From assembly GCA_015064585.1 (NCBI GenBank), contig SVRY01000004.1:1-64000 (forward strand): a stretch of 64,000 nucleotides of DNA, written 5' to 3'. Under the pieces are notes generated by a model, which was not told where the DNA came from, did no database searches, and saw nothing but the letters and a program-made list of their open reading frames with translations. Source of the DNA: Oscillospiraceae bacterium. GTDB lineage: Bacteria > Bacillota > Clostridia > Oscillospirales > CAG-272. A program made the position numbers and the translations under genes. Positions 1-64,000 of the stretch are shown here, piece by piece (the first letter of the stretch is position 1; every line of letters starts with the position of its first letter).

Positions 1-410
1 GCAGATGTGATTATACAACCTATGAAGAGATCGGCGCTAAAGGTCACAGCTACGGAGAATGGTACGAAACCAAAGCTCCTACCTGCTTGGAGAGCGGAGA
101 AGCGGCAAGAGACTGCGGTAACTGCGATGCCAAGGAAACCAAAGAGCTTGATGCACTGGATCATGATCTGACACAGCATCCGGGCAAGGAAGCTACTTGT
201 GATGAAGGCGGCTGGCAGGCATATGAAACCTGCAGCAGATGTGATTATACAACCTATGAAGAGATCGGCGCTAAAGGTCACAGCTACGGAGAATGGTACG
301 AAACCAAAGCTCCTACCTGCTTGGAGAGCGGAGAAGCGGCAAGAGACTGCGGTAACTGCGAAGCCAAGGAAACTAAGGATCTTGACGCACTGGATCATGA
401 TCTGACACAG
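1..410 (+). repeat. In-frame 234-bp (78-aa) tandem repeat, about 1.75 copies visible
   Basis: gcagatgtgattatacaacctatgaagagatcggcgctaaaggtcacagctacgg at nt 1 recurs at nt 235 almost identically. Confidence 0.9.
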
Positions 411-713
411 CATGATGCCAAAGCACCTACGTATACAGAAGTGGGTTGGGACGCGTACGAAAGTTGTAGCCGCTGCGAATATAGTACATATGTTGAAATT
501 CCGATGCTCAGCTACGCCAAAGGAGATGTAAATATAGATGGTGTAGTGAACATGGATGATGTTACGGCTCTAATGAGGCATGTGCTCAAAGCTGAGGTTA
601 TTACGGATGACAATGCGCTGGCGTTGGGAGAAGTGAACGCAGACGATAAGTTAGATATGGACGATGTTACCAAACTAATGCGGTATGTTCTTAAGGCAAT
701 CGATTCACTGTAA
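1..713 (+). CDS. C-terminal part of a secreted dockerin-bearing repeat protein (5' end outside window)
   Basis: Frame stays open from nt 3 to the stop at 713. 78-aa Cys-rich repeats (YETCSRCDYTTYEEIGAKGHSYGEWYETKAPTCLESGEAARDCGNCDAKETK...) are followed by two F-hand dockerin repeats (GDVNIDGVVNMDDVTALMRHVLKA / GEVNADDKLDMDDVTKLMRYVLKA). Confidence 0.9.
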   Translation, partial: RCDYTTYEEIGAKGHSYGEWYETKAPTCLESGEAARDCGNCDAKETKELDALDHDLTQHPGKEATCDEGGWQAYETCSRCDYTTYEEIGAKGHSYGEWYETKAPTCLESGEAARDCGNCEAKETKDLDALDHDLTQHDAKAPTYTEVGWDAYESCSRCEYSTYVEIPMLSYAKGDVNIDGVVNMDDVTALMRHVLKAEVITDDNALALGEVNADDKLDMDDVTKLMRYVLKAIDSL

Positions 714-734
714 TAAAAAGTATTGAGTAATCTA

Positions 735-762
735 AACGGCAGCGGAAACCGCTGCCGTTTTT
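735..762 (+). terminator. Rho-independent terminator
   Basis: aacggcagcgg-aaa-ccgctgccgttttt hairpin with T-tract. Confidence 0.8.
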
Positions 763-775
763 AGAGTGAAATTCA

Positions 776-1324
776 TTAAGGTTCAAGCTGTCTGCCGAGA
801 AAACCTGCTGCAGTCTCCACCAATTTGCATTCGATCTCGGTGGGGGTTTGACGGTTGCCTTCGGAAGGAAGCAAGTTTGCCACGCATCCGATTACATCTC
901 CCTCAGCCATAATCGGCATCATACATCCGACGGTATAATTTGTATTGCTATCGGCTGTCACGGGGAAAATTTCTGTACCGTTTGCGCGGTACATATTGCG
1001 GCTTTCGATTACTGCTTCGGTTTCCGGAGAGACACGTTTGTCTTGAAAATCACGCTTGGGCACACCTGCGCAGGCAATGACGGTGTCGCGATCGCAAATG
1101 ACCACCGACAGAGCGCAGGTTTTATAGAGGGTTTCGGCGTACTGTGCGGCAAAGCTGTTGAGTTCTCCGATGGGGGAGTACTTCTTAAAAATAACTTCGC
1201 CTTCTCGGTCGGTGTATATTTCGAGCGGGTCGCCCTCGCGGATACGCATGGTTCTTCTGATCTCTTTGGGAATGACCACACGACCGAGGTCGTCGATTCT
1301 TCTTACAATTCCGGTTGCTTTCAT
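776..1324 (-). CDS. spoVT: Stage V sporulation protein T, AbrB-type transcriptional regulator with GAF-like domain
   Basis: MKATGIVRRIDDLGRVVIPKEIRRTMRIREGDPLEIYTDREGEVIFKKYSPI is the characteristic SpoVT N-terminus; 182 aa. Confidence 0.95.
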   Translation of the reverse strand: MKATGIVRRIDDLGRVVIPKEIRRTMRIREGDPLEIYTDREGEVIFKKYSPIGELNSFAAQYAETLYKTCALSVVICDRDTVIACAGVPKRDFQDKRVSPETEAVIESRNMYRANGTEIFPVTADSNTNYTVGCMMPIMAEGDVIGCVANLLPSEGNRQTPTEIECKLVETAAGFLGRQLEP

Positions 1325-1465
1325 ATATATAAATCTCCTTTAATTTCGGGTTGTGATGTTAGTATCTGTCAAACGAAGAGATTTATACTGTCGGGATTTA
1401 CTTTTTGGTTTCTTTATGTTATAATTATGATAAATAGTCAAATGCAAAAAGCAAGGTGAAAACAA

Positions 1466-2641
1466 ATGGGTTCATGGGGAACAGGACTATACAGTAACGA
1501 TACTTCGTCAGATGTGCGGGATATGTGTAACGAAGTGTATCCTTTACTTGGCATTGAGGAAGGGACACGGGTGATTTTGCATGAGTACAGGGATTTGATC
1601 GATGGCGTTATCGATCATGATTATGCGAATTTTTGGTATGCGCTTTCCGATTGGCAATGGAAGCATGGAATATTGACCGATGAAATCCGGGATAAAACCA
1701 TTGATTTGTTGGAAGCTAAGATCGGAATTGAAGAATGGGAAGAGGATGGCAGTGCGCAGGATGTGAAAAAGCGGTTGGCAGTCATGGATAAACTGCTTTG
1801 CCAACTGAAAATGCCGCAACCGCTCGTAAAGATTCCAAAGCCGCATATTTCCAAGCCCAAACACAAGGCAGGCGATATTATCATTTTTCGTACCTGTTCC
1901 AAAGAATATACGTATGCCGAATCAGTATGGAATATTGATGCATGTGGCTTTACTGACTTTTATACCGAGAAAGTGGCAAATATACTTCCCAAAAATGTTT
2001 TGCCTCCCTATGAAGCATACGAAAAATACATGGCAATTTTGTGCGTGGGAAGCGTGAAAGAACAGTATTCACAGTATGCTCCGGGAATCATGGAAGAACA
2101 CAGCCTCTATGCGTATTACGATTATATAGGTGACAGAAAACCAACACAGGGCGATTTGATGAATTGCGGCTTTTTGCCGTTGAATATACGCTACAGTGCA
2201 GATGGGAACGATCCCGGCAAAAACGCATGGACGTATACCTTTATGCTGGCAACACAAAGCTTTACCAAAAGAGAAAATGCATCAGAGACCATTATTGAAA
2301 AAATAAGATCGGTGGAAGAATACTCGCGTTTTCGTATACTCATCGAACGTAAATGCTATGATAGCGAATACGCATTTGCTTTTGAACTTTTTGATGTATT
2401 TGGAACAATCTTCGGTGAAAAGGTTCGTCTTAGCTTGATTGGGATTGAACTTGATAATTTGTTGGATGCCGATAAAACCAATCCTGCCTTGCGAACGCCA
2501 AAAGAGATAAAGGATCTGATAGCAAATGAACAAAAAAGGTGGCAGGCAAGGGTGGATGCTCTTGAGAAATCAAAGGCATACCAAAATGCCAACGAAGAAG
2601 AAAGGGTGCGTATGCTGGTATCACTTGGTGATGATGCGTGA
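1466..2641 (+). CDS. Uncharacterised protein with MGSWGTGLYSNDT-type N-terminus
   Basis: 391-aa ORF; N-terminal MGSWGTGLYSNDTSSDVRDMCNEV ... NFWYALSDWQWKHGILTDEI resembles a recurring family of uncharacterised bacterial proteins (recalled similarity, not searched). Confidence 0.75.
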   Translation: MGSWGTGLYSNDTSSDVRDMCNEVYPLLGIEEGTRVILHEYRDLIDGVIDHDYANFWYALSDWQWKHGILTDEIRDKTIDLLEAKIGIEEWEEDGSAQDVKKRLAVMDKLLCQLKMPQPLVKIPKPHISKPKHKAGDIIIFRTCSKEYTYAESVWNIDACGFTDFYTEKVANILPKNVLPPYEAYEKYMAILCVGSVKEQYSQYAPGIMEEHSLYAYYDYIGDRKPTQGDLMNCGFLPLNIRYSADGNDPGKNAWTYTFMLATQSFTKRENASETIIEKIRSVEEYSRFRILIERKCYDSEYAFAFELFDVFGTIFGEKVRLSLIGIELDNLLDADKTNPALRTPKEIKDLIANEQKRWQARVDALEKSKAYQNANEEERVRMLVSLGDDA

Positions 2642-2658
2642 CTGCGTTCAAAATTCAC

Positions 2659-2687
2659 TTGACATTTTTTTGCGAAAATGCTATGAT
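2659..2687 (+). promoter_or_regulatory. Promoter for trpB2-like gene
   Basis: TTGACA (2659-2664), 17-nt spacer, TATGAT (2682-2687). Confidence 0.7.
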
Positions 2688-2767
2688 ATATGTGCCTTAA
2701 CAAGATGAACTTACCTTAAACGGGAATATGGAAAAGTTCTGTTCCCGTTTGAAAAAGGAGTATAAAC

Positions 2768-4141
2768 ATGAGTGAAAAAATTCCCTATAAAATTTATTTA
2801 AGCGAGGATGAGATCCCGCGTCAGTGGTATAACGTGCGTGCGGACATGAAGAATAAGCCGGCGCCGCTGCTCAATTCCAAAACCTTACAGCCAATGACAC
2901 ATGCAGAGCTTTCCGAAGTATTCTGCGAAGAATTGGCTGCACAAGAATTGAATGAAACCGATGCCTATATTGATATTCCCAAAGAAATTCGGGATTTCTA
3001 TAAAATGTACCGTCCTGCCCCTTTGATCCGTGCCTACTGCCTGGAAGAAAAGCTAGGCACACCTGCCAAGATCTATTACAAATTTGAGGGCAACAACACA
3101 AGCGGCAGTCATAAATTAAATTCTGCCATTGCCCAAGCGTATTATGCCAAGCAGCAGGGGCTTGTGGGAGTTACCACCGAAACCGGTGCAGGGCAGTGGG
3201 GTACTGCACTTTCCATGGCGTGTTCTTACTTTGATCTGGATTGCAAGGTGTTCATGGTAAAGGTTTCTCACGATCAAAAGCCTTTTCGACGCGAAGTGAT
3301 GCGCACCTACGGCGCATCGGTGACACCTTCTCCCTCCGATACCACCGAGGTGGGACGCAAGATTTTGGCAGAGCATCCCGGCACGGGCGGCAGCCTTGGC
3401 TGTGCTATTTCCGAAGCGGTGGAAACTGCCACAAATACGCCCGGTTATCGTTATGTGCTGGGTAGCGTGCTCAATCAGGTGGCACTGCATCAATCCATTA
3501 TTGGTCTTGAAACCAAGACAGCGCTGGATAAATACGGAATCAAGGCAGATATGATTATCGGATGCGCCGGCGGCGGCTCCAATTTGGCAGGTCTTGTGGC
3601 ACCTTTTGTGGGTGAAATGTTGCGCCAAGAAGCTGACTATCAGATTGTTGCAGTTGAGCCTGCTTCCTGTCCGACGCTGACGCGCGGTGTATATGCCTAT
3701 GACTACTGCGATACAGGAAAGGTATGCCCCCTTGCCAAGATGTATACGCTTGGAAGCGGATTTATGCCTTCTGCCAGCCATGCGGGCGGTCTTCGCTATC
3801 ACGGTATGTGTCCCACTTTGTCTCAATTATTGGCAGATGGTTATATGGAAGCAAGATCTGTGGAACAAACCGCTGTGTTTGAAGCGGCTGAGATTTTTGC
3901 CCGTGTGGAAGGCATTCTGCCCGCGCCCGAGAGTAGCCATGCTATACGCGTCGCCATTGATGAAGCGATGAAATGCAAAGAAACAGGAGAAGAAAAGACA
4001 ATCGTATTTGGTCTAACCGGCACCGGATATTTCGATCTGATGTCTTATAAGAAATTCAATGACGGTGTGATGGGAGATTATATTCCCGGAGACGACGAGA
4101 TTGCCGCCGCTATTGAGAAGCTTCCGAAGGTTGAAAAATGA
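2768..4141 (+). CDS. trpB2: TrpB2-type tryptophan synthase beta-like PLP enzyme
   Basis: 457 aa; RPAPLIRAYCLEEKLGTPAKIYYKFEGNNTSGSHKLNSAIAQAYYAKQQG, TETGAGQWGTALSMA, GCAGGGSNLAGL. Extended N-terminus typical of TrpB2. Confidence 0.93.
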   Translation: MSEKIPYKIYLSEDEIPRQWYNVRADMKNKPAPLLNSKTLQPMTHAELSEVFCEELAAQELNETDAYIDIPKEIRDFYKMYRPAPLIRAYCLEEKLGTPAKIYYKFEGNNTSGSHKLNSAIAQAYYAKQQGLVGVTTETGAGQWGTALSMACSYFDLDCKVFMVKVSHDQKPFRREVMRTYGASVTPSPSDTTEVGRKILAEHPGTGGSLGCAISEAVETATNTPGYRYVLGSVLNQVALHQSIIGLETKTALDKYGIKADMIIGCAGGGSNLAGLVAPFVGEMLRQEADYQIVAVEPASCPTLTRGVYAYDYCDTGKVCPLAKMYTLGSGFMPSASHAGGLRYHGMCPTLSQLLADGYMEARSVEQTAVFEAAEIFARVEGILPAPESSHAIRVAIDEAMKCKETGEEKTIVFGLTGTGYFDLMSYKKFNDGVMGDYIPGDDEIAAAIEKLPKVEK

Positions 4142-4192
4142 TAAGAAAAAACAGCAACATTTCTCTGTTATGCTTAACGGAGGATTTATAGG

Positions 4193-4236
4193 CACAAAAT
4201 TTCGGCAGAAGGATTGTTTCCTCTGCCGATTTGTGT
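4193..4236 (+). terminator. Hairpin downstream of trpB2
   Basis: cacaaaatttcggcagaagga ... tcctctgccgatttgtg inverted repeat. Confidence 0.5.
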
Positions 4237-4404
4237 TATAATGAGGCTAATGAAAAGCCTCCCTTTGAGAGAGAGGGGGGCAGCGTTAGCGGTTGAAGGA
4301 GCCTTTGGGTACGCGCAACTTTGGAGGGATGGGCTTTGCTCGACGCGTTTGTTAAACAAAGGCGAAATTGGCGAGATGAACTTCAATCGAAATATAAAAA
4401 ACAA

Positions 4405-5361
4405 ATGATGGAGAAAGCAGTGATTCCCGAAAACAAATTAATTGAAATTGTTTACCCATATACCAAACAAAAAAGAGAACTTTTATTATCTATAGGAATA
4501 ATAGATAAATTCAATCAGTACAAGATATGCTTCGGAGAAAATGGAAGGATTTGTGAAACAAGTAATTTCTCATATGAAATTGGCTCGATAACTAAAAGTG
4601 TTGTAGCCTCTTTGGTTGCAAATTTGATTGAACAGAATATCATTCAACTATCAGATTATATTTGGAAGGATATCACACTTAAGCAGTTATTAACACACGA
4701 ATCCAAAATCGCAGAATATCCCATACCTGACAGGGATGTTCCTAACCCCTTTTCAGATATATTCCAAAAAGATGTAAAAGAATTTATTAAAGAAGCACGA
4801 ACTAATAAAACGTCTAATTGGTCATATTCAAATCTTGGTTTTGCCTTGATAGGTATGTATTTAGAAAAGAAATTAAATAAGGACTTTTCAGAAATACTTG
4901 AAGAATATATTGGTAAAACTTTGAAATTACGCAATACTCATATAGGATATGAAGGATCAGATCTATACGGACACAATGAAACAAGTACATTAAAATGGTT
5001 TTGGAATAGACAGTCTGCTTTCTTGCCTGCCGGATCTTTGGTATCAACTGTCGATGACATGATGGAATATTTAAAACTCCATATGCAAAATGATATCTAT
5101 TCACTATGCCATAAAACACATTTTGAAACAGATATGCCCTTCAATATGGGACTTGCGTTTATGAAGCAAAAAGAAGATGATGTTACATTTTGCGCTGGAT
5201 TAACACCAGGATTTAGTTCCGTTATCGGGTTTGATTCCTATAAACGGTTTGGCGTTGTAGTGTTGTCAAATTATTGCGGTTACGGCTATGGTAATCCCAA
5301 TATTCCTATGGGTATCGGCTTTTCAATTTTAAATGAGCTTGGCAAAAATACGGCCAAGTAA
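4405..5361 (+). CDS. Serine hydrolase, class C beta-lactamase/penicillin-binding family
   Basis: YEIGSITKSVVASL (SxxK), YSNLGFALIGMYLEKKL (YxN), C-terminal GLTPGFSSVIGFD. Start at 4405/4408 is preferred over the ORF-track start at 4321, which lies in a repeat-like sequence. Confidence 0.85.
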   Translation: MMEKAVIPENKLIEIVYPYTKQKRELLLSIGIIDKFNQYKICFGENGRICETSNFSYEIGSITKSVVASLVANLIEQNIIQLSDYIWKDITLKQLLTHESKIAEYPIPDRDVPNPFSDIFQKDVKEFIKEARTNKTSNWSYSNLGFALIGMYLEKKLNKDFSEILEEYIGKTLKLRNTHIGYEGSDLYGHNETSTLKWFWNRQSAFLPAGSLVSTVDDMMEYLKLHMQNDIYSLCHKTHFETDMPFNMGLAFMKQKEDDVTFCAGLTPGFSSVIGFDSYKRFGVVVLSNYCGYGYGNPNIPMGIGFSILNELGKNTAK

Positions 5362-5368
5362 AATGAGC

Positions 5369-5392
5369 ACCCCGACAGATTTCTGTCGGGGT
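5369..5392 (+). terminator. Hairpin after the serine hydrolase gene
   Basis: accccgacag-attt-ctgtcggggt; weak T-tract. Confidence 0.5.
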
Positions 5393-5521
5393 CAATTATT
5401 TGTTTAATGCATAAGCGAATCTGCACCATTTACGCAAACATCTTTATAAGAATGCGTTGTTTTATGGTTACTCCGATAAGGACTATATCCATTGTGATTG
5501 CTGTTTTTTCTTATAGTATTG

Positions 5522-6727
5522 TTATTCCATAACTATTGTGACCATATCGGCAATTTTTTCGCCTAAATAGTCAACGAATACCAGTTCTCGAACATCCGAA
5601 AGAGAAAGTCCGCTGGCATTTAGCAAATCGTCCAGGTCTGTATAGCCGTTTTCGGTGATATAGACTGCGGTTCCTTTGGCAAATTCATCTTCGGTCATAT
5701 GGTAACTGTTTTTATAGGCAAAAGCATGAAAAACACAGTCTTGTACTACACTGGCGGTAAGTTGATTTTCGGCAGAATCACGCAACTCTTTTTCGGTCAT
5801 TTCCAAAAGCTCCAGCGTTTCTTCCAAGGAGTTCACTTCAACACCGTATTGATAATACAAGATGGTTTGCATGCGCATCAGATACTGGTCATAGTAATGG
5901 TCATACAGCGCTTTGGGCGGGTCGGCAAAGATCTCGGAATTGTCTATGACTTGTGAAATGGCAAGTGTGATTTTGGCGTTTAGATATTCTTTTTCGTCAA
6001 ACTCGTTTGTGTTTTCATAATTGGTATGTTGTTGCACAAATTCATTATCAAAGATCGGTAATTCAGGACGCTCTGTTTTGATGATTTTAACCGTAAATGT
6101 GACAGGTTTCCCGGATAGTTCCGGAGATTGCGTGTAGTTTTCGGGGAATTTTAGGTCTAAGATGATCTCATCCCCTGTTTTGTAACCAACAAGCCCGTCT
6201 TCAAATCCTGCGATAAAATTTCCTGAACCTAATATCAGTTGATAGTTATTGGCACTGCCGTCCTTGAAGGCTTTTCCGTTCATTTTTCCTTCGTAGTTGA
6301 TCGTGACACGGTCATCTGTCTGCGTTGCCGTTTTGATTTCGCTCCAGGTTGCGTTTTCCAATAGCAGTTCTTTTCGTTTGGCATCCAATTTTTCCATGAT
6401 GTCGCTGTGTTTGAGTGTGATTTTTTGACTGTCATATAATTTTATATAGTCATTTGGATCCAATACTGTCACATTGTACACGGATTTTTTGGAACCGTTT
6501 TGAACGGTGATGGTGGCTTTTCCCGGGGAAACTGCCAAAGCAAGACCGGAATCGTCTACAGTGACCACGGAATTATCGGAGGATGTAAAAACTGCGCCGT
6601 CTTTTGCAGCAATACTTCGGCTTGCGCAGGGGAAAAACACAATTTCTTTGGACGCATTCTTTTGGCAGGCGGTGCAAAAGGAGACCGGGAGTATGAATAT
6701 CATGAGAAAAATGAGGAGTTTTTTCAT
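5522..6727 (-). CDS. Secreted lipoprotein with Big_2-like domain, FKBP-type PPIase and trigger-factor-like C-terminal region
   Basis: Lipobox-like LPVSFCTAC; SSDNSVVTVDDSGLALAVSPGKATITV (Ig-like Big_2); DDRVTINYEGKMNGKAFKDGSANNYQLILGSGNFIAGFEDGLVGYKTGDEI (FKBP); helical trigger-factor-like C-terminus. Confidence 0.88.
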   Translation of the reverse strand: MKKLLIFLMIFILPVSFCTACQKNASKEIVFFPCASRSIAAKDGAVFTSSDNSVVTVDDSGLALAVSPGKATITVQNGSKKSVYNVTVLDPNDYIKLYDSQKITLKHSDIMEKLDAKRKELLLENATWSEIKTATQTDDRVTINYEGKMNGKAFKDGSANNYQLILGSGNFIAGFEDGLVGYKTGDEIILDLKFPENYTQSPELSGKPVTFTVKIIKTERPELPIFDNEFVQQHTNYENTNEFDEKEYLNAKITLAISQVIDNSEIFADPPKALYDHYYDQYLMRMQTILYYQYGVEVNSLEETLELLEMTEKELRDSAENQLTASVVQDCVFHAFAYKNSYHMTEDEFAKGTAVYITENGYTDLDDLLNASGLSLSDVRELVFVDYLGEKIADMVTIVME

Positions 6728-6780
6728 AGTATACCTTTCAAAAAAAGCGGGCTGTCATTGACGGCCCGCTGATTTTTTCA

Positions 6781-8262
6781 TTACAGAGAAAGTTGGGATT
6801 TAACCTGGTCACGCAAAAATTCGCTGACTTCATTAAAGAGCATAGACTCTTTGATAGCAGCTTTGCCGCCGCTGTTTTTTACAAAATCTCTCTTGGACAT
6901 CTTGGAGGCCTTTGCCTGTTCTTTGACATAGGCTTTGTATTCGCTGCTTGTTACTTCCAGACCTTCGGCCTCAGCAACGTAATACATGAGCATGCTCTGC
7001 TTAACCGAAATTGCTGCCTGCGCTGCAAAATAATTGCACATTTCTTTTACGGTTGCGGTGGTGGGAAGAGACATGCCGAAGTAGCTACCGTAGGTGCGCA
7101 TGAAGCTCAGCAATTCTGCGTCGGTAAGGCAGGTCTGACCCATGAACATTGCGTAGTAAGACTTCATGTTGTTTTCGATGTTTTCGTAAGCATCTTCCAC
7201 ATCGCCCTTAGGCAGGTCTTTCTTCATCTTGGACTTGTTGACAAGTTCGTTCAGCGCAAGGTCAGCAGCCACGGAATCGGTCAGAGCTTTTTCCAGATCC
7301 TTGATAGTTTCATAGGTTCCGTTGGATTTTTCCTTAACCAGCGCATCGGTAAATTCGGGAATTTCTTTTACAGTGTGAACAGTACCGGTAACAGAAACCT
7401 TTTTGCCCGCAAGGAATTTGTCCAGCTTGTCGCCTTCCAAAGTTATGTCTTTCTTTTCAAAAGACAGTTTGTAGTCGGTGGCTTCTGTTGTGGTGGAAGA
7501 AGAGCTGTTGTCATGATCGTGATCGTCGTGTTCATCCTCTTCTTTTTTCTCTTCTTTCTTGGGAGTCTTCAGTTCTTTCAGAACGTCGTCCAAAGAAACA
7601 ACATCGCCCAGCTTGGTTTCGCCTATGGTGATATCCTTTTTGGTGCCCGAAAAATCGGTGAGCTTGAGGGTCATGGTGTAGGTAAGCTTGATCTTGCTTC
7701 CTTCAGCAACTTTGGTTTCAGCGTCGGTTTTGCCGTCGATCTCGGTGATCTTTACCGAAACGGTAACCTGCTTGGAGCGCAGATACTTTTCATCGGGATC
7801 TTTGCCTTCAGCGTCTTTTCCGTATTCGCCGGAGAAGGTGTAGGTAATGTCGGTTGCTTTGTCCTTGATGGTCAGACCGATCAAGCTGGTATCGAAGGTT
7901 TTGGTGGCGGAAGTGGTTTCGCCGGCTCTGTCACCCTTTACGATAGTGTTTTCGCCCACAGTGATCTCAATGGGCTCTTCAACCTTGATAACTTCCAACA
8001 AAGTTGTATAGGTTGCATTAACAACGTGACCGTCTTTGACTTGGGTTTCGCCTGCTACTTCAATGGCTGCACAGTAGCTGTCCTTGTAGGACTGCAGTGT
8101 TTCTTCAAAAGTTTCTTCAAAGTCTTCTTTGGATACAAGATTATTTTTGTAGTCGGTTACGGTGATATATTTGCCGACCTCTTTTTTGCTGTACCCGGAT
8201 CCGCAGGAAACAAGAGACAAAACTGTCACTGTTGCCAACAGAAATGCACATAGTTTTTTCAT
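6781..8262 (-). CDS. Trigger-factor-like lipoprotein with FKBP-like segments and Asp/His/Ser-rich linker
   Basis: Lipobox LSLVSCGSG; VKDGHVVNATYTT and EGSKIKLTYTMTLKL FKBP-like segments; linker KKEEKKEEDEHDDHDHDNSSSSTTTE; trigger-factor-like FTDALVKEKSNGTYETIKDLEKAL... Confidence 0.75.
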   Translation of the reverse strand: MKKLCAFLLATVTVLSLVSCGSGYSKKEVGKYITVTDYKNNLVSKEDFEETFEETLQSYKDSYCAAIEVAGETQVKDGHVVNATYTTLLEVIKVEEPIEITVGENTIVKGDRAGETTSATKTFDTSLIGLTIKDKATDITYTFSGEYGKDAEGKDPDEKYLRSKQVTVSVKITEIDGKTDAETKVAEGSKIKLTYTMTLKLTDFSGTKKDITIGETKLGDVVSLDDVLKELKTPKKEEKKEEDEHDDHDHDNSSSSTTTEATDYKLSFEKKDITLEGDKLDKFLAGKKVSVTGTVHTVKEIPEFTDALVKEKSNGTYETIKDLEKALTDSVAADLALNELVNKSKMKKDLPKGDVEDAYENIENNMKSYYAMFMGQTCLTDAELLSFMRTYGSYFGMSLPTTATVKEMCNYFAAQAAISVKQSMLMYYVAEAEGLEVTSSEYKAYVKEQAKASKMSKRDFVKNSGGKAAIKESMLFNEVSEFLRDQVKSQLSL

Positions 8263-8480
8263 TGTTTATTTTCTCCTTTGCAGTGAACATAGCGATAGTA
8301 TATCACAAAAATACGGCAATGTAAAGAGATATTTGTGAATAATTTGCAAATATTCCGCAAGACTTTTTATATATCGGACATAATTTGTATGGATATAGGC
8401 GAAAATTATCTTTACAAATTGAATCTTATATGATATACTATATCTAGCGATTTTAAATTCACTTCTTGGGGGGATACGAT

Positions 8481-8693
8481 ATGAAGAATTTCATTGCTTT
8501 ATTTTTGGCACTGGCATTGGTACTGTGTTTTGCCGCTTGCGGTAAAGATGATAAAAAGAAAGAGGAAGAAGGTCCCCAAGATAAAGACGAACAACAAACC
8601 GCAGATGGCGACGATTCGGAAGACGAGGGCGGTTTGAAGGTTTCCGAAGACGAGGATGGGGACAACTGGGGAGATTTTATTCCATATGAATGA
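8481..8693 (+). CDS. Small acidic lipoprotein
   Basis: MKNFIALFLALALVLCFAACGKDDKKKEEEGPQDKDEQQTADGDDSEDEGG...; lipobox FAAC followed by a strongly acidic tail. Confidence 0.65.
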   Translation: MKNFIALFLALALVLCFAACGKDDKKKEEEGPQDKDEQQTADGDDSEDEGGLKVSEDEDGDNWGDFIPYE

Positions 8694-8702
8694 TTGTGTA
8701 AA

Positions 8703-8728
8703 GGCGGTGCTTGGGCACCGCTTTTTTT
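8703..8728 (+). terminator. Rho-independent terminator
   Basis: gcggtgc-ttgg-gcaccgcttttttt. Confidence 0.8.
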
Positions 8729-8855
8729 GAAAAAAGCATTGTTTTTTTCAAAAACTGTCGAATATTACTTGCATTTTTCGTGGAAATGTGGTATAGTGAT
8801 TACAATTGTTTTTGAATAAGAGAGGAGTTTTCCTTGAAAGGAGAACATTTGCGAT

Positions 8856-10013
8856 ATGAAAGTAGGATTGTTTGGGTACGGCGTTGTCGGCAGCGGAATT
8901 TATGAATTCCTTTTGCGGGATGAAATGCGCCACAATATCACGGTGGGCGGCGTGTTGGAGCGCCGCGATATCCCCGAGATCAAGGATATCCGAAGCGAAA
9001 ATGTGGATGAGATCTTAGCCGATCCCACCATTGACACTGTTATTGAAGTGTTGGGCGGTTTTGAACCGGCGCACACATTTGCCTTAAAGGCTGTAAAAGC
9101 AGGCAAAAATTTGATTACTGCCAATAAATTGATGCTGGCTGAAAATTATAGCGAGATCATGCGGGAAGCACGCGAAAGAGGTGTGTCGGTTGCTTTCTCG
9201 GCAACAGTTGGCGGCGGTATTCCTTTTCTTAAGAATCTGGCACTGGTTTCCCATGCGGATACGGTTTTGGAAGTGGGCGGTATTATGAACGGTACCACTA
9301 ACTTTATTCTGGATGAAATGCAGTCCAAGGGTGCTGATTTTGCAGAAACGCTGAAAAAGGCACAGGAGCTGGGTTATGCGGAATCCAATCCTTCCGCAGA
9401 TATCGATGCCATCGACCTAAGATGCAAACTGGCACTTTGCTGCAGTGTGGGTTTTGATGCCGCTTGTCATCCCGATGATATTCCTACGATGGGTGTACGC
9501 CATATTCAAAAAAGAGATATTGATATATTCCGTGCCCACGGTCTGCGTGTGCGTTTGATCGGTAAAGGTGTCAGATTGGAAGACGGCAGTGTTTGCGCAT
9601 TTTGCGAACCGACTTTGGTTGGACCCGGACAGAATGAGTATTCTGTATATGGGGTTGAAAACTATATTTATTATATCGGTGAACGTACAGGTAAACATGG
9701 TTTTGGCGGCTTTGGTGCCGGCAGAAAGACCACGGCAGTAAACGTATATCTGGATGCCATTGATATTCTGCATGGCTACTCTCCTTTCGATCAGGTTTCC
9801 TGTGAGGAAAATCTGAAGGTGGATGCCAGCGGCGCAAAGCACCGTTATTATCTGCGCACAAATGCAGAATTGCCTAAGGAAATTGAAGTGGAAGTGCGGT
9901 TGGGCAGCGGTACCTATATTACCAAGCCTATGGGTGTTTTGGAAATGCACCGTTTGGCGCATATCATGCAGGAAGCGGATGAAACCATCTTCTTTGCAGG
10001 ATGGGCAGACTGA
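8856..10013 (+). CDS. hom: Homoserine dehydrogenase (short form)
   Basis: MKVGLFGYGVVGSGIYEFL; ITANKLMLAENYSEI; GGGIPFLKNLALVSHADTVLEVGGIMNGTTNFILDEM; GYAESNPSADIDAIDLRCKLALC. Confidence 0.95.
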   Translation: MKVGLFGYGVVGSGIYEFLLRDEMRHNITVGGVLERRDIPEIKDIRSENVDEILADPTIDTVIEVLGGFEPAHTFALKAVKAGKNLITANKLMLAENYSEIMREARERGVSVAFSATVGGGIPFLKNLALVSHADTVLEVGGIMNGTTNFILDEMQSKGADFAETLKKAQELGYAESNPSADIDAIDLRCKLALCCSVGFDAACHPDDIPTMGVRHIQKRDIDIFRAHGLRVRLIGKGVRLEDGSVCAFCEPTLVGPGQNEYSVYGVENYIYYIGERTGKHGFGGFGAGRKTTAVNVYLDAIDILHGYSPFDQVSCEENLKVDASGAKHRYYLRTNAELPKEIEVEVRLGSGTYITKPMGVLEMHRLAHIMQEADETIFFAGWAD

Positions 10014-10069
10014 TTTTGCGTTTTGACATATACTGATACAAAGCTAAAAAGAAAAGAGAGAACAAAGAA

Positions 10070-11074
10070 ATGAAGACATATAATGTTGGTATCCTCGGCG
10101 CAACCGGTGCCGTGGGTCGTGAAATGATTAAAATTCTGGAAGAGAGAAACTTCCCTGTAAATGAATTGCGTCTTTTGGCAAGTGCTCGCAGTGTGGGCAA
10201 GACGATCGCTTTTGGCCAAAAAGAAGTGACTGTCAAGGAAGCAAGAGACGATGCATTTGAAGGGCTGGACATTGTACTGGGGGCAGCAGAGAATGATATT
10301 GCTGTTCGTTTTGCGCCCGCTATTACCGCCGCCGGTGCAGTATTTGTAGATAATTCCAGTGCATTCCGTCTGCGCGATGATGTACCGCTGGTTGTTCCGG
10401 AAATCAATCCCGAGGACGCAAAGTGGCATAACGGTATCATCAGCAATCCCAACTGCTCCACCATTATTACCCTGGTAGCGCTCAATCCCATTAACAAAAT
10501 CTCTCCCATCAAGAAACTGGTGGCTTCCACCTATCAGGCTGTTTCGGGTGCAGGCGTGGGCGGTATCAAGGAACTGGAAGATCAGATCGCCGCACACAAT
10601 AAGGGCGAAAAGGCAGAAAATAAGATCTTTGCCCATCAGATCGCCTTCAATTTGATCCCCGCCATCGGCGGAACCGGCGACAACGGCTACACTTCCGAAG
10701 AAATGAAGCTGCAAAACGAAGGCAGAAAGATCATGCATTTGCCTGAACTCACCGTTACCTGCACCTGCGTGCGTGTACCGGTACTGCGCAGCCACTCTAT
10801 TTCCGCAACTTTTGTGACCGAAGATTATATCAGCGTGGAGGATGCGCAAAAGGCAATTGAAAACGGTCTTGGCGTTAAGCTGGTGGATGAGCCTAAGAAG
10901 CAGGTTTATCCCATGCCGCTGGATACCAGTGACATTGACACTGTATATGTTGGCAGAATTCGCCGCGATCTGACCGAGGAAAACGGATTGTCCCTTTTCT
11001 GTTGCGGTGACCAGATCCGTAAGGGTGCTGCCACCAATGCGGTGCAGATTGCAGAGCTGCTGATCAAAAAGTAA
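10070..11074 (+). CDS. asd: Aspartate-semialdehyde dehydrogenase
   Basis: VGILGATGAVGREMIKILEERNFPVNELRLLASARSVGK; SNPNCSTIITLVAL; CVRVPVLRSHSISATF. Confidence 0.97.
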   Translation: MKTYNVGILGATGAVGREMIKILEERNFPVNELRLLASARSVGKTIAFGQKEVTVKEARDDAFEGLDIVLGAAENDIAVRFAPAITAAGAVFVDNSSAFRLRDDVPLVVPEINPEDAKWHNGIISNPNCSTIITLVALNPINKISPIKKLVASTYQAVSGAGVGGIKELEDQIAAHNKGEKAENKIFAHQIAFNLIPAIGGTGDNGYTSEEMKLQNEGRKIMHLPELTVTCTCVRVPVLRSHSISATFVTEDYISVEDAQKAIENGLGVKLVDEPKKQVYPMPLDTSDIDTVYVGRIRRDLTEENGLSLFCCGDQIRKGAATNAVQIAELLIKK

Positions 11075-11086
11075 AAGATAGTATCA

Positions 11087-11124
11087 AAAGGAATCGCGTG
11101 AGATCATTTCACGCGATTCCTTTC
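11087..11124 (+). terminator. Terminator-like hairpin after asd
   Basis: aaggaatcgcgtga ... tcacgcgattcctttt-type inverted repeat. Confidence 0.7.
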
Positions 11125-11137
11125 AGTCTGTCGAAAA

Positions 11138-11164
11138 AGTCACCCGAAAGGGTGGCTTTTTTGC
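11138..11164 (+). terminator. Second hairpin with T-tract
   Basis: gtcaccc-gaaa-gggtggcttttttt. Confidence 0.6.
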
Positions 11165-11176
11165 ATGAAGTATGGT

Positions 11177-11299
11177 ACAATAGAAGAGGTGAAGACGGAT
11201 CTGTACCGCTACATAGAGCTTTTCTATAACAGAAAACGTCTGCATAGCACTCTTGGCTATATGAGTCCCGTGGCATATCGCCTTGCAAATTCGCAGTAA
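11177..11299 (+). pseudogene. 3' remnant of an IS3/IS150-family transposase (OrfB C-terminus)
   Basis: In-frame translation ...IEEVKTDLYRYIELFYNRKRLHSTLGYMSPVAYRLANSQ*; YIELFYNRKRLHSTLGYMSP is the signature C-terminus of IS3-family rve transposases; no upstream part present. Confidence 0.85.
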
Positions 11300-11448
11300 G
11301 TCCCCAAAAGCGGCGGCGCGATTTTTCGGTTTTCCGTTCCGCTACGCTCCACTCTAAATCGAAAAATCGTAAGAAAAGACGAAGCATAGACGTCGTTTCC
11401 TACGATTTCGGATGTTTCTATGCAGGATAGTTTAATGCATATGGTTGA

Positions 11449-11793
11449 CATTTTGCTATCTTATGTTTTTTCAATCCAGAGAATTGTAAATCTTGCGGTT
11501 ATGTACATTGCGAAAAAATAGAATTGAGTTTTTTATATGATAAAAACGGATTGGATAAAGCGGCTGCTACTAAGGGAATGACCCAAACCGGAGAACCTAA
11601 TTTTTATGTTAAAGAAATTAACAATATCAAAACAGTATATGTTTATGTGATGGACGATCAGTACTATTGCCGTTATATTGTTTGGAAGGATGTTCCCGAG
11701 AATGAAAAGGAAATGATTGCGGATCAGTTGCTGGATTTTTGCAAAGAAATGAAAGCGTATATTGCTTCCAATCAGAATACCGAAATCAGTTGA
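11449..11793 (+). pseudogene. Orphan open frame, possibly the 3' remnant of a truncated gene
   Basis: Frame open from 11449 with no ATG: ...CFFNPENCKSCGYVHCEKIELSFLYDKNGLDKAAATKGMTQTGEPNFYVKEINNIKTVYVYVMDDQYYCRYIVW... The ORF-track start at 11524 is a TTG with no evident RBS. Confidence 0.45.
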
Positions 11794-11905
11794 AGAAAAA
11801 TGATTATCTATCCCTCAAGGCTTGCCTTGGGGGATTGTCATTTTGCACAACAATGCGTCTTGTCTTTCGTCAAAATCACGAAATGTAAAAAATGTGAAAT
11901 TACCC

Positions 11906-11934
11906 TTGCATTCGGCGGAAAATTATTATATACT
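11906..11934 (+). promoter_or_regulatory. Promoter of the gcv cluster
   Basis: TTGCAT (11906-11911), 17 nt, TATACT (11929-11934). Confidence 0.65.
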
Positions 11935-11991
11935 GAATTTGGATAATTCCAAATACGCACTCGACAAAGGTCGGGAAAGAAGGTAATTAAA

Positions 11992-13098
11992 ATGGAAAAG
12001 AAAACACCACTTTATGATTGCCACGTGGCACTTGGCGGAAAGATCGTTCCCTTTGCAGGCTATCTGCTCCCTGTGCAGTACGGCACCGGTGTGATCACCG
12101 AGCATATGGCTGTGCGTACCAAGGCCGGTCTGTTTGATGTATCCCACATGGCGGAGATCATTTTGGAAGGTCCCGACGCGCTTGCCAATGCGAATATGCT
12201 GACCACCGTTATCGTGGATGAAATGTATGACGGTCAGGTGAAGTACTCGCCCATGTGCAACGAAAACGGCGGCATCGTAGATGATTTGATGGTATACCGT
12301 CTGAAGGCAGACAAGTATCTGTTTGTTGTCAACGCGGCAAACCACGAAAAGGACTATGAGTGGATGAAGGCGCACATTACCGGGGACGTGCAGTTGACCG
12401 ACATCTCCGAATCCATCGCGCAGATCGCTTTGCAGGGTCCCAATGCCGATGCCATTCTTGCAAAGATCTGTGATGAACAGTACATTCCCACCAAGTACTA
12501 TACTTTCGTGGAAGAGGGCGTGATCCGTCTTGCTGACCGTGAGATCACATCTATCGTTTCCAAGACCGGTTATACCGGCGAAGACGGCTTCGAACTGTAC
12601 TGCAAGGCAGAGGACGCGGCAGATCTGTGGAACACCCTGTTGGAAGTGGGTGCTGACGAAGGTCTGATCCCCTGCGGTCTTGGCGCAAGAGATACACTGC
12701 GTCTGGAAGCAGCAATGCCTCTTTACGGTCACGAAATGAATGATGAACTGACTCCCAAGGAAGCAGGTCTGGGTTTCTTTGTAAAGATGGACAAACCTGA
12801 TTTCATCGGCAAGCAGGCAATTCTCGATAAGGGAACGCCCACAATTAAACGTGTCGGTTTGAAGATTACCGGAAGAGGTATTGCAAGAGAACACTGTCCT
12901 GTTTTCGTTGACGGAAACGAAGTGGGTTATGTTACCTCCGGTACACACTGTCCTTATATCGGTCAAGCTGTGGCAATGGCATATCTGCCCACCGAACTGG
13001 CTGTGCTCGGCAATACCGTACAAATTGATGTTCGCGGCAGAAAGATCGATGCCGAGATCATTAAACTGCCTTTCTACAAGAAGGCACCCAAAGCGTAA
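11992..13098 (+). CDS. gcvT: Glycine cleavage system T protein (aminomethyltransferase)
   Basis: KKTPLYDCHVALGGKIVPFAGYLLPVQYGTGVITEHMAVRTKAGLFDVSHMAEI; GYTGEDGFELYCKAEDAADLW. Confidence 0.97.
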   Translation: MEKKTPLYDCHVALGGKIVPFAGYLLPVQYGTGVITEHMAVRTKAGLFDVSHMAEIILEGPDALANANMLTTVIVDEMYDGQVKYSPMCNENGGIVDDLMVYRLKADKYLFVVNAANHEKDYEWMKAHITGDVQLTDISESIAQIALQGPNADAILAKICDEQYIPTKYYTFVEEGVIRLADREITSIVSKTGYTGEDGFELYCKAEDAADLWNTLLEVGADEGLIPCGLGARDTLRLEAAMPLYGHEMNDELTPKEAGLGFFVKMDKPDFIGKQAILDKGTPTIKRVGLKITGRGIAREHCPVFVDGNEVGYVTSGTHCPYIGQAVAMAYLPTELAVLGNTVQIDVRGRKIDAEIIKLPFYKKAPKA

Positions 13099-13148
13099 AC
13101 ATTATTAAGTAAATTAAAATTAATATTTATTTATGGAGGAATCAAGAA

Positions 13149-13523
13149 ATGTATCCTAAGGATCTGCTTTACAGCAAAACCCATGAATGGGTAAAGAAGA
13201 ATGAAGACGGCACCGTATATGTGGGCCTGACCGATTTTGCACAGTCTGAGCTGGGCGAACTGGTATTTGTAAATCTGCCCGAAGAAGGCGATGCAGTCAC
13301 TGCTGAAGAATCGTTTGCTGATGTTGAGTCTGTTAAGGCTGTTTCGGATGTAAACTCTCCTGTTACCGGTACTGTTATTGCAGTAAACGAAGAATTGCTG
13401 GATGCACCCCAGAATATCAATGAACAACCCTATGATGCATGGCTGATCCAGGTTGGCGATGTAGAAGGCTTTGAAGATTTGATGGATGCGGATGCATACG
13501 AAGCATTTATCGCTGAACAATAA
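13149..13523 (+). CDS. gcvH: Glycine cleavage system H protein
   Basis: [38 protein letters not shown]; lipoyl-lysine motif [19 protein letters not shown]. Confidence 0.97.
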
Positions 13524-13534
13524 TTTTTGTGCCG

Positions 13535-13570
13535 AAGGCAGAGGTCCGGTTTAGTCGGGTCTCTGCCTTT
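13535..13570 (+). terminator. Terminator-like hairpin between gcvH and gcvPA
   Basis: aaggcagag ... ctctgccttt inverted repeat; weak T-tract, so possible partial attenuation. Confidence 0.5.
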
Positions 13571-13640
13571 ATGCAAAATAGGAAGAATGGGGATCTTGAT
13601 CCTCGAAACTGAATTGAGAAAAGAAAGAAGGTAGAATAAA

Positions 13641-14957
13641 ATGGGAAGCTATGTTCCGACAAGTCCTGCCGAGAGAGAGGAAATGCTCCGCAGTATCGGT
13701 GTTCCCACTGTAGAGGCACTATATGACAATGTTCCCTCTGAGATGCTGCTTTCCCGTCCGCTGAATCTGCCCGAGGGGCTTAGCGAATTGGAAGTGGCCA
13801 ATAAAGTCAGCGCCATTGCCGAAAAGAATATTGTTTTTAAGACTGTCCTGCGCGGTGCAGGCGCATACCGTCACCATATTCCTTCCATCGTAAAGAGTGT
13901 GGTGAATAAAGAACAGCTGGTAACTGCGTATACTCCCTATCAAGCTGAGATCAGCCAAGGTATTCTGCAGAGTATTTTTGAATATCAGACCATGATCTGT
14001 TCGCTGACCGGCATGGATGTTTCCAATGCATCTGTATACGACGGTGCTACTGCTGCCGCTGAATCGGTTGCTATGTGCATCGAACGCAAGAAGACCAAGG
14101 CGTATATTTCTGCTACCGTGAATCCTGCATATTTGGATGTTGTAAAGACATATTGTTATGGTTCGGGCGTGCCGCTTACAATTATTCCCGAAAAGAACGG
14201 CGTGACCGATCCCGAAGCGCTCAAAGCTGCGCTTGCCGGTGATAGTGCATGCTTTATTTCCCAACAGCCCAACTTCTACGGCATGATGGAAGATGCAGCG
14301 GCTCTTGGCGAGATTACACATGGTGCCGGCGCAAAATATGTAATGATCTGCAATCCCATTTCGCTGGGTATCTGCAAGACTCCCGCAGAATACGGCGCAG
14401 ATGTGGCAGTTGGTGAAGGTCAGCCTCTTGGTATGCCCATTGCTTTTGGCGGACCTTATCTCGGCTTTATGGCGGCAAAATCTCAAATGGCAAGAAAACT
14501 GCCCGGCAGAATCGTCGGTCAGACGGTTGACAAAGAGGGCAAACGTGGATTTGTATTGACTTTGCAAGCAAGAGAACAGCATATCCGCCGTGAAAAAGCG
14601 TCTTCCAATATCTGCAGTAACCAGGCACTGTGTGCTTTGACTGCGGCTGTATATCTTTCTGCAATGGGTCAGAAGGGATTGGCGCAAGCGGCCACTCTGT
14701 GTACCTCCAAGGCGCACTATTTTGCACAGCAGCTTTGCGCGATCCCCGGCGTGGAAATGGTACATGAAGGCGAATACTTCCATGAATTTGTGACCACTCT
14801 GCCCAAGACCGAAGAGGTGCTGGCAGAACTGGAATCCGAGGGTATCCTTGGCGGTTATCCCACCGAAAAGGGTGTATTGTGGTGTGTAACCGAAGTGGTT
14901 ACCAAAGCGGAACTTGACCGCGCTGCAGCCATCGTGAAGGAGGTGCTGGCAAGATGA
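13641..14957 (+). CDS. gcvPA: Glycine dehydrogenase (decarboxylating) subunit 1
   Basis: YVPTSPAEREEMLRSIGVPTVEALYDNVP; FLGAGAYRHHIP-like LRGAGAYRHHIPSIV; YTPYQAEISQGILQSIFEYQTMI. Confidence 0.97.
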   Translation: MGSYVPTSPAEREEMLRSIGVPTVEALYDNVPSEMLLSRPLNLPEGLSELEVANKVSAIAEKNIVFKTVLRGAGAYRHHIPSIVKSVVNKEQLVTAYTPYQAEISQGILQSIFEYQTMICSLTGMDVSNASVYDGATAAAESVAMCIERKKTKAYISATVNPAYLDVVKTYCYGSGVPLTIIPEKNGVTDPEALKAALAGDSACFISQQPNFYGMMEDAAALGEITHGAGAKYVMICNPISLGICKTPAEYGADVAVGEGQPLGMPIAFGGPYLGFMAAKSQMARKLPGRIVGQTVDKEGKRGFVLTLQAREQHIRREKASSNICSNQALCALTAAVYLSAMGQKGLAQAATLCTSKAHYFAQQLCAIPGVEMVHEGEYFHEFVTTLPKTEEVLAELESEGILGGYPTEKGVLWCVTEVVTKAELDRAAAIVKEVLAR

Positions 14958-16390
14958 AATTGGTATTTGAAAGAGGTCTTGAAGGGCAGTTCCAAAAGAT
15001 CATGCCTGAATGCGATGTTCCTGTATACGAAGGAAGCGATGCGTTCAAAAGAGAAGGTAAACTGAATCTGCCTCACCTTTCCGAAAATGAACTTTCCCGC
15101 CATTACACCGAGATCGCAAAGCGTGTACACGGTGTTAACGACGGCTTCTATCCTTTGGGTTCCTGTACCATGAAGTACAATCCCAAGATTAACGAGGATA
15201 TGGCGGCTCTAACCGGATTTACAGGCATCCATCCCCTGCAGCCCACTTATTCGGTACAGGGTTGTCTGGAAGCGCTGAAGGTAACCGAGGAATATCTTGC
15301 TGAGATCGCAGGTATGGATGCGGTGACCCTGCAGCCCGCTGCAGGTGCACACGGTGAGTTTACAGGTCTGCTTTTGATCAAGAAGTATCTGGAATCCATC
15401 GGTGCTGCCGAAAGAAAAAAGATCATCGTTCCCGACTCCGCTCACGGTACTAACCCCGCGTCTGCGGTTATGTGTGGTTTTGAAATTGTTAATATTCCTT
15501 CCGGTGAGGACGGATGCGTGGATCTGGAAGCGCTGAAGAAGGCTGTAGGTCCCGATACTGCCGGCTTAATGCTCACTAATCCCAACACCGTTGGTGTGTT
15601 TGATAAGAATATTCTGCAGATTACCGAGATCGTGCACGAAGCAGGCGGCCTTTGCTACTACGACGGTGCAAACCTGAATGCTGTTATGGGTGTTGTGCGT
15701 CCCGGTGATATGGGATTTGACTGCATCCACATCAATCTGCATAAGACCTTCTCTACTCCTCACGGCGGCGGCGGCCCCGGCTCCGGTCCTGTTGGATGCA
15801 AGGCATTCCTTGCCAAGTACCTGCCCGGTATCCGCGTAGCCGAGCTGGAAGAGGGACTTGTTGCCGGTACTGCAGAAGAGACGATGGGGAATGTAAAGGC
15901 ATTTGGCGGTAACTTCTTGGTGGTGATCAAGGCAATGACCTATATTATGACACTTGGTCGTGAAGGAATTCCGGAAGCCTCCAAGAACGCAGTTCTCAAT
16001 GCCAACTATATGATGAGCCGTTTGAAGGATCTTTATACCATGGCATACGATGTGACCTGTATGCATGAGTTTGTTATGACGCTGGATAAGTTGCATAAGG
16101 AAACGGGAATTTCCGCGCTGGATATCGCCAAGGGTCTGCTTGACAATGGCATCCATCCGCCTACCATGTATTTCCCGTTGATCGTGCATGAGGCGCTGAT
16201 GATCGAACCCACTGAAACCGAATCGAAGGAAAGTATCGATGCGGCTGTGGAAGTGTTCCGCAATCTGTACCACATGGCGTACGAAAATCCCGAAGCGCTG
16301 CATGAAGCACCCACCAAGACACCTGTGAGACGTCTGGATGAAGTGCGTGCGGCAAGAACACCTATTTTGAAGTACGATTTTAATGCATGA
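14954..16390 (+). CDS. gcvPB: Glycine dehydrogenase (decarboxylating) subunit 2
   Basis: FYPLGSCTMKYNPKINEDMAAL; DSAHGTNPASAVMCGFEIVNI; INLHKTFSTPHGGGGPGSGPVG (PLP lysine). ATGA overlap with gcvPA. Confidence 0.97.
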   Translation: MKLVFERGLEGQFQKIMPECDVPVYEGSDAFKREGKLNLPHLSENELSRHYTEIAKRVHGVNDGFYPLGSCTMKYNPKINEDMAALTGFTGIHPLQPTYSVQGCLEALKVTEEYLAEIAGMDAVTLQPAAGAHGEFTGLLLIKKYLESIGAAERKKIIVPDSAHGTNPASAVMCGFEIVNIPSGEDGCVDLEALKKAVGPDTAGLMLTNPNTVGVFDKNILQITEIVHEAGGLCYYDGANLNAVMGVVRPGDMGFDCIHINLHKTFSTPHGGGGPGSGPVGCKAFLAKYLPGIRVAELEEGLVAGTAEETMGNVKAFGGNFLVVIKAMTYIMTLGREGIPEASKNAVLNANYMMSRLKDLYTMAYDVTCMHEFVMTLDKLHKETGISALDIAKGLLDNGIHPPTMYFPLIVHEALMIEPTETESKESIDAAVEVFRNLYHMAYENPEALHEAPTKTPVRRLDEVRAARTPILKYDFNA

Positions 16391-16399
16391 TTTTTTGTG

Positions 16400-16490
16400 G
16401 GGAGTCTTTTTCAAAAGGCTCCCCACACCCCGCCAAAAACTTTAAAAAGAGAGGATATGAACGCTTTTTGAAGTTTTTAAAAGGTGAAAA
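16400..16490. repeat. Two consecutive inverted repeats in the gcvPB-lpd gap
   Basis: tgtggggagtc-tttttcaaaa-ggctccccaca, then aaaaactttaaaaag ... ctttttgaagttttt. Confidence 0.6.
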
Positions 16491-16511
16491 ATAAAGAAAG
16501 AGAGAATAAAA

Positions 16512-17906
16512 ATGTCTGATTATCAGGTTATCGTGATCGGCGCGGGTCCCGGCGGCTATGTTGCTGCTATCAAATGCGCCCGTCTTGGTCTCAAGACCGC
16601 CATCGTTGAAACACGCGATGTGGGCGGTACCTGTTTGAATCGTGGGTGCATTCCCACCAAATCCCTTTTGCACAGCGCAGAGGTATATCATGCTGTGACC
16701 CATTGCGAAGGCCTTGGTATTACCACAGGGGAAGTTAGTTTCGACTTTGCTAAAATGCAGGAAAAGAAGGTAGAAGTGGTTACCAAGTTGCGCACCGGCG
16801 TAGAGGGCTTGCTTGCTGCCAATAAGATTGATGTTCTGCGCGGGTTTGGCGTGATCGAGGGCCAAGGCAGTGTGCGCGTGGGTGATACCGTTTACTCTAC
16901 CGACAATATCATTATTGCCACTGGCTCGGTTCCCGCAAGACCGCCCATTCCCGGATTGGATCTGCCCGGCGTGATCACCAGTGACGAACTGTTGGAAGAG
17001 ACCGATGCTTTTGATCCGTCTCTTGTTATCATTGGCGGCGGTGTTATCGGTGTGGAATTTGCTTCGGTTTACGCAACGCTTGGCTGTGCTGTAACTGTAG
17101 TGGAAGCGATGCCCAGAATTCTGCCAACCCTTGATGCGGATATTGCGCAAAATCTGAACATGATCCTTCGCAAGAAGGGTGTGAAGGTCAATGCCGGTGC
17201 TATGGTAAAGCAGATCACTAAGACCGAGAACGGTCTGTGCGTGGAATTTGAAGCCAAGGGTAAAATGCAAAGCGTGACTGCAGGTAAGGTTCTGGTTGCC
17301 ATTGGCCGCCGTCCCAATACCGCAGGACTGTTTGCCGAAGGCTTTGCGCTTGAAATGGAACGCGGCAGAATTATTGTAAACGATCGTTTTGAAACCTCCG
17401 TTCCCGGTATTTATGCTATCGGAGACGTATCTTCCAAAATCCAGTTGGCGCATGTAGCATCTGCGCAGGGTATCGTGGCGGCAGAGATCATTGCAGGTCA
17501 TGAGCCTTCCATGCGGCTGGATTTGGTACCTTCCTGCATTTATACCTCTCCTGAGATTGCCTCGGTGGGCATGACCGAAGCGGAGGCGACCGAAAAAGGC
17601 ATTGCTGTCAAATGCGGTAAATTTATGATGCACGGAAACGGCAAGACCATCATTGCAGGCGGCGAACGCGGCTTTATTAAAGTTGTGACCGATGCGGAAA
17701 GCGGCAAGGTGCTGGGTGCACAGCTGATGTGCGAGCGCGCCACCGATATGCTTTCCGAAATCACCACTGCCATTGTGGGCGGCATGACCGTAGAGCAGAT
17801 GCAGAATGTGATGAGACCGCATCCCACATTCAATGAAGGCGTTACCGAAGCCTTTGAGGATGTAACAGGGCAGTCTATTCACTCAGCACCGGCTAAAAGC
17901 AAATAA
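16512..17906 (+). CDS. lpdA: Dihydrolipoyl dehydrogenase
   Basis: VIVIGAGPGGYVAAIKCARLGLKTAIVETRDVGGTCLNRGCIPTKSLLHSAEVY; C-terminal HPTFNEGVTEAFEDV. Confidence 0.96.
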   Translation: MSDYQVIVIGAGPGGYVAAIKCARLGLKTAIVETRDVGGTCLNRGCIPTKSLLHSAEVYHAVTHCEGLGITTGEVSFDFAKMQEKKVEVVTKLRTGVEGLLAANKIDVLRGFGVIEGQGSVRVGDTVYSTDNIIIATGSVPARPPIPGLDLPGVITSDELLEETDAFDPSLVIIGGGVIGVEFASVYATLGCAVTVVEAMPRILPTLDADIAQNLNMILRKKGVKVNAGAMVKQITKTENGLCVEFEAKGKMQSVTAGKVLVAIGRRPNTAGLFAEGFALEMERGRIIVNDRFETSVPGIYAIGDVSSKIQLAHVASAQGIVAAEIIAGHEPSMRLDLVPSCIYTSPEIASVGMTEAEATEKGIAVKCGKFMMHGNGKTIIAGGERGFIKVVTDAESGKVLGAQLMCERATDMLSEITTAIVGGMTVEQMQNVMRPHPTFNEGVTEAFEDVTGQSIHSAPAKSK

Positions 17907-17914
17907 TTGACTTT

Positions 17915-17955
17915 AACTCGAAGGGAGCTTTTGAAAAGATCTCTTCGAGTTTTTG
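17915..17955 (+). terminator. Rho-independent terminator of the gcv-lpd cluster
   Basis: aactcgaag ... cttcgagtttttg. Confidence 0.7.
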
Positions 17956-18040
17956 CTATAGTTGAGTTTTTGCCAAATTTTTTGAAAGCTTGAAGGGTAA
18001 AGAGTAAGGTTGGGGAAAGTTTAAAAAGTATGGAAAGTGC

Positions 18041-18069
18041 TTGCATAAATGTCGGGTTTGTGCTATAAT
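18041..18069 (+). promoter_or_regulatory. Promoter of the CobW-type GTPase pair
   Basis: TTGCAT (18041-18046), 17 nt, TATAAT (18064-18069). Confidence 0.7.
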
Positions 18070-18120
18070 AAAAGTTGTGGCAGTAACTGTCGCAAAATTA
18101 TATTGGGAAGTGAAACTATC

Positions 18121-19239
18121 ATGACAAAAATTGATATATTCTCCGGATTCCTCGGTGCCGGCAAAACTACACTGATCAAAAAACTCATTCAAGAAGCCTA
18201 CCAAGGCGAAAAGCTGGTATTAATTGAAAATGAATTTGGTGAGATCGGTATTGACGGCGGGTTCCTTGCCGACGCAGGCATTGCAGTCAATGAGATCAAT
18301 TCGGGATGCATTTGCTGTTCTCTTGTGGGCGATTTCGGCAAAGCGCTGCAGAAGGTTATGGAAGAATATGCCCCCGATCGTATTTTGATCGAACCTTCGG
18401 GCGTAGGTAAGCTCTCTGATGTTATCAAGGCAGTACAGGATGCGAACCTTGCAGAGGCAGAATTAAACTCTTTCTCCACCGTAGTGGATGCGGGCAAATG
18501 CAAAATGTATATGAAGAATTTCGGCGAATTTTTCGGCGATCAAGTGGCGCATGCAAATTGCATTATTATGAGTCATACAGGAAAGGCGAGTGCCGAAAAA
18601 CTGTCAACGGCAGTAGCACTGGTAAAAGAACACAATCCTACAGCCACTATTGTGACCACCCCATTGGAAGAACTGGATGGCATGCAGATTTTAGCAGCTA
18701 TGGAACATATTGGTACGCTGGAAGAAGAATTGCAAAAGATGGTAGAAGCCCACAGCGAAGAGTGTTCCTGCGGTTGCCATCACGACCATGAGCATCATCA
18801 CCACGACCACGATGAACACTGCGCTTGCGGTCACCATCACGATCACGAACATCACCATGAGCATGACCACTGCGACTGCGATCATCATGAGCATGGACAT
18901 GAGCACTGCGATCATGAACACGGTCATTGTTGCTGCCACGGTCACGATCATGAACATCATCACGCCGATGAGGTGTTCACAAGCTTCGGTGCGGAAACGG
19001 TGAAGAAGTATACCATCGAGCAAATTACAGAAGCCTTGAACGCACTTGACTCCGGCGAATATGGGCAGGTGCTGCGCGCAAAGGGAATTGTGGCGGCAAC
19101 AGACGGCGGATTCATTCACTTTGATTTTGTGCCCGGCGAAAGCGATGTTCGTAGGGGTTCTTCTGCTGCGATCGGCAGACTTTGCGTAATTGGTGCGGAA
19201 TTAAAGGAAGATCAGTTGAAAGCGCTGTTTGGACTGTAA
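18121..19239 (+). CDS. COG0523/CobW-family G3E GTPase with long His/Cys/Asp-rich metal-binding segment
   Basis: Walker A GFLGAGKTT; CxCC motif NSGCICCSL; His-rich segment CSCGCHHDHEHHHHDHDEHCACGHHHDHEHHHEHDHCDCDHHEHGHEHCDHEHGHCCCHGHDHEHHH; CobW_C-like C-terminus. ATG at 18121 used. Confidence 0.93.
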   Translation: MTKIDIFSGFLGAGKTTLIKKLIQEAYQGEKLVLIENEFGEIGIDGGFLADAGIAVNEINSGCICCSLVGDFGKALQKVMEEYAPDRILIEPSGVGKLSDVIKAVQDANLAEAELNSFSTVVDAGKCKMYMKNFGEFFGDQVAHANCIIMSHTGKASAEKLSTAVALVKEHNPTATIVTTPLEELDGMQILAAMEHIGTLEEELQKMVEAHSEECSCGCHHDHEHHHHDHDEHCACGHHHDHEHHHEHDHCDCDHHEHGHEHCDHEHGHCCCHGHDHEHHHADEVFTSFGAETVKKYTIEQITEALNALDSGEYGQVLRAKGIVAATDGGFIHFDFVPGESDVRRGSSAAIGRLCVIGAELKEDQLKALFGL

Positions 19240-19251
19240 GAGGATAAGAAA

Positions 19252-20205
19252 ATGCAAGCAAGAAATGAAATTCCTGTTTACCTGTTTTGTGGTTTTTTAG
19301 AGGCAGGTAAAACGAAATATATCCAAAGTATTTTAGAAGATCCCCGTTTTAATAAGGGTGACGGTATCTTGGTTCTTCTTTGTGAAGAAGGAGAGGAAGA
19401 ATATGACCACAGCGCATTTTCTTCCCCTCTTGTAACTGTAGAAACTTTTGACAGTGCCGAGAACCTGACCCCTGAGCGTTTGGAAGCACGCCGACGCAGA
19501 GCGAGCGCATCTCTTGTGGTGGTGGAATACAACGGTATGTGGCAGATCGAAGATCTGTATTACGCATTGCCCGATGATTGGATGGTGTACCAACAGTTGA
19601 CTTTCATCGACGCGAGTACAATTATGAACTACAATGCCAATATGCGTCAGCTTGTGTTTGATAAGATCAAGACCAGTGACGGCATTGTTTTCAATCGAGT
19701 AAAACCCGATGAAGACATTATGCCCTATCATAAGTTGGTAAGAGATATTGATCGCAATGCCCAGATCATATATGAAAAGCTGGACGGCACTATTGAATAT
19801 GACGAGATCGAAGATCCGTTGCCCTTTGATATCGATGCTCCTGTTGTGGAGATCGCTGATTCTGATTTCGCCATTTGGTTTCGCGATATTTCGGAAGATC
19901 CTGAAAAATACAGCGGAAAAACAATTCGTTATAAAGGGCTTATTGCAAAGGATGCAGATATGGCGCGGGATACCTTTGTGGCAGGGCGCCATATTATGAC
20001 ATGTTGTGCCGACGATATTGCTTATAACGGGCTGGCATGTGTACATGCCAAATTGGCAGGTTCGGTAAAAAGCTATGATTGGCGTATTGTGACAGGTGTG
20101 ATCAAGATCGAAAAGAACCGTCTCTATAAGCGACCGGGACCGGTAATCCATGTGGAAACACTGGAAGAAAGTGAAAAGCCTGATCCCGAGGTGGCAAGTT
20201 TTTAA
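19252..20205 (+). CDS. Divergent CobW-like GTPase fused to a TIGR03943/YcgQ-like C-terminal domain
   Basis: IPVYLFCGFLEAGKTKYIQSIL (Walker A GxxxxGKT); C-terminal YSGKTIRYKGLIAKDADMARDTFVAGRHIMTCCADDIAYNGLAC resembles the C-terminal domain of TIGR03943 proteins. Confidence 0.75.
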   Translation: MQARNEIPVYLFCGFLEAGKTKYIQSILEDPRFNKGDGILVLLCEEGEEEYDHSAFSSPLVTVETFDSAENLTPERLEARRRRASASLVVVEYNGMWQIEDLYYALPDDWMVYQQLTFIDASTIMNYNANMRQLVFDKIKTSDGIVFNRVKPDEDIMPYHKLVRDIDRNAQIIYEKLDGTIEYDEIEDPLPFDIDAPVVEIADSDFAIWFRDISEDPEKYSGKTIRYKGLIAKDADMARDTFVAGRHIMTCCADDIAYNGLACVHAKLAGSVKSYDWRIVTGVIKIEKNRLYKRPGPVIHVETLEESEKPDPEVASF

Positions 20206-20222
20206 ATTTTGTATAAACAGAA

Positions 20223-20252
20223 AACTCCCCGATCGCCATTGATCGGGGAGTT
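20223..20252. terminator. Bidirectional terminator between convergent genes
   Basis: aactccccgatc-gccatt-gatcggggagttt. Confidence 0.75.
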
Positions 20253-20266
20253 TGCATCAGATGATA

Positions 20267-21316
20267 TTAAGCGCCTTTTTCGGGGATCAAGTCTTTTCCG
20301 TCAAACATGGTGGTAAAAAATTCGGTGTAAGTTACAGACAGACTCTCTTGGGTCTCTTGAAGATGATCGTTAAAGGCGTAATAGGGATACAGATCTTTGG
20401 AAAAATATTCTTTGTCGGGGGCAGTGCGGTAAATAATATAGTAACCGTCCTTTGTTTGGATAGCTTCATGGGTGTAGTCGCCTTCTTCTAAAGCGTAGTA
20501 TGCATCTTTGAAGTTTTCGTCGACGGAGTCTTCTGTAAAGTAAAAGCCCACTGCGGGATCGGTTCCCGTGTCGTCAGAATATTCTTTGGCAATTTTCGCA
20601 AAGTCTTCGCCGTTGCTCAATTTTTCCAGTATGCCCTCTACTTTTTTTTGTGCGTTAGCATCGGTACGGGTTTCGTTTACGCCCACAAAAACCATGAGCA
20701 TACGGTCATATTCTTCCATTTTCTCGTCAATCGCTTCTTCGGAAAAATCAAGAACATTGTTTTCGGGATCTTTGCAGTGATCAAATACATTGTTGGGCAG
20801 AAAATACTCAAAACCGTAACTGAATTCATAAACATTTGCGGTCATATACTTAGAGGCCAAAATGTCGTCCAATTCATACCCATAGTCCGAGTAGGTTTTA
20901 ATAAGTGATTTCACTTGATCTTCAATAGACGATTTTTGTTTATCGGTAAGACCCGCATTGTAGCGGTTGGCAAGGGTTTGAACGGCAGCTTCATAGAACA
21001 ATTCGGACAAAACCTCTGCTTTTATTTCGTCTGCGGTTTTTGCAACACCTTGCTCTTCATAACTGTTACGGCAACTCATATACAGATAGCGGTAGTTTTC
21101 ATAGGTGATTTCAATCTCGCCGATGGTCATGACCACGGTTTCCAGTCCTGTTTTTATTCCGGCTTTGTCAAAGTATGCTTGGGCACGCTCGTTGTTATTC
21201 AGTTCGCCGGAATCTTTGGTGCCTTCATTACCTTTTCCGCAACCTGTAAGAATTGTACAGCACATGAGGGCGGCAAGGCAAAAACAGAGAATTCGTTTTA
21301 TCATGATGGATTTCAA
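20267..21316 (-). CDS. PrsA/PpiC-like foldase lipoprotein
   Basis: Lipobox LTGCGKG; parvulin-like ANAQKKVEGILEKLSNGEDFAKIAKEYSDDTGT...VGFYFTEDSVDENFKDAYYALEEGDYTHEAIQTKDGYYIIYRT. Confidence 0.85.
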   Translation of the reverse strand: MKSIMIKRILCFCLAALMCCTILTGCGKGNEGTKDSGELNNNERAQAYFDKAGIKTGLETVVMTIGEIEITYENYRYLYMSCRNSYEEQGVAKTADEIKAEVLSELFYEAAVQTLANRYNAGLTDKQKSSIEDQVKSLIKTYSDYGYELDDILASKYMTANVYEFSYGFEYFLPNNVFDHCKDPENNVLDFSEEAIDEKMEEYDRMLMVFVGVNETRTDANAQKKVEGILEKLSNGEDFAKIAKEYSDDTGTDPAVGFYFTEDSVDENFKDAYYALEEGDYTHEAIQTKDGYYIIYRTAPDKEYFSKDLYPYYAFNDHLQETQESLSVTYTEFFTTMFDGKDLIPEKGA

Positions 21317-21418
21317 CCTCCTTGGTTTTTTACCCTTCTATCGTAACAAGTTTTTATCTTGCTGTCAATCGTTTTCGGATAAAATTTATGAAAAATTCAC
21401 ACTGTGTTCAAATTGCCC

Positions 21419-21447
21419 TTGACAAAAAGAAAAAGCTGTGCTACAAT
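21419..21447 (+). promoter_or_regulatory. thrS promoter
   Basis: TTGACA (21419-21424), 17 nt, TACAAT (21442-21447). Confidence 0.75.
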
Positions 21448-21453
21448 CTTGTT

Positions 21454-21650
21454 TAATTGAATGATGCAGAATAAGCAAATCGAATCGTTCCCGCACAGAG
21501 AGCGGCAGGTGCTGAAACGCCGCCGGGGGCCTCGAGGCGTACCGCCTGCGTCCTATTTTCATATACAATGAGTGAAACGCTCGGGTGGAACCGTGTGGAA
21601 GTGTATTCTGCACCCCGACAGGCAATACTGTCAGGGGTGCTTTTTGTTTT
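21454..21650 (+). ncRNA. T-box leader upstream of thrS
   Basis: Stem I signature agagagcggcaggtgctgaaacgccgcc; T-box GGGTGGAACCGTG (21583-21595); terminator gcaccccgacag-gcaata-ctgtcaggggtgctttttg (about 21610-21645). Confidence 0.88.
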
Positions 21651-21689
21651 CCACCCCGCGAACAGAATACAAACGAAAGGATGAAAACA

Positions 21690-23453
21690 ATGAAGATTAT
21701 TTACAGAGACGGCACCACTGCCGAATGTCCCAAAGAAGAAGAATTGGAAGTACTGCGCCATTCTGCGGCGCACATTATGGCGCAGGCGATCAAGCGCCTG
21801 TACCCCCATGCCGATTTTGGCTACGGTCCCGCCACAGAAAAAGGTTTTTATTATGATGTAGATCTGGGCGATACCAAGCTTACCGACGAAGATCTGCAGA
21901 AGATCGAAGCGGAAATGCGCAAGATCGTAAAAGAAAATCTGCCGATTAAGCCCTTTATTCTTCCTCGCAATGAAGCAATTGCCCTCATGGAGGAAAGAGG
22001 CGCTCGGTATAAGGTGGAACACATTGGAGATCTGCCCGAAGATGAGATCATTAGTTTCTATAAGCAGGGTGATTACATCGATATGTGTACAGGCCCTCAC
22101 CTGTGCTATACCAAGGCACTCAAGGCCTTCCGTATTACCCAGCAGTCAGGCGCATACTGGAAAAATGACAAAAAGAATAAGATGCTTACCCGTATCAACG
22201 GCGTGGCGTTCCGTACCCAGGAAGAGCTGGACGAATACGTAAAACTGCTGGAAGAAGCAGAAAGACGCGATCACCGCAAGATCGGCAAGGAAATGAATCT
22301 GTTCATGTTCAGTGACGAAGGTCCCGGTTTCCCCTTCTTCCTGCCTCGCGGCATGCAGTTGAAAAACGCGCTGATCGACTATTGGCGTGAGATACACACC
22401 CGTGCGGGTTATGTGGAGGTTTCCACTCCCATCATCCTCAACCGCCGTCTGTGGGAGACCAGCGGACACTGGGATCACTACAAGGATAACATGTATTCCA
22501 CCACCATCGACGATGAGACCTTCTGCGTCAAGCCCATGAACTGTCCCGGCGGCGTTATGGTATACCGCAGCAGTATGCACAGCTACCGTGAACTGCCCAT
22601 GCGCGTGGGCGAACTGGGGCTTGTGCACCGTCATGAATTGAAGGGCGCACTGCACGGTCTATTCCGTGTGCGTTGCTTCACCCAGGACGATGCGCACATC
22701 TTCATGCGCCGCGATCAGATCACCGATGAAATTATTAATGTTGTAAATCTTATCAACGAAGTTTATACAAAATTCGGATTTGAATATTTCGTAGAGCTCT
22801 CCACCCGTCCTGAGGACAGCATGGGCTCGGACGAGGACTGGGAAGCCGCCACCGAGGGCTTGAAAAACGCTCTTGAAATGCTGAATCTGCCTTACGTGAT
22901 CAACGAAGGCGACGGTGCATTCTACGGTCCTAAGATCGACTTCCATTTGCGCGATTGTCTGGGCAGAACCTGGCAGTGCGGTACCATTCAGCTGGACTTC
23001 CAGATGCCCCTGAACTTTGGTCTGGAATACGTGGACAACGACGGCACCAAGAAGCAGCCCATCATGATCCACAGAGTTTGCTACGGCTCCATTGAGCGCT
23101 TTATTGGTATCCTCACCGAGCACTTTGCCGGCAAGTATCCCGCATGGTTAGCCCCTCTGCAGGTCAAGATCCTGACCCTGCCGGGCATTGACACTTCCTT
23201 TGCGGAAGAATTGAATGAAACCCTGAAGGCAAAGGGAATTCGCTGCGAACTTGACCTGCGTAACGAAAAGATCGGTTACAAGGTCAGAGAAGCCCGTCAG
23301 GTGGACAGAGTTCCCTATATGCTGATTTTGGGCGCTAACGAGGTGGAAAGCAAGACTGTTTCGGTACGTGACCGCGATACCGACCAGACCACCAACATGT
23401 CTGTTGAGGCATTTGTTGACATGATCACCGAAAAGGTAAAGAACAGAGTATAA
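21690..23453 (+). CDS. thrS: Threonyl-tRNA synthetase
   Basis: LRHSAAHIMAQAIKRLYPHADFGYGPATEKGFYYD; VSTPIILNRRLWETSGHWDHYKDNMY; MNCPGGVMVYRSSMHSYRELPMRVGELGLVHRHELKGALHGLFRVRCFTQDDAHIF. The ORF-track start at 21585 lies inside the T-box. Confidence 0.97.
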   Translation: MKIIYRDGTTAECPKEEELEVLRHSAAHIMAQAIKRLYPHADFGYGPATEKGFYYDVDLGDTKLTDEDLQKIEAEMRKIVKENLPIKPFILPRNEAIALMEERGARYKVEHIGDLPEDEIISFYKQGDYIDMCTGPHLCYTKALKAFRITQQSGAYWKNDKKNKMLTRINGVAFRTQEELDEYVKLLEEAERRDHRKIGKEMNLFMFSDEGPGFPFFLPRGMQLKNALIDYWREIHTRAGYVEVSTPIILNRRLWETSGHWDHYKDNMYSTTIDDETFCVKPMNCPGGVMVYRSSMHSYRELPMRVGELGLVHRHELKGALHGLFRVRCFTQDDAHIFMRRDQITDEIINVVNLINEVYTKFGFEYFVELSTRPEDSMGSDEDWEAATEGLKNALEMLNLPYVINEGDGAFYGPKIDFHLRDCLGRTWQCGTIQLDFQMPLNFGLEYVDNDGTKKQPIMIHRVCYGSIERFIGILTEHFAGKYPAWLAPLQVKILTLPGIDTSFAEELNETLKAKGIRCELDLRNEKIGYKVREARQVDRVPYMLILGANEVESKTVSVRDRDTDQTTNMSVEAFVDMITEKVKNRV

Positions 23454-23458
23454 AACCA

Positions 23459-23493
23459 AAATGCGCAACCGCGAAATATCGGTTGCGCATTTT
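23459..23493. terminator. Bidirectional terminator
   Basis: aaaatgcgcaaccg-cgaaatat-cggttgcgcatttt. Confidence 0.75.
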
Positions 23494-23512
23494 GATGTTT
23501 ATTGGTAATTGC

Positions 23513-25510
23513 TTATTCATCGTCTGATTTTGCGGGCATGGGAATGAAGCGATTTTCATGGTCATAGGTTGCGTAAGGATCGCAATATTCATAGAAACTT
23601 TCGTAGTCTCTCCAATCGCGCAGGGTTTGACCTGTGATGGTATAGCGTTCCAGATAGATCGAACCTGTGTTTTGGGCTATGGTGCTTCCGCTGGAATCCC
23701 TCTGCTTGGGGTGTTTGTTGTCCCACAGACAGTTGGTTTGGGCAGTGCCGCAGAAGATAGTAAAGCCTTCACTAAGCAGTTTGTTATGGGTTTCTGTTCC
23801 GTAGTAGGTGAAAGCACCGTAAGGGTATACAAATACCTGCGTTTCGCCAATGAGCGGTTTCACTTGGGAATTCCAGCGCTCGATATCGCGGTTTACGCGA
23901 TCTTGCGAACAGGTCTGATAACTACTGTGAGAGTAACTGTGGCTTGCGAAGTTATAACCGTTTTCTTTCAGCCAGTCTACAACGACCTTGGCTTTTTCGC
24001 GCTCGGATTCATAGTTTGCAAAACTGTCATCGGTGCGGTAGCCGAGAATGCCTTCAAAACCGGTCAGCGCCAAGGTGCATTTTGCGCCTTGGAAGGAAAA
24101 GTCGGGATGAGTGGCAATGAATTTTTCCAGCTGGGGGAAGATCTCCTTATCCGAGTAGACAGCCTTTTTGTCGATCATTTTCATGCCGACAATGGTGTCG
24201 TTTTGTATTTCCAGACGATCTATCATACCCCAGTCCAGCTTGCGGCTGTCGTATACCACGTCGTCCACAGAGATGACCAGGGGCTTTTTGCCTTTGTAGA
24301 CCTGTACGTTTTTCTTTAGTCTGGACTTTACGACACCGTTTTCGGTGTAGTTCTCATACATATCGTTGATGTCAATGAGACAGAATCCGTTGTCGTACAA
24401 GCTTTGCAGAAGGATCTGGAATTCCGAAACGGTCAGGCAGTCGATGTCAAGGCTTCCGTTGCCCTTGGCAGGGTCACCGCAACCCATTTCGGGGTACGCA
24501 ATCAGACAGTGGCTGAAAATATGGCGCACTTTGCTTGCGGGATAATCAACAATTTCAAGCGGCTCAATTGAGGGCTTGGCAGTGACGGTCACAGTGCAGG
24601 AAGCGGAAAGCAGCCCGTCTGCCGAGGTGACGGTGATGACAGCAGTTCCTGCAGAAACTGCGGTGATAACACCTTGTGAGCTGACTTTTGCTACAGCATT
24701 ACTGGAACTCTTAAAGGTCAGTACCGTGCTGTCGGTATCAAAACGAGGAATCAGAGTAGCTTTGATGCTGCCTGAGGTGCCTTCGACCAGAGACAGAGAG
24801 GTTTTATCTAGTGTAATGCCCGCATTGGGGTTGGGCGTAGGTGTGTGGTCATCCTTTGCAAGAACGGTAATAGTAACAGTGGCGGAAAGACCTGCCGCAG
24901 TGGACAGCGTAACGGTTGCTACTCCTATACCTGTGGCAGTATAGCTTCCGTCTGCCTGCAATTCAATGCAGTCAGACTGTGTGTGGAAAGAGAGCTCGGT
25001 GCTGTCGCCGGGAGAAGCGGGATTTACCTGTGCTAAGATCTTGCCGCTATCTCCTACCTTGATAGTGAAGGAAGCGTTTTCGGGAATGATACTGCCGCCT
25101 GTGGGATCGGGCGGTATGACTGTGTCATCGGTGACTTTAATATCGCAGGAGGCTGCAAGCAACCCATCGGCACTTTTTACGGTAATAACGGTGGAGCCTT
25201 CTGCCAATGCCTCTACGATGCCCACGTTTCCGTTTGCGGTGACAGTGGCAACTGTGGGATTGGCGCTTTCAAAGGTTAAGGTTTTATCGTCAGTATCAAA
25301 GCGAGGGATCAAAGAAGCGTTGATCTCTATTTTGGCACCAATGGGCATGGATAAATTTGCGCTATCCAGTAAAATGGCGGCGTTGGGGTTGGGTTCGGCA
25401 GCATTCGCATTTTCGTTGCTGCCTTTCAATGGGGCTTTATTTTCGCTTCCGCAGGAGGTAAGGAAACAAAAGATCATTGCCAATGCCAAAAGAAAACTGA
25501 GTTTTTTCAT
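23513..25510 (-). CDS. Polysaccharide deacetylase lipoprotein with three Big_2-like Ig domains
   Basis: Lipobox FLTSCGSE; Ig-like repeats ITLDKTSLSLVEGTSGSIKATLIPRFDTDSTVLTFKSSSNAVAKVSSQGVITAVSAGTAVITV; NodB-like SVDDVVYDSRK...HSYSHSSYQ...VFVYPYGAFTYYG. Confidence 0.88.
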   Translation of the reverse strand: MKKLSFLLALAMIFCFLTSCGSENKAPLKGSNENANAAEPNPNAAILLDSANLSMPIGAKIEINASLIPRFDTDDKTLTFESANPTVATVTANGNVGIVEALAEGSTVITVKSADGLLAASCDIKVTDDTVIPPDPTGGSIIPENASFTIKVGDSGKILAQVNPASPGDSTELSFHTQSDCIELQADGSYTATGIGVATVTLSTAAGLSATVTITVLAKDDHTPTPNPNAGITLDKTSLSLVEGTSGSIKATLIPRFDTDSTVLTFKSSSNAVAKVSSQGVITAVSAGTAVITVTSADGLLSASCTVTVTAKPSIEPLEIVDYPASKVRHIFSHCLIAYPEMGCGDPAKGNGSLDIDCLTVSEFQILLQSLYDNGFCLIDINDMYENYTENGVVKSRLKKNVQVYKGKKPLVISVDDVVYDSRKLDWGMIDRLEIQNDTIVGMKMIDKKAVYSDKEIFPQLEKFIATHPDFSFQGAKCTLALTGFEGILGYRTDDSFANYESEREKAKVVVDWLKENGYNFASHSYSHSSYQTCSQDRVNRDIERWNSQVKPLIGETQVFVYPYGAFTYYGTETHNKLLSEGFTIFCGTAQTNCLWDNKHPKQRDSSGSTIAQNTGSIYLERYTITGQTLRDWRDYESFYEYCDPYATYDHENRFIPMPAKSDDE

Positions 25511-25669
25511 TTGATTCTCCTTAATAAGACATATTTAGGTCTATTTCCATTGTATCACACTTTTTTTCTCTGTCAATATGTCAATTGTAAATTTATTGTT
25601 TCAAGGTGAAAAATACCCACTTGAAAAAGGGAATAGGATGTGTTACAATAAAAATAAGGCGGTGAAGTT

Positions 25670-25864
25670 ATGGAAATTAAAAAAGAGACACAGGCAAATT
25701 GTGAAACCTGCGAATTTTACCGGTACGATGAAGAACTGGATCTTTATGTTTGTGACATGAATCTGGATGAGGATGAAATGGCAGATTATCTGGTAAAAGG
25801 CAGTGCCAGATGCGTTTATTACCGTTTTTATGATGAATATAAGACGGTTCAGAAACAGAACTAG
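25670..25864 (+). CDS. Small Cys-containing protein of DUF6472 type
   Basis: MEIKKETQANCETCEFYRYDEELDLYVCDMNLDEDEMADYLVKGSARCVYYRFYDEYKTV. Confidence 0.75.
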   Translation: MEIKKETQANCETCEFYRYDEELDLYVCDMNLDEDEMADYLVKGSARCVYYRFYDEYKTVQKQN

Positions 25865-25899
25865 GGGGAGTTGCATTTTCTTTGGCAACGCCCCCTTTT
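25864..25899 (+). terminator. Rho-independent terminator
   Basis: gggggagttgca...ggcaacgcccccttttt. Confidence 0.6.
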
Positions 25900-25965
25900 T
25901 ATTGTTTAGAAATGAATGATATTGCGTTGAACGATACCGTCTGCCGCTTTTGAGGCAGTGAAGAA

Positions 25966-26643
25966 TTATGCGCCGATCAATTCCGATACGGTTACGAAAC
26001 GATAGCCCTTGGCAAGCAGCTCGGGGATCAATTTCCGAAGTGCGTCCGGGGTGGGGCTGGGGGATGCGATATAGTCGTGAAACAGGATGATATCACCGCT
26101 TTTGACCCTCTCGGTTACGCCGTTTACGATCTTTTCCGGCGGGGTATGGCTCCAGTCTTTGGTATCTACGGTCCAAAGAATAATGGCATATCCCATTTGC
26201 TTGGCGGTGGCACAAACTGTGTCACTGCATACCCCTTCGGGCGGGCGAAACAGTTTGGTGTTTGCGGCACCTTTTTGGCGAAACAGATTTTCGGTCATGC
26301 AGATCTCATCCATCAATTCGTTAGTATTTTCGCTTCGCATATGGGGATGGGAAAAAGTATGATTGCCGATTTCATGTCCGTCGTTCAGCACCATTTCGAA
26401 TATATCGGGATAATATTTTACGTTTTCTCCGATGGTGAAAAAGGTGGCTTTTATGCCGTATTCCCGCAGGATAGAAAGGATCTGTTCGGTATAAATCGGA
26501 TGAGGACCGTCATCAAAGGTCAGCGCGATCTTTTTTTCGTCATTGGGAGCTGAGCAATAGATCTGCCGTTCGCTGTCATTTTGGTAAACCGGCTCGCCCA
26601 AAGAAAGGGTGAGCGAGAGCAAAACCGCAATCAACCCCTTCAT
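25966..26643 (-). CDS. Polysaccharide (peptidoglycan) deacetylase
   Basis: KKIALTFDDGPHPIYTEQILSILREYGIKATFFTIGENVKYYPDIFEMVLNDGHEIGNHTFSHPHM. Confidence 0.92.
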   Translation of the reverse strand: MKGLIAVLLSLTLSLGEPVYQNDSERQIYCSAPNDEKKIALTFDDGPHPIYTEQILSILREYGIKATFFTIGENVKYYPDIFEMVLNDGHEIGNHTFSHPHMRSENTNELMDEICMTENLFRQKGAANTKLFRPPEGVCSDTVCATAKQMGYAIILWTVDTKDWSHTPPEKIVNGVTERVKSGDIILFHDYIASPSPTPDALRKLIPELLAKGYRFVTVSELIGA

Positions 26644-27422
26644 TTTTTCGTCAGTTCATCCAGCGTACCGAATCGGTATCCTTGATTTTCCCATTCCGTG
26701 AGCAGTTTATCCATAATGGCTGCGTTTGTGGTGGAGGTGGGATGCAGAAGGATAACCATGCCGGGGTGGGTATGCTCTAGAATTTCAAAGATCGCTTTTT
26801 CGGGATCCGGTTGACGTTCATTGTCCCAATCGGCATAGGCAAAGCTCCAGAATATGGTGTGATATCCCATTTCGCTGGCGTATTCCAAGTTCTGCGCCGA
26901 AAACTTTCCCTGGGGCGGGCGGTAATATGGCGCTAGGTTCATGCCTGTTTTTTCGGTGTATATTTTTTCCATATCACGCAGTTGATTGCAAAAAGTATCT
27001 TTGTCGGTAATGCGTGACATGTCAGGATGCTTGGCAGTGTGATTGCAAACCAGGTGTCCTTCCTCGGTCATGCGTTTGATCAGTTCAGGATTTCGGTTGA
27101 TCAAATTTTCAAGAATGAAGAAAGCGCCGGGGGCATTGTGTGATTTTAGCGCATCCAATATTTTTTCGATGTTACCGTTTTCATAGCCTGCGTCAAAAGT
27201 CAGATAAATAACTTTTTCGTCACCTTTCCCAAGGTAATGCCCGCTGTATTCTTCGATAAACGAAAATTCTAAGGGAAGTACCGGTCGTTCATGCTTTTCG
27301 TTTTTATTAAAATACCAATCAAGCGGTTTGGCGGACTCTGATGCAAAAGTAAATATGGGCAGGGTGAGTGATATAAGAATGCAGAGTATAACCGCAAGAA
27401 AAGCTTTTTGTGAGTGATTCAT
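26640..27422 (-). CDS. pdaA: PdaA-like delta-lactam-biosynthetic deacetylase
   Basis: KVIYLTFDAGYENGNIEKILDALKSHNAPGAFFILENLINRNPELIKRMTEEGHLVCNHTAKHPDMS; FDAGYENG is typical of PdaA. ATGA overlap with the following gene. Confidence 0.85.
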   Translation of the reverse strand: MNHSQKAFLAVILCILISLTLPIFTFASESAKPLDWYFNKNEKHERPVLPLEFSFIEEYSGHYLGKGDEKVIYLTFDAGYENGNIEKILDALKSHNAPGAFFILENLINRNPELIKRMTEEGHLVCNHTAKHPDMSRITDKDTFCNQLRDMEKIYTEKTGMNLAPYYRPPQGKFSAQNLEYASEMGYHTIFWSFAYADWDNERQPDPEKAIFEILEHTHPGMVILLHPTSTTNAAIMDKLLTEWENQGYRFGTLDELTKK

Positions 27423-27517
27423 TTTGCGTGTTCCTTTCTTTCAACAGTCTAGCAACAGCATTTCCCGATAAGCCGGAAAATACACGAGGGAAAAAGAGGA
27501 TGTCTGACTGTATAATT

Positions 27518-28252
27518 TTAACTTCTTTTTTGACAGTCGGAGTTGATCATACTGTGCAGACAGGAAAGAGCCTCTTTGAGTCCGCCGACTTCATCGATGA
27601 GCTTTTCGTTTACAGCGTCTTCTCCGTCCAGGATACTGCCCATATCTGTGGCAATTTCATCGGTGCGCAAAAGGAGAGCACGCATACGGTCGGCAGAAAT
27701 GCCTGAATGCTCGGTGACAAAGCGAATAATGCGCTCTTGAATGCGTTCAAAATATAAAAAACTTTGCGGTGCGCCCACGACAAGTCCGTTTGTGCGCACC
27801 GGATGCAGAGTCATTGTGGCGGATGGGACAATAAAAGAACGGCGTGCCGAAACTGCAAGCGGGACACCGATGGAATGACCGCCGCCAAGCACCAACGAAA
27901 CGGTGGGCTTGTGCATACTGGCGATCAATTCGGAAAGGGCAAGCCCCGCTTCCACATCACCTCCGACAGTATTGAGCAAAATAAGAAGTCCGTGGATGGC
28001 ATCACTTTCTTCGGTTGCCGCCAAAAGTGGAATCAGATGTTCGTATTTTGTGGTTTTTTGATTGTCGGGCAGCAGTCCGTGTCCTTCAATTTGACCGATC
28101 ACGGTCAATACTTGCAGATTGATACCGTCCGAACGGGTAATGACCGCTCCTGAGTGAACAATGTTTTGGAGTGCTGCCGCGATGGAATCATCGCGATACG
28201 GTATATCCTTTTGTTCCGTTTCTTCATTTTGGTGTTCATTTTTAAAATTCAT
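27518..28252 (-). CDS. tepA: TepA/ClpP-family serine protease
   Basis: LQVLTVIGQIEGHGLLPDNQKTTKYEHLIPLLAATEESDAIHGLLILLNTVGGDVEAGLALSELIASMHKPTVSLVLGGGHSIGVPLAVSA. Confidence 0.88.
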   Translation of the reverse strand: MNFKNEHQNEETEQKDIPYRDDSIAAALQNIVHSGAVITRSDGINLQVLTVIGQIEGHGLLPDNQKTTKYEHLIPLLAATEESDAIHGLLILLNTVGGDVEAGLALSELIASMHKPTVSLVLGGGHSIGVPLAVSARRSFIVPSATMTLHPVRTNGLVVGAPQSFLYFERIQERIIRFVTEHSGISADRMRALLLRTDEIATDMGSILDGEDAVNEKLIDEVGGLKEALSCLHSMINSDCQKRS

Positions 28253-28370
28253 AAAAACTCTCTTTCTTTTTTTTAGTAAAATCCTCTTTACAACTGCGTT
28301 TTTTGATGATATAATGACTATAGTTTGTAAGATTAAAAATTTAAATATACTGAAAAAGGAGACGACAAAG

Positions 28371-28937
28371 ATGAAATTTATTGTTGAAACATCTGCAAGA
28401 CATATTCATGTAACGCAGGAGACTCTGGAAACACTGTTTGGTAAGGGACATATTTTGACTAACAAAAAGGATCTGAGCCAGCCCGGTCAGTATGCATGCG
28501 AAGAAAAGGTTGAGTTGATTGGCCCTAAGGGATCTTTGAAGGTTTCTATTCTTGGACCCACAAGACCTGCTGATCAGGTTGAACTTTCCTTTACCGATGC
28601 CAGAACTTTGGGCCTGAAAGCTGTTCCGATCAGAGAATCCGGTGATGTGGCAGGTACTCCCGGCTTGAAGCTGGTTGGTCCTTGCGGCGAAGTAGAGATT
28701 GCTGAAGGCGTTATGATTGCAAAGCGTCACATTCATATGACTCCTGCAGATGCGGAAGTGATGGGTCTGAAGGATAAGGATATTGTATCTGTAAAGGTTG
28801 AGACCGAAGGCAGAACCACCGTGTTTGGCGATACCGTTGTGCGTGTTTCTCCTAAGTTTGCCCTGGCAATGCACATCGATACCGATGAAGCAAATGCGGC
28901 AGCGGCGTTCGGTACCGTTTACGGACAGATCGTATAA
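28371..28937 (+). CDS. pduL: PduL-type phosphate acyltransferase
   Basis: ETSARHIHVTQETLETLFGKGHILTNKKDLSQPGQYACEEKVELIGPKG; IAKRHIHMTPADAEVMGLKDKDIV. Start at 28371 (RBS aaaagga), not the ORF-track 28161. Confidence 0.93.
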   Translation: MKFIVETSARHIHVTQETLETLFGKGHILTNKKDLSQPGQYACEEKVELIGPKGSLKVSILGPTRPADQVELSFTDARTLGLKAVPIRESGDVAGTPGLKLVGPCGEVEIAEGVMIAKRHIHMTPADAEVMGLKDKDIVSVKVETEGRTTVFGDTVVRVSPKFALAMHIDTDEANAAAAFGTVYGQIV

Positions 28938-28958
28938 ACGTATAAAAATAATAGTTTC

Positions 28959-28987
28959 AAAAGGCTGTCACGCAGTGACGGCCTTTT
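28959..28987 (+). terminator. Hairpin after pduL
   Basis: aaaggctgtcac-gca-gtgacggccttttt. Confidence 0.7.
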
Positions 28988-29005
28988 TGAAGAAAGGGAG
29001 ATGGC

Positions 29006-29707
29006 ATGCGCCTGGACAAGTTTATTACGTCGGCAGGATTGCTTTCTCGGAAAGAGGCAGGGGATGCGGCAAAAAAAGGCCGAATAACCGTAAATGGTGT
29101 GGTTGTAACGAATGCCGCCTGTCATATTGACGAGGAACAGGACAATATTTTGCTGGACGGCGTGCCCGTTTTGTATCGCCGTTTTACCTATATTATGCTC
29201 AATAAACCGGCGGGGTATGTTTCGGCAACCGAAGCGCCGGGAGATGTGACGGTAATTCAACTGCTTCCGCCGGAGCTGCAGAAAATTGGCTTGTTTCCCT
29301 GTGGCAGACTGGATAAAAACACGTTGGGGCTTATGATTTTGACCAATAACGGCCCGCTGGCGCATCGGTTGTTGGCACCGAAAACACACTGCGAAAAAGT
29401 GTACCGTTTTGAAAGCCGCTTTCCGCTGTCGGAGAAGGATTGTGAAATACTGGAACAGGGCGTGGATCTGGGAGATTTTGTGACCGCTCCCTGCAAAATA
29501 ACAATGGAATCGGCGCAGAGGGGATATATTGTCTTGACTGAAGGTAAATACCATCAGATCAAGCGTATGTTGGAAGCGGTTCATAATAAAATCACTTATT
29601 TGGAAAGAGTGAGTTTTGCTGATATAGTCCTGGATCCTGCACTGGAAAGAGGTAAATGGAGATATCTGACAAAAGAAGAACAAATCAAAATCGAAGAACG
29701 AAAATAA
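29006..29707 (+). CDS. rsuA: RsuA-type 16S rRNA pseudouridine synthase
   Basis: MRLDKFITSAGLLSRKEAGDAAKKGRITVNG (S4); MLNKPAGYVSATEAPGDVTVIQLLPPELQKIGLFPCGRLDKNTLGLMILTNNGPLAHRLLAPKTHCEKVY. Confidence 0.93.
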   Translation: MRLDKFITSAGLLSRKEAGDAAKKGRITVNGVVVTNAACHIDEEQDNILLDGVPVLYRRFTYIMLNKPAGYVSATEAPGDVTVIQLLPPELQKIGLFPCGRLDKNTLGLMILTNNGPLAHRLLAPKTHCEKVYRFESRFPLSEKDCEILEQGVDLGDFVTAPCKITMESAQRGYIVLTEGKYHQIKRMLEAVHNKITYLERVSFADIVLDPALERGKWRYLTKEEQIKIEERK

Positions 29708-29759
29708 AATAGAACCGGTAATGTACCGTTATATTCCGGGAAAGGTTTAGAAATTATAT

Positions 29760-31910
29760 ATGGATATTTTGCAAAAATTGGCGGATGAGTTTTCTCTGAA
29801 GCCGGAACAAGTAGAGAAGACGGTTGGTTTGATTGACGAAGGAAGCACCATTCCCTTTATTGCCCGATACCGTAAAGAAGTGACAGGCTCTTTGGATGAT
29901 ACGGTTTTGCGTGAATTGTTTGATCGTCTGACATACCTTAGGAATTTGGAAAAGCGAAAGGAAGAGGTGAGTCGTGCCATTACCGATCTGGGCTTGATGA
30001 CTGAGGAAGTGGCGCAGTCCTTGGAAGCGGCAGAGATACTGACAGAAGTAGAGGATATTTACCGTCCTTTCCGTCCCAAACGCAAAACCCGTGCATCCAC
30101 GGCAAAAGAAAAGGGATTGCTGCCTCTTTCTGAATATTTGATGGCGCAGGAAAAGGATGCAGATCCTTTGGCGCAAGCGGCATTGTATATCAATGAAGAA
30201 AAGGGTGTAAATTCTATAGAAGAGGCACTTGCCGGCGCCATGGATATTATCGCCGAAACTATTTCGGACAATGCGGAATACCGTAAAGATATTCGACAGA
30301 TGACCACTGAACAGGGCATTTTACAGGTCAAGCAGGCAAGTGAAGATGATTCGGTATACAGCAACTATTATGATTTCCAATCTGAGATCACCAAGCTTCA
30401 GGGGCATAGGGTGCTTGCAATCAATCGCGGTGAAAAAGAAGATTGTTTAAAAGTGACAGTGGAAGTGAAAAAAGAGCTTCCGTTGAACTATTTGTTTGCC
30501 AAGGTCATTACTGAATTTGAAAGCCCCTGCCGCAAATATGTGGTGAAGGCCATGCTGGATTCCTATGATCGTTTGATCGCGCCTGCCATTGAACGGGAGA
30601 TTCGCTCCGAATTGACCGATACCGCAAGCGAAGCGGCGATCAAAGTATTTTCCGAAAACTTGAAAAATCTGTTGATGTCTGCACCGCTGAAAGGAAAGAC
30701 TGTGTTGGGGCTTGATCCCGGTTACCGTACAGGCTGTAAATTGGCGGTGGTAGATTCCACAGGTAAAGTATTGGATACCGGCGTGATCTATCCCACAAAG
30801 CCTCGTGAGGATACAGTCGGCGCTGCCAAGATCGTAAGAAGCATGGTGCGCAAATATAAGGTGGATGTGATTGCCATCGGCAATGGTACAGCCTCAGGCG
30901 AAAGCGAACTGTTTATTGCGGATCTGATCCCCGAATTCAGCGGAAAGGTTCGCTATGCAGTGGTGAGCGAAGCGGGGGCGTCGGTATATTCCGCTTCTAA
31001 ATTGGGTGCGGATGAATTTCCTGATTTTGACGTAACACAGCGTTCTGCTGTTTCCATTGCCAGAAGATTGCAGGATCCGCTGGCAGAACTGGTAAAAATC
31101 GATCCCAAGTCCATTGGTGTAGGTCAGTATCAGCACGATATGAAACCCGCAAGATTGGACGAAGCGTTGGGTGGCGTGGTGGAAGACTGCGTAAACCGCG
31201 TGGGTGTGGATTTAAATACCGCTTCCCACAGCCTACTTTCTTATATTTCGGGCATTAACGCCACGGCAGCAAAGAATATTGTAAAGTACCGTGATGAGAA
31301 TGGCGCATTCCGTTCCCGCGCACAGCTTTTGAAGGTACCGAAGATTGGTGCGAAGGCGTTTGAACAAGCGGCGGGATTTTTGAGAGTTTCCGGATCGGAT
31401 GAGATCTTGGATAACACCGGCGTGCACCCTGAATCTTATGCGGCGGCAAGACAGCTGCTGGCTTTGTACGGCTACACAGAGGACGATGTTGTTCATGGAA
31501 GGATGTCCGGGCTTCGTGCCAAGGCGGAGAAAGACACAGGAGAGCTTTGTACGATGCTGAATATCGGTGAACCGACTCTTGCGGATATTTTAACCGAATT
31601 GGAAAAACCGGGGCGTGACGTGCGTGATGCGTTGCCGGCTCCGGAACTGCGCTCCGGTGTTTTGGATATTGCTGATTTGGAGCCCGGTATGAAACTGCAG
31701 GGAACCGTACGAAATGTTACCGATTTTGGCGCGTTTGTTGACATCGGTGTGCATCAAGATGGGCTTGTTCATCTTTCCCGTATTTGTGACCGCTATATCA
31801 ATCACCCAAGCGAGGTCTTGGCAGTGGGAGACCGCGTGCAGGTTATGGTTTTGGATGTGGATCTGAAAAAGAAACGGATTGCATTGACGATGAAGGATAT
31901 GAAAAATTAA
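29760..31910 (+). CDS. tex: Tex-family RNA-binding transcription accessory protein
   Basis: IPFIARYRKEVTGSLDDTVLRELFDRLTYLRNLEKRKEEV; GLDPGYRTGCKLAVVD; C-terminal S1 GMKLQGTVRNVTDFGAFVDIGVHQDGLVHLSRI. Confidence 0.97.
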   Translation: MDILQKLADEFSLKPEQVEKTVGLIDEGSTIPFIARYRKEVTGSLDDTVLRELFDRLTYLRNLEKRKEEVSRAITDLGLMTEEVAQSLEAAEILTEVEDIYRPFRPKRKTRASTAKEKGLLPLSEYLMAQEKDADPLAQAALYINEEKGVNSIEEALAGAMDIIAETISDNAEYRKDIRQMTTEQGILQVKQASEDDSVYSNYYDFQSEITKLQGHRVLAINRGEKEDCLKVTVEVKKELPLNYLFAKVITEFESPCRKYVVKAMLDSYDRLIAPAIEREIRSELTDTASEAAIKVFSENLKNLLMSAPLKGKTVLGLDPGYRTGCKLAVVDSTGKVLDTGVIYPTKPREDTVGAAKIVRSMVRKYKVDVIAIGNGTASGESELFIADLIPEFSGKVRYAVVSEAGASVYSASKLGADEFPDFDVTQRSAVSIARRLQDPLAELVKIDPKSIGVGQYQHDMKPARLDEALGGVVEDCVNRVGVDLNTASHSLLSYISGINATAAKNIVKYRDENGAFRSRAQLLKVPKIGAKAFEQAAGFLRVSGSDEILDNTGVHPESYAAARQLLALYGYTEDDVVHGRMSGLRAKAEKDTGELCTMLNIGEPTLADILTELEKPGRDVRDALPAPELRSGVLDIADLEPGMKLQGTVRNVTDFGAFVDIGVHQDGLVHLSRICDRYINHPSEVLAVGDRVQVMVLDVDLKKKRIALTMKDMKN

Positions 31911-32098
31911 TATATTAAATTTAAAAAACGCAGATATGGGTTGGCAATGGCGAATAGAGAAAAAATATTGTGCATAATGCGCAAAACCAAAGAATGAAAT
32001 TTGGGGAAATACTCTCTACCATTCTTGCGGATTTTCTGATACAATAACGACTGTAAAATAAGCACGCGGCATAGCCGCGAACTAAGGAGGATACCAAA

Positions 32099-33214
32099 AT
32101 GGCTGGCTTAAAGTTTAACCACATTTACAAGAAATATCCCGGCGGCGTTACTGCCGTAAAAGACTTCTGTCTGGACGTAAAGGATAAGGAATTTATCATT
32201 TTCGTTGGTCCTTCCGGTTGCGGTAAGACCACTACTCTGCGTATGATCGCAGGTCTGGAAGAAATCACCGAAGGCGAACTGTGGATCGGCGATCGTCTGG
32301 TTAACGACGTTGCTCCTAAGGACAGAGACATTGCGATGGTGTTCCAGAACTACGCTCTGTACCCCCACATGACCGTATTTGATAACATGGCATTCGGTCT
32401 GAAACTGCGTAAGGTTAACAAGGAAGAAATCAAGCGCCGCGTTGAAGAAGCTGCTCGTATTCTGGACATTGAACACCTGCTCCAGAGACGTCCTAAGGCT
32501 CTGTCCGGCGGTCAGAAACAGCGTGTTGCTTTGGGACGTGCAATCGTTCGTGAGCCCGCAGTATTCCTGCTTGACGAACCTCTCTCCAACCTGGACGCTA
32601 AGCTTCGTGCAACCATGAGAACCGAGCTGACCAAGCTTCACAAGAAGCTCGAAACCACCTTTATCTACGTTACTCACGACCAGGTTGAAGCTATGACCAT
32701 GGCTACCCGTATCGTAGTTATGAAGGACGGTATCATCCAGCAGGTAGATACTCCTCAGAATCTGTACGACTTCCCTTGCAACATTTTCGTAGCAGGCTTT
32801 ATCGGAACTCCTCAAATGAACTTCGTAAACTGCCGTCTGGTTGGCAAGAACGGCGATGTATATCTGAACTTTGGCGAAAACATGCTGAAGTTGCCTGCAG
32901 ATAAGGCAAATGCTGCTGAATTAAAGGATTATATCGGCAAAGAAGTTATCGCAGGTATCCGTCCTGAGCTGGTACATGACGATGATGCATTCCTGAACAG
33001 CAATCCCGAACTGGTTGTTCCTGCTCACGTAGATGTAACCGAATTGATGGGTGCTGAAATCTATATCTATTTCTCCTGTGGCGAAGATCAGAACATGGTT
33101 GCTCGTGTTTCTTCTCGTTCCACTGTTAAGCCTGATACCGATATCAAGGTTGGCGTGGATACCACTCGTGTGCACATCTTTGATAAAGATACCGAAAGAT
33201 GCATCATTCACTAA
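32099..33214 (+). CDS. msmK: MsmK/UgpC/MalK-type sugar ABC transporter ATP-binding protein
   Basis: Walker A VGPSGCGKTTTLRMIAGLEEI; signature LSGGQKQRVALGRAIVREPAVFLLDEPLSNLDAKLR; C-terminal TOBE region. Confidence 0.95.
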   Translation: MAGLKFNHIYKKYPGGVTAVKDFCLDVKDKEFIIFVGPSGCGKTTTLRMIAGLEEITEGELWIGDRLVNDVAPKDRDIAMVFQNYALYPHMTVFDNMAFGLKLRKVNKEEIKRRVEEAARILDIEHLLQRRPKALSGGQKQRVALGRAIVREPAVFLLDEPLSNLDAKLRATMRTELTKLHKKLETTFIYVTHDQVEAMTMATRIVVMKDGIIQQVDTPQNLYDFPCNIFVAGFIGTPQMNFVNCRLVGKNGDVYLNFGENMLKLPADKANAAELKDYIGKEVIAGIRPELVHDDDAFLNSNPELVVPAHVDVTELMGAEIYIYFSCGEDQNMVARVSSRSTVKPDTDIKVGVDTTRVHIFDKDTERCIIH

Positions 33215-33223
33215 GCTAAATCG

Positions 33224-33252
33224 AAAAGCCGCGGCATTGCCGCGGCTTTTTT
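33224..33252 (+). terminator. Rho-independent terminator
   Basis: aaaagccgcggc-att-gccgcggctttttttgg. Confidence 0.85.
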
Positions 33253-33306
33253 TGGTTGGGTAGGGTGTGATGAGAGACCTAAACGGTCATCTCTTTTTAT
33301 TATACT

Positions 33307-34302
33307 TTATTCTTGTTTGAGGGGACGTAACATCAATGCTTTGATTTCTTCGGAGGGAAGGGCATTGCAATATAAGACGCGATAGAGGGATTCTACCAAC
33401 GGCATTTCAAAATCGCAGTTTTTCAGGTCTTCATAAATAACTTTGCAGCTATTCACACCTTCTACAGTGGTCTGGTTGTTTTTCAAAAAGGCAGCGGCGT
33501 CATTTGCCTGCCCAATGGCAAGTCCTGCGCGGTAGTTACGGGAATGAATGCTGAAACAGGTCACTACCAAGTCGCCAAGACCGGTCAGTCCGTAATAGGT
33601 TTCCGGCTTGCCGCCTTTGGAGATGCCGTAGCGTGCCATTTCCAGCAGTCCTCTGTCGACAAGAGCGGCTTTGGCATTGTCGCCGTAGCCCTGACCTACC
33701 AGAATGCCGGATGCGATAGCAATGACGTTTTTTACAGCTGCACCGTATTCAGCACCTATTTCATCTGTATTGGAATAAAGGCGCATGTAACTATTGGAAA
33801 ACAGCGTGCGCACTTCATTGGCAACTTCAATATCCAAAGAAACGGCACACACCGAGGTCAGCATGCGTTGAATTACTTCTTCAGCGTGGCTCGGACCGAT
33901 AATGGAGGCAACTGTACGGTGAGGGCGGTCTTTCAATACGTCGCGCATAGTGTCTGTAATGCGGCAGTTCTTTTCCCAGTCAAAGCCCTTGGCTGCATTG
34001 ATAATAAGCGCGTTCTCTCCAATAAAAGGACTTCCTTTGGCAAGGGCAGAACGAATGAATTTGGTGGGCACTGCAATTACAACAGCTTCTGCGCCTTCGG
34101 TTGCCAAACGGATATTGTCGGTCGCTCGCAAACCTTCGGCAATGGGAAGATCTCCAAAATAGCGGCTGTTGCGGTGGTTTTCGTTGATGTCTCTGATTTC
34201 GTTGATGTCGACGCCGTATAAGATAACATCATGGCCATTGTCAAGCAGGACCTGAGCCAGAGCGGTGCCCCAGCTTCCTGTTCCGTAAACAGTAACTTTC
34301 AT
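33307..34302 (-). CDS. gpsA: NAD(P)H-dependent glycerol-3-phosphate dehydrogenase
   Basis: VTVYGTGSWGTALAQVLLDNGHDVILYG; IGPSHAEEV; AEYGAAVKNVIAIASGI; GLTGLGDLVVTCFSIHSRNYRAG. Confidence 0.96.
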   Translation of the reverse strand: MKVTVYGTGSWGTALAQVLLDNGHDVILYGVDINEIRDINENHRNSRYFGDLPIAEGLRATDNIRLATEGAEAVVIAVPTKFIRSALAKGSPFIGENALIINAAKGFDWEKNCRITDTMRDVLKDRPHRTVASIIGPSHAEEVIQRMLTSVCAVSLDIEVANEVRTLFSNSYMRLYSNTDEIGAEYGAAVKNVIAIASGILVGQGYGDNAKAALVDRGLLEMARYGISKGGKPETYYGLTGLGDLVVTCFSIHSRNYRAGLAIGQANDAAAFLKNNQTTVEGVNSCKVIYEDLKNCDFEMPLVESLYRVLYCNALPSEEIKALMLRPLKQE

Positions 34303-35219
34303 TTTTCAGTACTCCTTAAAGGTATTTGTGCCAGCAAAACGCCGACAAACATAAGTAAGCATCCAACAAGTTCGATGCCGCTTATGGGAATTGGCTGTTT
34401 TTTGAGTAAAGCCACAACCGTGTCCGACAGCAGTGCAAATACTGACTCAAGGCTCATAAGAATTGTGGCAACGGTAGGTGGGCAATCTTTTTGTCCGAAA
34501 ATTTGCAGAGTATAGCCCAGTGCGGAACTGACAAGACCCGCATATAAAACAGAATAAAGGGCTTTTTGGGGGAATAAGGTTACGGGGGGGTCAAAGACCA
34601 GGGCTAAAATCAAAGAGAGTGTTCCGCAAACAAAAAACTGTACACAAGACAGCTGAATGCCGTTAAGATCACCGGCGTAGCGGTCAATGATTAAAATGTG
34701 GATTGCAAAGCAGAACCCGCAGCATGCAGTAATGAAATCGCCGATGCCGAAACTGCCGCTTTGGATGACCCCGCAGAGTAAAAATAGGCCGATAAGTGAA
34801 AATATACTGCCAAGGATGGTCTTGAATTCGGGAGAGCGGCGGAAAATAAGGAAATTGAGCAGTGGAACAAACACCAGATATAGTGCTGTCAGAAATCCTG
34901 CTTTCCCTGCGCCGGTACCAAGGGTCATTCCGTATTGTTGGCAGGCGGAAGCAACTGTAAGAGCAATGCCACAAAACAGTCCTACGACAAGCAGCCGTTT
35001 GAGGGGTGTTTTTTGTTTGGCAGTAATGTCATCCCGCTTTGTCAGCGAAAAAGGCAATGAGAGTATGAGCAGTGCAAAACTGCCCACAAAGGACCGCGCG
35101 GCAAGAAACGAGAAAGGAGCAATGCTTTTGGTGGCACTGCTTTGCGCTACAAAGGTGGATCCCCAAACAAATGCGCACAGCAACAGTAAGAAAGATGCTC
35201 GTAATTGTTTTCTATTCAT
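34299..35219 (-). CDS. EamA/DMT-family transporter
   Basis: LCAFVWGSTFVAQ; ten hydrophobic segments; ALGYTLQIFGQKDCPPTVATILMSLESVFALL. Confidence 0.9.
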   Translation of the reverse strand: MNRKQLRASFLLLLCAFVWGSTFVAQSSATKSIAPFSFLAARSFVGSFALLILSLPFSLTKRDDITAKQKTPLKRLLVVGLFCGIALTVASACQQYGMTLGTGAGKAGFLTALYLVFVPLLNFLIFRRSPEFKTILGSIFSLIGLFLLCGVIQSGSFGIGDFITACCGFCFAIHILIIDRYAGDLNGIQLSCVQFFVCGTLSLILALVFDPPVTLFPQKALYSVLYAGLVSSALGYTLQIFGQKDCPPTVATILMSLESVFALLSDTVVALLKKQPIPISGIELVGCLLMFVGVLLAQIPLRSTEK

Positions 35220-35339
35220 ATATATCCGAGAAATTTGTGTATTCTTATCCTATTATACAATAATACACATTAAAAGTCAAGAGGCTTTGCGCATTGCAAA
35301 ACCTCTTGAAAGAATATATTGGAAATAATTATTAATAAA

Positions 35340-36569
35340 TTATTTTTTGTGTTCTGCAATAAAGTCGGCAAGGCGGGAAACGGCGGTTTGCAGTATGCTT
35401 GTTTGCGCTAAGTATACGATGCGTACATGATCGTTTCCTGCACGGTGGAATCCGCTTCCCGGGACGAGCTGTACTTTTTTCTCCCGCAAGAGATCCATGG
35501 CAAATTGCTCGTCACTTTCGTAACCGAGAGCTTTCATATTTATTTTGGGAAAAACATAGAAAGCTGCCTTGGGTTTTACTACGCTGACACAGTCTAATTC
35601 GTTTAGTTTTTTCCAAATGACTTCGCGCTGTTCATATATTCTTCCGCCCGGCAAATACAGAGCCCGGGTGGCGAAAGGATCTGCCAGTGCGTCTGCAATG
35701 ATGGTTTGTGCCGGTACATTGGAGCACAGACGCATGGATGCAAGCGTGCGGAATCCGTCAATGTAATCTTTGGCGCTTTCGACAGCGCCGCTGAAGCAGA
35801 CCCATCCGCATCTGAAACCGCAAATCATATGGGATTTGGAGAGACCGTTGAACGTGATGGTTAAAAGATCGGGGGAAAGAGAAGCTACGGAAATATGTTC
35901 AGAGTCATCCATGAGCAGTCTGTCATAAATTTCATCTACGATCAAAATCAGTTGATGCTCTCTTGCCACTTGTACAATTTGCTCCAGCACTTCTTTGGGG
36001 TAAACGGCTCCGGTGGGATTGTTGGGATTGATTACAAGAATGGCTCGTGTGCGATTGGTGATCTTGCGGCGCATATCGGCAATATCCGGATACCAATTGG
36101 CATTCTCGTCCAGTAAATAGTGAACAGGTTTTCCTCCCGAAAATGCGGTAGCAGCAGTCCATAAAGGATAGTCGGGGGAGGGCAGGAGAACTTCATCTCC
36201 CACGTTAAGAAGTGCTTGCAATGCCATGACGATCAGTTCGCTGGCACCGTTTCCGGTATAGACATAATGCTCGGAAATCTCTACTCCTTTTTTACGGTAA
36301 TATTCTACAATGGCTTGACGCGCCTTGGGAAGCCCCGAAGAATCCGAGTACCCTTGTGCATTGCGCAGTCTGTCGGCAAGATTGTTGATGAGATGTGAGG
36401 GGGCTTCGAATGCAAACGGCGCAGGGTTCCCGATGTTTAAGGCGATGATGTCTTCGCCAAGAGAACGCATGCGGTTTGCTTCGTCAAGCAAAGGTCCGCG
36501 GATTTGATACTCAACGTTATTTAATTTGTCTGCGCGGATGATGGATTTGGGATTGGTTTTCATAGACAT
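35340..36569 (-). CDS. alaA: AlaA-type alanine/class I aminotransferase
   Basis: RADKLNNVEYQIRGPLLDEANRMRSLGEDIIALNIGNPAPFAFEAP; NPNNPTGAVY; VDEIYDRLL; ITFNGLSKSH; ASMRLCSNVPAQ. Strong recalled similarity to E. coli AlaA. Confidence 0.9.
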   Translation of the reverse strand: MSMKTNPKSIIRADKLNNVEYQIRGPLLDEANRMRSLGEDIIALNIGNPAPFAFEAPSHLINNLADRLRNAQGYSDSSGLPKARQAIVEYYRKKGVEISEHYVYTGNGASELIVMALQALLNVGDEVLLPSPDYPLWTAATAFSGGKPVHYLLDENANWYPDIADMRRKITNRTRAILVINPNNPTGAVYPKEVLEQIVQVAREHQLILIVDEIYDRLLMDDSEHISVASLSPDLLTITFNGLSKSHMICGFRCGWVCFSGAVESAKDYIDGFRTLASMRLCSNVPAQTIIADALADPFATRALYLPGGRIYEQREVIWKKLNELDCVSVVKPKAAFYVFPKINMKALGYESDEQFAMDLLREKKVQLVPGSGFHRAGNDHVRIVYLAQTSILQTAVSRLADFIAEHKK

Positions 36570-36599
36570 TTCCTTTCTTGGCAGAATGCAGAGGGATAA

Positions 36600-36842
36600 A
36601 AAAGCCCTGAGCCATATTGGCTCAGGGCGAATAAATCCGCGTTACCACCTGAATTCAGTGAAACTGCACTCTGCATAGTACTATCATACTATTCTCCCTG
36701 TAACGGAGGAGATCCGGTTTACCCTACTGAGATACTGTTCGGGCAACGGCTCCAAGACTGCTTCCATATTCTTTTCCCGAGGGGCTTCCACCGTCCCCCT
36801 CTCTCTATGCGGTTTGGAATATGTACTCCTTCTTTTCATAGC
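36600..36842 (-). ncRNA. T-box leader upstream of alaA-type gene; apparent specifier GCA (Ala)
   Basis: Minus-strand sequence has aggAGTAcatattcc ... gaatatgGAAGCAgtc, agagagag, T-box AGGTGGTAACGCGG, and terminator gccctgagcc-aatat-ggctcagggctttttt. Confidence 0.88.
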
Positions 36843-36865
36843 CTTTACTATATATTATTATACTA

Positions 36866-36890
36866 TGATAAATTTGAATTGTCAATGCCT
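36866..36890 (-). promoter_or_regulatory. Promoter of the alaA T-box transcript (approximate coordinates)
   Basis: Minus strand reads TTGACA-attcaaatttatcatag(17)-TATAAT. Confidence 0.75.
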
Positions 36891-36942
36891 TTTTTGATTT
36901 TTTGGGTGAATATCACAATAATCAAGCGGAAACCTATTCTGT

Positions 36943-37533
36943 TTATTGATTATTTGCCTGCATTTCATCAATGGTCATGCCAAAACAGGGCAAAAGGTGT
37001 TGTATGAACCAATCCAGTTCTTCGCAATGCATATCAGAAAGTGATTTGGCAGTGGCGTTTTTGGCGGATAAAAATTCGGTGTTCCCGCATTTTTCTTCTT
37101 CTACGCATTTGATATAAGCGGTTAACTTGTCGGCAGCTTTGATCAATTTGTGTTCTTCTGCTTTTCCGCCGCTGAAAATTTCTTGGTAGCTTGCTCTGAG
37201 CGGATCGGGGAGTTTTGACAAGAGTGTTTGAATCGCCTGATCTTCAATGTGTTTGTAGCTTTCGCGGGTGTTTCGATCGAAGTATTTGACAGGGGTGGGA
37301 AGATCTCCTGTATATACTTCCGGCACATCATGGAAGAGTGCCAGAGTGGCAATGCGGTCGGGATCATGGCTTTTTTGAAAGTATTCGTTTCCAATGACCG
37401 CCAGGGCATGCGCCAAGACGGCGGTTTCCATTGCGTGTTCGGAAAGATTCTCGGACAGTGTATTGCGCATCAATCCCCAGCGCCGGATATATTTTTGACG
37501 GAAGACCAGGGCAAAAAAACTGTAGTTGTCCAT
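36943..37533 (-). CDS. yfbR: YfbR-type HD-domain 5'-deoxynucleotidase
   Basis: MDNYSFFALVFRQKYIRRWGLMRNTLSENLSEHAMETAVLAHALAVIGNEYF...ALFHDVPEVYTGDLPTPVKYF; HD motif. Internal ATG at 37533 used. Confidence 0.9.
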   Translation of the reverse strand: MDNYSFFALVFRQKYIRRWGLMRNTLSENLSEHAMETAVLAHALAVIGNEYFQKSHDPDRIATLALFHDVPEVYTGDLPTPVKYFDRNTRESYKHIEDQAIQTLLSKLPDPLRASYQEIFSGGKAEEHKLIKAADKLTAYIKCVEEEKCGNTEFLSAKNATAKSLSDMHCEELDWFIQHLLPCFGMTIDEMQANNQ

Positions 37534-37581
37534 TTTGACACCTCCTAATATGTGTTGAAAATAAACGATGGAGTTGTAGAG

Positions 37582-37659
37582 ATTATAGCAAAACAATCTA
37601 TCATTGTCAAGCGCAAACCCAAACAAAGGCTTGACAAGCATTATGAAATAGTGTACAAT
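37582..37659. promoter_or_regulatory. Divergent yfbR/thyX promoters
   Basis: Minus: TTGACA (37605-37610) 17 nt TATAAT (37582-37587). Plus: TTGACA (37631-37636) 17 nt TACAAT (37654-37659). Confidence 0.8.
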
Positions 37660-37691
37660 AAAAAAGATGATATATGATCGGGGGAGAACTT

Positions 37692-38456
37692 ATGAAAGTA
37701 GAATTGCTTGCTTACACGCCGAATGCGGATAAATTGGTGGCTGCCGCTGCTAAGCTTTGTTATGCCCAAAGTGATATCGATTCACTGCTGGACAATCTCA
37801 CTCCCGAAAAGACCGAGGCTTTCTTGGATAAGCTGATGGCTCTGGGGCATGAAAGCCCGGTGGAGCATGCCAGCTTTACTTTTGGTATTGAAGGTGTATC
37901 GCGCACATTGCTTGCGCAGTTGACTCGTCACAGATTGGCATCTTTTTCTGTTCAGAGTCAGAGATATGTTTCTAAATCCGGTTTTTCCTATATTGTGCCT
38001 CCCGAAATTGAAAACTGTCCGCAGGCCAGGGAATTGTATTTGGCTGCCATGCGCCGCAATGCTGAAGATTATGATGCTATCCGTAATCTTTTGATCGATA
38101 AACATAAGTCGGCTTACATGGCAGAAGGAAAAGATGAAAAACAGGCACTGGCGCTGGCGGAAAAGAAGGCGAATGAAGATGCTCGCTTTGTTTTGCCCGG
38201 AGCGTGTGATACCAGAATCATCATGACCATGAATACCAGATCCTTATATAATTTCTTTAAACTTCGTTGCTGTAACCGTGCGCAGTGGGAAATATGCGAA
38301 ATGGCATGGCAAATGTTGGCGTTGGTTCGTGAAGTAAGTCCGCTGCTGTTTAGAAATGCGGGACCTGCTTGTGTACGTAAAGGGTGCTCTGAAGGAGCAA
38401 TGTCATGCGGAAAAGCTTTGGAAGTCAGAGCGCGTCACCAAGCACTAAATAATTGA
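37692..38456 (+). CDS. thyX: FAD-dependent thymidylate synthase
   Basis: ThyX motif RHRLASFSVQSQRY; SPVEHASFTFGIEGVSR; LPGACDTRIIMTMNTRSLYNFFKLRCCNRAQWEI. Confidence 0.96.
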   Translation: MKVELLAYTPNADKLVAAAAKLCYAQSDIDSLLDNLTPEKTEAFLDKLMALGHESPVEHASFTFGIEGVSRTLLAQLTRHRLASFSVQSQRYVSKSGFSYIVPPEIENCPQARELYLAAMRRNAEDYDAIRNLLIDKHKSAYMAEGKDEKQALALAEKKANEDARFVLPGACDTRIIMTMNTRSLYNFFKLRCCNRAQWEICEMAWQMLALVREVSPLLFRNAGPACVRKGCSEGAMSCGKALEVRARHQALNN

Positions 38457-38944
38457 ATAATTTAAAAAAGTCAATTGGCATCTTGCTCGTTGGCTTTTTG
38501 TTTTGTAGCGGACAGTGAAAAAACGTGGCGATTTTTGTGTGGCTGTTGTGCGTAAAGTGTGCAAAAAAAGGCAGTGTGTGAATAATATATGTCGCAGAAT
38601 GCCAAGGCGTTTTTTGGTGTAGAAAATTGATGCTTAAAATTGTGCAAAATCACCAAAATAAAAGATGTGGAAAATATGAACAAAAAGCAAGATAAAAAGC
38701 CGGGTTGTATGGTTTAGGATTAAGAAACAAATTTTATTTTATTAAAAAGCAATGTAACAAGTCAATTGTCAGTTGTAATTGCAAATAAATAGTTAATAAC
38801 ATTAACACACTGAGCAACACATCGACGGCGTACGCGCGATACACGTGGAAGGGTGTAAAGCTATGGCAGGGACAGATGATTTGCAAAATAAGAATAGTTC
38901 CTAAAAATAAGAATTCTTTGGAATTATATGCAAAATTCCCGACC

Positions 38945-38973
38945 TTGACTTTTTGCTTTTATTATGATAAGAT
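38945..38973 (+). promoter_or_regulatory. Putative promoter of the 39-53 kb cluster
   Basis: TTGACT (38945-38950), 17 nt, TAAGAT (38968-38973). Confidence 0.5.
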
Positions 38974-38979
38974 AGAACC

Positions 38980-39167
38980 ATCCAAAAAAAGAAGTGTTTC
39001 CTGCCCTGTAAAAATGGCAGGGATTGTCTTCTTTGAAGCTGTTTCGGGCGGCTGCCGATCGGAGCCCGAACGGGACGTGATCCCGAAAGAAGCCACTGTC
39101 TGTGGAACCATTTCGCTTTTATGTTCTGCCGGGTGGATCGGTTGAAATCAAATGGGAGGAACATTTT
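38980..39167 (+). promoter_or_regulatory. Structured 5' leader with three hairpins, unknown class
   Basis: aaagaag(38988)...cctgcc-ctgtaaaaat-ggcagg...cttcttt(39034); ttcgggc(39043)...gcccgaa(39070); cggga-cgtga-tcccg (39071-39085). Confidence 0.4.
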
Positions 39168-42100
39168 ATGAGCAAGTCCATTGGAATCCGGCTTTTGGCC
39201 GGGATTCTCGTATTCGGAATGTTGTTCGGCGGTGCTGCGGTTGGCTCTGCTGCTGATGAAAACAGCAGTGTGCGTAATGATCGTGTGGGCAACCTGTCGG
39301 ATGTTTTGAATACGATTGATTATCAAAGCTATTATGCTAACTACGAAGAAGTTGCTTTTGACAGCAAAGGCAATCCGGTAAATGCCGGCGCAGTGGTTGA
39401 GGTGAACACCTCTGATTATACTGCGACAGATGATGTTAAAAAGATCATTGAGGCACGTAGTGAGCGAGCAAAAGAAGCCCTTGGCGAAGGTGCGGTTTAT
39501 CTGCCCGCCAGCGGCGAGGTTGTGTGGAAGATCCATGTAGAGAAAGCCGGTTTCTATACTTCTACATTCAGCTACTACACTATTATTGATAAAGCTGATG
39601 CAGAGTTGGGTATTGCTGCGAGCAAGAACTCATCCATCGAGCGTAGCCTTTATATTGACGGAGTAATTCCTTATTATGAAGCTACCTACTTGACCATGAG
39701 CAAAACTTATCGTAACTTTGTTACCAAGTACAATGCTGACGGCGAAGAAATCGGCAGCAGTGTTATTTTGGATGGTGAAGAAGGAAACTTTGCTACCGAT
39801 ATTACAGGTAACGAAGTGCGTCCTGAGACTAAACTTGTGGAAGCGCGCAGATCCTACACATTCAGAGATTCTACCGGTTATGTTGTAGAGCCTTTGTATT
39901 TCTATCTGTCTGAGGGCGATCATGAGATCAAGCTGTACGCTCAGAGAGAAGCGGTTGTGATCAACAACTGGGTCTTTGAGGCTGTTGAATCCGAAAACAG
40001 CATTTATACTTATGAAGACTATGTGAAGGACTATACTTCCAAGGGTGCTAAGGATGTTATTCTGAAAGATGCGCTTACGGATGCCTTCAAAAAAGAGCTT
40101 TCTTCCAAGAGAGTATCTTTCCCTTCCGGCATGATTAAATATCAGGCTGAGTACAGTGAATCCGCTTCGGATATTACACTGTATCCTACAACCGACCGTA
40201 CCTCGTGTATCACTGAACCGCAGCATGAATCGAAACAGCATTTGAATACCATCGGCGGCGGTTCTACCGACAGTAAGAAATGGACAACGGTTGGTCAGTG
40301 GATTCGTTACGAAATTGAAGTTCCCGCAAGCGGATTTTACACCATTGCTCCTCGCTTTAACCAAACGCTGCTTGCAGGTTCCTTTGTATCCCGTCAGTTG
40401 CGCGTTCAGCTTCCCGGTGAAGATGAAGCGACGGTTCCTTTCTATGAAGCAAGCTATCTGCGTTTTGGCTATAGCGACGATTGGCAGATAGACTTCCTTT
40501 CCGCTGACGGAAAGACGCCTTTGAAGGTGTATCTCGAAAAAGGTGTTAACTATATTGAATTTGAAGCTAACCTCGGTGACATGGCAAGAATTATCTCTGC
40601 TGTTGATGAGTCTTTGGACAATATCACAGAGGCATATTCGAAAATTCTGATGCTGGTTGGTACCAACCCTGACGAATACCGCGACTATAATTTTAATGAA
40701 CGTATCCCGGATGCGGTTGAAGAGCTTGCACTGCAGGCGGTAAATCTGAAAGCAATCACAGAAGAATTGCAAGCTATCACCGGCTCCAAAGGTAGCCACG
40801 TTGCTACTCTGGAAACCGTAATTCAGCTTCTTGAAAAAATGGGAAGCGATGAAGATGAGATCGCAGGTAACTTGACTACCTTGAAATCCAATATGGGTAC
40901 TTTGGGTACTTGGATTTCCGATTCTCGTGAGTCTCCTCTGGAATGGGACTATTTCTTGATCTGCTCCGGTAACGCGACTAAGAAGAGTCTGCCGGATGCC
41001 ACCGCCGGATTCTTTAAGACTCTGTGGTTTGAAATCAAGATGTTCTTTGCAAGCTTTACCGCTAATTATGATACGCTGGGCGTTATGAACAAGTCTTCCT
41101 TGGAAGACGGCGCTGTAGAAGTATGGTATGCAACCGACCGTGACCGTGCGCAGATCCTGCGTAACTTGGTTACCAATACATTTACCAGCCAAACCAATAT
41201 CGCGGTTAATATGAAGCTGGTTGCAGGCGGTTCGCTGCTTCCTTCTGTACTGGCAGGTGTTGGACCTGATGTATCGTTGGGACACGGCAGTTCTGATGCG
41301 ATCAACTGGGCGATTCGTAGTGCTCTTGTTGAGCTGACTGATTTTGAAGGTGCGCAAGAGATCACCGGTTTCCAGAACGTCATTGCCGAATTCCATGGTC
41401 AGGCAGAAGATAAAGAGGTTGCAGATAAGGCTTGGTTTACCACTTCCGCAACCGTGCCGATGACTCTGCATGAAGTAATCACAGAGGCTGATTACAAGAA
41501 ACTTTCCGCAAAAGAAAAGGCAGAGTATTCTGTATTTACTCCCAAGGAAACCGACTCCGAAGAGGTAAAGAAGGGTACCTATTATGAGAAGTTCTCTCTG
41601 TGGGGCCTGCCTATGGAACAGAGCTTTAACGTAATGTTCTACCGTGCGGATATCTTCAACGAACTGGGAATCGAACCTCCCAGAACATGGGATGACCTGA
41701 ACGCCATCATCGGTGTACTCAGCGCAAACAACATGGAAATTGCAATGCCCACCTCTCTGGGCGGCTTCCAGCTTTTCATGTATCAGAATAACGGTGATAT
41801 GTATAGCAATGCCGGCCAGACGGTATCCTTTGACCAAAACAATTCTTTGGAATCTTTTGAGATGCTTTGCGAGTTGTTCCAGCAATACAAGTTCCCTGTA
41901 GCATATGACTTCTCTAACCGTTTCCGTACCGGTGAAATCCCGATCGGAATTATGCCTTACGGCACTTATACACAGCTGTCTCTGTTCGCTACTGAAATCA
42001 AGGGCTTGTGGGAATTTATTCCGATGCCCGGTGTAGCTACTTATGATGATGATGGTAACATCGTTTCCATCAATAATGAGTCTGTTTCCGGTTCTTCTTG

Positions 42101-42503
42101 TGCGATTATGCTGACCAGCGATGATCGCAGCGAAGCAAAGACCAAGCAGGCTTGGGAATTCATGAAGTGGTTTGTTGGCGAACAATGCCAGACTGACTAC
42201 GCAAATGAGCTGACTGCTTTGTTGGGTACTGAATCCAAGCACAACACTGCCAATATCAATGCTCTGAGAGCGTTGCCTTGGACTACTGCAGAATTGGCAA
42301 GCCTTGAAAGTCAGTTCCAGAACCTGGCAGGTGTACCCGAGTATCCCGGAAGTTACATTATTGCACGTTATGTAAACTTTGCATTCCTGGATGTTGTTAA
42401 CAACAATGCGGATCCTATCCAGTCTTTGCGTGAATACATTACAGCTATTAACTCTGAATTGTCCAGAAAACGTCAAGAATTCGGTCTTGCTTATATGGAC
42501 TAA
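39168..42503 (+). CDS. Giant extracellular solute-binding protein: N-terminal carbohydrate-binding-like modules plus C-terminal SBP_bac_1 domain
   Basis: 1111 aa from ATG 39168. Two similar beta-rich modules (LPASGEVVWKIHVEKAGFYTSTFSYYTI...RSLYIDGVIPYYEATYL / VGQWIRYEIEVPASGFYTIAPRFNQT...RVQLPGEDEATVPFYEASYLRFG); SBP part LPMEQSFNVMFYRADIFNELGIEPPRTWDDLNAIIGVL...FMKWFVGEQCQTDYANE. Confidence 0.88.
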   Translation: MSKSIGIRLLAGILVFGMLFGGAAVGSAADENSSVRNDRVGNLSDVLNTIDYQSYYANYEEVAFDSKGNPVNAGAVVEVNTSDYTATDDVKKIIEARSERAKEALGEGAVYLPASGEVVWKIHVEKAGFYTSTFSYYTIIDKADAELGIAASKNSSIERSLYIDGVIPYYEATYLTMSKTYRNFVTKYNADGEEIGSSVILDGEEGNFATDITGNEVRPETKLVEARRSYTFRDSTGYVVEPLYFYLSEGDHEIKLYAQREAVVINNWVFEAVESENSIYTYEDYVKDYTSKGAKDVILKDALTDAFKKELSSKRVSFPSGMIKYQAEYSESASDITLYPTTDRTSCITEPQHESKQHLNTIGGGSTDSKKWTTVGQWIRYEIEVPASGFYTIAPRFNQTLLAGSFVSRQLRVQLPGEDEATVPFYEASYLRFGYSDDWQIDFLSADGKTPLKVYLEKGVNYIEFEANLGDMARIISAVDESLDNITEAYSKILMLVGTNPDEYRDYNFNERIPDAVEELALQAVNLKAITEELQAITGSKGSHVATLETVIQLLEKMGSDEDEIAGNLTTLKSNMGTLGTWISDSRESPLEWDYFLICSGNATKKSLPDATAGFFKTLWFEIKMFFASFTANYDTLGVMNKSSLEDGAVEVWYATDRDRAQILRNLVTNTFTSQTNIAVNMKLVAGGSLLPSVLAGVGPDVSLGHGSSDAINWAIRSALVELTDFEGAQEITGFQNVIAEFHGQAEDKEVADKAWFTTSATVPMTLHEVITEADYKKLSAKEKAEYSVFTPKETDSEEVKKGTYYEKFSLWGLPMEQSFNVMFYRADIFNELGIEPPRTWDDLNAIIGVLSANNMEIAMPTSLGGFQLFMYQNNGDMYSNAGQTVSFDQNNSLESFEMLCELFQQYKFPVAYDFSNRFRTGEIPIGIMPYGTYTQLSLFATEIKGLWEFIPMPGVATYDDDGNIVSINNESVSGSSCAIMLTSDDRSEAKTKQAWEFMKWFVGEQCQTDYANELTALLGTESKHNTANINALRALPWTTAELASLESQFQNLAGVPEYPGSYIIARYVNFAFLDVVNNNADPIQSLREYITAINSELSRKRQEFGLAYMD

Positions 42504-42512
42504 ATAATTCGT

Positions 42513-42536
42513 ACCGGATCGCCTTCCGGCGATCCG
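42513..42536 (+). promoter_or_regulatory. Perfect intercistronic hairpin between SBP and permease genes
   Basis: ccggatcgcc-ttcc-ggcgatccgg, 10-bp perfect stem, no T-tract. Confidence 0.75.
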
Positions 42537-42569
42537 GACACCAAAATTCAGTATAAGGAGTGAATAAAA

Positions 42570-43538
42570 GTGTCTGAAACGGCAGCTGCAAAAATGCCTA
42601 AAGTTGCCCCTAAAAAGGCAGTTTCCAGAAACGAGATGTCGAAGCTCACTTGGACGCTGAAGGAAATCAAGCGGAACTACATCGCATATTTGATGTTGGC
42701 TCCCTACTACTTTATTTTCCTTACCTTCACGGTTGTCCCGGTCGTTCTTTCTGCGATCCTCAGTTTCACTGACTTTAACATGCTAGAATTCCCTAACTTT
42801 GTTGGAGTCGACAACTATTTGCGACTTTTCTTGGATGACGATATCTTTATTATCGCTGTTCAGAATACGTTGATCTTTGCTGCGATTACCGGTCCTGTAT
42901 CTTACATACTATCCTTTGTCGTTGCATGGTTTATCAATGAACTTCCTCCCAAAATCAGAGCACTCGTAACTCTGGTATTCTACGCTCCCTCTATTTCGGG
43001 TGCTGTATATACCATTTGGGGTGTTGCTTTCTCCGGCGACTCTTACGGTTATGTAAACGGTTTGCTTTTGAAAATGGGTGTTATCGACGGACCTATTCAA
43101 TGGTTTAACAACGCAACCTACGTAATGCCTTTGTGTATTGTAGTTGCATTGTGGACCTCTCTCGGTACCGCGTTCTTGTCCTTCATTGCAGGTCTTCAGG
43201 TTGTTGACCGCAGCTTGTATGAAGCGGGCGCTGTTGACGGTATCAAGAACCGTTGGCAGGAACTTTGGTACATTACACTGCCTTACATGAAGCCCCAGAT
43301 GATGTTCGGTGCTATTCTCTCCATCACCGGCTCCTTCGGCTTCGGCGGTATCGTTACAGCCCTTGCCGGCTTCCCCTCTGTAGACTATGCGGCTCATACC
43401 ATTACTCACCATTTGGATGACTACGGTGGAGCCCGTTACGAAATCGGCTACGCTTCTGCGATTGCTACTGTACTGTTTATCTTGATGTATGCAGCAAACG
43501 TTGGCGTTCAGAAATTGTTATCAAAGGTGGGACAATAA
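42570..43538 (+). CDS. MalF/UgpA-type sugar ABC permease
   Basis: GTG start; LMLAPYYFIFLTFTVVPVVLSAILSFTDF; EAA loop LYEAGAVDGIKNRWQELWYITLPYMKPQM. Confidence 0.93.
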   Translation: MSETAAAKMPKVAPKKAVSRNEMSKLTWTLKEIKRNYIAYLMLAPYYFIFLTFTVVPVVLSAILSFTDFNMLEFPNFVGVDNYLRLFLDDDIFIIAVQNTLIFAAITGPVSYILSFVVAWFINELPPKIRALVTLVFYAPSISGAVYTIWGVAFSGDSYGYVNGLLLKMGVIDGPIQWFNNATYVMPLCIVVALWTSLGTAFLSFIAGLQVVDRSLYEAGAVDGIKNRWQELWYITLPYMKPQMMFGAILSITGSFGFGGIVTALAGFPSVDYAAHTITHHLDDYGGARYEIGYASAIATVLFILMYAANVGVQKLLSKVGQ

Positions 43539-43539
43539 C

Positions 43540-44415
43540 ATGAGTAAAAAACTTAGAACAAGAAGACATGCCGTTGTCCTGAACCGTTCAGCGGGTGGCG
43601 ACGCCGGTATTACATTCTTCTTAACAATTTTGGGTGTCTTCATGTTTCTTCCGATGCTGTACACAGTTCTGCAGTCTCTGAAGCCTCTGGATGAACTTTG
43701 GACATTCCCTCCCAGATTCTGGGTTTACAATCCCAGCTTTAAAAACTACGGAGATTTGTTCCGTTTGATGAATACATCGTGGGTTCCTTTCTCCCGTTAC
43801 ATATTCAATACGGTTTTGATCTCCGTAACCGGTACTGCAGGTAACTTGATTCTTGCATCACTGGCGGCATATGTTTTGTCCAAGATCAAATTCCCCGGCA
43901 GAGGATGGATGTTCCAGCTGATTGTTAAATCGCTGATGTTCCACTCCACAGTCGGCGGTATCACAACCTTCCTGATCCTGTCCAAAGTTGGAATGGTTGA
44001 CAACATTCTGTCGGTTATCATTCCTGCTTGGGGTTCCACTTTGGGTCTGTACCTTATGAAACAGTTTATGGAAAGCTCGGTTTCCGATGCGGTTTTGGAA
44101 TCTGCCCGTCTTGACGGTGCAAGCGAACTGCGTACATTCCTGGTAATTGCGATGCCAATGGTTAAGCCTGCATGGCTGACACTGATCGTATACTCCTTCC
44201 AGGGACTTTGGAACTCCGGTTCTTCCATCTACATTTACAGTGAACAGCTCAAAACATTTAACTATGCAATCTCGCAGATCCTTGCGGGCGGCGTGGTGCG
44301 TGCCGGTGCCGGTGCAGCATCCGTTGTTATCATGATGTTAGTTCCGATTTTGGTATTCGTTATTACTCAGAGTAACATTATCGAAACAATGTCTTCTTCC
44401 GGTATGAAAGACTAA
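43540..44415 (+). CDS. MalG/UgpE-type sugar ABC permease
   Basis: EAA loop LESARLDGASELRTFLVIAMPMVKPAWLTLIVYSFQGLWNSG. Start ATG 43540. Confidence 0.92.
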   Translation: MSKKLRTRRHAVVLNRSAGGDAGITFFLTILGVFMFLPMLYTVLQSLKPLDELWTFPPRFWVYNPSFKNYGDLFRLMNTSWVPFSRYIFNTVLISVTGTAGNLILASLAAYVLSKIKFPGRGWMFQLIVKSLMFHSTVGGITTFLILSKVGMVDNILSVIIPAWGSTLGLYLMKQFMESSVSDAVLESARLDGASELRTFLVIAMPMVKPAWLTLIVYSFQGLWNSGSSIYIYSEQLKTFNYAISQILAGGVVRAGAGAASVVIMMLVPILVFVITQSNIIETMSSSGMKD

Positions 44416-44429
44416 AGGGGGATATCATT

Positions 44430-46565
44430 ATGAAAAAATTAATAAGAATCATCGCCCTTGCGTTTGTTATGGTGTTGGTTTTTGGTACAGTTTCTGCCAG
44501 TGCAGCGGCGTACACAACCTATACTTACTCATTCGGCGGTCAACCCCTGAGTTCTCCCGATGCATATAGTCCTTATAAGCAGATCGATTCACAGTATATG
44601 GATCTGTCGGTTCCGTTGAATACACCTTCGGATCTGTATATTGATGATCTTGGTTTGATTTATATTGCGGACCCTTCTAACCACAGAATTGTTGTATTGG
44701 ATGAGAATTACAAGTTCTCTTATGAGATCAAGAGTTTCACCAACGTGTCCGGTAACCCTGACTCGTTGAATGCAGCGCAGGGTGTAGCTGTTGCAAATGG
44801 CAAAATCTACATCGCTGACACCCAGAACAGCCGTATCGTTGTTCTGGACCGTGAAACACAAAAGTGTGTTGCGATTCACAACACTCCCGATGCCGATGTT
44901 GTAAAAGAAGGTTCTATCTACAGTCCTGTAGCTCTCTCTGTTGACAATGCCGGCAGAATGTATGTTGTATCTTCTACCACCATCGATGGTATTATTTCTC
45001 TGAATGCAGATGGTTCTTTCGCATCCTTTATTGGTGCACAGAAAGTAACCTACAATGCATTGGAATTGTTCTGGCGCCGTTTCCAGTCCGAAGAAGAACG
45101 CGAAGCAGCAGAGCAGAATGTATCCGTAACATACAATAATATTTGTATAGATAAAGACGGCTTTATTTATGTTACTACTGAAAACATCGATGAGAATTCT
45201 CAGCAAAACGCAATTAAGAATAAAGACAAAGGCGGCGACTATGCTCCTGTTAAAAAGCTGAATGCAAAAGGTAACGAAATCATGCGTCGTAACGGTTTCT
45301 GGCCGCCTTCCGGTGAAGTTGCCGTACGTAATCAGTATGAAGTAGGCGAGGGCGATGTCAGCGGTGCTTCCAAGATTGTAGACGTTGCGATCGGACCTGA
45401 AGAAACTTGGTCTATTATCGACCAGAAGAGAAGCCGTATTTTTACCTACGATAAGAACGGTAACCTTCTGCACGTATTTGGCGATACCGGTACTCAAATG
45501 GGTAACCTGAAGATGGCCGGCGCGATCGTATATCAGGGAACTTCCATTCTTGTATTGGATAAGACCGAAAACGCATTTACTGTTTATAATATTACCGACT
45601 ACGGAAAAATTCTTCTGGAGGCTTTGCGCTTGACCAATAACCGCCAGTTTACTGAAGCTGTTGAGTATTGGGAAACCATTCTTCAGAGTAATAACAATTA
45701 CGATGCTGCATATGTAGGTATCGGAGATGCTCACTATCGTTCCGGTGACTACGAAAAGGCAATGGATAACTATAAAGTTGCTTCTGACACAGAAAGCTAT
45801 TCTGAAGCTTTCAAGCGTTGGAGAAAAGATGCAGTTAATGATTATCTGTTGCTGATAATTATCGTTGTAGTTGTATTCTTGGTTATTGTTGCCAAGTACA
45901 TGAGTTTTGCAGGTAAGGTGAACAAGCGTGTAGCTACGCAGGGCGGAAAGAGAAAATTCTACGAAGAGTTCTTGTATGCGCATCACGTTATGTTCCATCC
46001 GTTTGACGGGTTCTGGGATTTGAAGCATGAAAAGCGCGGTTCTGTGCGCTCGGCAACTGCTTGGTTAGCAATTACAGTTGCAGCATTCTGCTACAATTCT
46101 ATTGGTAAGTCCTATTTGTTCGCAAACGGTGCTCCCGGCAGTGTAGTCGGAACGATGATGAGTGTACTGGTACCTGTTTTCCTGTGGGTACTTGCAAACT
46201 GGTGCTTGACCACTCTGTTTGAGGGTGAAGGAAGCTTCAAAGATATTTATGTGGCAACATGCTACGCTTTGGCGCCCATGCCTTTCCTCATTATTTGTAC
46301 AACCGCATTGACACATGTGTTCTCGCTGTCTGAGGAAGGATTTGTTTCCTTGATCATGGGTCTTGCATGGGTTTGGTTCTTTATGTTGCTGTTCTTCGGA
46401 ACAATGGTTACTCACGACTTCCAGATGGGTAAGAACATTATTACGATGATTGCAACAGTAGTTGGTATGGCGGTTATCATGTTCGTCGCGATCCTCTTCT
46501 CGGGTCTGTTGATTAAGATGGCAACCTTTGTATCCAATATCATCACGGAATTGACCTTTAGTTAA
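44430..46565 (+). CDS. Secreted/membrane NHL-repeat + TPR + YIP1 domain protein
   Basis: Signal peptide; NHL-like PSDLYIDDLGLIYIADPSNHRIVVLDENY, AQGVAVANGKIYIADTQNSRIVVLD; TPR AYVGIGDAHYRSGDYEKAMDNYKVAS; TM LLLIIIVVVVFLVIVA; C-terminal YIP1-like multi-TM FLYAHHVMFHPFDGFWDLKHEKRGSVRSATAWL. Confidence 0.85.
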   Translation: MKKLIRIIALAFVMVLVFGTVSASAAAYTTYTYSFGGQPLSSPDAYSPYKQIDSQYMDLSVPLNTPSDLYIDDLGLIYIADPSNHRIVVLDENYKFSYEIKSFTNVSGNPDSLNAAQGVAVANGKIYIADTQNSRIVVLDRETQKCVAIHNTPDADVVKEGSIYSPVALSVDNAGRMYVVSSTTIDGIISLNADGSFASFIGAQKVTYNALELFWRRFQSEEEREAAEQNVSVTYNNICIDKDGFIYVTTENIDENSQQNAIKNKDKGGDYAPVKKLNAKGNEIMRRNGFWPPSGEVAVRNQYEVGEGDVSGASKIVDVAIGPEETWSIIDQKRSRIFTYDKNGNLLHVFGDTGTQMGNLKMAGAIVYQGTSILVLDKTENAFTVYNITDYGKILLEALRLTNNRQFTEAVEYWETILQSNNNYDAAYVGIGDAHYRSGDYEKAMDNYKVASDTESYSEAFKRWRKDAVNDYLLLIIIVVVVFLVIVAKYMSFAGKVNKRVATQGGKRKFYEEFLYAHHVMFHPFDGFWDLKHEKRGSVRSATAWLAITVAAFCYNSIGKSYLFANGAPGSVVGTMMSVLVPVFLWVLANWCLTTLFEGEGSFKDIYVATCYALAPMPFLIICTTALTHVFSLSEEGFVSLIMGLAWVWFFMLLFFGTMVTHDFQMGKNIITMIATVVGMAVIMFVAILFSGLLIKMATFVSNIITELTFS

Positions 46566-46582
46566 AGAAAGGAGATAGAAAC

Positions 46583-49500
46583 ATGAATAGCATGAAAAAA
46601 ATCATAGCGTTTCTTCTGGCTGTCTGCACCGTAGTAGGCACCATGACATCTCTTTTGATGGTCTCCGGTGGTGTGTCTGTTTATGCTGATGAAGCAGAAA
46701 CAGAAGAAACAGTATCCAATAATGTAGATGCTTGGTCGTATTTTACCACCAAGTATGCCAGCGATATCGAAAAACTGCATAAAATGAGCAAGTTCATTGA
46801 GAATGAACAGTTTGCTCTTTACGGTCTAGAAAAAACCGGTGAAGTTGCTGTAGAAAACAAGAAAACCGGACAGATCATGTTCAGTAATCCTCGTGATATC
46901 TACCTGTACTCCACCGCCACCGCTGATACTAAAGCAAAAGAGAATGCTGAATTTAAAGATCTGGCATCTCAGCTCTTTGTTGACTTTACAATCATCTCTA
47001 CAAACGAAAATCAAGTTCTCAACAGCTATGCCGATGCTGCGATGAACAACCAGATCACCATGTCAGCCATTAAGAATGGTGTTGCGGTTGAGTATACCAT
47101 TGGTACCGGTGACGATCGTAAGCTGGTTCCCATGAACATTGAAAAAACTCGTTATGAAGAGAACATTCTGAATCTGATTGAAGACCCCAACGCATATAAA
47201 CGTATGAGTTCGCAGGGCGGTATCTACTCCCTGAAGGACCCTACGGCGGTTTCCGAAGTTCAGAAGGAGCTGATGTATGAACAGTATCCTGTAATCGAGA
47301 AAAAAGGCATTGCGATTTATGTCTGCGACGAAAACCTTTCGAACTATGAAAAGAACAAGATCGAAGGTTGGATTCGTGCTTGGGCTCCCAAGTATACATT
47401 TGAAGAATTGGAATATGACCATGAATTGACTGAATATGTTGGTTCTAACAAGGTTATGCCCGTGTTTAAGATGGCTTTGGAATATAAGCTGACCGATGAC
47501 GGATTTACCGTTCGTTTGCCCGCTTCGTCCATCACATTTGATGAAGACTATTTCAAGCTCAATTCTGTAACAATTCTTCCCTATATGGGTGCCGGTTCTT
47601 CCGAATACGATGGCTATACTTTGGTTCCCGACGGTTCCGGTACAATTCTTCGTTTCGAAGATCTGCGCTCCTACAATATCTACAAATTGCTCGGAGAACT
47701 GTACGGTCCCGACAATGCATACCATACTTTTAGCGAAAGCTATACAGGTAAGATGGAAGTGTGGAGATATCCTGTTTTTGGTATGGTAGAGAATTTCTAT
47801 CGTTACTTTAACAACGATACCAACAAGGAATACTGCGGACATACAACTCGCACACTGCTCAGCACTGTGCCTGCAAGCTGTTCAACTGAAGGTTATTCCA
47901 ATTACAAGTGTGACATTTGCGGAGAAGAAATGAAGGATGACTTTGTTGCTGCGACTCACCCCGAGTCGAGCCTTAAGAAGGTTGTTCCGCTTTCCACCCC
48001 CGCAAGTTGTGTGAATGTTGCCACTGATGTGTATGTATGTATCGAATGTGGTATGTACGTATACAAGTACGGTGAGGCAATTGGCACTGCTCACTGCTAC
48101 GAAACCCTTGATAATGGCGATAAGATTTGCAAATCCTGTAATAAGTATACTCCTGCAACTCCTGTTGAAGCATTCAAAGCACCTGAAGGATATACAAAAA
48201 ATCTTGCAAAATCTACTCCCGCTACCTGTACCACTGCAGGCGAAGATGTTTACTCGTATACTCCTGTTGCGGATGAAAATGGCGTAATTCCTGAATATGA
48301 TCCCAGTGAGTATCCGGACATTCCTGTAAAAGTGTTGCCTTTGGGCCATGGCATTCAGATTAAAAAATATGCTTCCAGCTGCCGCGAAGGTTATTCGATA
48401 GTTTCCTGCAAGACCTGTAATATTCAGTTTAGCGTTTTTGGTACTGATTTTGAACAGGCTCCTGTTGGATACACTCCCGATGCAAGTACTACCAAGGCAC
48501 CTACTTGTACCGAGGACGGAAAAATCGTCTTTGTTAAGAAAGATGCTGAGAACATTGAAGTTACTGTTCCCGCCAGACATCAATTTGTGATCGTTACATC
48601 AGTAGATGACAAGGGAGACGGTAAGAACGTAGAAGTAGTCTATACAGCTATTTGTACTGCATGTGGTCATTCTGTTGAAGACGTAGAAAAAGTTGAACCG
48701 TCCAAGACTTATGAGAATCCGTCTAAAGTTTTGACTCATGTTGAAGTTACCGATGGTGATAAGACTATCGAAGGTTATCTGATCAAGACAAATCCCGTGA
48801 AGATTACTTCCTCTTCCTCAAATCACAGATATGTTGCAATCAAGGAAGTGGCAAGCGATTGCGAAACCGGCGTACAGGGTTATACCATTCGTTGCTGTTA
48901 TGGTTGCGGTGATGTAATTGTTGAAGCAAATGTAGGTTGCCATGAATGGGATAACGGTGTACAAAAGTATGCCGCTACAGTAGCAACCACCGGTTTGAAG
49001 CTTTTCACCTGTGGTGTATGTAAAGCAATCAGATACGAAATTACCGCAAAAATCGAAAAGGTAGACAGCATTCCTCTGGATAATCTCTACCTTACTCTGA
49101 CCGGTGGCGAAGAGCCTGTAACCGGCACAATTGAACTGAAAGAATTTGCTGATTTCGATACTGAAGAGAATCGCGCTGCGCTGGTTTATACAACCAGTGA
49201 TGAAAAGATCGCAACTGTAGCTAATGGTGTTATTACTGCAGTTGGTGCAGGTCAAGCAACTATTACAGTTTCTCTGACTGTAGGCGATACTATTGTTTAT
49301 AACGCTACTTGTGTTGTAATCGTAGAAGCTGCTGCTGATGATGAAACCAGTACTGTTGTTAAGGTAGAACAACCTGCGAACACCTATAAGAAGTTTGACC
49401 CACGCGGTTATGTGGCGATTATTACCGAAGGTGAATCTCTGTGTACCGTAACATCTATTCATGGTGGTACAATTTACAAGTATAATTCGGTATACTTGAC

Positions 49501-51436
49501 TGTTAATCCCCGTCCTTCCGATACATATGAATTGACCGGTGCGCTGACAGTTTCCGGTGACGCAAAGTATACTGTAGTATCTGACCGTAAGTACACCGGC
49601 AGTTACCGTATTCGTTACTACATGCTTTCCGATCAGGAAGACAGTGATTTCGAAGCTTCCTATGCAGGAATGGCGAAAGCATATCGTCACTACTTGGAAG
49701 TATCCGGTCAGCTGACCGATTTGAAGGCTACAGAAAATATCCCGTTGTACTTGGAAACTTTGGGTTCTGTTAAGGTAAACGATACTTTCTTGAGCATGCC
49801 GATCGTAAAAGATGCTGCGCTGACCAGCTTCGATGATATCATCAAGATCAATGATGAGCTGAAAGCTGCCGGCATCACCAACATTCAGTATCGTTTGACC
49901 GGTTACACCAACGGTGGTATGGTTCCCACTATGCCTTATGATATTGAGTTTGTTGAGGTTCTGGGCGGCAACTCCGGCTATAAGAAGTTGATGGCATATG
50001 CAGAAAAGAACGGAATTGGTATTTATACCGACTACGACTTTACTTATATGCATGCAGATGAATGGTTTGACGGATATAGCAATGGTGATCATGCTGTAAA
50101 GGCAATTGACGACCGTTACATTATTAAGAAGACCTACGATGCAACTTATCAGGCATTTACCCCCACTGCTTTGTTGGCAGTTTCCCCTTCTGTCTTTGAA
50201 TATTTCTATGATCACTTCGTTGTTGAAGATAAGAAACTGGGCTCTACCGGTATTTCGGTTTCCACTTTGGGTACTGATCTTAACTCCGACTTTGACAGTG
50301 ATGAGCCTTACAACCGTGAGGACAGCAAATTGTTCGTTGAAGAGGTGCTTGCAAAAATGGAAGCAGACTATAACGGCAAGGTAATGACGGACGGCGGTAA
50401 CTCTTATGTTCTTCCCTATGCGCAACACATTTTGAATATGTCGTTGCTTGGTAGTGAAAGAATGAAGACCAGTGCTTCTGTTCCCTTCTTCTCCATGGTT
50501 CTTCATGGCGCAGTAAACTATGCGGGCAAACCTACCAATATGGCGAGCAGTATGAATGAAGAGATCCTGCGCATTATCGAAAACGGTGCAGCTCCTTACT
50601 TTGTACTTGCATATCAGAACCAGTCCGCACTGAAAGAAAGCAAGTCGTTGTCTAAGTACTATGCAGTCTCCTTCTCTCATTGGAAGAAGGATATCATCGA
50701 TGTATACAACGAACTGAACAGTGTTCTTGGCGGTCTGCAAAATGCTACCTATAACAACCATGAATATCTCACTGCTGAACGTGTTCCCGGCGAAGTTGAA
50801 TATACAGCCAGCTACGAAAAACTGATTGATGAAATCATTGCACTCTTTGAAAAATATGAGACTGCCAGCGATAATCTCAAGAAGTCCCAAGAGCTGTTGG
50901 ATAGATATATCGCTCCGATCAATGAAGCAGGCGCAGAAATTGAAGTTTTGGTAGAAAAGGTTAACAACGGAACAGCAACCGAGGCTGATATTCTCCTCAT
51001 TAATGAAAAAGTTGCCGAGCTTTCTGTTACGATTAACGCAGTTAACAAGTATGAAAGCAACGTTGCAAACAAAGAAACTGCACTTATCACTGCAGAGAAC
51101 AACCTACGCAAGAAGCTTGAAACCGTTACCGGCCTGTTTGATGTAAGCAATATAATGGATAAGAGCCAGTACACAAAAGAAAACTTTAAGGGTTATGGTT
51201 CCTTTGTTGATGGTAAGTTTACCCCTAGAGCCGATGACTTCACCAGTGTAAACGGTACTTATGTTACCACCGATTACACTGTAAGCGATAGCTCGGTTGT
51301 ACGTACCGGTTGGGATAAAAACGGCGACAAGAAGGATGATGTTGTGATTCTTCTCAACTACAACACCTTTGATGTTTATGTTTACATTGACGGCAAACCC
51401 GTTGTAATCCCTGCTATGGGCTACGTAGTACAGTGA
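46583..51436 (+). CDS. DUF5696-like secreted protein interrupted by Cys-rich repeats and a Big_2-like domain
   Basis: 1617 aa; signal peptide; DUF5696-like FTVRLPASSITFDEDYFKLNSVTILPYMGAGSSEYDGYTLVPDGSGTILRF and ENIPLYLETLGSVKVNDTFLSMPIVKDAALTSFDDIIKINDELKAAGITNIQYRLTGYTNGG. Insert contains KCDICGEEM, VCIECGMYV, ICKSCNKYT, SCKTCNIQF, RCCYGCGDVI, TCGVCKAI and VYTTSDEKIATVANGVITAVGAGQATITVSL. Confidence 0.85.
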   Translation: MNSMKKIIAFLLAVCTVVGTMTSLLMVSGGVSVYADEAETEETVSNNVDAWSYFTTKYASDIEKLHKMSKFIENEQFALYGLEKTGEVAVENKKTGQIMFSNPRDIYLYSTATADTKAKENAEFKDLASQLFVDFTIISTNENQVLNSYADAAMNNQITMSAIKNGVAVEYTIGTGDDRKLVPMNIEKTRYEENILNLIEDPNAYKRMSSQGGIYSLKDPTAVSEVQKELMYEQYPVIEKKGIAIYVCDENLSNYEKNKIEGWIRAWAPKYTFEELEYDHELTEYVGSNKVMPVFKMALEYKLTDDGFTVRLPASSITFDEDYFKLNSVTILPYMGAGSSEYDGYTLVPDGSGTILRFEDLRSYNIYKLLGELYGPDNAYHTFSESYTGKMEVWRYPVFGMVENFYRYFNNDTNKEYCGHTTRTLLSTVPASCSTEGYSNYKCDICGEEMKDDFVAATHPESSLKKVVPLSTPASCVNVATDVYVCIECGMYVYKYGEAIGTAHCYETLDNGDKICKSCNKYTPATPVEAFKAPEGYTKNLAKSTPATCTTAGEDVYSYTPVADENGVIPEYDPSEYPDIPVKVLPLGHGIQIKKYASSCREGYSIVSCKTCNIQFSVFGTDFEQAPVGYTPDASTTKAPTCTEDGKIVFVKKDAENIEVTVPARHQFVIVTSVDDKGDGKNVEVVYTAICTACGHSVEDVEKVEPSKTYENPSKVLTHVEVTDGDKTIEGYLIKTNPVKITSSSSNHRYVAIKEVASDCETGVQGYTIRCCYGCGDVIVEANVGCHEWDNGVQKYAATVATTGLKLFTCGVCKAIRYEITAKIEKVDSIPLDNLYLTLTGGEEPVTGTIELKEFADFDTEENRAALVYTTSDEKIATVANGVITAVGAGQATITVSLTVGDTIVYNATCVVIVEAAADDETSTVVKVEQPANTYKKFDPRGYVAIITEGESLCTVTSIHGGTIYKYNSVYLTVNPRPSDTYELTGALTVSGDAKYTVVSDRKYTGSYRIRYYMLSDQEDSDFEASYAGMAKAYRHYLEVSGQLTDLKATENIPLYLETLGSVKVNDTFLSMPIVKDAALTSFDDIIKINDELKAAGITNIQYRLTGYTNGGMVPTMPYDIEFVEVLGGNSGYKKLMAYAEKNGIGIYTDYDFTYMHADEWFDGYSNGDHAVKAIDDRYIIKKTYDATYQAFTPTALLAVSPSVFEYFYDHFVVEDKKLGSTGISVSTLGTDLNSDFDSDEPYNREDSKLFVEEVLAKMEADYNGKVMTDGGNSYVLPYAQHILNMSLLGSERMKTSASVPFFSMVLHGAVNYAGKPTNMASSMNEEILRIIENGAAPYFVLAYQNQSALKESKSLSKYYAVSFSHWKKDIIDVYNELNSVLGGLQNATYNNHEYLTAERVPGEVEYTASYEKLIDEIIALFEKYETASDNLKKSQELLDRYIAPINEAGAEIEVLVEKVNNGTATEADILLINEKVAELSVTINAVNKYESNVANKETALITAENNLRKKLETVTGLFDVSNIMDKSQYTKENFKGYGSFVDGKFTPRADDFTSVNGTYVTTDYTVSDSSVVRTGWDKNGDKKDDVVILLNYNTFDVYVYIDGKPVVIPAMGYVVQ

Positions 51437-51452
51437 AAGGAAGTGACTACAG

Positions 51453-52448
51453 GTGAAAAAGGGAAAAATGAACCTAAAATCTGTTGAGGGCAGTGCAGCA
51501 ACTATTGTTGCTGCAAAGCCCGCAAAGCGGAAAAATGTATCCCTTGACAAAAAGAAAGCAAAGGCCGGATGGCTGTTTGTTCTGCCCTTTGTTCTGGGAT
51601 TTATACTCATCTATCTTCCGATTATTAAAGACTCCATTGTTTTTAGCTTTTCTAAGATCACCGTTGCATCCAGTGAATGGATCGGTTTTGATAACTATCA
51701 AGCAGTAGTGAAAAACTCACAGGTTATACAGACCTTGGTTTCCAGCTTGAAGGACTTGATTTTGGATATTCCCGCAATCGTTATCTTCTCTCTGTTTATG
51801 GCAGTAATGCTGAATCAGAAAATGCTGGGTCGTGCCGCATTCCGTGCAATCTTCTTTATCCCCGTTATTCTGTCTACCGGGTTGATCGACCAGATCAACC
51901 ATAGTGACAGTTCTTTGATGGATCAGATGCAGCAAGAAGTTGATACCGGCGGAACCGGCTCTTCCGCATCTGAGATTATCGCTGCAGCGGATATTGCAAA
52001 ATTGTTTAGTGCGATGCAGATTGGTACCGGACTTGTAAAATATGTAACCAATCTGGTTAACGAAATTTACGATATTATTAACCGTTCCGGTGTTCAGATG
52101 CTGATCTTCCTTGCAGGTTTGCAATCCATCTCCCCTGCAATTTATGAATCTTGCTCCATTGATGGTGCAACTGCTTGGGAAACATTCTGGAAGATTACCT
52201 TCCCCATGATTTCCCCCATGATCCTTGTAAACTCGATTTACACCGTAATCGACTCTTTCACCAGCAGTGATAATGAAATGATGACCATGATTTATGACAC
52301 ATTTAATGGTAAGGGCCCGATTACAAACGCAGGTAGCCGCGCAATCAGTTCGGCTATGGGTTGGCTATACTTTATCATCGTTATTGCGATTATCGGTGTG
52401 GTCGCCGCTGTACTGTCTGCGTATGTCTTCTACCAGCGAAGAGACTGA
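51453..52448 (+). CDS. Sugar ABC permease (MalF-type), second pair
   Basis: GWLFVLPFVLGFILIYLPIIKDSIVFSFSKI; EAA loop IYESCSIDGATAWETFWKITFPMISPMILVN. Confidence 0.9.
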   Translation: MKKGKMNLKSVEGSAATIVAAKPAKRKNVSLDKKKAKAGWLFVLPFVLGFILIYLPIIKDSIVFSFSKITVASSEWIGFDNYQAVVKNSQVIQTLVSSLKDLILDIPAIVIFSLFMAVMLNQKMLGRAAFRAIFFIPVILSTGLIDQINHSDSSLMDQMQQEVDTGGTGSSASEIIAAADIAKLFSAMQIGTGLVKYVTNLVNEIYDIINRSGVQMLIFLAGLQSISPAIYESCSIDGATAWETFWKITFPMISPMILVNSIYTVIDSFTSSDNEMMTMIYDTFNGKGPITNAGSRAISSAMGWLYFIIVIAIIGVVAAVLSAYVFYQRRD

Positions 52449-52466
52449 TGAAAGGAGGAAGAAACA

Positions 52467-53516
52467 ATGAACGAACAAACTACAGCTCCGAAAATCAAAA
52501 AAGAAACCAAAAACAAGATTCGCGTTGAATTTGACCGCGTTTCTGGTTGGGAACGTTTTAAGCTCAAGTATTTGACTTTCCGTTTCCTTGGCATGACGAT
52601 TTTCAAATTCTTCCGTTTCATCCTTTTGATCGGTATTTCGTATGTAATTATCTATCCTTTTATAGCGAAAATCGCGGCTTCTATCATGAGCCCCGAAGAT
52701 ATTACAAACGTAACGGTAAAACTGATTGCCAAGAGTCCTACTTTGGATCAGTATAAGTACATCATACTTGAGAATAACTTCTTTAAAGCTTTGTGGAATA
52801 CTACGGTATTGAGCTTGACTTGTGCACTGCTGCAAACGTTTATTTGTTGCCTTGTTGCATACGGTTTTGCGAAGTTTAGATTCAAGGGTAACAAGTTCCT
52901 GTTTTTGCTTGTTATTTTGACGATGGTCGTACCTCATGGCGTGCTTCAGTTCTCCATGCAGCAGAATTTTGCTTACTTTGATGTACTGGGTATTTTCGGC
53001 CTTCTTGAGAAGATTGGTATTGGTAGCGGTTCCATCCGTTTGGTGAATACCAACATTCCGTTATATATGCTTTCCGCAGGAGCAATCGCATTTAAGAACG
53101 GTTTGTACATCTTTATGTTGCGTCAGTTCTTCAAAGGCGTTCCGGATGAATTGGAAGAATCTGCATACATCGATGGCTCCGGTGTATTTAGAACATTCTT
53201 TACCATTATTCTGCCGCTTTCCATTCCCATGATGATTACAGTATTCCTGTTTGCGTTCTCTTGGCAGTGGACTGATAACTTCTATACCGATCTTCTTTAT
53301 ATTGGCGGTGATAAACCTATCTTGATGCCTGATATTGTTGCGGTTCCTCCCAAGCTCGCGCTTGATTCCAGTTATCCCAACAAGGCGATCAGCGACTATA
53401 CTTCCGCAGTAAAGAATACAGCAGGTCTTTTGATCATGGCTCCGCTGATGGTCATCTACCTGTTCTGCCAGAAGTATCTTGTACAAGGTATCGAACGTTC
53501 CGGTATCGTTGGTTAA
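52467..53516 (+). CDS. Sugar ABC permease (MalG-type), second pair
   Basis: EAA loop DELEESAYIDGSGVFRTFFTIILPLSIPMMITVFLFAFSWQWTDNF. Confidence 0.9.
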   Translation: MNEQTTAPKIKKETKNKIRVEFDRVSGWERFKLKYLTFRFLGMTIFKFFRFILLIGISYVIIYPFIAKIAASIMSPEDITNVTVKLIAKSPTLDQYKYIILENNFFKALWNTTVLSLTCALLQTFICCLVAYGFAKFRFKGNKFLFLLVILTMVVPHGVLQFSMQQNFAYFDVLGIFGLLEKIGIGSGSIRLVNTNIPLYMLSAGAIAFKNGLYIFMLRQFFKGVPDELEESAYIDGSGVFRTFFTIILPLSIPMMITVFLFAFSWQWTDNFYTDLLYIGGDKPILMPDIVAVPPKLALDSSYPNKAISDYTSAVKNTAGLLIMAPLMVIYLFCQKYLVQGIERSGIVG

Positions 53517-53567
53517 TAATAATCAATTTTAAAAACCAAAAAGGTGCTGTAAAAAGTCTCTAAATAA

Positions 53568-53612
53568 GAAAGACTATGAGTTCAAAAAAATGAGCTCATA
53601 GTCTTTTTTATC
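53568..53612 (+). terminator. Rho-independent terminator of the sugar-transport cluster
   Basis: aaagactatgag ... ctcatagtctttttt inverted repeat with T-tract. Confidence 0.8.
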
Positions 53613-53774
53613 AGAAAATGTACGATCAAAAGTGAATTTGTTTTGTAATATGAGTATCTTGCAAAATATGCGGTTATGTGATATAATAAGGGCGTATAAG
53701 TGTTTGCAAATTTTCTCGATAGATGATATCTAAATACAACACAAACAATATTTATATTTTATGGAGGTGCTGTT

Positions 53775-56700
53775 ATGAAAAAAAGATTGTTTTCTCTTCT
53801 GCTCGTGGTATGTATCACTATATTAGCACTCGTAGGATTGACCTCTTGTGGTGAAGATTCTCCTACTGCAACGCCGCAAAAGCTGTCGGTTCCTATTGTT
53901 ACGTTGACCGACAATGTAGCATCTTGGGGTGCAGACTCAAATGCGGATAAATTTGAGATCAGCCTTGATGGAAATTTATCCTACGTTGAAAACTCCGTTA
54001 CAAGTAAAACATTGACAGACGGACAAACCTTCAAAATTCGTGCCGTGGGTGACGGAAGCTCGTATTCTACAAGTGATTGGAGTAACAGCGTAACTTATAC
54101 GGCTAATACTTCTGTGCATCAGCCTACGAAGCTTGGTACGCCTGCCGTTACAATTTCGGGTGAAGGTCTTGCAAGCTGGACGGTGGTAGTTAATGCAAGC
54201 AGCTACATTTACAAGATCAACGGCGGTACGGAAACGCCTACAACCGCAACCTCTGTACAGCTTACCGACGGTCAGAGCATCGTTGTAAAAGCGGTTGGTG
54301 ACGGTATAAACTACACCGATGGTGATTACAGTACTTCTAAGACCTATACTTCCGGCGCTCCCACTCCCACGGAAGCTCCCACATACCTTGGCATATTTGC
54401 TTCTAACAACGAACCTTCGCAGGCAGATGGATTGCCCGGCACATTTGCTGTTCGTTCTATGATGATGACGTATCGAATGATGCGTGCAGGAAGCTATCGT
54501 GTATTTGGAACGGCGCTTGATGAGTATTTTGCAGATAGCAATAACCACTTAGGTGTAAATATTCCGGCAGAATCCGATTATGAGATTTATTCACGAGCCG
54601 GCGAAACCGTTTATATACAAATTTGGCTCAATAATCCGAATCAGCACACGATCCTTTCCTTGAAGTTGAACGGAACGAAATATCAGGTTGGTGGCGGTCT
54701 TTCCTCTTTCTTTATCGAGAAAGGCGGTCAGCGCTATAATTGTGTTTACGTTGCGGTTACGATTCCAAGCGGTGCTTATACGGAAAAGACCTATACGGTT
54801 ACCGATATTGAGTACATTGCAGATACCTATATCAACGCGGACGGTACGGACGAGTTTATGAACAACAACGATACCGTGAGCATTGGTTTACCTTATAATG
54901 CACAAAATCCCACATTATCCGGTTTCAACCCAACTTCTCTTACTGTAAATAGTTGCTCGGCAACACTTACGGTGACGGATGCAAGCGGCATCTTAAATCT
55001 GACCGGCGGTTGGCTTGGTATCGCCGTATATGACGGATATAGTATTATAGCAAATCAAAGCCTAGTTATTGGCAACAATTCCGTAAGCGTAACAGGTCTT
55101 GTGGAAAACACGACCTATTGGATTACAGTTTACTTGTATGCTGATTTACACGACGGCAATGGCGTAACTGCACATATACTGTTTGAGAAGACCATACGTA
55201 CACCTGAAGCAATTGCCGTTGACGAAATACGAGGCGCGCTTTTATACGACGCCGAAAAAGACGGGTACTACGCTGCTATCAATGTGAACACCAGTTTGAA
55301 TAGCAACACCGCAGAATATATCAAGCTTGAAATTTTGAATTATGACGAAGATGTCATTTACACCGATGCCGACTATAACGGAACAGCCATTGTATCAAGC
55401 GGTATTGCGGGTGGAAATGGATACATCGTCCGCGTTTACTATGAGGATATCGAATATCCCGAAGGAAAATACATTGAGGAAAGCGTTTGGGTAGCCTCTC
55501 TTGGTACTCCGTGGTATCACGAAGAAGGTACTTATCCGTTGGTAAACGACGTTGTGCATTATTTCCAGTTTAATAACTTCGATGAAAACTATCCTGCGAT
55601 TAGCAGCCTTACCTTAAAGTATTACGATGAGGAGAGCGCAAGATGGGTTGCGAGCGACGTGCTGTATCTTCTTGAAAATCCCAATGCAATTGAGGATCTC
55701 AATGCGCAAATCGATGTGCTTTGGGCTAAAATGAATGAACTGCCTCGCGGCGAGGAAATGGATGCCGTATACAAGCAGATACAGGAGCTTGAAGCACGTC
55801 GTGCTCCGCTTGATTATGCGCTTTGGTATCTTGAAAACCGCGCCGACAACAACCGTGACAAGGCATTTTGGCAAGTTGAGGCGGCAAAGGGAAAGTACTA
55901 CTATGAGATCGTATATAACGGAACAGATACCGAAACAATGTTTAAGGTAGGACAGACCTATTACGTAGTACTTGAAAACGCGCTGTGGCTTGACGGAGGT
56001 AATCAATACAGAAACTTAAAGCTGGATATCGACTACGAAACCGTAGGCGGTGAGAGCGGTGCCAAAAGTGAGGATATTAGCATAGAAAATCTCTTCATTT
56101 GCAACCTGCTTGAGCTAAGAGAAATTCAGATCAATGGCAACGAGATGACCTTCTATCTTGTAAATATTGACGATTATATGCTTCCCGATGGCGGTGAATC
56201 CAACTACGAAAAGGCGTTTCTGTATAAAATAGTAGCCCACGCAGGCACAATCGATGAAACAGTCCTTTACCTCAACGAAAGCAATCTTAAGCTCAACGTG
56301 GATGAGGAAGCTTGGTTTGCCGAATATATCCGCCGCATAAAGGCAGGCGAGAACACCGAGGGACTTTACGATCAGTTTATTCCCAAATACAACGCTTCCT
56401 ACACCATAGCTATTGACGGTTCTAAGATTAGCGCAGGTATAATTTCCCTACAGATCTACACCAGGTGCAGAGAAAAGGTATATGCCGAGGGCGAGTACGA
56501 GGATGTGGTATATAAAACCCTGTTTATCAAAAAGCAACTCGCCAGACCTACCGTAGTGTTTGATGAAAACGGTGGCAGAGGCTCGGCTGAGGGTTCTGAA
56601 GGCTGGGAAAGCGGCTATGAGTATGAGGCGCAGAACAAATACGGTATACCTGTTGATCTTGAAATGATCGACTCCTTTAGCTTCGCCCTGCCTCCCGTTG

Positions 56701-57293
56701 GTACTATGATCAGAGCGAAAAGATTGGGTTCTGAATTTTGGCTTGACAGCGAGTGGAGTGAGTGGTATACATTTGAAGGCATCAAGATTTCCGCGCCTGA
56801 GTTTGGCGATTATGATACCGCGCGCTGTAAAATAAGCTGGTTTGTTTGGGATACTTCGCTCATATCTCATTACGTTTATACCATCAATGGTGGCGCAACT
56901 GTAAGAGTAGAGCTTGACGAAGCTCTCACGGTATTTCTGAAGAACGGCGACGTTCTTCGCGTAAAATGTGTTCCCAATGCCGAAGGTATTGCAAAGGGAT
57001 ACGTTGACGGTGAATGGGCGGTATATACCTGCGTTGATAACAGAGCAGTGCTTTCCGTTCCCACCAACCTGAGAATTGCAGATAAGATTCTTTGGTGGAA
57101 TGCGGTGGACGGAGCGATGTATTACGTGGTTGAAATAACCTACGAGGGCAAAACCACTGAAAGAATAGTAAAATCTAATGACATGGCTCCTCCTATGCCC
57201 GGAAGAACTTATAGGGTAAGAGCCCTTGCCGAAGATCAGGAAAACTACAGATCGAGTGATTGGAGCGAAAGCATAACCTATACAAGTAAATAA
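53775..57293 (+). CDS. Large lipoprotein with Fn3-like modules at both ends, function unknown
   Basis: 1172 aa; lipobox VGLTSCGED; N-terminal duplicated module (LSVPIVTLTDNVASWGADSNADKFEISLDG...IRAVGDGSSYSTSDWSNSVTYTA; LGTPAVTISGEGLASWTVVVNASSYIYKING...VKAVGDGINYTDGDYSTSKTYTS); C-terminal module ending VRALAEDQENYRSSDWSESITYTSK. Confidence 0.85.
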   Translation: MKKRLFSLLLVVCITILALVGLTSCGEDSPTATPQKLSVPIVTLTDNVASWGADSNADKFEISLDGNLSYVENSVTSKTLTDGQTFKIRAVGDGSSYSTSDWSNSVTYTANTSVHQPTKLGTPAVTISGEGLASWTVVVNASSYIYKINGGTETPTTATSVQLTDGQSIVVKAVGDGINYTDGDYSTSKTYTSGAPTPTEAPTYLGIFASNNEPSQADGLPGTFAVRSMMMTYRMMRAGSYRVFGTALDEYFADSNNHLGVNIPAESDYEIYSRAGETVYIQIWLNNPNQHTILSLKLNGTKYQVGGGLSSFFIEKGGQRYNCVYVAVTIPSGAYTEKTYTVTDIEYIADTYINADGTDEFMNNNDTVSIGLPYNAQNPTLSGFNPTSLTVNSCSATLTVTDASGILNLTGGWLGIAVYDGYSIIANQSLVIGNNSVSVTGLVENTTYWITVYLYADLHDGNGVTAHILFEKTIRTPEAIAVDEIRGALLYDAEKDGYYAAINVNTSLNSNTAEYIKLEILNYDEDVIYTDADYNGTAIVSSGIAGGNGYIVRVYYEDIEYPEGKYIEESVWVASLGTPWYHEEGTYPLVNDVVHYFQFNNFDENYPAISSLTLKYYDEESARWVASDVLYLLENPNAIEDLNAQIDVLWAKMNELPRGEEMDAVYKQIQELEARRAPLDYALWYLENRADNNRDKAFWQVEAAKGKYYYEIVYNGTDTETMFKVGQTYYVVLENALWLDGGNQYRNLKLDIDYETVGGESGAKSEDISIENLFICNLLELREIQINGNEMTFYLVNIDDYMLPDGGESNYEKAFLYKIVAHAGTIDETVLYLNESNLKLNVDEEAWFAEYIRRIKAGENTEGLYDQFIPKYNASYTIAIDGSKISAGIISLQIYTRCREKVYAEGEYEDVVYKTLFIKKQLARPTVVFDENGGRGSAEGSEGWESGYEYEAQNKYGIPVDLEMIDSFSFALPPVGTMIRAKRLGSEFWLDSEWSEWYTFEGIKISAPEFGDYDTARCKISWFVWDTSLISHYVYTINGGATVRVELDEALTVFLKNGDVLRVKCVPNAEGIAKGYVDGEWAVYTCVDNRAVLSVPTNLRIADKILWWNAVDGAMYYVVEITYEGKTTERIVKSNDMAPPMPGRTYRVRALAEDQENYRSSDWSESITYTSK

Positions 57294-57414
57294 AATTGTA
57301 CAATATTTAAATTGCGACATCGGAGATATTGTGTTACTTGAAAATTTTGGTATTTGAAAATTAAGGCTTCTTACTTAGATTTGTATTTTAAAATTTTTGA
57401 AGTGATTTGATAAA

Positions 57415-58773
57415 CTATTCGTTGCTATTTGGTAGATGCTTTTTCATAAAATGAATTTGACAAGGAATTGCAATCAAAAAGGTCAGCAGATCGGCGGCCG
57501 GCTGAGCGAGCTGTACCCCTGTAAGCCCTAGCCAGTCCGGTAAAAGAAGAATCAAGGGTAGATAGCAAAAACCTTGCCGGCACATTGCCAATAATGTCGC
57601 ACTCTTTGAAAAGCCCAATCCTTGCAACAATTGGTTGACATAGGTGGAGTATGCCATAAGCGGCGTTACAGAGCAACAATAAAGGAGAGAGAGCACACCG
57701 ATTTGTATAACGGATGGATCATTTCGGAACCAGCCAACGATCGTTTCTGAAAAACATGCCACAAGAATGGCAGATAAAGTGCAAACCAATGTGCCGATCA
57801 CAGTGGAAAAACGAAAAGCTTTGCGCACTCGATCATATTTTTCAGCACCGTAGTTATAACCCGCAACCGGTTGAAAGCCTTGTCCGATGCCGATTACAAT
57901 GTTTCGCATGAGCATGTAGATGCGGTTAGTTATGCTGACAATGGCAGAGGCGGCAGCATCACCGTAGGGAGAAACTTGGTTATTGAGCAGGATTCCTGCA
58001 AAACTCGCAATTCCTTGCCTGGCAATTGTGGGAAATCCGGTGCGTAAAAGTAAAATATAATCCCCCAAGCTGTGGCTAATGCAGGATATTCTTAACTTGA
58101 TGATACTTTTACCAAACAGATAAGCGGCTAAAAGTATGGTGAATCCGACGATTTGGCTGATAATAGTAGCAAGTGCTGCGCCTGAAATTCCCATTTTCAT
58201 TCTGAAAATAAATATAGGATCCAGAAAAATATTTAGCATACCGCCGGTGCAAAGCCCGATCATCGATAGTATGGCAGCTCCTTCGGCACGCAAAAGATTG
58301 TTGAGCACAAAGGATGCACACATAATAGGAGCTGCCCAAAGGATAATTCTGCAGTAATCGGATGCATATGGCAGAGTTGTTTTGCTAACCCCGAGAAGGT
58401 TCATGAGCGGCTGCATGCCAAATATACCACCAAGTAGAATGACAAATCCTATCAAGCTTGCAAATGCCAGCGCACTGATCGCAAATTTTTCAGCTTCGGA
58501 GTTCTTTTTTGCGCCCAACTGTCTGCTGATTAAACTGCTTGCCCCCATGCCGATGCCAAATCCGAATGCTTGTATAAATGCCATTACCGGAAAAACTGCT
58601 CCTACTGCCGCAGAGGCGCTGTTCCCCAGCTTGGAAACAAAAAATGTATCCGCGGTATTATAAATGACAGTTACCAATTGACTGGCAACGGTTGGTATTG
58701 CCAGCGATAATACGAGTTTTGGGATGGGGGTAGTTGTCATGCGCTCGTGTTGTTCTGCGCCGGTATGCCTCAT
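57415..58773 (-). CDS. MATE-family efflux transporter
   Basis: PIPKLVLSLAIPTVASQLVTVIYNTADTFFVSKLGNSASAAVGAVFPVMAFIQAFGFGIGMGASSLISRQLGAKK. Confidence 0.95.
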   Translation of the reverse strand: MRHTGAEQHERMTTTPIPKLVLSLAIPTVASQLVTVIYNTADTFFVSKLGNSASAAVGAVFPVMAFIQAFGFGIGMGASSLISRQLGAKKNSEAEKFAISALAFASLIGFVILLGGIFGMQPLMNLLGVSKTTLPYASDYCRIILWAAPIMCASFVLNNLLRAEGAAILSMIGLCTGGMLNIFLDPIFIFRMKMGISGAALATIISQIVGFTILLAAYLFGKSIIKLRISCISHSLGDYILLLRTGFPTIARQGIASFAGILLNNQVSPYGDAAASAIVSITNRIYMLMRNIVIGIGQGFQPVAGYNYGAEKYDRVRKAFRFSTVIGTLVCTLSAILVACFSETIVGWFRNDPSVIQIGVLSLLYCCSVTPLMAYSTYVNQLLQGLGFSKSATLLAMCRQGFCYLPLILLLPDWLGLTGVQLAQPAADLLTFLIAIPCQIHFMKKHLPNSNE

Positions 58774-58904
58774 GATGGTATATCCTTCCTTATGAATCTA
58801 TGAATATATGGTAACATAAAACTTCTTTGGTGTCAATTGTTTGTGAAACTTATACTATTTTTTGCATAAAAAAAGAGCACTATTCACAAAAATAAAACTG
58901 CTGA

Positions 58905-58933
58905 TTGACATTTGCGTATTTATTTGATAGAAT
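58905..58933 (+). promoter_or_regulatory. Promoter of the permease/serine dehydratase pair
   Basis: TTGACA (58905-58910), 17 nt, TAGAAT (58928-58933). Confidence 0.7.
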
Positions 58934-58963
58934 ACTGTTAATTAAGTTTGTTGGAGGACTTTT

Positions 58964-60442
58964 ATGAGTAATGAGCTACAAAAAAAATACGGACTGCTCA
59001 CTGCTATTTGTTTGGTAGTGGGAACCGTTATTGGTTCCGGCGTTTTTTTTAAGGCGCAGGATGTATTGAATGAGACCAGGGGAGATCTTCCCATTGGTAT
59101 TATGGCGTGGGGAATTGGCGGCGCGGTCATGCTTGCTTGTATATTGGCTTTTTCTATTATGGCAACCAAATACGAGAAGGTCAACGGCGTTGTTGACTAT
59201 GCAGATGTTTTAGTAGGTCCGAGATACGGTTATTTTGTTGGCTGGTTCATGACAGTTATTTATTATCCTGCCATGACTTCTACCTTGGCTTGGGTATCGG
59301 CTCGCTATTTCTTGGTTTTTGTGACCAATTTAAATTCTAATCTTCCTATACATATTTCTGCAGCTGATGGCGGCGCATTGTTTGGCCCTGAAACAATGGT
59401 AGTGGCAATGCTGTTTTTGGTTATCAGTTTTATGATGAATGCGCTTTCTCCCAAAATTGCCGGTTATTTTCAAGTAAGCACAACGTTCATTAAGTTGATT
59501 CCTTTGTTAATGGTAATCATTGGCGGCTTGATTTATGGATTGGTTTCTCCCGAGGGCGCGTTGATCGAGAATTTTAAGACTGTTACCGATGTTGTGAAGG
59601 AGGACATGAAGACCAATCCTTTGTTCGCAGCAGTTGTTACTACAGCTTTTGCATATGAGGGTTGGATCATCGCAACTGCCATCAATGCGGAATTGAAGAA
59701 TGCAAAGCGTAATTTGCCGATCGCTTTGGTTGTTGGTGGTATCATTATTGTAGCTATTTATATTTTGTACTATATCGGTGTTGCCGGCGGTGCACCTAAG
59801 CAGGTATTGATGGAAGAAGGCGCAACGGTTGCTTTCACCAATATATATGATAAGCTTGGTATACTGTTGGATGCTTTTGTGGTTGTGTCATGTTTGGGAA
59901 CGCTAAACGGTCTTATGATCGGTTCTTCGCGCGGTATTTATGCTCTTGCAGCCCGTCGCCGCGGTCCTTCTTCTGAGATGTTTTCTCAAGTTGATAAAAA
60001 GACCAATATGCCTCACAACTCCGCTATCCTCGGGTTGTTTGTGTGTGCTGTTTGGCTGGCATATTTCTACTTTGCAAACCTGTCCAAAGATCCCGGCTCT
60101 TTTGTTTGGAAGTTTGCCTTTGACTCTTCCGAATTGCCGATTGTTACCACATATCCGCTTTATATACCCATCTTCTTTATGTTTATGGTTCGTTCTAAGG
60201 GAGAAAACTTCTTGCGTCGTTTTATTGTTCCGTTGCTTGCAATTTGCGCCAGCGTATTTATGGTATATGCTACGGTATATTCCCATGGTATTCAGCCGTA
60301 TAAGGAAGCCCTTGAAAGCGGTAAAGGTTTCCAATGCCCCGTATTGTTCTATCTGATCGTATTTGCTGTTGTTATGATCATTGGTATGTTCTTTATGAAG
60401 GAAAAGGAAGCAAAAGTACATAAAAAGAAGAAAAAAAGATAA
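58964..60442 (+). CDS. APC-superfamily amino acid permease
   Basis: LQKKYGLLTAICLVVGTVIGSGVFFKAQDVL; about 12 TM segments; GSSRGIYALAARRRGPSSEMFSQVDKKTNMPHNSAILGLF. Confidence 0.92.
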   Translation: MSNELQKKYGLLTAICLVVGTVIGSGVFFKAQDVLNETRGDLPIGIMAWGIGGAVMLACILAFSIMATKYEKVNGVVDYADVLVGPRYGYFVGWFMTVIYYPAMTSTLAWVSARYFLVFVTNLNSNLPIHISAADGGALFGPETMVVAMLFLVISFMMNALSPKIAGYFQVSTTFIKLIPLLMVIIGGLIYGLVSPEGALIENFKTVTDVVKEDMKTNPLFAAVVTTAFAYEGWIIATAINAELKNAKRNLPIALVVGGIIIVAIYILYYIGVAGGAPKQVLMEEGATVAFTNIYDKLGILLDAFVVVSCLGTLNGLMIGSSRGIYALAARRRGPSSEMFSQVDKKTNMPHNSAILGLFVCAVWLAYFYFANLSKDPGSFVWKFAFDSSELPIVTTYPLYIPIFFMFMVRSKGENFLRRFIVPLLAICASVFMVYATVYSHGIQPYKEALESGKGFQCPVLFYLIVFAVVMIIGMFFMKEKEAKVHKKKKKR

Positions 60443-60478
60443 TTTTTGAATAGTACAAAAGGGTGAAAGGAGAAATGT

Positions 60479-61708
60479 ATGAAGTCACTAAGAGAACTCT
60501 ATAAAGTAGGAAGAGGCCCATCCAGTTCCCACTCAATGGGACCGGAAAAGGCGAGCAAGCTGTTTATGAGTGAACATCCCGATGCTGATTTGTATCGTGT
60601 AATTTTGTACGGTTCCCTTTCCAGCACCGGTAAAGGACACCGTACCGATGCGGCAATCATTGAAACATTTGAACCGCATCCCATTGAGGTGATATTTGGC
60701 GATCCCAGTGAAGAAGGGCTCCCGCATGCCAATACAATGGATTTCTTTGCCATTAAAAATGGCGAAGTGATTGCAACTGAGCGTATTATGAGTATTGGCG
60801 GCGGTGATATTCGCGTGCAGGGAAGACCGGATGTGGATGCTCCCGATATGTACCCCGAAAAGAACTTCAGAGAAATTGCGGATTATTGTAAAGCAAAAAA
60901 AATTCGTATTTCCGATTATGTATATGAGCGGGAAGGAAATGAGATTCGTGACTTCCTCTTTGATATTTGGCAAGTTATGAAGACTGAGATCGATGAAGGT
61001 CTTGTTCACACAGGGGTTCTTCCAGGCGATCTGCAGTTGCAGAGAGTTGCACAGCATTTGTACAATCGACGTCATATTGATGAACGTCCTCAGACCCGAG
61101 AAAACCGCATTATATGCGCATATGCCTTTGCTGCCAGTGAACAGAACGCTGACTGTAAAACCATTGTTACAGCGCCCACATGCGGCTCCTGCGGTGTTTT
61201 GCCATCTGTGTTGAAATACATGCAGGAAAATAAGGGCTTTTCCGATGAGCAAATGGTTAATGCGTTGGCTGTAGCAGGCGTGATTGGTAATGTGGTTAAG
61301 ACCAATGCATCTGTTTCGGGTGCTGAATGCGGTTGCCAGGCGGAGATTGGAACTGCCTGTGCTATGGCTGCCGCAGCACTTGCTGAAGTGTTTGAGATGG
61401 GGATTGATCAGATTGAGTATGCCGCTGAGCTTTCACTGGAGCATCATTTGGGATTGACTTGTGACCCCATTTGCGGTCTTGTACAGATTCCTTGTATTGA
61501 ACGAAATGCTGTTGCTGCCATGCGTGCCATAAATGCTTTGTCACTTGCCAATTTCTTGACCGGTACTCGCCGCATTTCCTTTGATACCGTAGTGAAGACC
61601 ATGTATGAAACCGGTAGGGACTTGGATTCTGATTATCGAGAGACGTCCAAGGGCGGTCTGGCGGTAGTATATGTGCGGGATCAATTGGGAGAAACGCCCA
61701 ACGCATAA
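60479..61708 (+). CDS. sdaA: L-serine ammonia-lyase, Fe-S type, single chain
   Basis: SLRELYKVGRGPSSSHSMGPEKASKLF; VTAPTCGSCGVLPSVLKYMQE; CQAEIGTACAMAAAALAEV; GLTCDPICGLVQIPCIERNAVAAMRA. Confidence 0.95.
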   Translation: MKSLRELYKVGRGPSSSHSMGPEKASKLFMSEHPDADLYRVILYGSLSSTGKGHRTDAAIIETFEPHPIEVIFGDPSEEGLPHANTMDFFAIKNGEVIATERIMSIGGGDIRVQGRPDVDAPDMYPEKNFREIADYCKAKKIRISDYVYEREGNEIRDFLFDIWQVMKTEIDEGLVHTGVLPGDLQLQRVAQHLYNRRHIDERPQTRENRIICAYAFAASEQNADCKTIVTAPTCGSCGVLPSVLKYMQENKGFSDEQMVNALAVAGVIGNVVKTNASVSGAECGCQAEIGTACAMAAAALAEVFEMGIDQIEYAAELSLEHHLGLTCDPICGLVQIPCIERNAVAAMRAINALSLANFLTGTRRISFDTVVKTMYETGRDLDSDYRETSKGGLAVVYVRDQLGETPNA

Positions 61709-61733
61709 TTTTATGATATACTAAGAACATATA

Positions 61734-61776
61734 AAAAGACACATTCAGGAGAAAAACTTTGAATGTGTCTTTTATT
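61734..61776. terminator. Bidirectional terminator between convergent genes
   Basis: aaaaagacacattca ... tgaatgtgtcttttat. Confidence 0.7.
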
Positions 61777-61784
61777 TATAGATA

Positions 61785-64000
61785 TTAAGAATCTTTGCGT
61801 GAGTTCATTTGACGCTGTGCCATCACAAGACCGTAGTAAATGCCGCCTTTTTTCATCAGATCTTCATGGGATCCTTCTTCTGCGACAGTTCCACGATCCA
61901 GCACTATGATTCTATTGGCATTTCTAAGCGTGGAAAGACGATGCGCAATGGCAATCACAGTACGTCCTTTGATAAGCTCTGCCAGTGCGTTTTGTACTTT
62001 TGCTTCAGTTTCAGTATCCAGAGCTGAGGTTGCTTCATCCAGAATTAAAATTTTGGGGTCGCGCAACAAAGCGCGGGCAATGGCGATCCTTTGCCGTTCG
62101 CCTCCTGAGAGGGTGGATCCTCGTTCTCCAACATAGGAATTATATCCGTCGGGCATTTTCACAATAAAATCATGTGCACCTGCTGTTTGCGCGGCTTGAA
62201 TAACTTCTTCCTTGGTAGCGTGCGGTTTGGCGTAGGCGATGTTGTCGTAGATGCTGCCGCTAAACAGATAGGTTTCTTGCAAAACGGCGCCCACATTGGT
62301 GCGCAAGTCTTCTTTGGAAATGTTCTTGATGTCAATTCCGTCAATGGTAAGAGATCCTTTATTGGCTTCATACATGCGCATGATTAGATTGACAAGCGTT
62401 GTCTTACCGACACCTGAACGTCCGACAAGACCGATCATTTCTCCGGGGCGGATGTCCAAATTGATATTATGCAGAATCTCTCTCTCGCTGTTATAAGAAA
62501 ATCCGAGATCCTTCATCACAATATGACCGTTAATGGAATGACTTGTTATATCAGGATCTTCTAACATCTCATCTTCATCTTCAATCAAATCTAAAATATT
62601 GGAAAATGCGGTTCCTGTGCGTACAAGACGACGCGGCAGAGTGGTCATGTATCGAAGCGGTCCGTACACCATTGTGATGTACGAAGTAAACTGAGTCAAT
62701 TCACCGTAGCTCATGCCGTTTCCGGAGAGGATACTCTTGCCTGCGTAATAGAGAAGCAAATATTGTCCTGCCCCCATGAGGAAACTCAGGATAGGCTGTA
62801 TCTTTCCGAAAAACACTTCGTTTCGGATCTGTATCTTGCGTTCATCGGTAATTGCTTTGTCATAGCGGGCGGTCTCTCTTTGCTCGGTTCCGTAAGCTTT
62901 TACTTCACGGATTCCCGAAAAGATATCATGAAGTACCGTGTTGGCACGTGCGTTCATTTTCCATTGCCGATGATACATTCTTCGAATGTATTTGTGGAAG
63001 GTCATGTAAAGGAACATAACGAGCGGCACAGGTACCAGTACCAGCAGTGCCAAACGCCAGTCATATAGAAATACAATGATCGTAACCGAGATCAGAACCA
63101 GAACCTGTTCGATAACAGTAGCCATTTCGCTGGTTATAAAGTCGCGGATCACTTGCGTATCCGAATTGATCCGCTGCATCAATTCGCCGGTAGTACGGCG
63201 TTGAATGCAACGAAGAGAGAGACGATTGATCTTATCAAAGATCTGCTTCCGAAGGCGTACAATTACCCCTTCGCCCATTTGAATGGTAATAAGTCCTCTT
63301 ATTACACTCAGCAGTTTGGAAAACAATGATACGCCAAAGATTATAAGCACCACAGTAGCAAATGCGGTTACCCGAGGTATTGTATCGGCTCGTATATAAT
63401 CGTCCACCAAAATACGGGAAAGCATGGGGGAAACAAGCTGCAGAAGAGAGGTGGCAATGAAAAACAGAATGGAACTTATCAGGGTAAAACGGTAAGGCTT
63501 AATGATGGAGAATATACCGCGAAACAGATTCCGTTTGCTGCGGCATCGGGGACAGGTTTGTGCTCCCGGCGGAATAGGTCGGTGGCACTTGGGACAAATA
63601 GAGACTTTTTTGTTTTTGGCTTCTTTTAAAGGGGTTCCTGCAATCAATGCACGGATATTTTCGGCACCCAGTGCCAGGGATTCAGTGTGGCTGCGGTCGG
63701 CACTGCAAAGAAGATGATCATCTCCTGAGTGTGTTGTCAAATAGATCTGTACCGTGCCGGGGCTGCTCTCTACTCGCGCGGTTTTTAACAGAACCAACGG
63801 ATATTCACATTGAATTCCTTCATCATATGCCATAATTCGGTCAGATAGAAGACATACAACTCCGTTGGCACTTTCATATCCGGTTTCAATATACATACGG
63901 TTGTATTGAAAGCAATAGAGAATATCGTTGATATTAAGTTTTTCGTCATATGTTTGCGCTAACTCCTCGGGAGTAAGCGCCTTTTTTTTCTTCTTTTTGA
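61785..64000 (-). CDS. ABC exporter (TMD-NBD fusion) with N-terminal zinc ribbon; 5' end beyond the window
   Basis: ICPKCHRPIPPGAQTCPRCRSKRNLFRG zinc ribbon; NBD VGRSGVGKTTLVNLIMRMYE, TLSGGERQRIAIARALLRDPKILILDEATSALD. Minus-strand frame stays open from 63896 to the edge (KKKKKKALTPEELAQTYDEKLNINDILYCFQYNRM...). Confidence 0.93.
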   Translation of the reverse strand, partial: KKKKKKALTPEELAQTYDEKLNINDILYCFQYNRMYIETGYESANGVVCLLSDRIMAYDEGIQCEYPLVLLKTARVESSPGTVQIYLTTHSGDDHLLCSADRSHTESLALGAENIRALIAGTPLKEAKNKKVSICPKCHRPIPPGAQTCPRCRSKRNLFRGIFSIIKPYRFTLISSILFFIATSLLQLVSPMLSRILVDDYIRADTIPRVTAFATVVLIIFGVSLFSKLLSVIRGLITIQMGEGVIVRLRKQIFDKINRLSLRCIQRRTTGELMQRINSDTQVIRDFITSEMATVIEQVLVLISVTIIVFLYDWRLALLVLVPVPLVMFLYMTFHKYIRRMYHRQWKMNARANTVLHDIFSGIREVKAYGTEQRETARYDKAITDERKIQIRNEVFFGKIQPILSFLMGAGQYLLLYYAGKSILSGNGMSYGELTQFTSYITMVYGPLRYMTTLPRRLVRTGTAFSNILDLIEDEDEMLEDPDITSHSINGHIVMKDLGFSYNSEREILHNINLDIRPGEMIGLVGRSGVGKTTLVNLIMRMYEANKGSLTIDGIDIKNISKEDLRTNVGAVLQETYLFSGSIYDNIAYAKPHATKEEVIQAAQTAGAHDFIVKMPDGYNSYVGERGSTLSGGERQRIAIARALLRDPKILILDEATSALDTETEAKVQNALAELIKGRTVIAIAHRLSTLRNANRIIVLDRGTVAEEGSHEDLMKKGGIYYGLVMAQRQMNSRKDS

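Follow-up and report, generated by a model that had tools for sequence, protein, structure and literature searches.

A conserved seven-gene operon encoding a putative CUT1-type importer with two permease pairs, a giant solute-binding protein and a DUF5696 protein

Importers of the CUT1 class bring oligosaccharides into Gram-positive bacteria, and described examples include the Athe_2052-2054 xyloglucan transporter of Anaerocellum bescii (PMC12710961) and ManHIJ of Bacillus sp. N16-5 (PMC4792470). In C. bescii, gene deletion has demonstrated a shared MsmK/MsmX ATPase that is encoded elsewhere (PMC8579813). Here, we analyze an operon in a 64,000-nucleotide stretch of DNA (the window) from an Oscillospiraceae bacterium of the family CAG-272. 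Like Athe_2052-2054 and ManHIJ, this locus encodes a solute-binding protein (SBP) and a MalF/MalG permease pair with no ATPase gene alongside. Unlike them, it comprises seven genes in a fixed order that encode two permease pairs, an SBP of about 1000 residues with extra N-terminal domains, and two further proteins, an NHL-TPR-YIP1 fusion and a DUF5696 protein.

The importer system is apparently undescribed, a provisional judgment based on mostly open-access literature, in which we found no paper that names DUF5696. Searches on YIP1-family proteins with ABC importers, NHL repeats, paired permeases and orphan SBPs returned no description of the system, and the accessible portions of papers on Caldicellulosiruptor and Dictyoglomus do not mention it. 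We consider three new facts firm: the conservation of the operon, its division into two co-varying modules, and the kinship of DUF5696 with glycoside hydrolase family GH129.

The operon and its products

The seven genes lie on the plus strand at 39168-53516, separated by gaps of 66, 1, 14, 17, 16 and 18 bp and each preceded by a plausible ribosome site. The features are as follows (positions in the window):

32099..33214, plus strand: MsmX/UgpC-type ATPase (NF008653, 482.8 bits)
38945..38973, plus strand: candidate promoter TTGACT-17-TAAGAT, with TG preceding the second hexamer; a consensus match only, in a region where promoter-like sites are no more numerous than in shuffled sequence
39168..42503, plus strand: giant SBP, module A; 1111 aa, signal peptide, no lipobox
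42570..43538, plus strand: MalF-type permease 1, module A; PF00528 at 3.4e-6, EAA loop YEAGAVDGIKNRWQELWYITLP
43540..44415, plus strand: MalG-type permease 1, module A; PF00528 at 2.1e-5, NF008210 at 5e-18, EAA loop LESARLDGASELRTFLVIAMP
44430..46565, plus strand: fusion of NHL beta-propeller, TPR, transmembrane and YIP1 parts, module B; 711 aa
46583..51436, plus strand: DUF5696 protein (PF18952), module B, predicted GH129-like fold; 1617 aa
51453..52448, plus strand: MalF-type permease 2, module B; PF00528 at 1.9e-5, EAA loop YESCSIDGATAWETFWKITFP
52467..53516, plus strand: MalG-type permease 2, module B; PF00528 at 2.5e-10, EAA loop EESAYIDGSGVFRTFFTIILP
53564..53612 (approximate), plus strand: intrinsic terminator at the operon end; hairpin of -28.6 kcal/mol (z -8.3) followed by a U tract

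A sequence-only reading of this DNA had described what looked like an operon, probably for glycan uptake and with no function assigned to it, and most of its account holds: the run of closely spaced plus-strand genes, the clear terminator near 53.6 kb, two complete MalF/MalG-type pairs whose four EAA loops are visible in the sequence itself, and the uncharacterized NHL-TPR-YIP1 and DUF5696 members, whose domains Pfam recognizes (NHL, TPR and Yip1 in the one, PF18952 in the other). It had also counted a 1172-aa lipoprotein (53775-57293) as a member. We place this gene outside the unit because it lies 3' of the terminator, has a promoter-like site of its own, and lacks a homologue in all 60 related loci compared, one of them from a sister genome in its genus. 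Around the cluster, the window genes that we scanned serve mostly amino-acid metabolism; none was recognized as a glycoside hydrolase, so the case for a glycan cargo in the window rests on relatives. The earlier statement that the cluster lacks a recognizable glycoside hydrolase is correct for Pfam, but not at the level of remote homology, at which DUF5696 is related to GH129.

PF00528 is detected in all four permeases, two of them falling 1.5-1.7 bits under the cut-off, and MalF-type permease 2 matches AlgM1 in the PDB (1.5e-14). We judge these four to be the only CUT1-type permeases of the genome, having set aside five other permease matches as non-CUT1 by their size and neighbors. CUT1 importers are frequently without a local ATPase, and MsmX or MsmK is common to several of them. 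The cluster indeed encodes no ATPase, as first read, but the same window does: the MsmX/UgpC-type protein 6 kb upstream of the operon is the genome's only NF008653 protein above the cut-off, and 58 of 69 family genomes encode a protein that scores over the curated threshold. The absence of a local ATPase is thus not unusual, and this protein likely energizes the importer. MalF/MalG-type permeases with EAA loops, a family-1 SBP and an available MalK/MsmX-type ATPase together point to a CUT1-class importer, for which an oligosaccharide is the probable cargo.

The giant SBP combines two N-terminal beta-sandwich domains, a helical spacer and a C-terminal MalE-type domain in a structure predicted from the window's own sequence (pLDDT 83, pTM 0.82). 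Matches to PF01547 and PF13416 (SBP_bac_1 and SBP_bac_8) at the C-terminus mark it as a family-1 type SBP, and by Foldseek the modeled MalE-type domain lies near oligosaccharide-binding proteins. The second sandwich resembles residues 414-520 of the cycloisomaltooligosaccharide glucanotransferase 5x7g (E 1.1e-8), which we take to be the CBM35 of that enzyme, and we accordingly call this domain CBM35-like. A lipobox is present in 3-8% of giant SBPs. Because it has no lipid anchor, the window's protein may depend on its signal helix, on partners or on glycan to stay in place, a candidate for the holding partner being the NHL-TPR-YIP1 protein. Most Paenibacillus-type loci encode the parts of the latter in two separate genes, one for an NHL-TPR protein of about 490 aa that has a helix at its C-terminus and the other for a five-helix YIP1 protein of 206-230 aa; thus, the window's gene is a fusion.

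Conservation, co-varying modules and dispersed receptors

DUF5696 occurs in 184 of 198 genomes of the window's family (116 of 118 at 90% completeness or above) and in 69 of 71 genera. We examined the surrounding locus over at most 20 kb in each of 60 genomes representing about 50 genera, counting genes from two gene-picking passes. All seven genes are present in identical order in 59 of the 60 loci, and the sixtieth ends at a contig edge; two of the 59 complete loci have a broken reading frame in one gene. No flanking gene is conserved across these family loci. Each of the seven gene trees groups the window's family together, with weak to moderate support (0.42-0.75).

Across a phylum-wide sample the distribution of DUF5696 is patchy (48 of 399 genomes), and 20 loci from other families contain the same genes, mostly in identical order. 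We also assembled 80 named loci, the best 80 by giant-SBP similarity among the matches listed. These come mostly from Paenibacillus, with further examples in Alkalihalobacillus, Halalkalibacter, Amphibacillus, Lederbergia, Neobacillus, Cohnella and Thermobacillus and in metagenome-assembled genomes of Herbinix, Treponema and Dictyoglomus. Nearly all of the 80 contain the cassette where the contig permits, in most cases in the same order, which bears out the mention, in the sequence-only reading, of similar neighborhoods in other Firmicutes. The operon is real and strongly conserved, and represents a widespread variant of the CUT1 importer.

Outside the window's family the cassette often adjoins mannanases, xylanases or pectinases. 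Among 74 proteins encoded downstream of it in other lineages are eight GH26, seven GH10 and five GH5 enzymes, GH113, GH30, GH43, GH20, GH28 and pectate lyase also adjoin it, and LacI or AraC/two-component regulators are encoded upstream. These neighbors are our main ground for proposing glycan import, and their variety suggests that the cassette is not tied to a single polymer.

Within the family, pairwise distances divide the genes into two groups. Correlations are 0.81-0.84 (mean 0.82) among the giant SBP, MalF-1 and MalG-1, with MalF-1 following the SBP at r 0.82, and 0.70-0.82 (mean 0.78) among the YIP1, DUF5696, MalF-2 and MalG-2 proteins, against a cross-module mean of 0.33. Of the possible divisions into three and four genes, this one gives the greatest contrast (0.459; runner-up 0.301), and the contrast is robust to genome resampling. 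Outside the family it is small (0.90 across versus 0.93-0.94 within modules). The order of the modules is swapped in three loci (L143, L146 and L149), and in two others (L136 and L139) module B stands without an adjoining module A, the giant SBPs being encoded elsewhere in the respective genomes (G259 and G279). A signal of this kind is not proof of physical pairing; linked neighbors may share a history through recombination.

In 69 of 77 named loci (among the best 80 listed), a gene encoding a protein of 430-560 aa lies directly 5' of the giant SBP. Nearly all of these proteins belong to one homologous SBP family (median identity 32%), and 87% have a lipobox. The second SBP is downstream rather than upstream in some loci, and in one (L135) a single cassette is accompanied by four tandem SBPs. 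It is absent from the locus in all window-family genomes sampled. A profile of the second SBP, A8, nevertheless detects homologues at other places in window-family genomes. The window's own genome, covered by this search and by a reading of about 366 kb, has three matches, two in tandem on contig C64 and one on contig C15. We had considered the cluster SBP the sole sugar SBP of this genome by PF01547 counts, and dropped that view when A8 revealed the three additional SBP-like proteins. A 346-aa gene beside the C64 pair was likewise considered as a permease and rejected, as it encodes an FkbM methyltransferase.

Two other family genomes (G025 and G039) each have at least 40 A8 matches, alongside 13 and 16 BPD permeases of all kinds, respectively. 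The 42 orphan SBPs that we examined in context are about 446-566 aa long, and most have a lipobox. BPD_transp_1 is absent from the best 25 of their 84 neighbor families, the other 59 being rarer. Against the second SBP of the cassette the orphans reach E 5e-48 over 396 columns, compared with 9e-5 for the giant SBP; they form a separate clade in the tree, and are called solute-binding proteins by Pfam (11 of 37) or by PDB matches. PF01547 misses many of them. The loss of the second receptor from the locus and the dispersal of its homologues suggest that permease pair 2 is likely a hub fed by several receptors.

The DUF5696 protein

The window's DUF5696 protein scores 455 bits against PF18952 (cut-off 25.6; E 5.5e-136). 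It had been described as split, but the protein is a single 1617-aa open reading frame, with its domain interrupted by an insert of about 530 residues (47795-49390) that contains CxxC repeats and an Ig-like stretch. Lengths in the family range from 915 to 2036 aa, indicating that the insert varies among lineages. For structural comparison we used an AlphaFold2 model of an insert-free homologue of 854 aa from locus L217 (pLDDT 89, pTM 0.86). Its top Foldseek matches are GH129 enzymes, including ZgGH129 (5opq; E 7.7e-34, TM 0.70 by target) and NagBb (5wzn; TM 0.73 by target), with GH101 ranking after GH129. At the sequence level, a DUF5696 profile matches ZgGH129 (1.3e-8) in colinear segments that lie in the barrel and at either end. 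Aligning DUF5696 with one GH129 protein by hhalign gave a C-terminal match alone (E 0.007), and no protein in the window's genome matches PF11308 (GH129) at E 0.001. By predicted fold and profile, DUF5696 is a distant GH129-fold homologue.

We mapped the GH129 catalytic columns by sequence alignment to one GH129 protein, with three alignment modes in agreement. The presumed nucleophile position corresponds to the Asp of an RDLG motif in DUF5696, and this aligned column is Asp in 79 of 97 DUF5696 proteins outside the window's family and in none of 61 within it (Thr in 47, Ser in 11), so that the GH129 pairing of an Asp nucleophile with a Glu acid/base does not occur there. Asp711 (L217 numbering), kept in 89 of the 97 outside proteins, is also lost inside the family. 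An acid occupies the presumed acid/base column in 46 of the 61 family members, and acids occupy both columns in 31 of the 97 outside it. Near-universal in DUF5696 are Asp350, Asp377, Asp1236, Arg1245, Asn1273 and Glu1333 (window numbering), suggesting that a functional pocket persists. The sequence-only reading had raised a novel hydrolase as one possibility, and the GH-like fold and distant sequence kinship agree with that idea; the nucleophile column, never Asp in 61 family members, makes a role in binding or docking likelier than ordinary hydrolysis. Asp1236, Arg1245, Asn1273 and Glu1333 could nonetheless support an unusual form of catalysis.

A model for the importer and its relation to known systems

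We propose that the operon encodes a double CUT1 importer made of two modules. In module A, the non-lipidated giant receptor would feed permease pair 1, its two carbohydrate-binding-like N-terminal domains holding a long chain. Module B would unite permease pair 2 with a membrane scaffold and DUF5696. The scaffold would be the NHL-TPR-YIP1 protein, with an extracytoplasmic NHL propeller and TPR and a multi-helix YIP1 part; the family's DUF5696, having probably lost ordinary hydrolase chemistry, would act as a subunit that binds glycan or docks receptors. A second, lipoprotein receptor is part of the cassette in other lineages. In the window's family that receptor is missing from the locus, its homologues being dispersed, and sometimes greatly multiplied, as orphan lipoproteins; we hypothesize that these deliver to pair 2, with just three of them found in the window's own genome. 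A common MsmX-type ATPase would power both pairs. We rate this whole explanation at slightly better than even.

A bolder version, taken as a whole, strikes us as rather unlikely: all seven products would form one stable assembly, a new class of ABC importer in which four permease subunits combine with a YIP1/NHL/TPR scaffold and with a former glycosidase repurposed for docking, and which in the window's family is a single genome-wide hub for dispersed orphan receptor lipoproteins. We also consider it unlikely, though a serious contender, that the operon encodes two ordinary CUT1 importers with DUF5696 as an active, GH129-like surface alpha-glycosidase that trims substrates and the NHL-TPR-YIP1 protein as an anchor. 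The GH129 fold and sequence kinship, the nucleophile-equivalent Asp in most outside members (31 of which also have the acid/base acid) and the enzyme-rich neighborhoods of other lineages all speak for an active enzyme. The lack of Asp at that column throughout the window's family (mostly Thr or Ser) speaks against one, as does the minority of outside proteins with both columns acidic, these columns being placed by alignment to one GH129 protein rather than by structural superposition.

A core role in the cell envelope, with the importer recycling or sensing the glycan of the cell's own surface, or its wall material, instead of glycans from the environment, would account for the single-copy, near-universal presence of the operon in the family. 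It fits the unconserved flanking genes and the polysaccharide-deacetylase genes in the same window, but sits poorly with the plant-polysaccharide hydrolases and LacI/AraC sugar regulators that adjoin the cassette elsewhere and with the resemblance of the giant SBP's domain to oligosaccharide-binding proteins; we think it improbable. That the giant SBP serves both permease pairs, as had been suggested from its being the one SBP at the locus, we regard as highly improbable: it co-varies with pair 1 (r 0.82-0.84) far more than with pair 2 (0.36-0.45), and the cassette of relatives includes a second SBP whose homologues persist as orphans.

If the two-module importer is real, an entire family of Bacillota with small genomes relies on a single undescribed importer, and users of mannan, xylan and pectin such as Paenibacillus employ the same cassette. 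Two orphan families, DUF5696 and NHL-TPR-YIP1, would gain a testable role, many substrates could be handled by one importer through its orphan receptors, and the cassette would be an ABC-type counterpart of the conserved import core in polysaccharide utilization loci.

Among described proteins, DUF5696 is closest to GH129 (NagBb and ZgGH129) and GH101, whose fold is predicted for its entire length (TM 0.70-0.73 by target); to GH129 it also shows a significant profile match. Unlike GH129, members from the window's family have no nucleophile-equivalent Asp, PF11308 has no match in the window's genome, and in the loci seen DUF5696 sits inside a transporter cassette. The Bug/TctC receptors of Bordetella tripartite tricarboxylate transporters combine many orphan extracytoplasmic receptors with few permeases, and the orphan SBPs described here repeat this receptor-rich pattern in another transporter class and phylum. 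By analogy only, the cassette also resembles the SusCD loci of Bacteroidota, as both join a conserved import core to variable hydrolases; here, however, the core is an ABC importer rather than a TonB-dependent outer-membrane system.

Insert and 3' lipoprotein

The DUF5696 protein varies widely in length across the window's family (915-2036 aa) and in the window contains an insert, and a lipoprotein lies 3' of the operon, beside a promoter-like site.

47795-49390: insert inside DUF5696, with CxxC-containing repeats and an Ig-like stretch
53659-53687: promoter-like site, TTGCAA-17-TATAAT
53775-57293: lipoprotein of 1172 aa, lipobox Cys25

The lipoprotein had no Pfam domain and no homologues among the 60 related loci.

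Other genes of the window

23513-25510, 25966-26643 and 26640-27422, minus strand: three polysaccharide-deacetylase-domain proteins
36620-36848, minus strand: T-box leader (120 bits)

The deacetylase-domain genes (23513-27422) lie near one another, one of the three encoding Big_2 domains, and are possibly envelope or glycan modification genes. Downstream of the T-box leader is an aminotransferase gene.

Binding proteins beyond the cassette

Window's genome, contig C64, L245 9106-12438: tandem pair of orphan MalE-like lipoproteins
Window's genome, contig C15, L246 2635-4335: orphan MalE-like lipoprotein
Locus L135, 12100-17898: four small SBPs in tandem, downstream of one cassette

An FkbM methyltransferase-like gene lies upstream of the C64 pair. 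The tandem layout in L135 hints at several receptors per importer.
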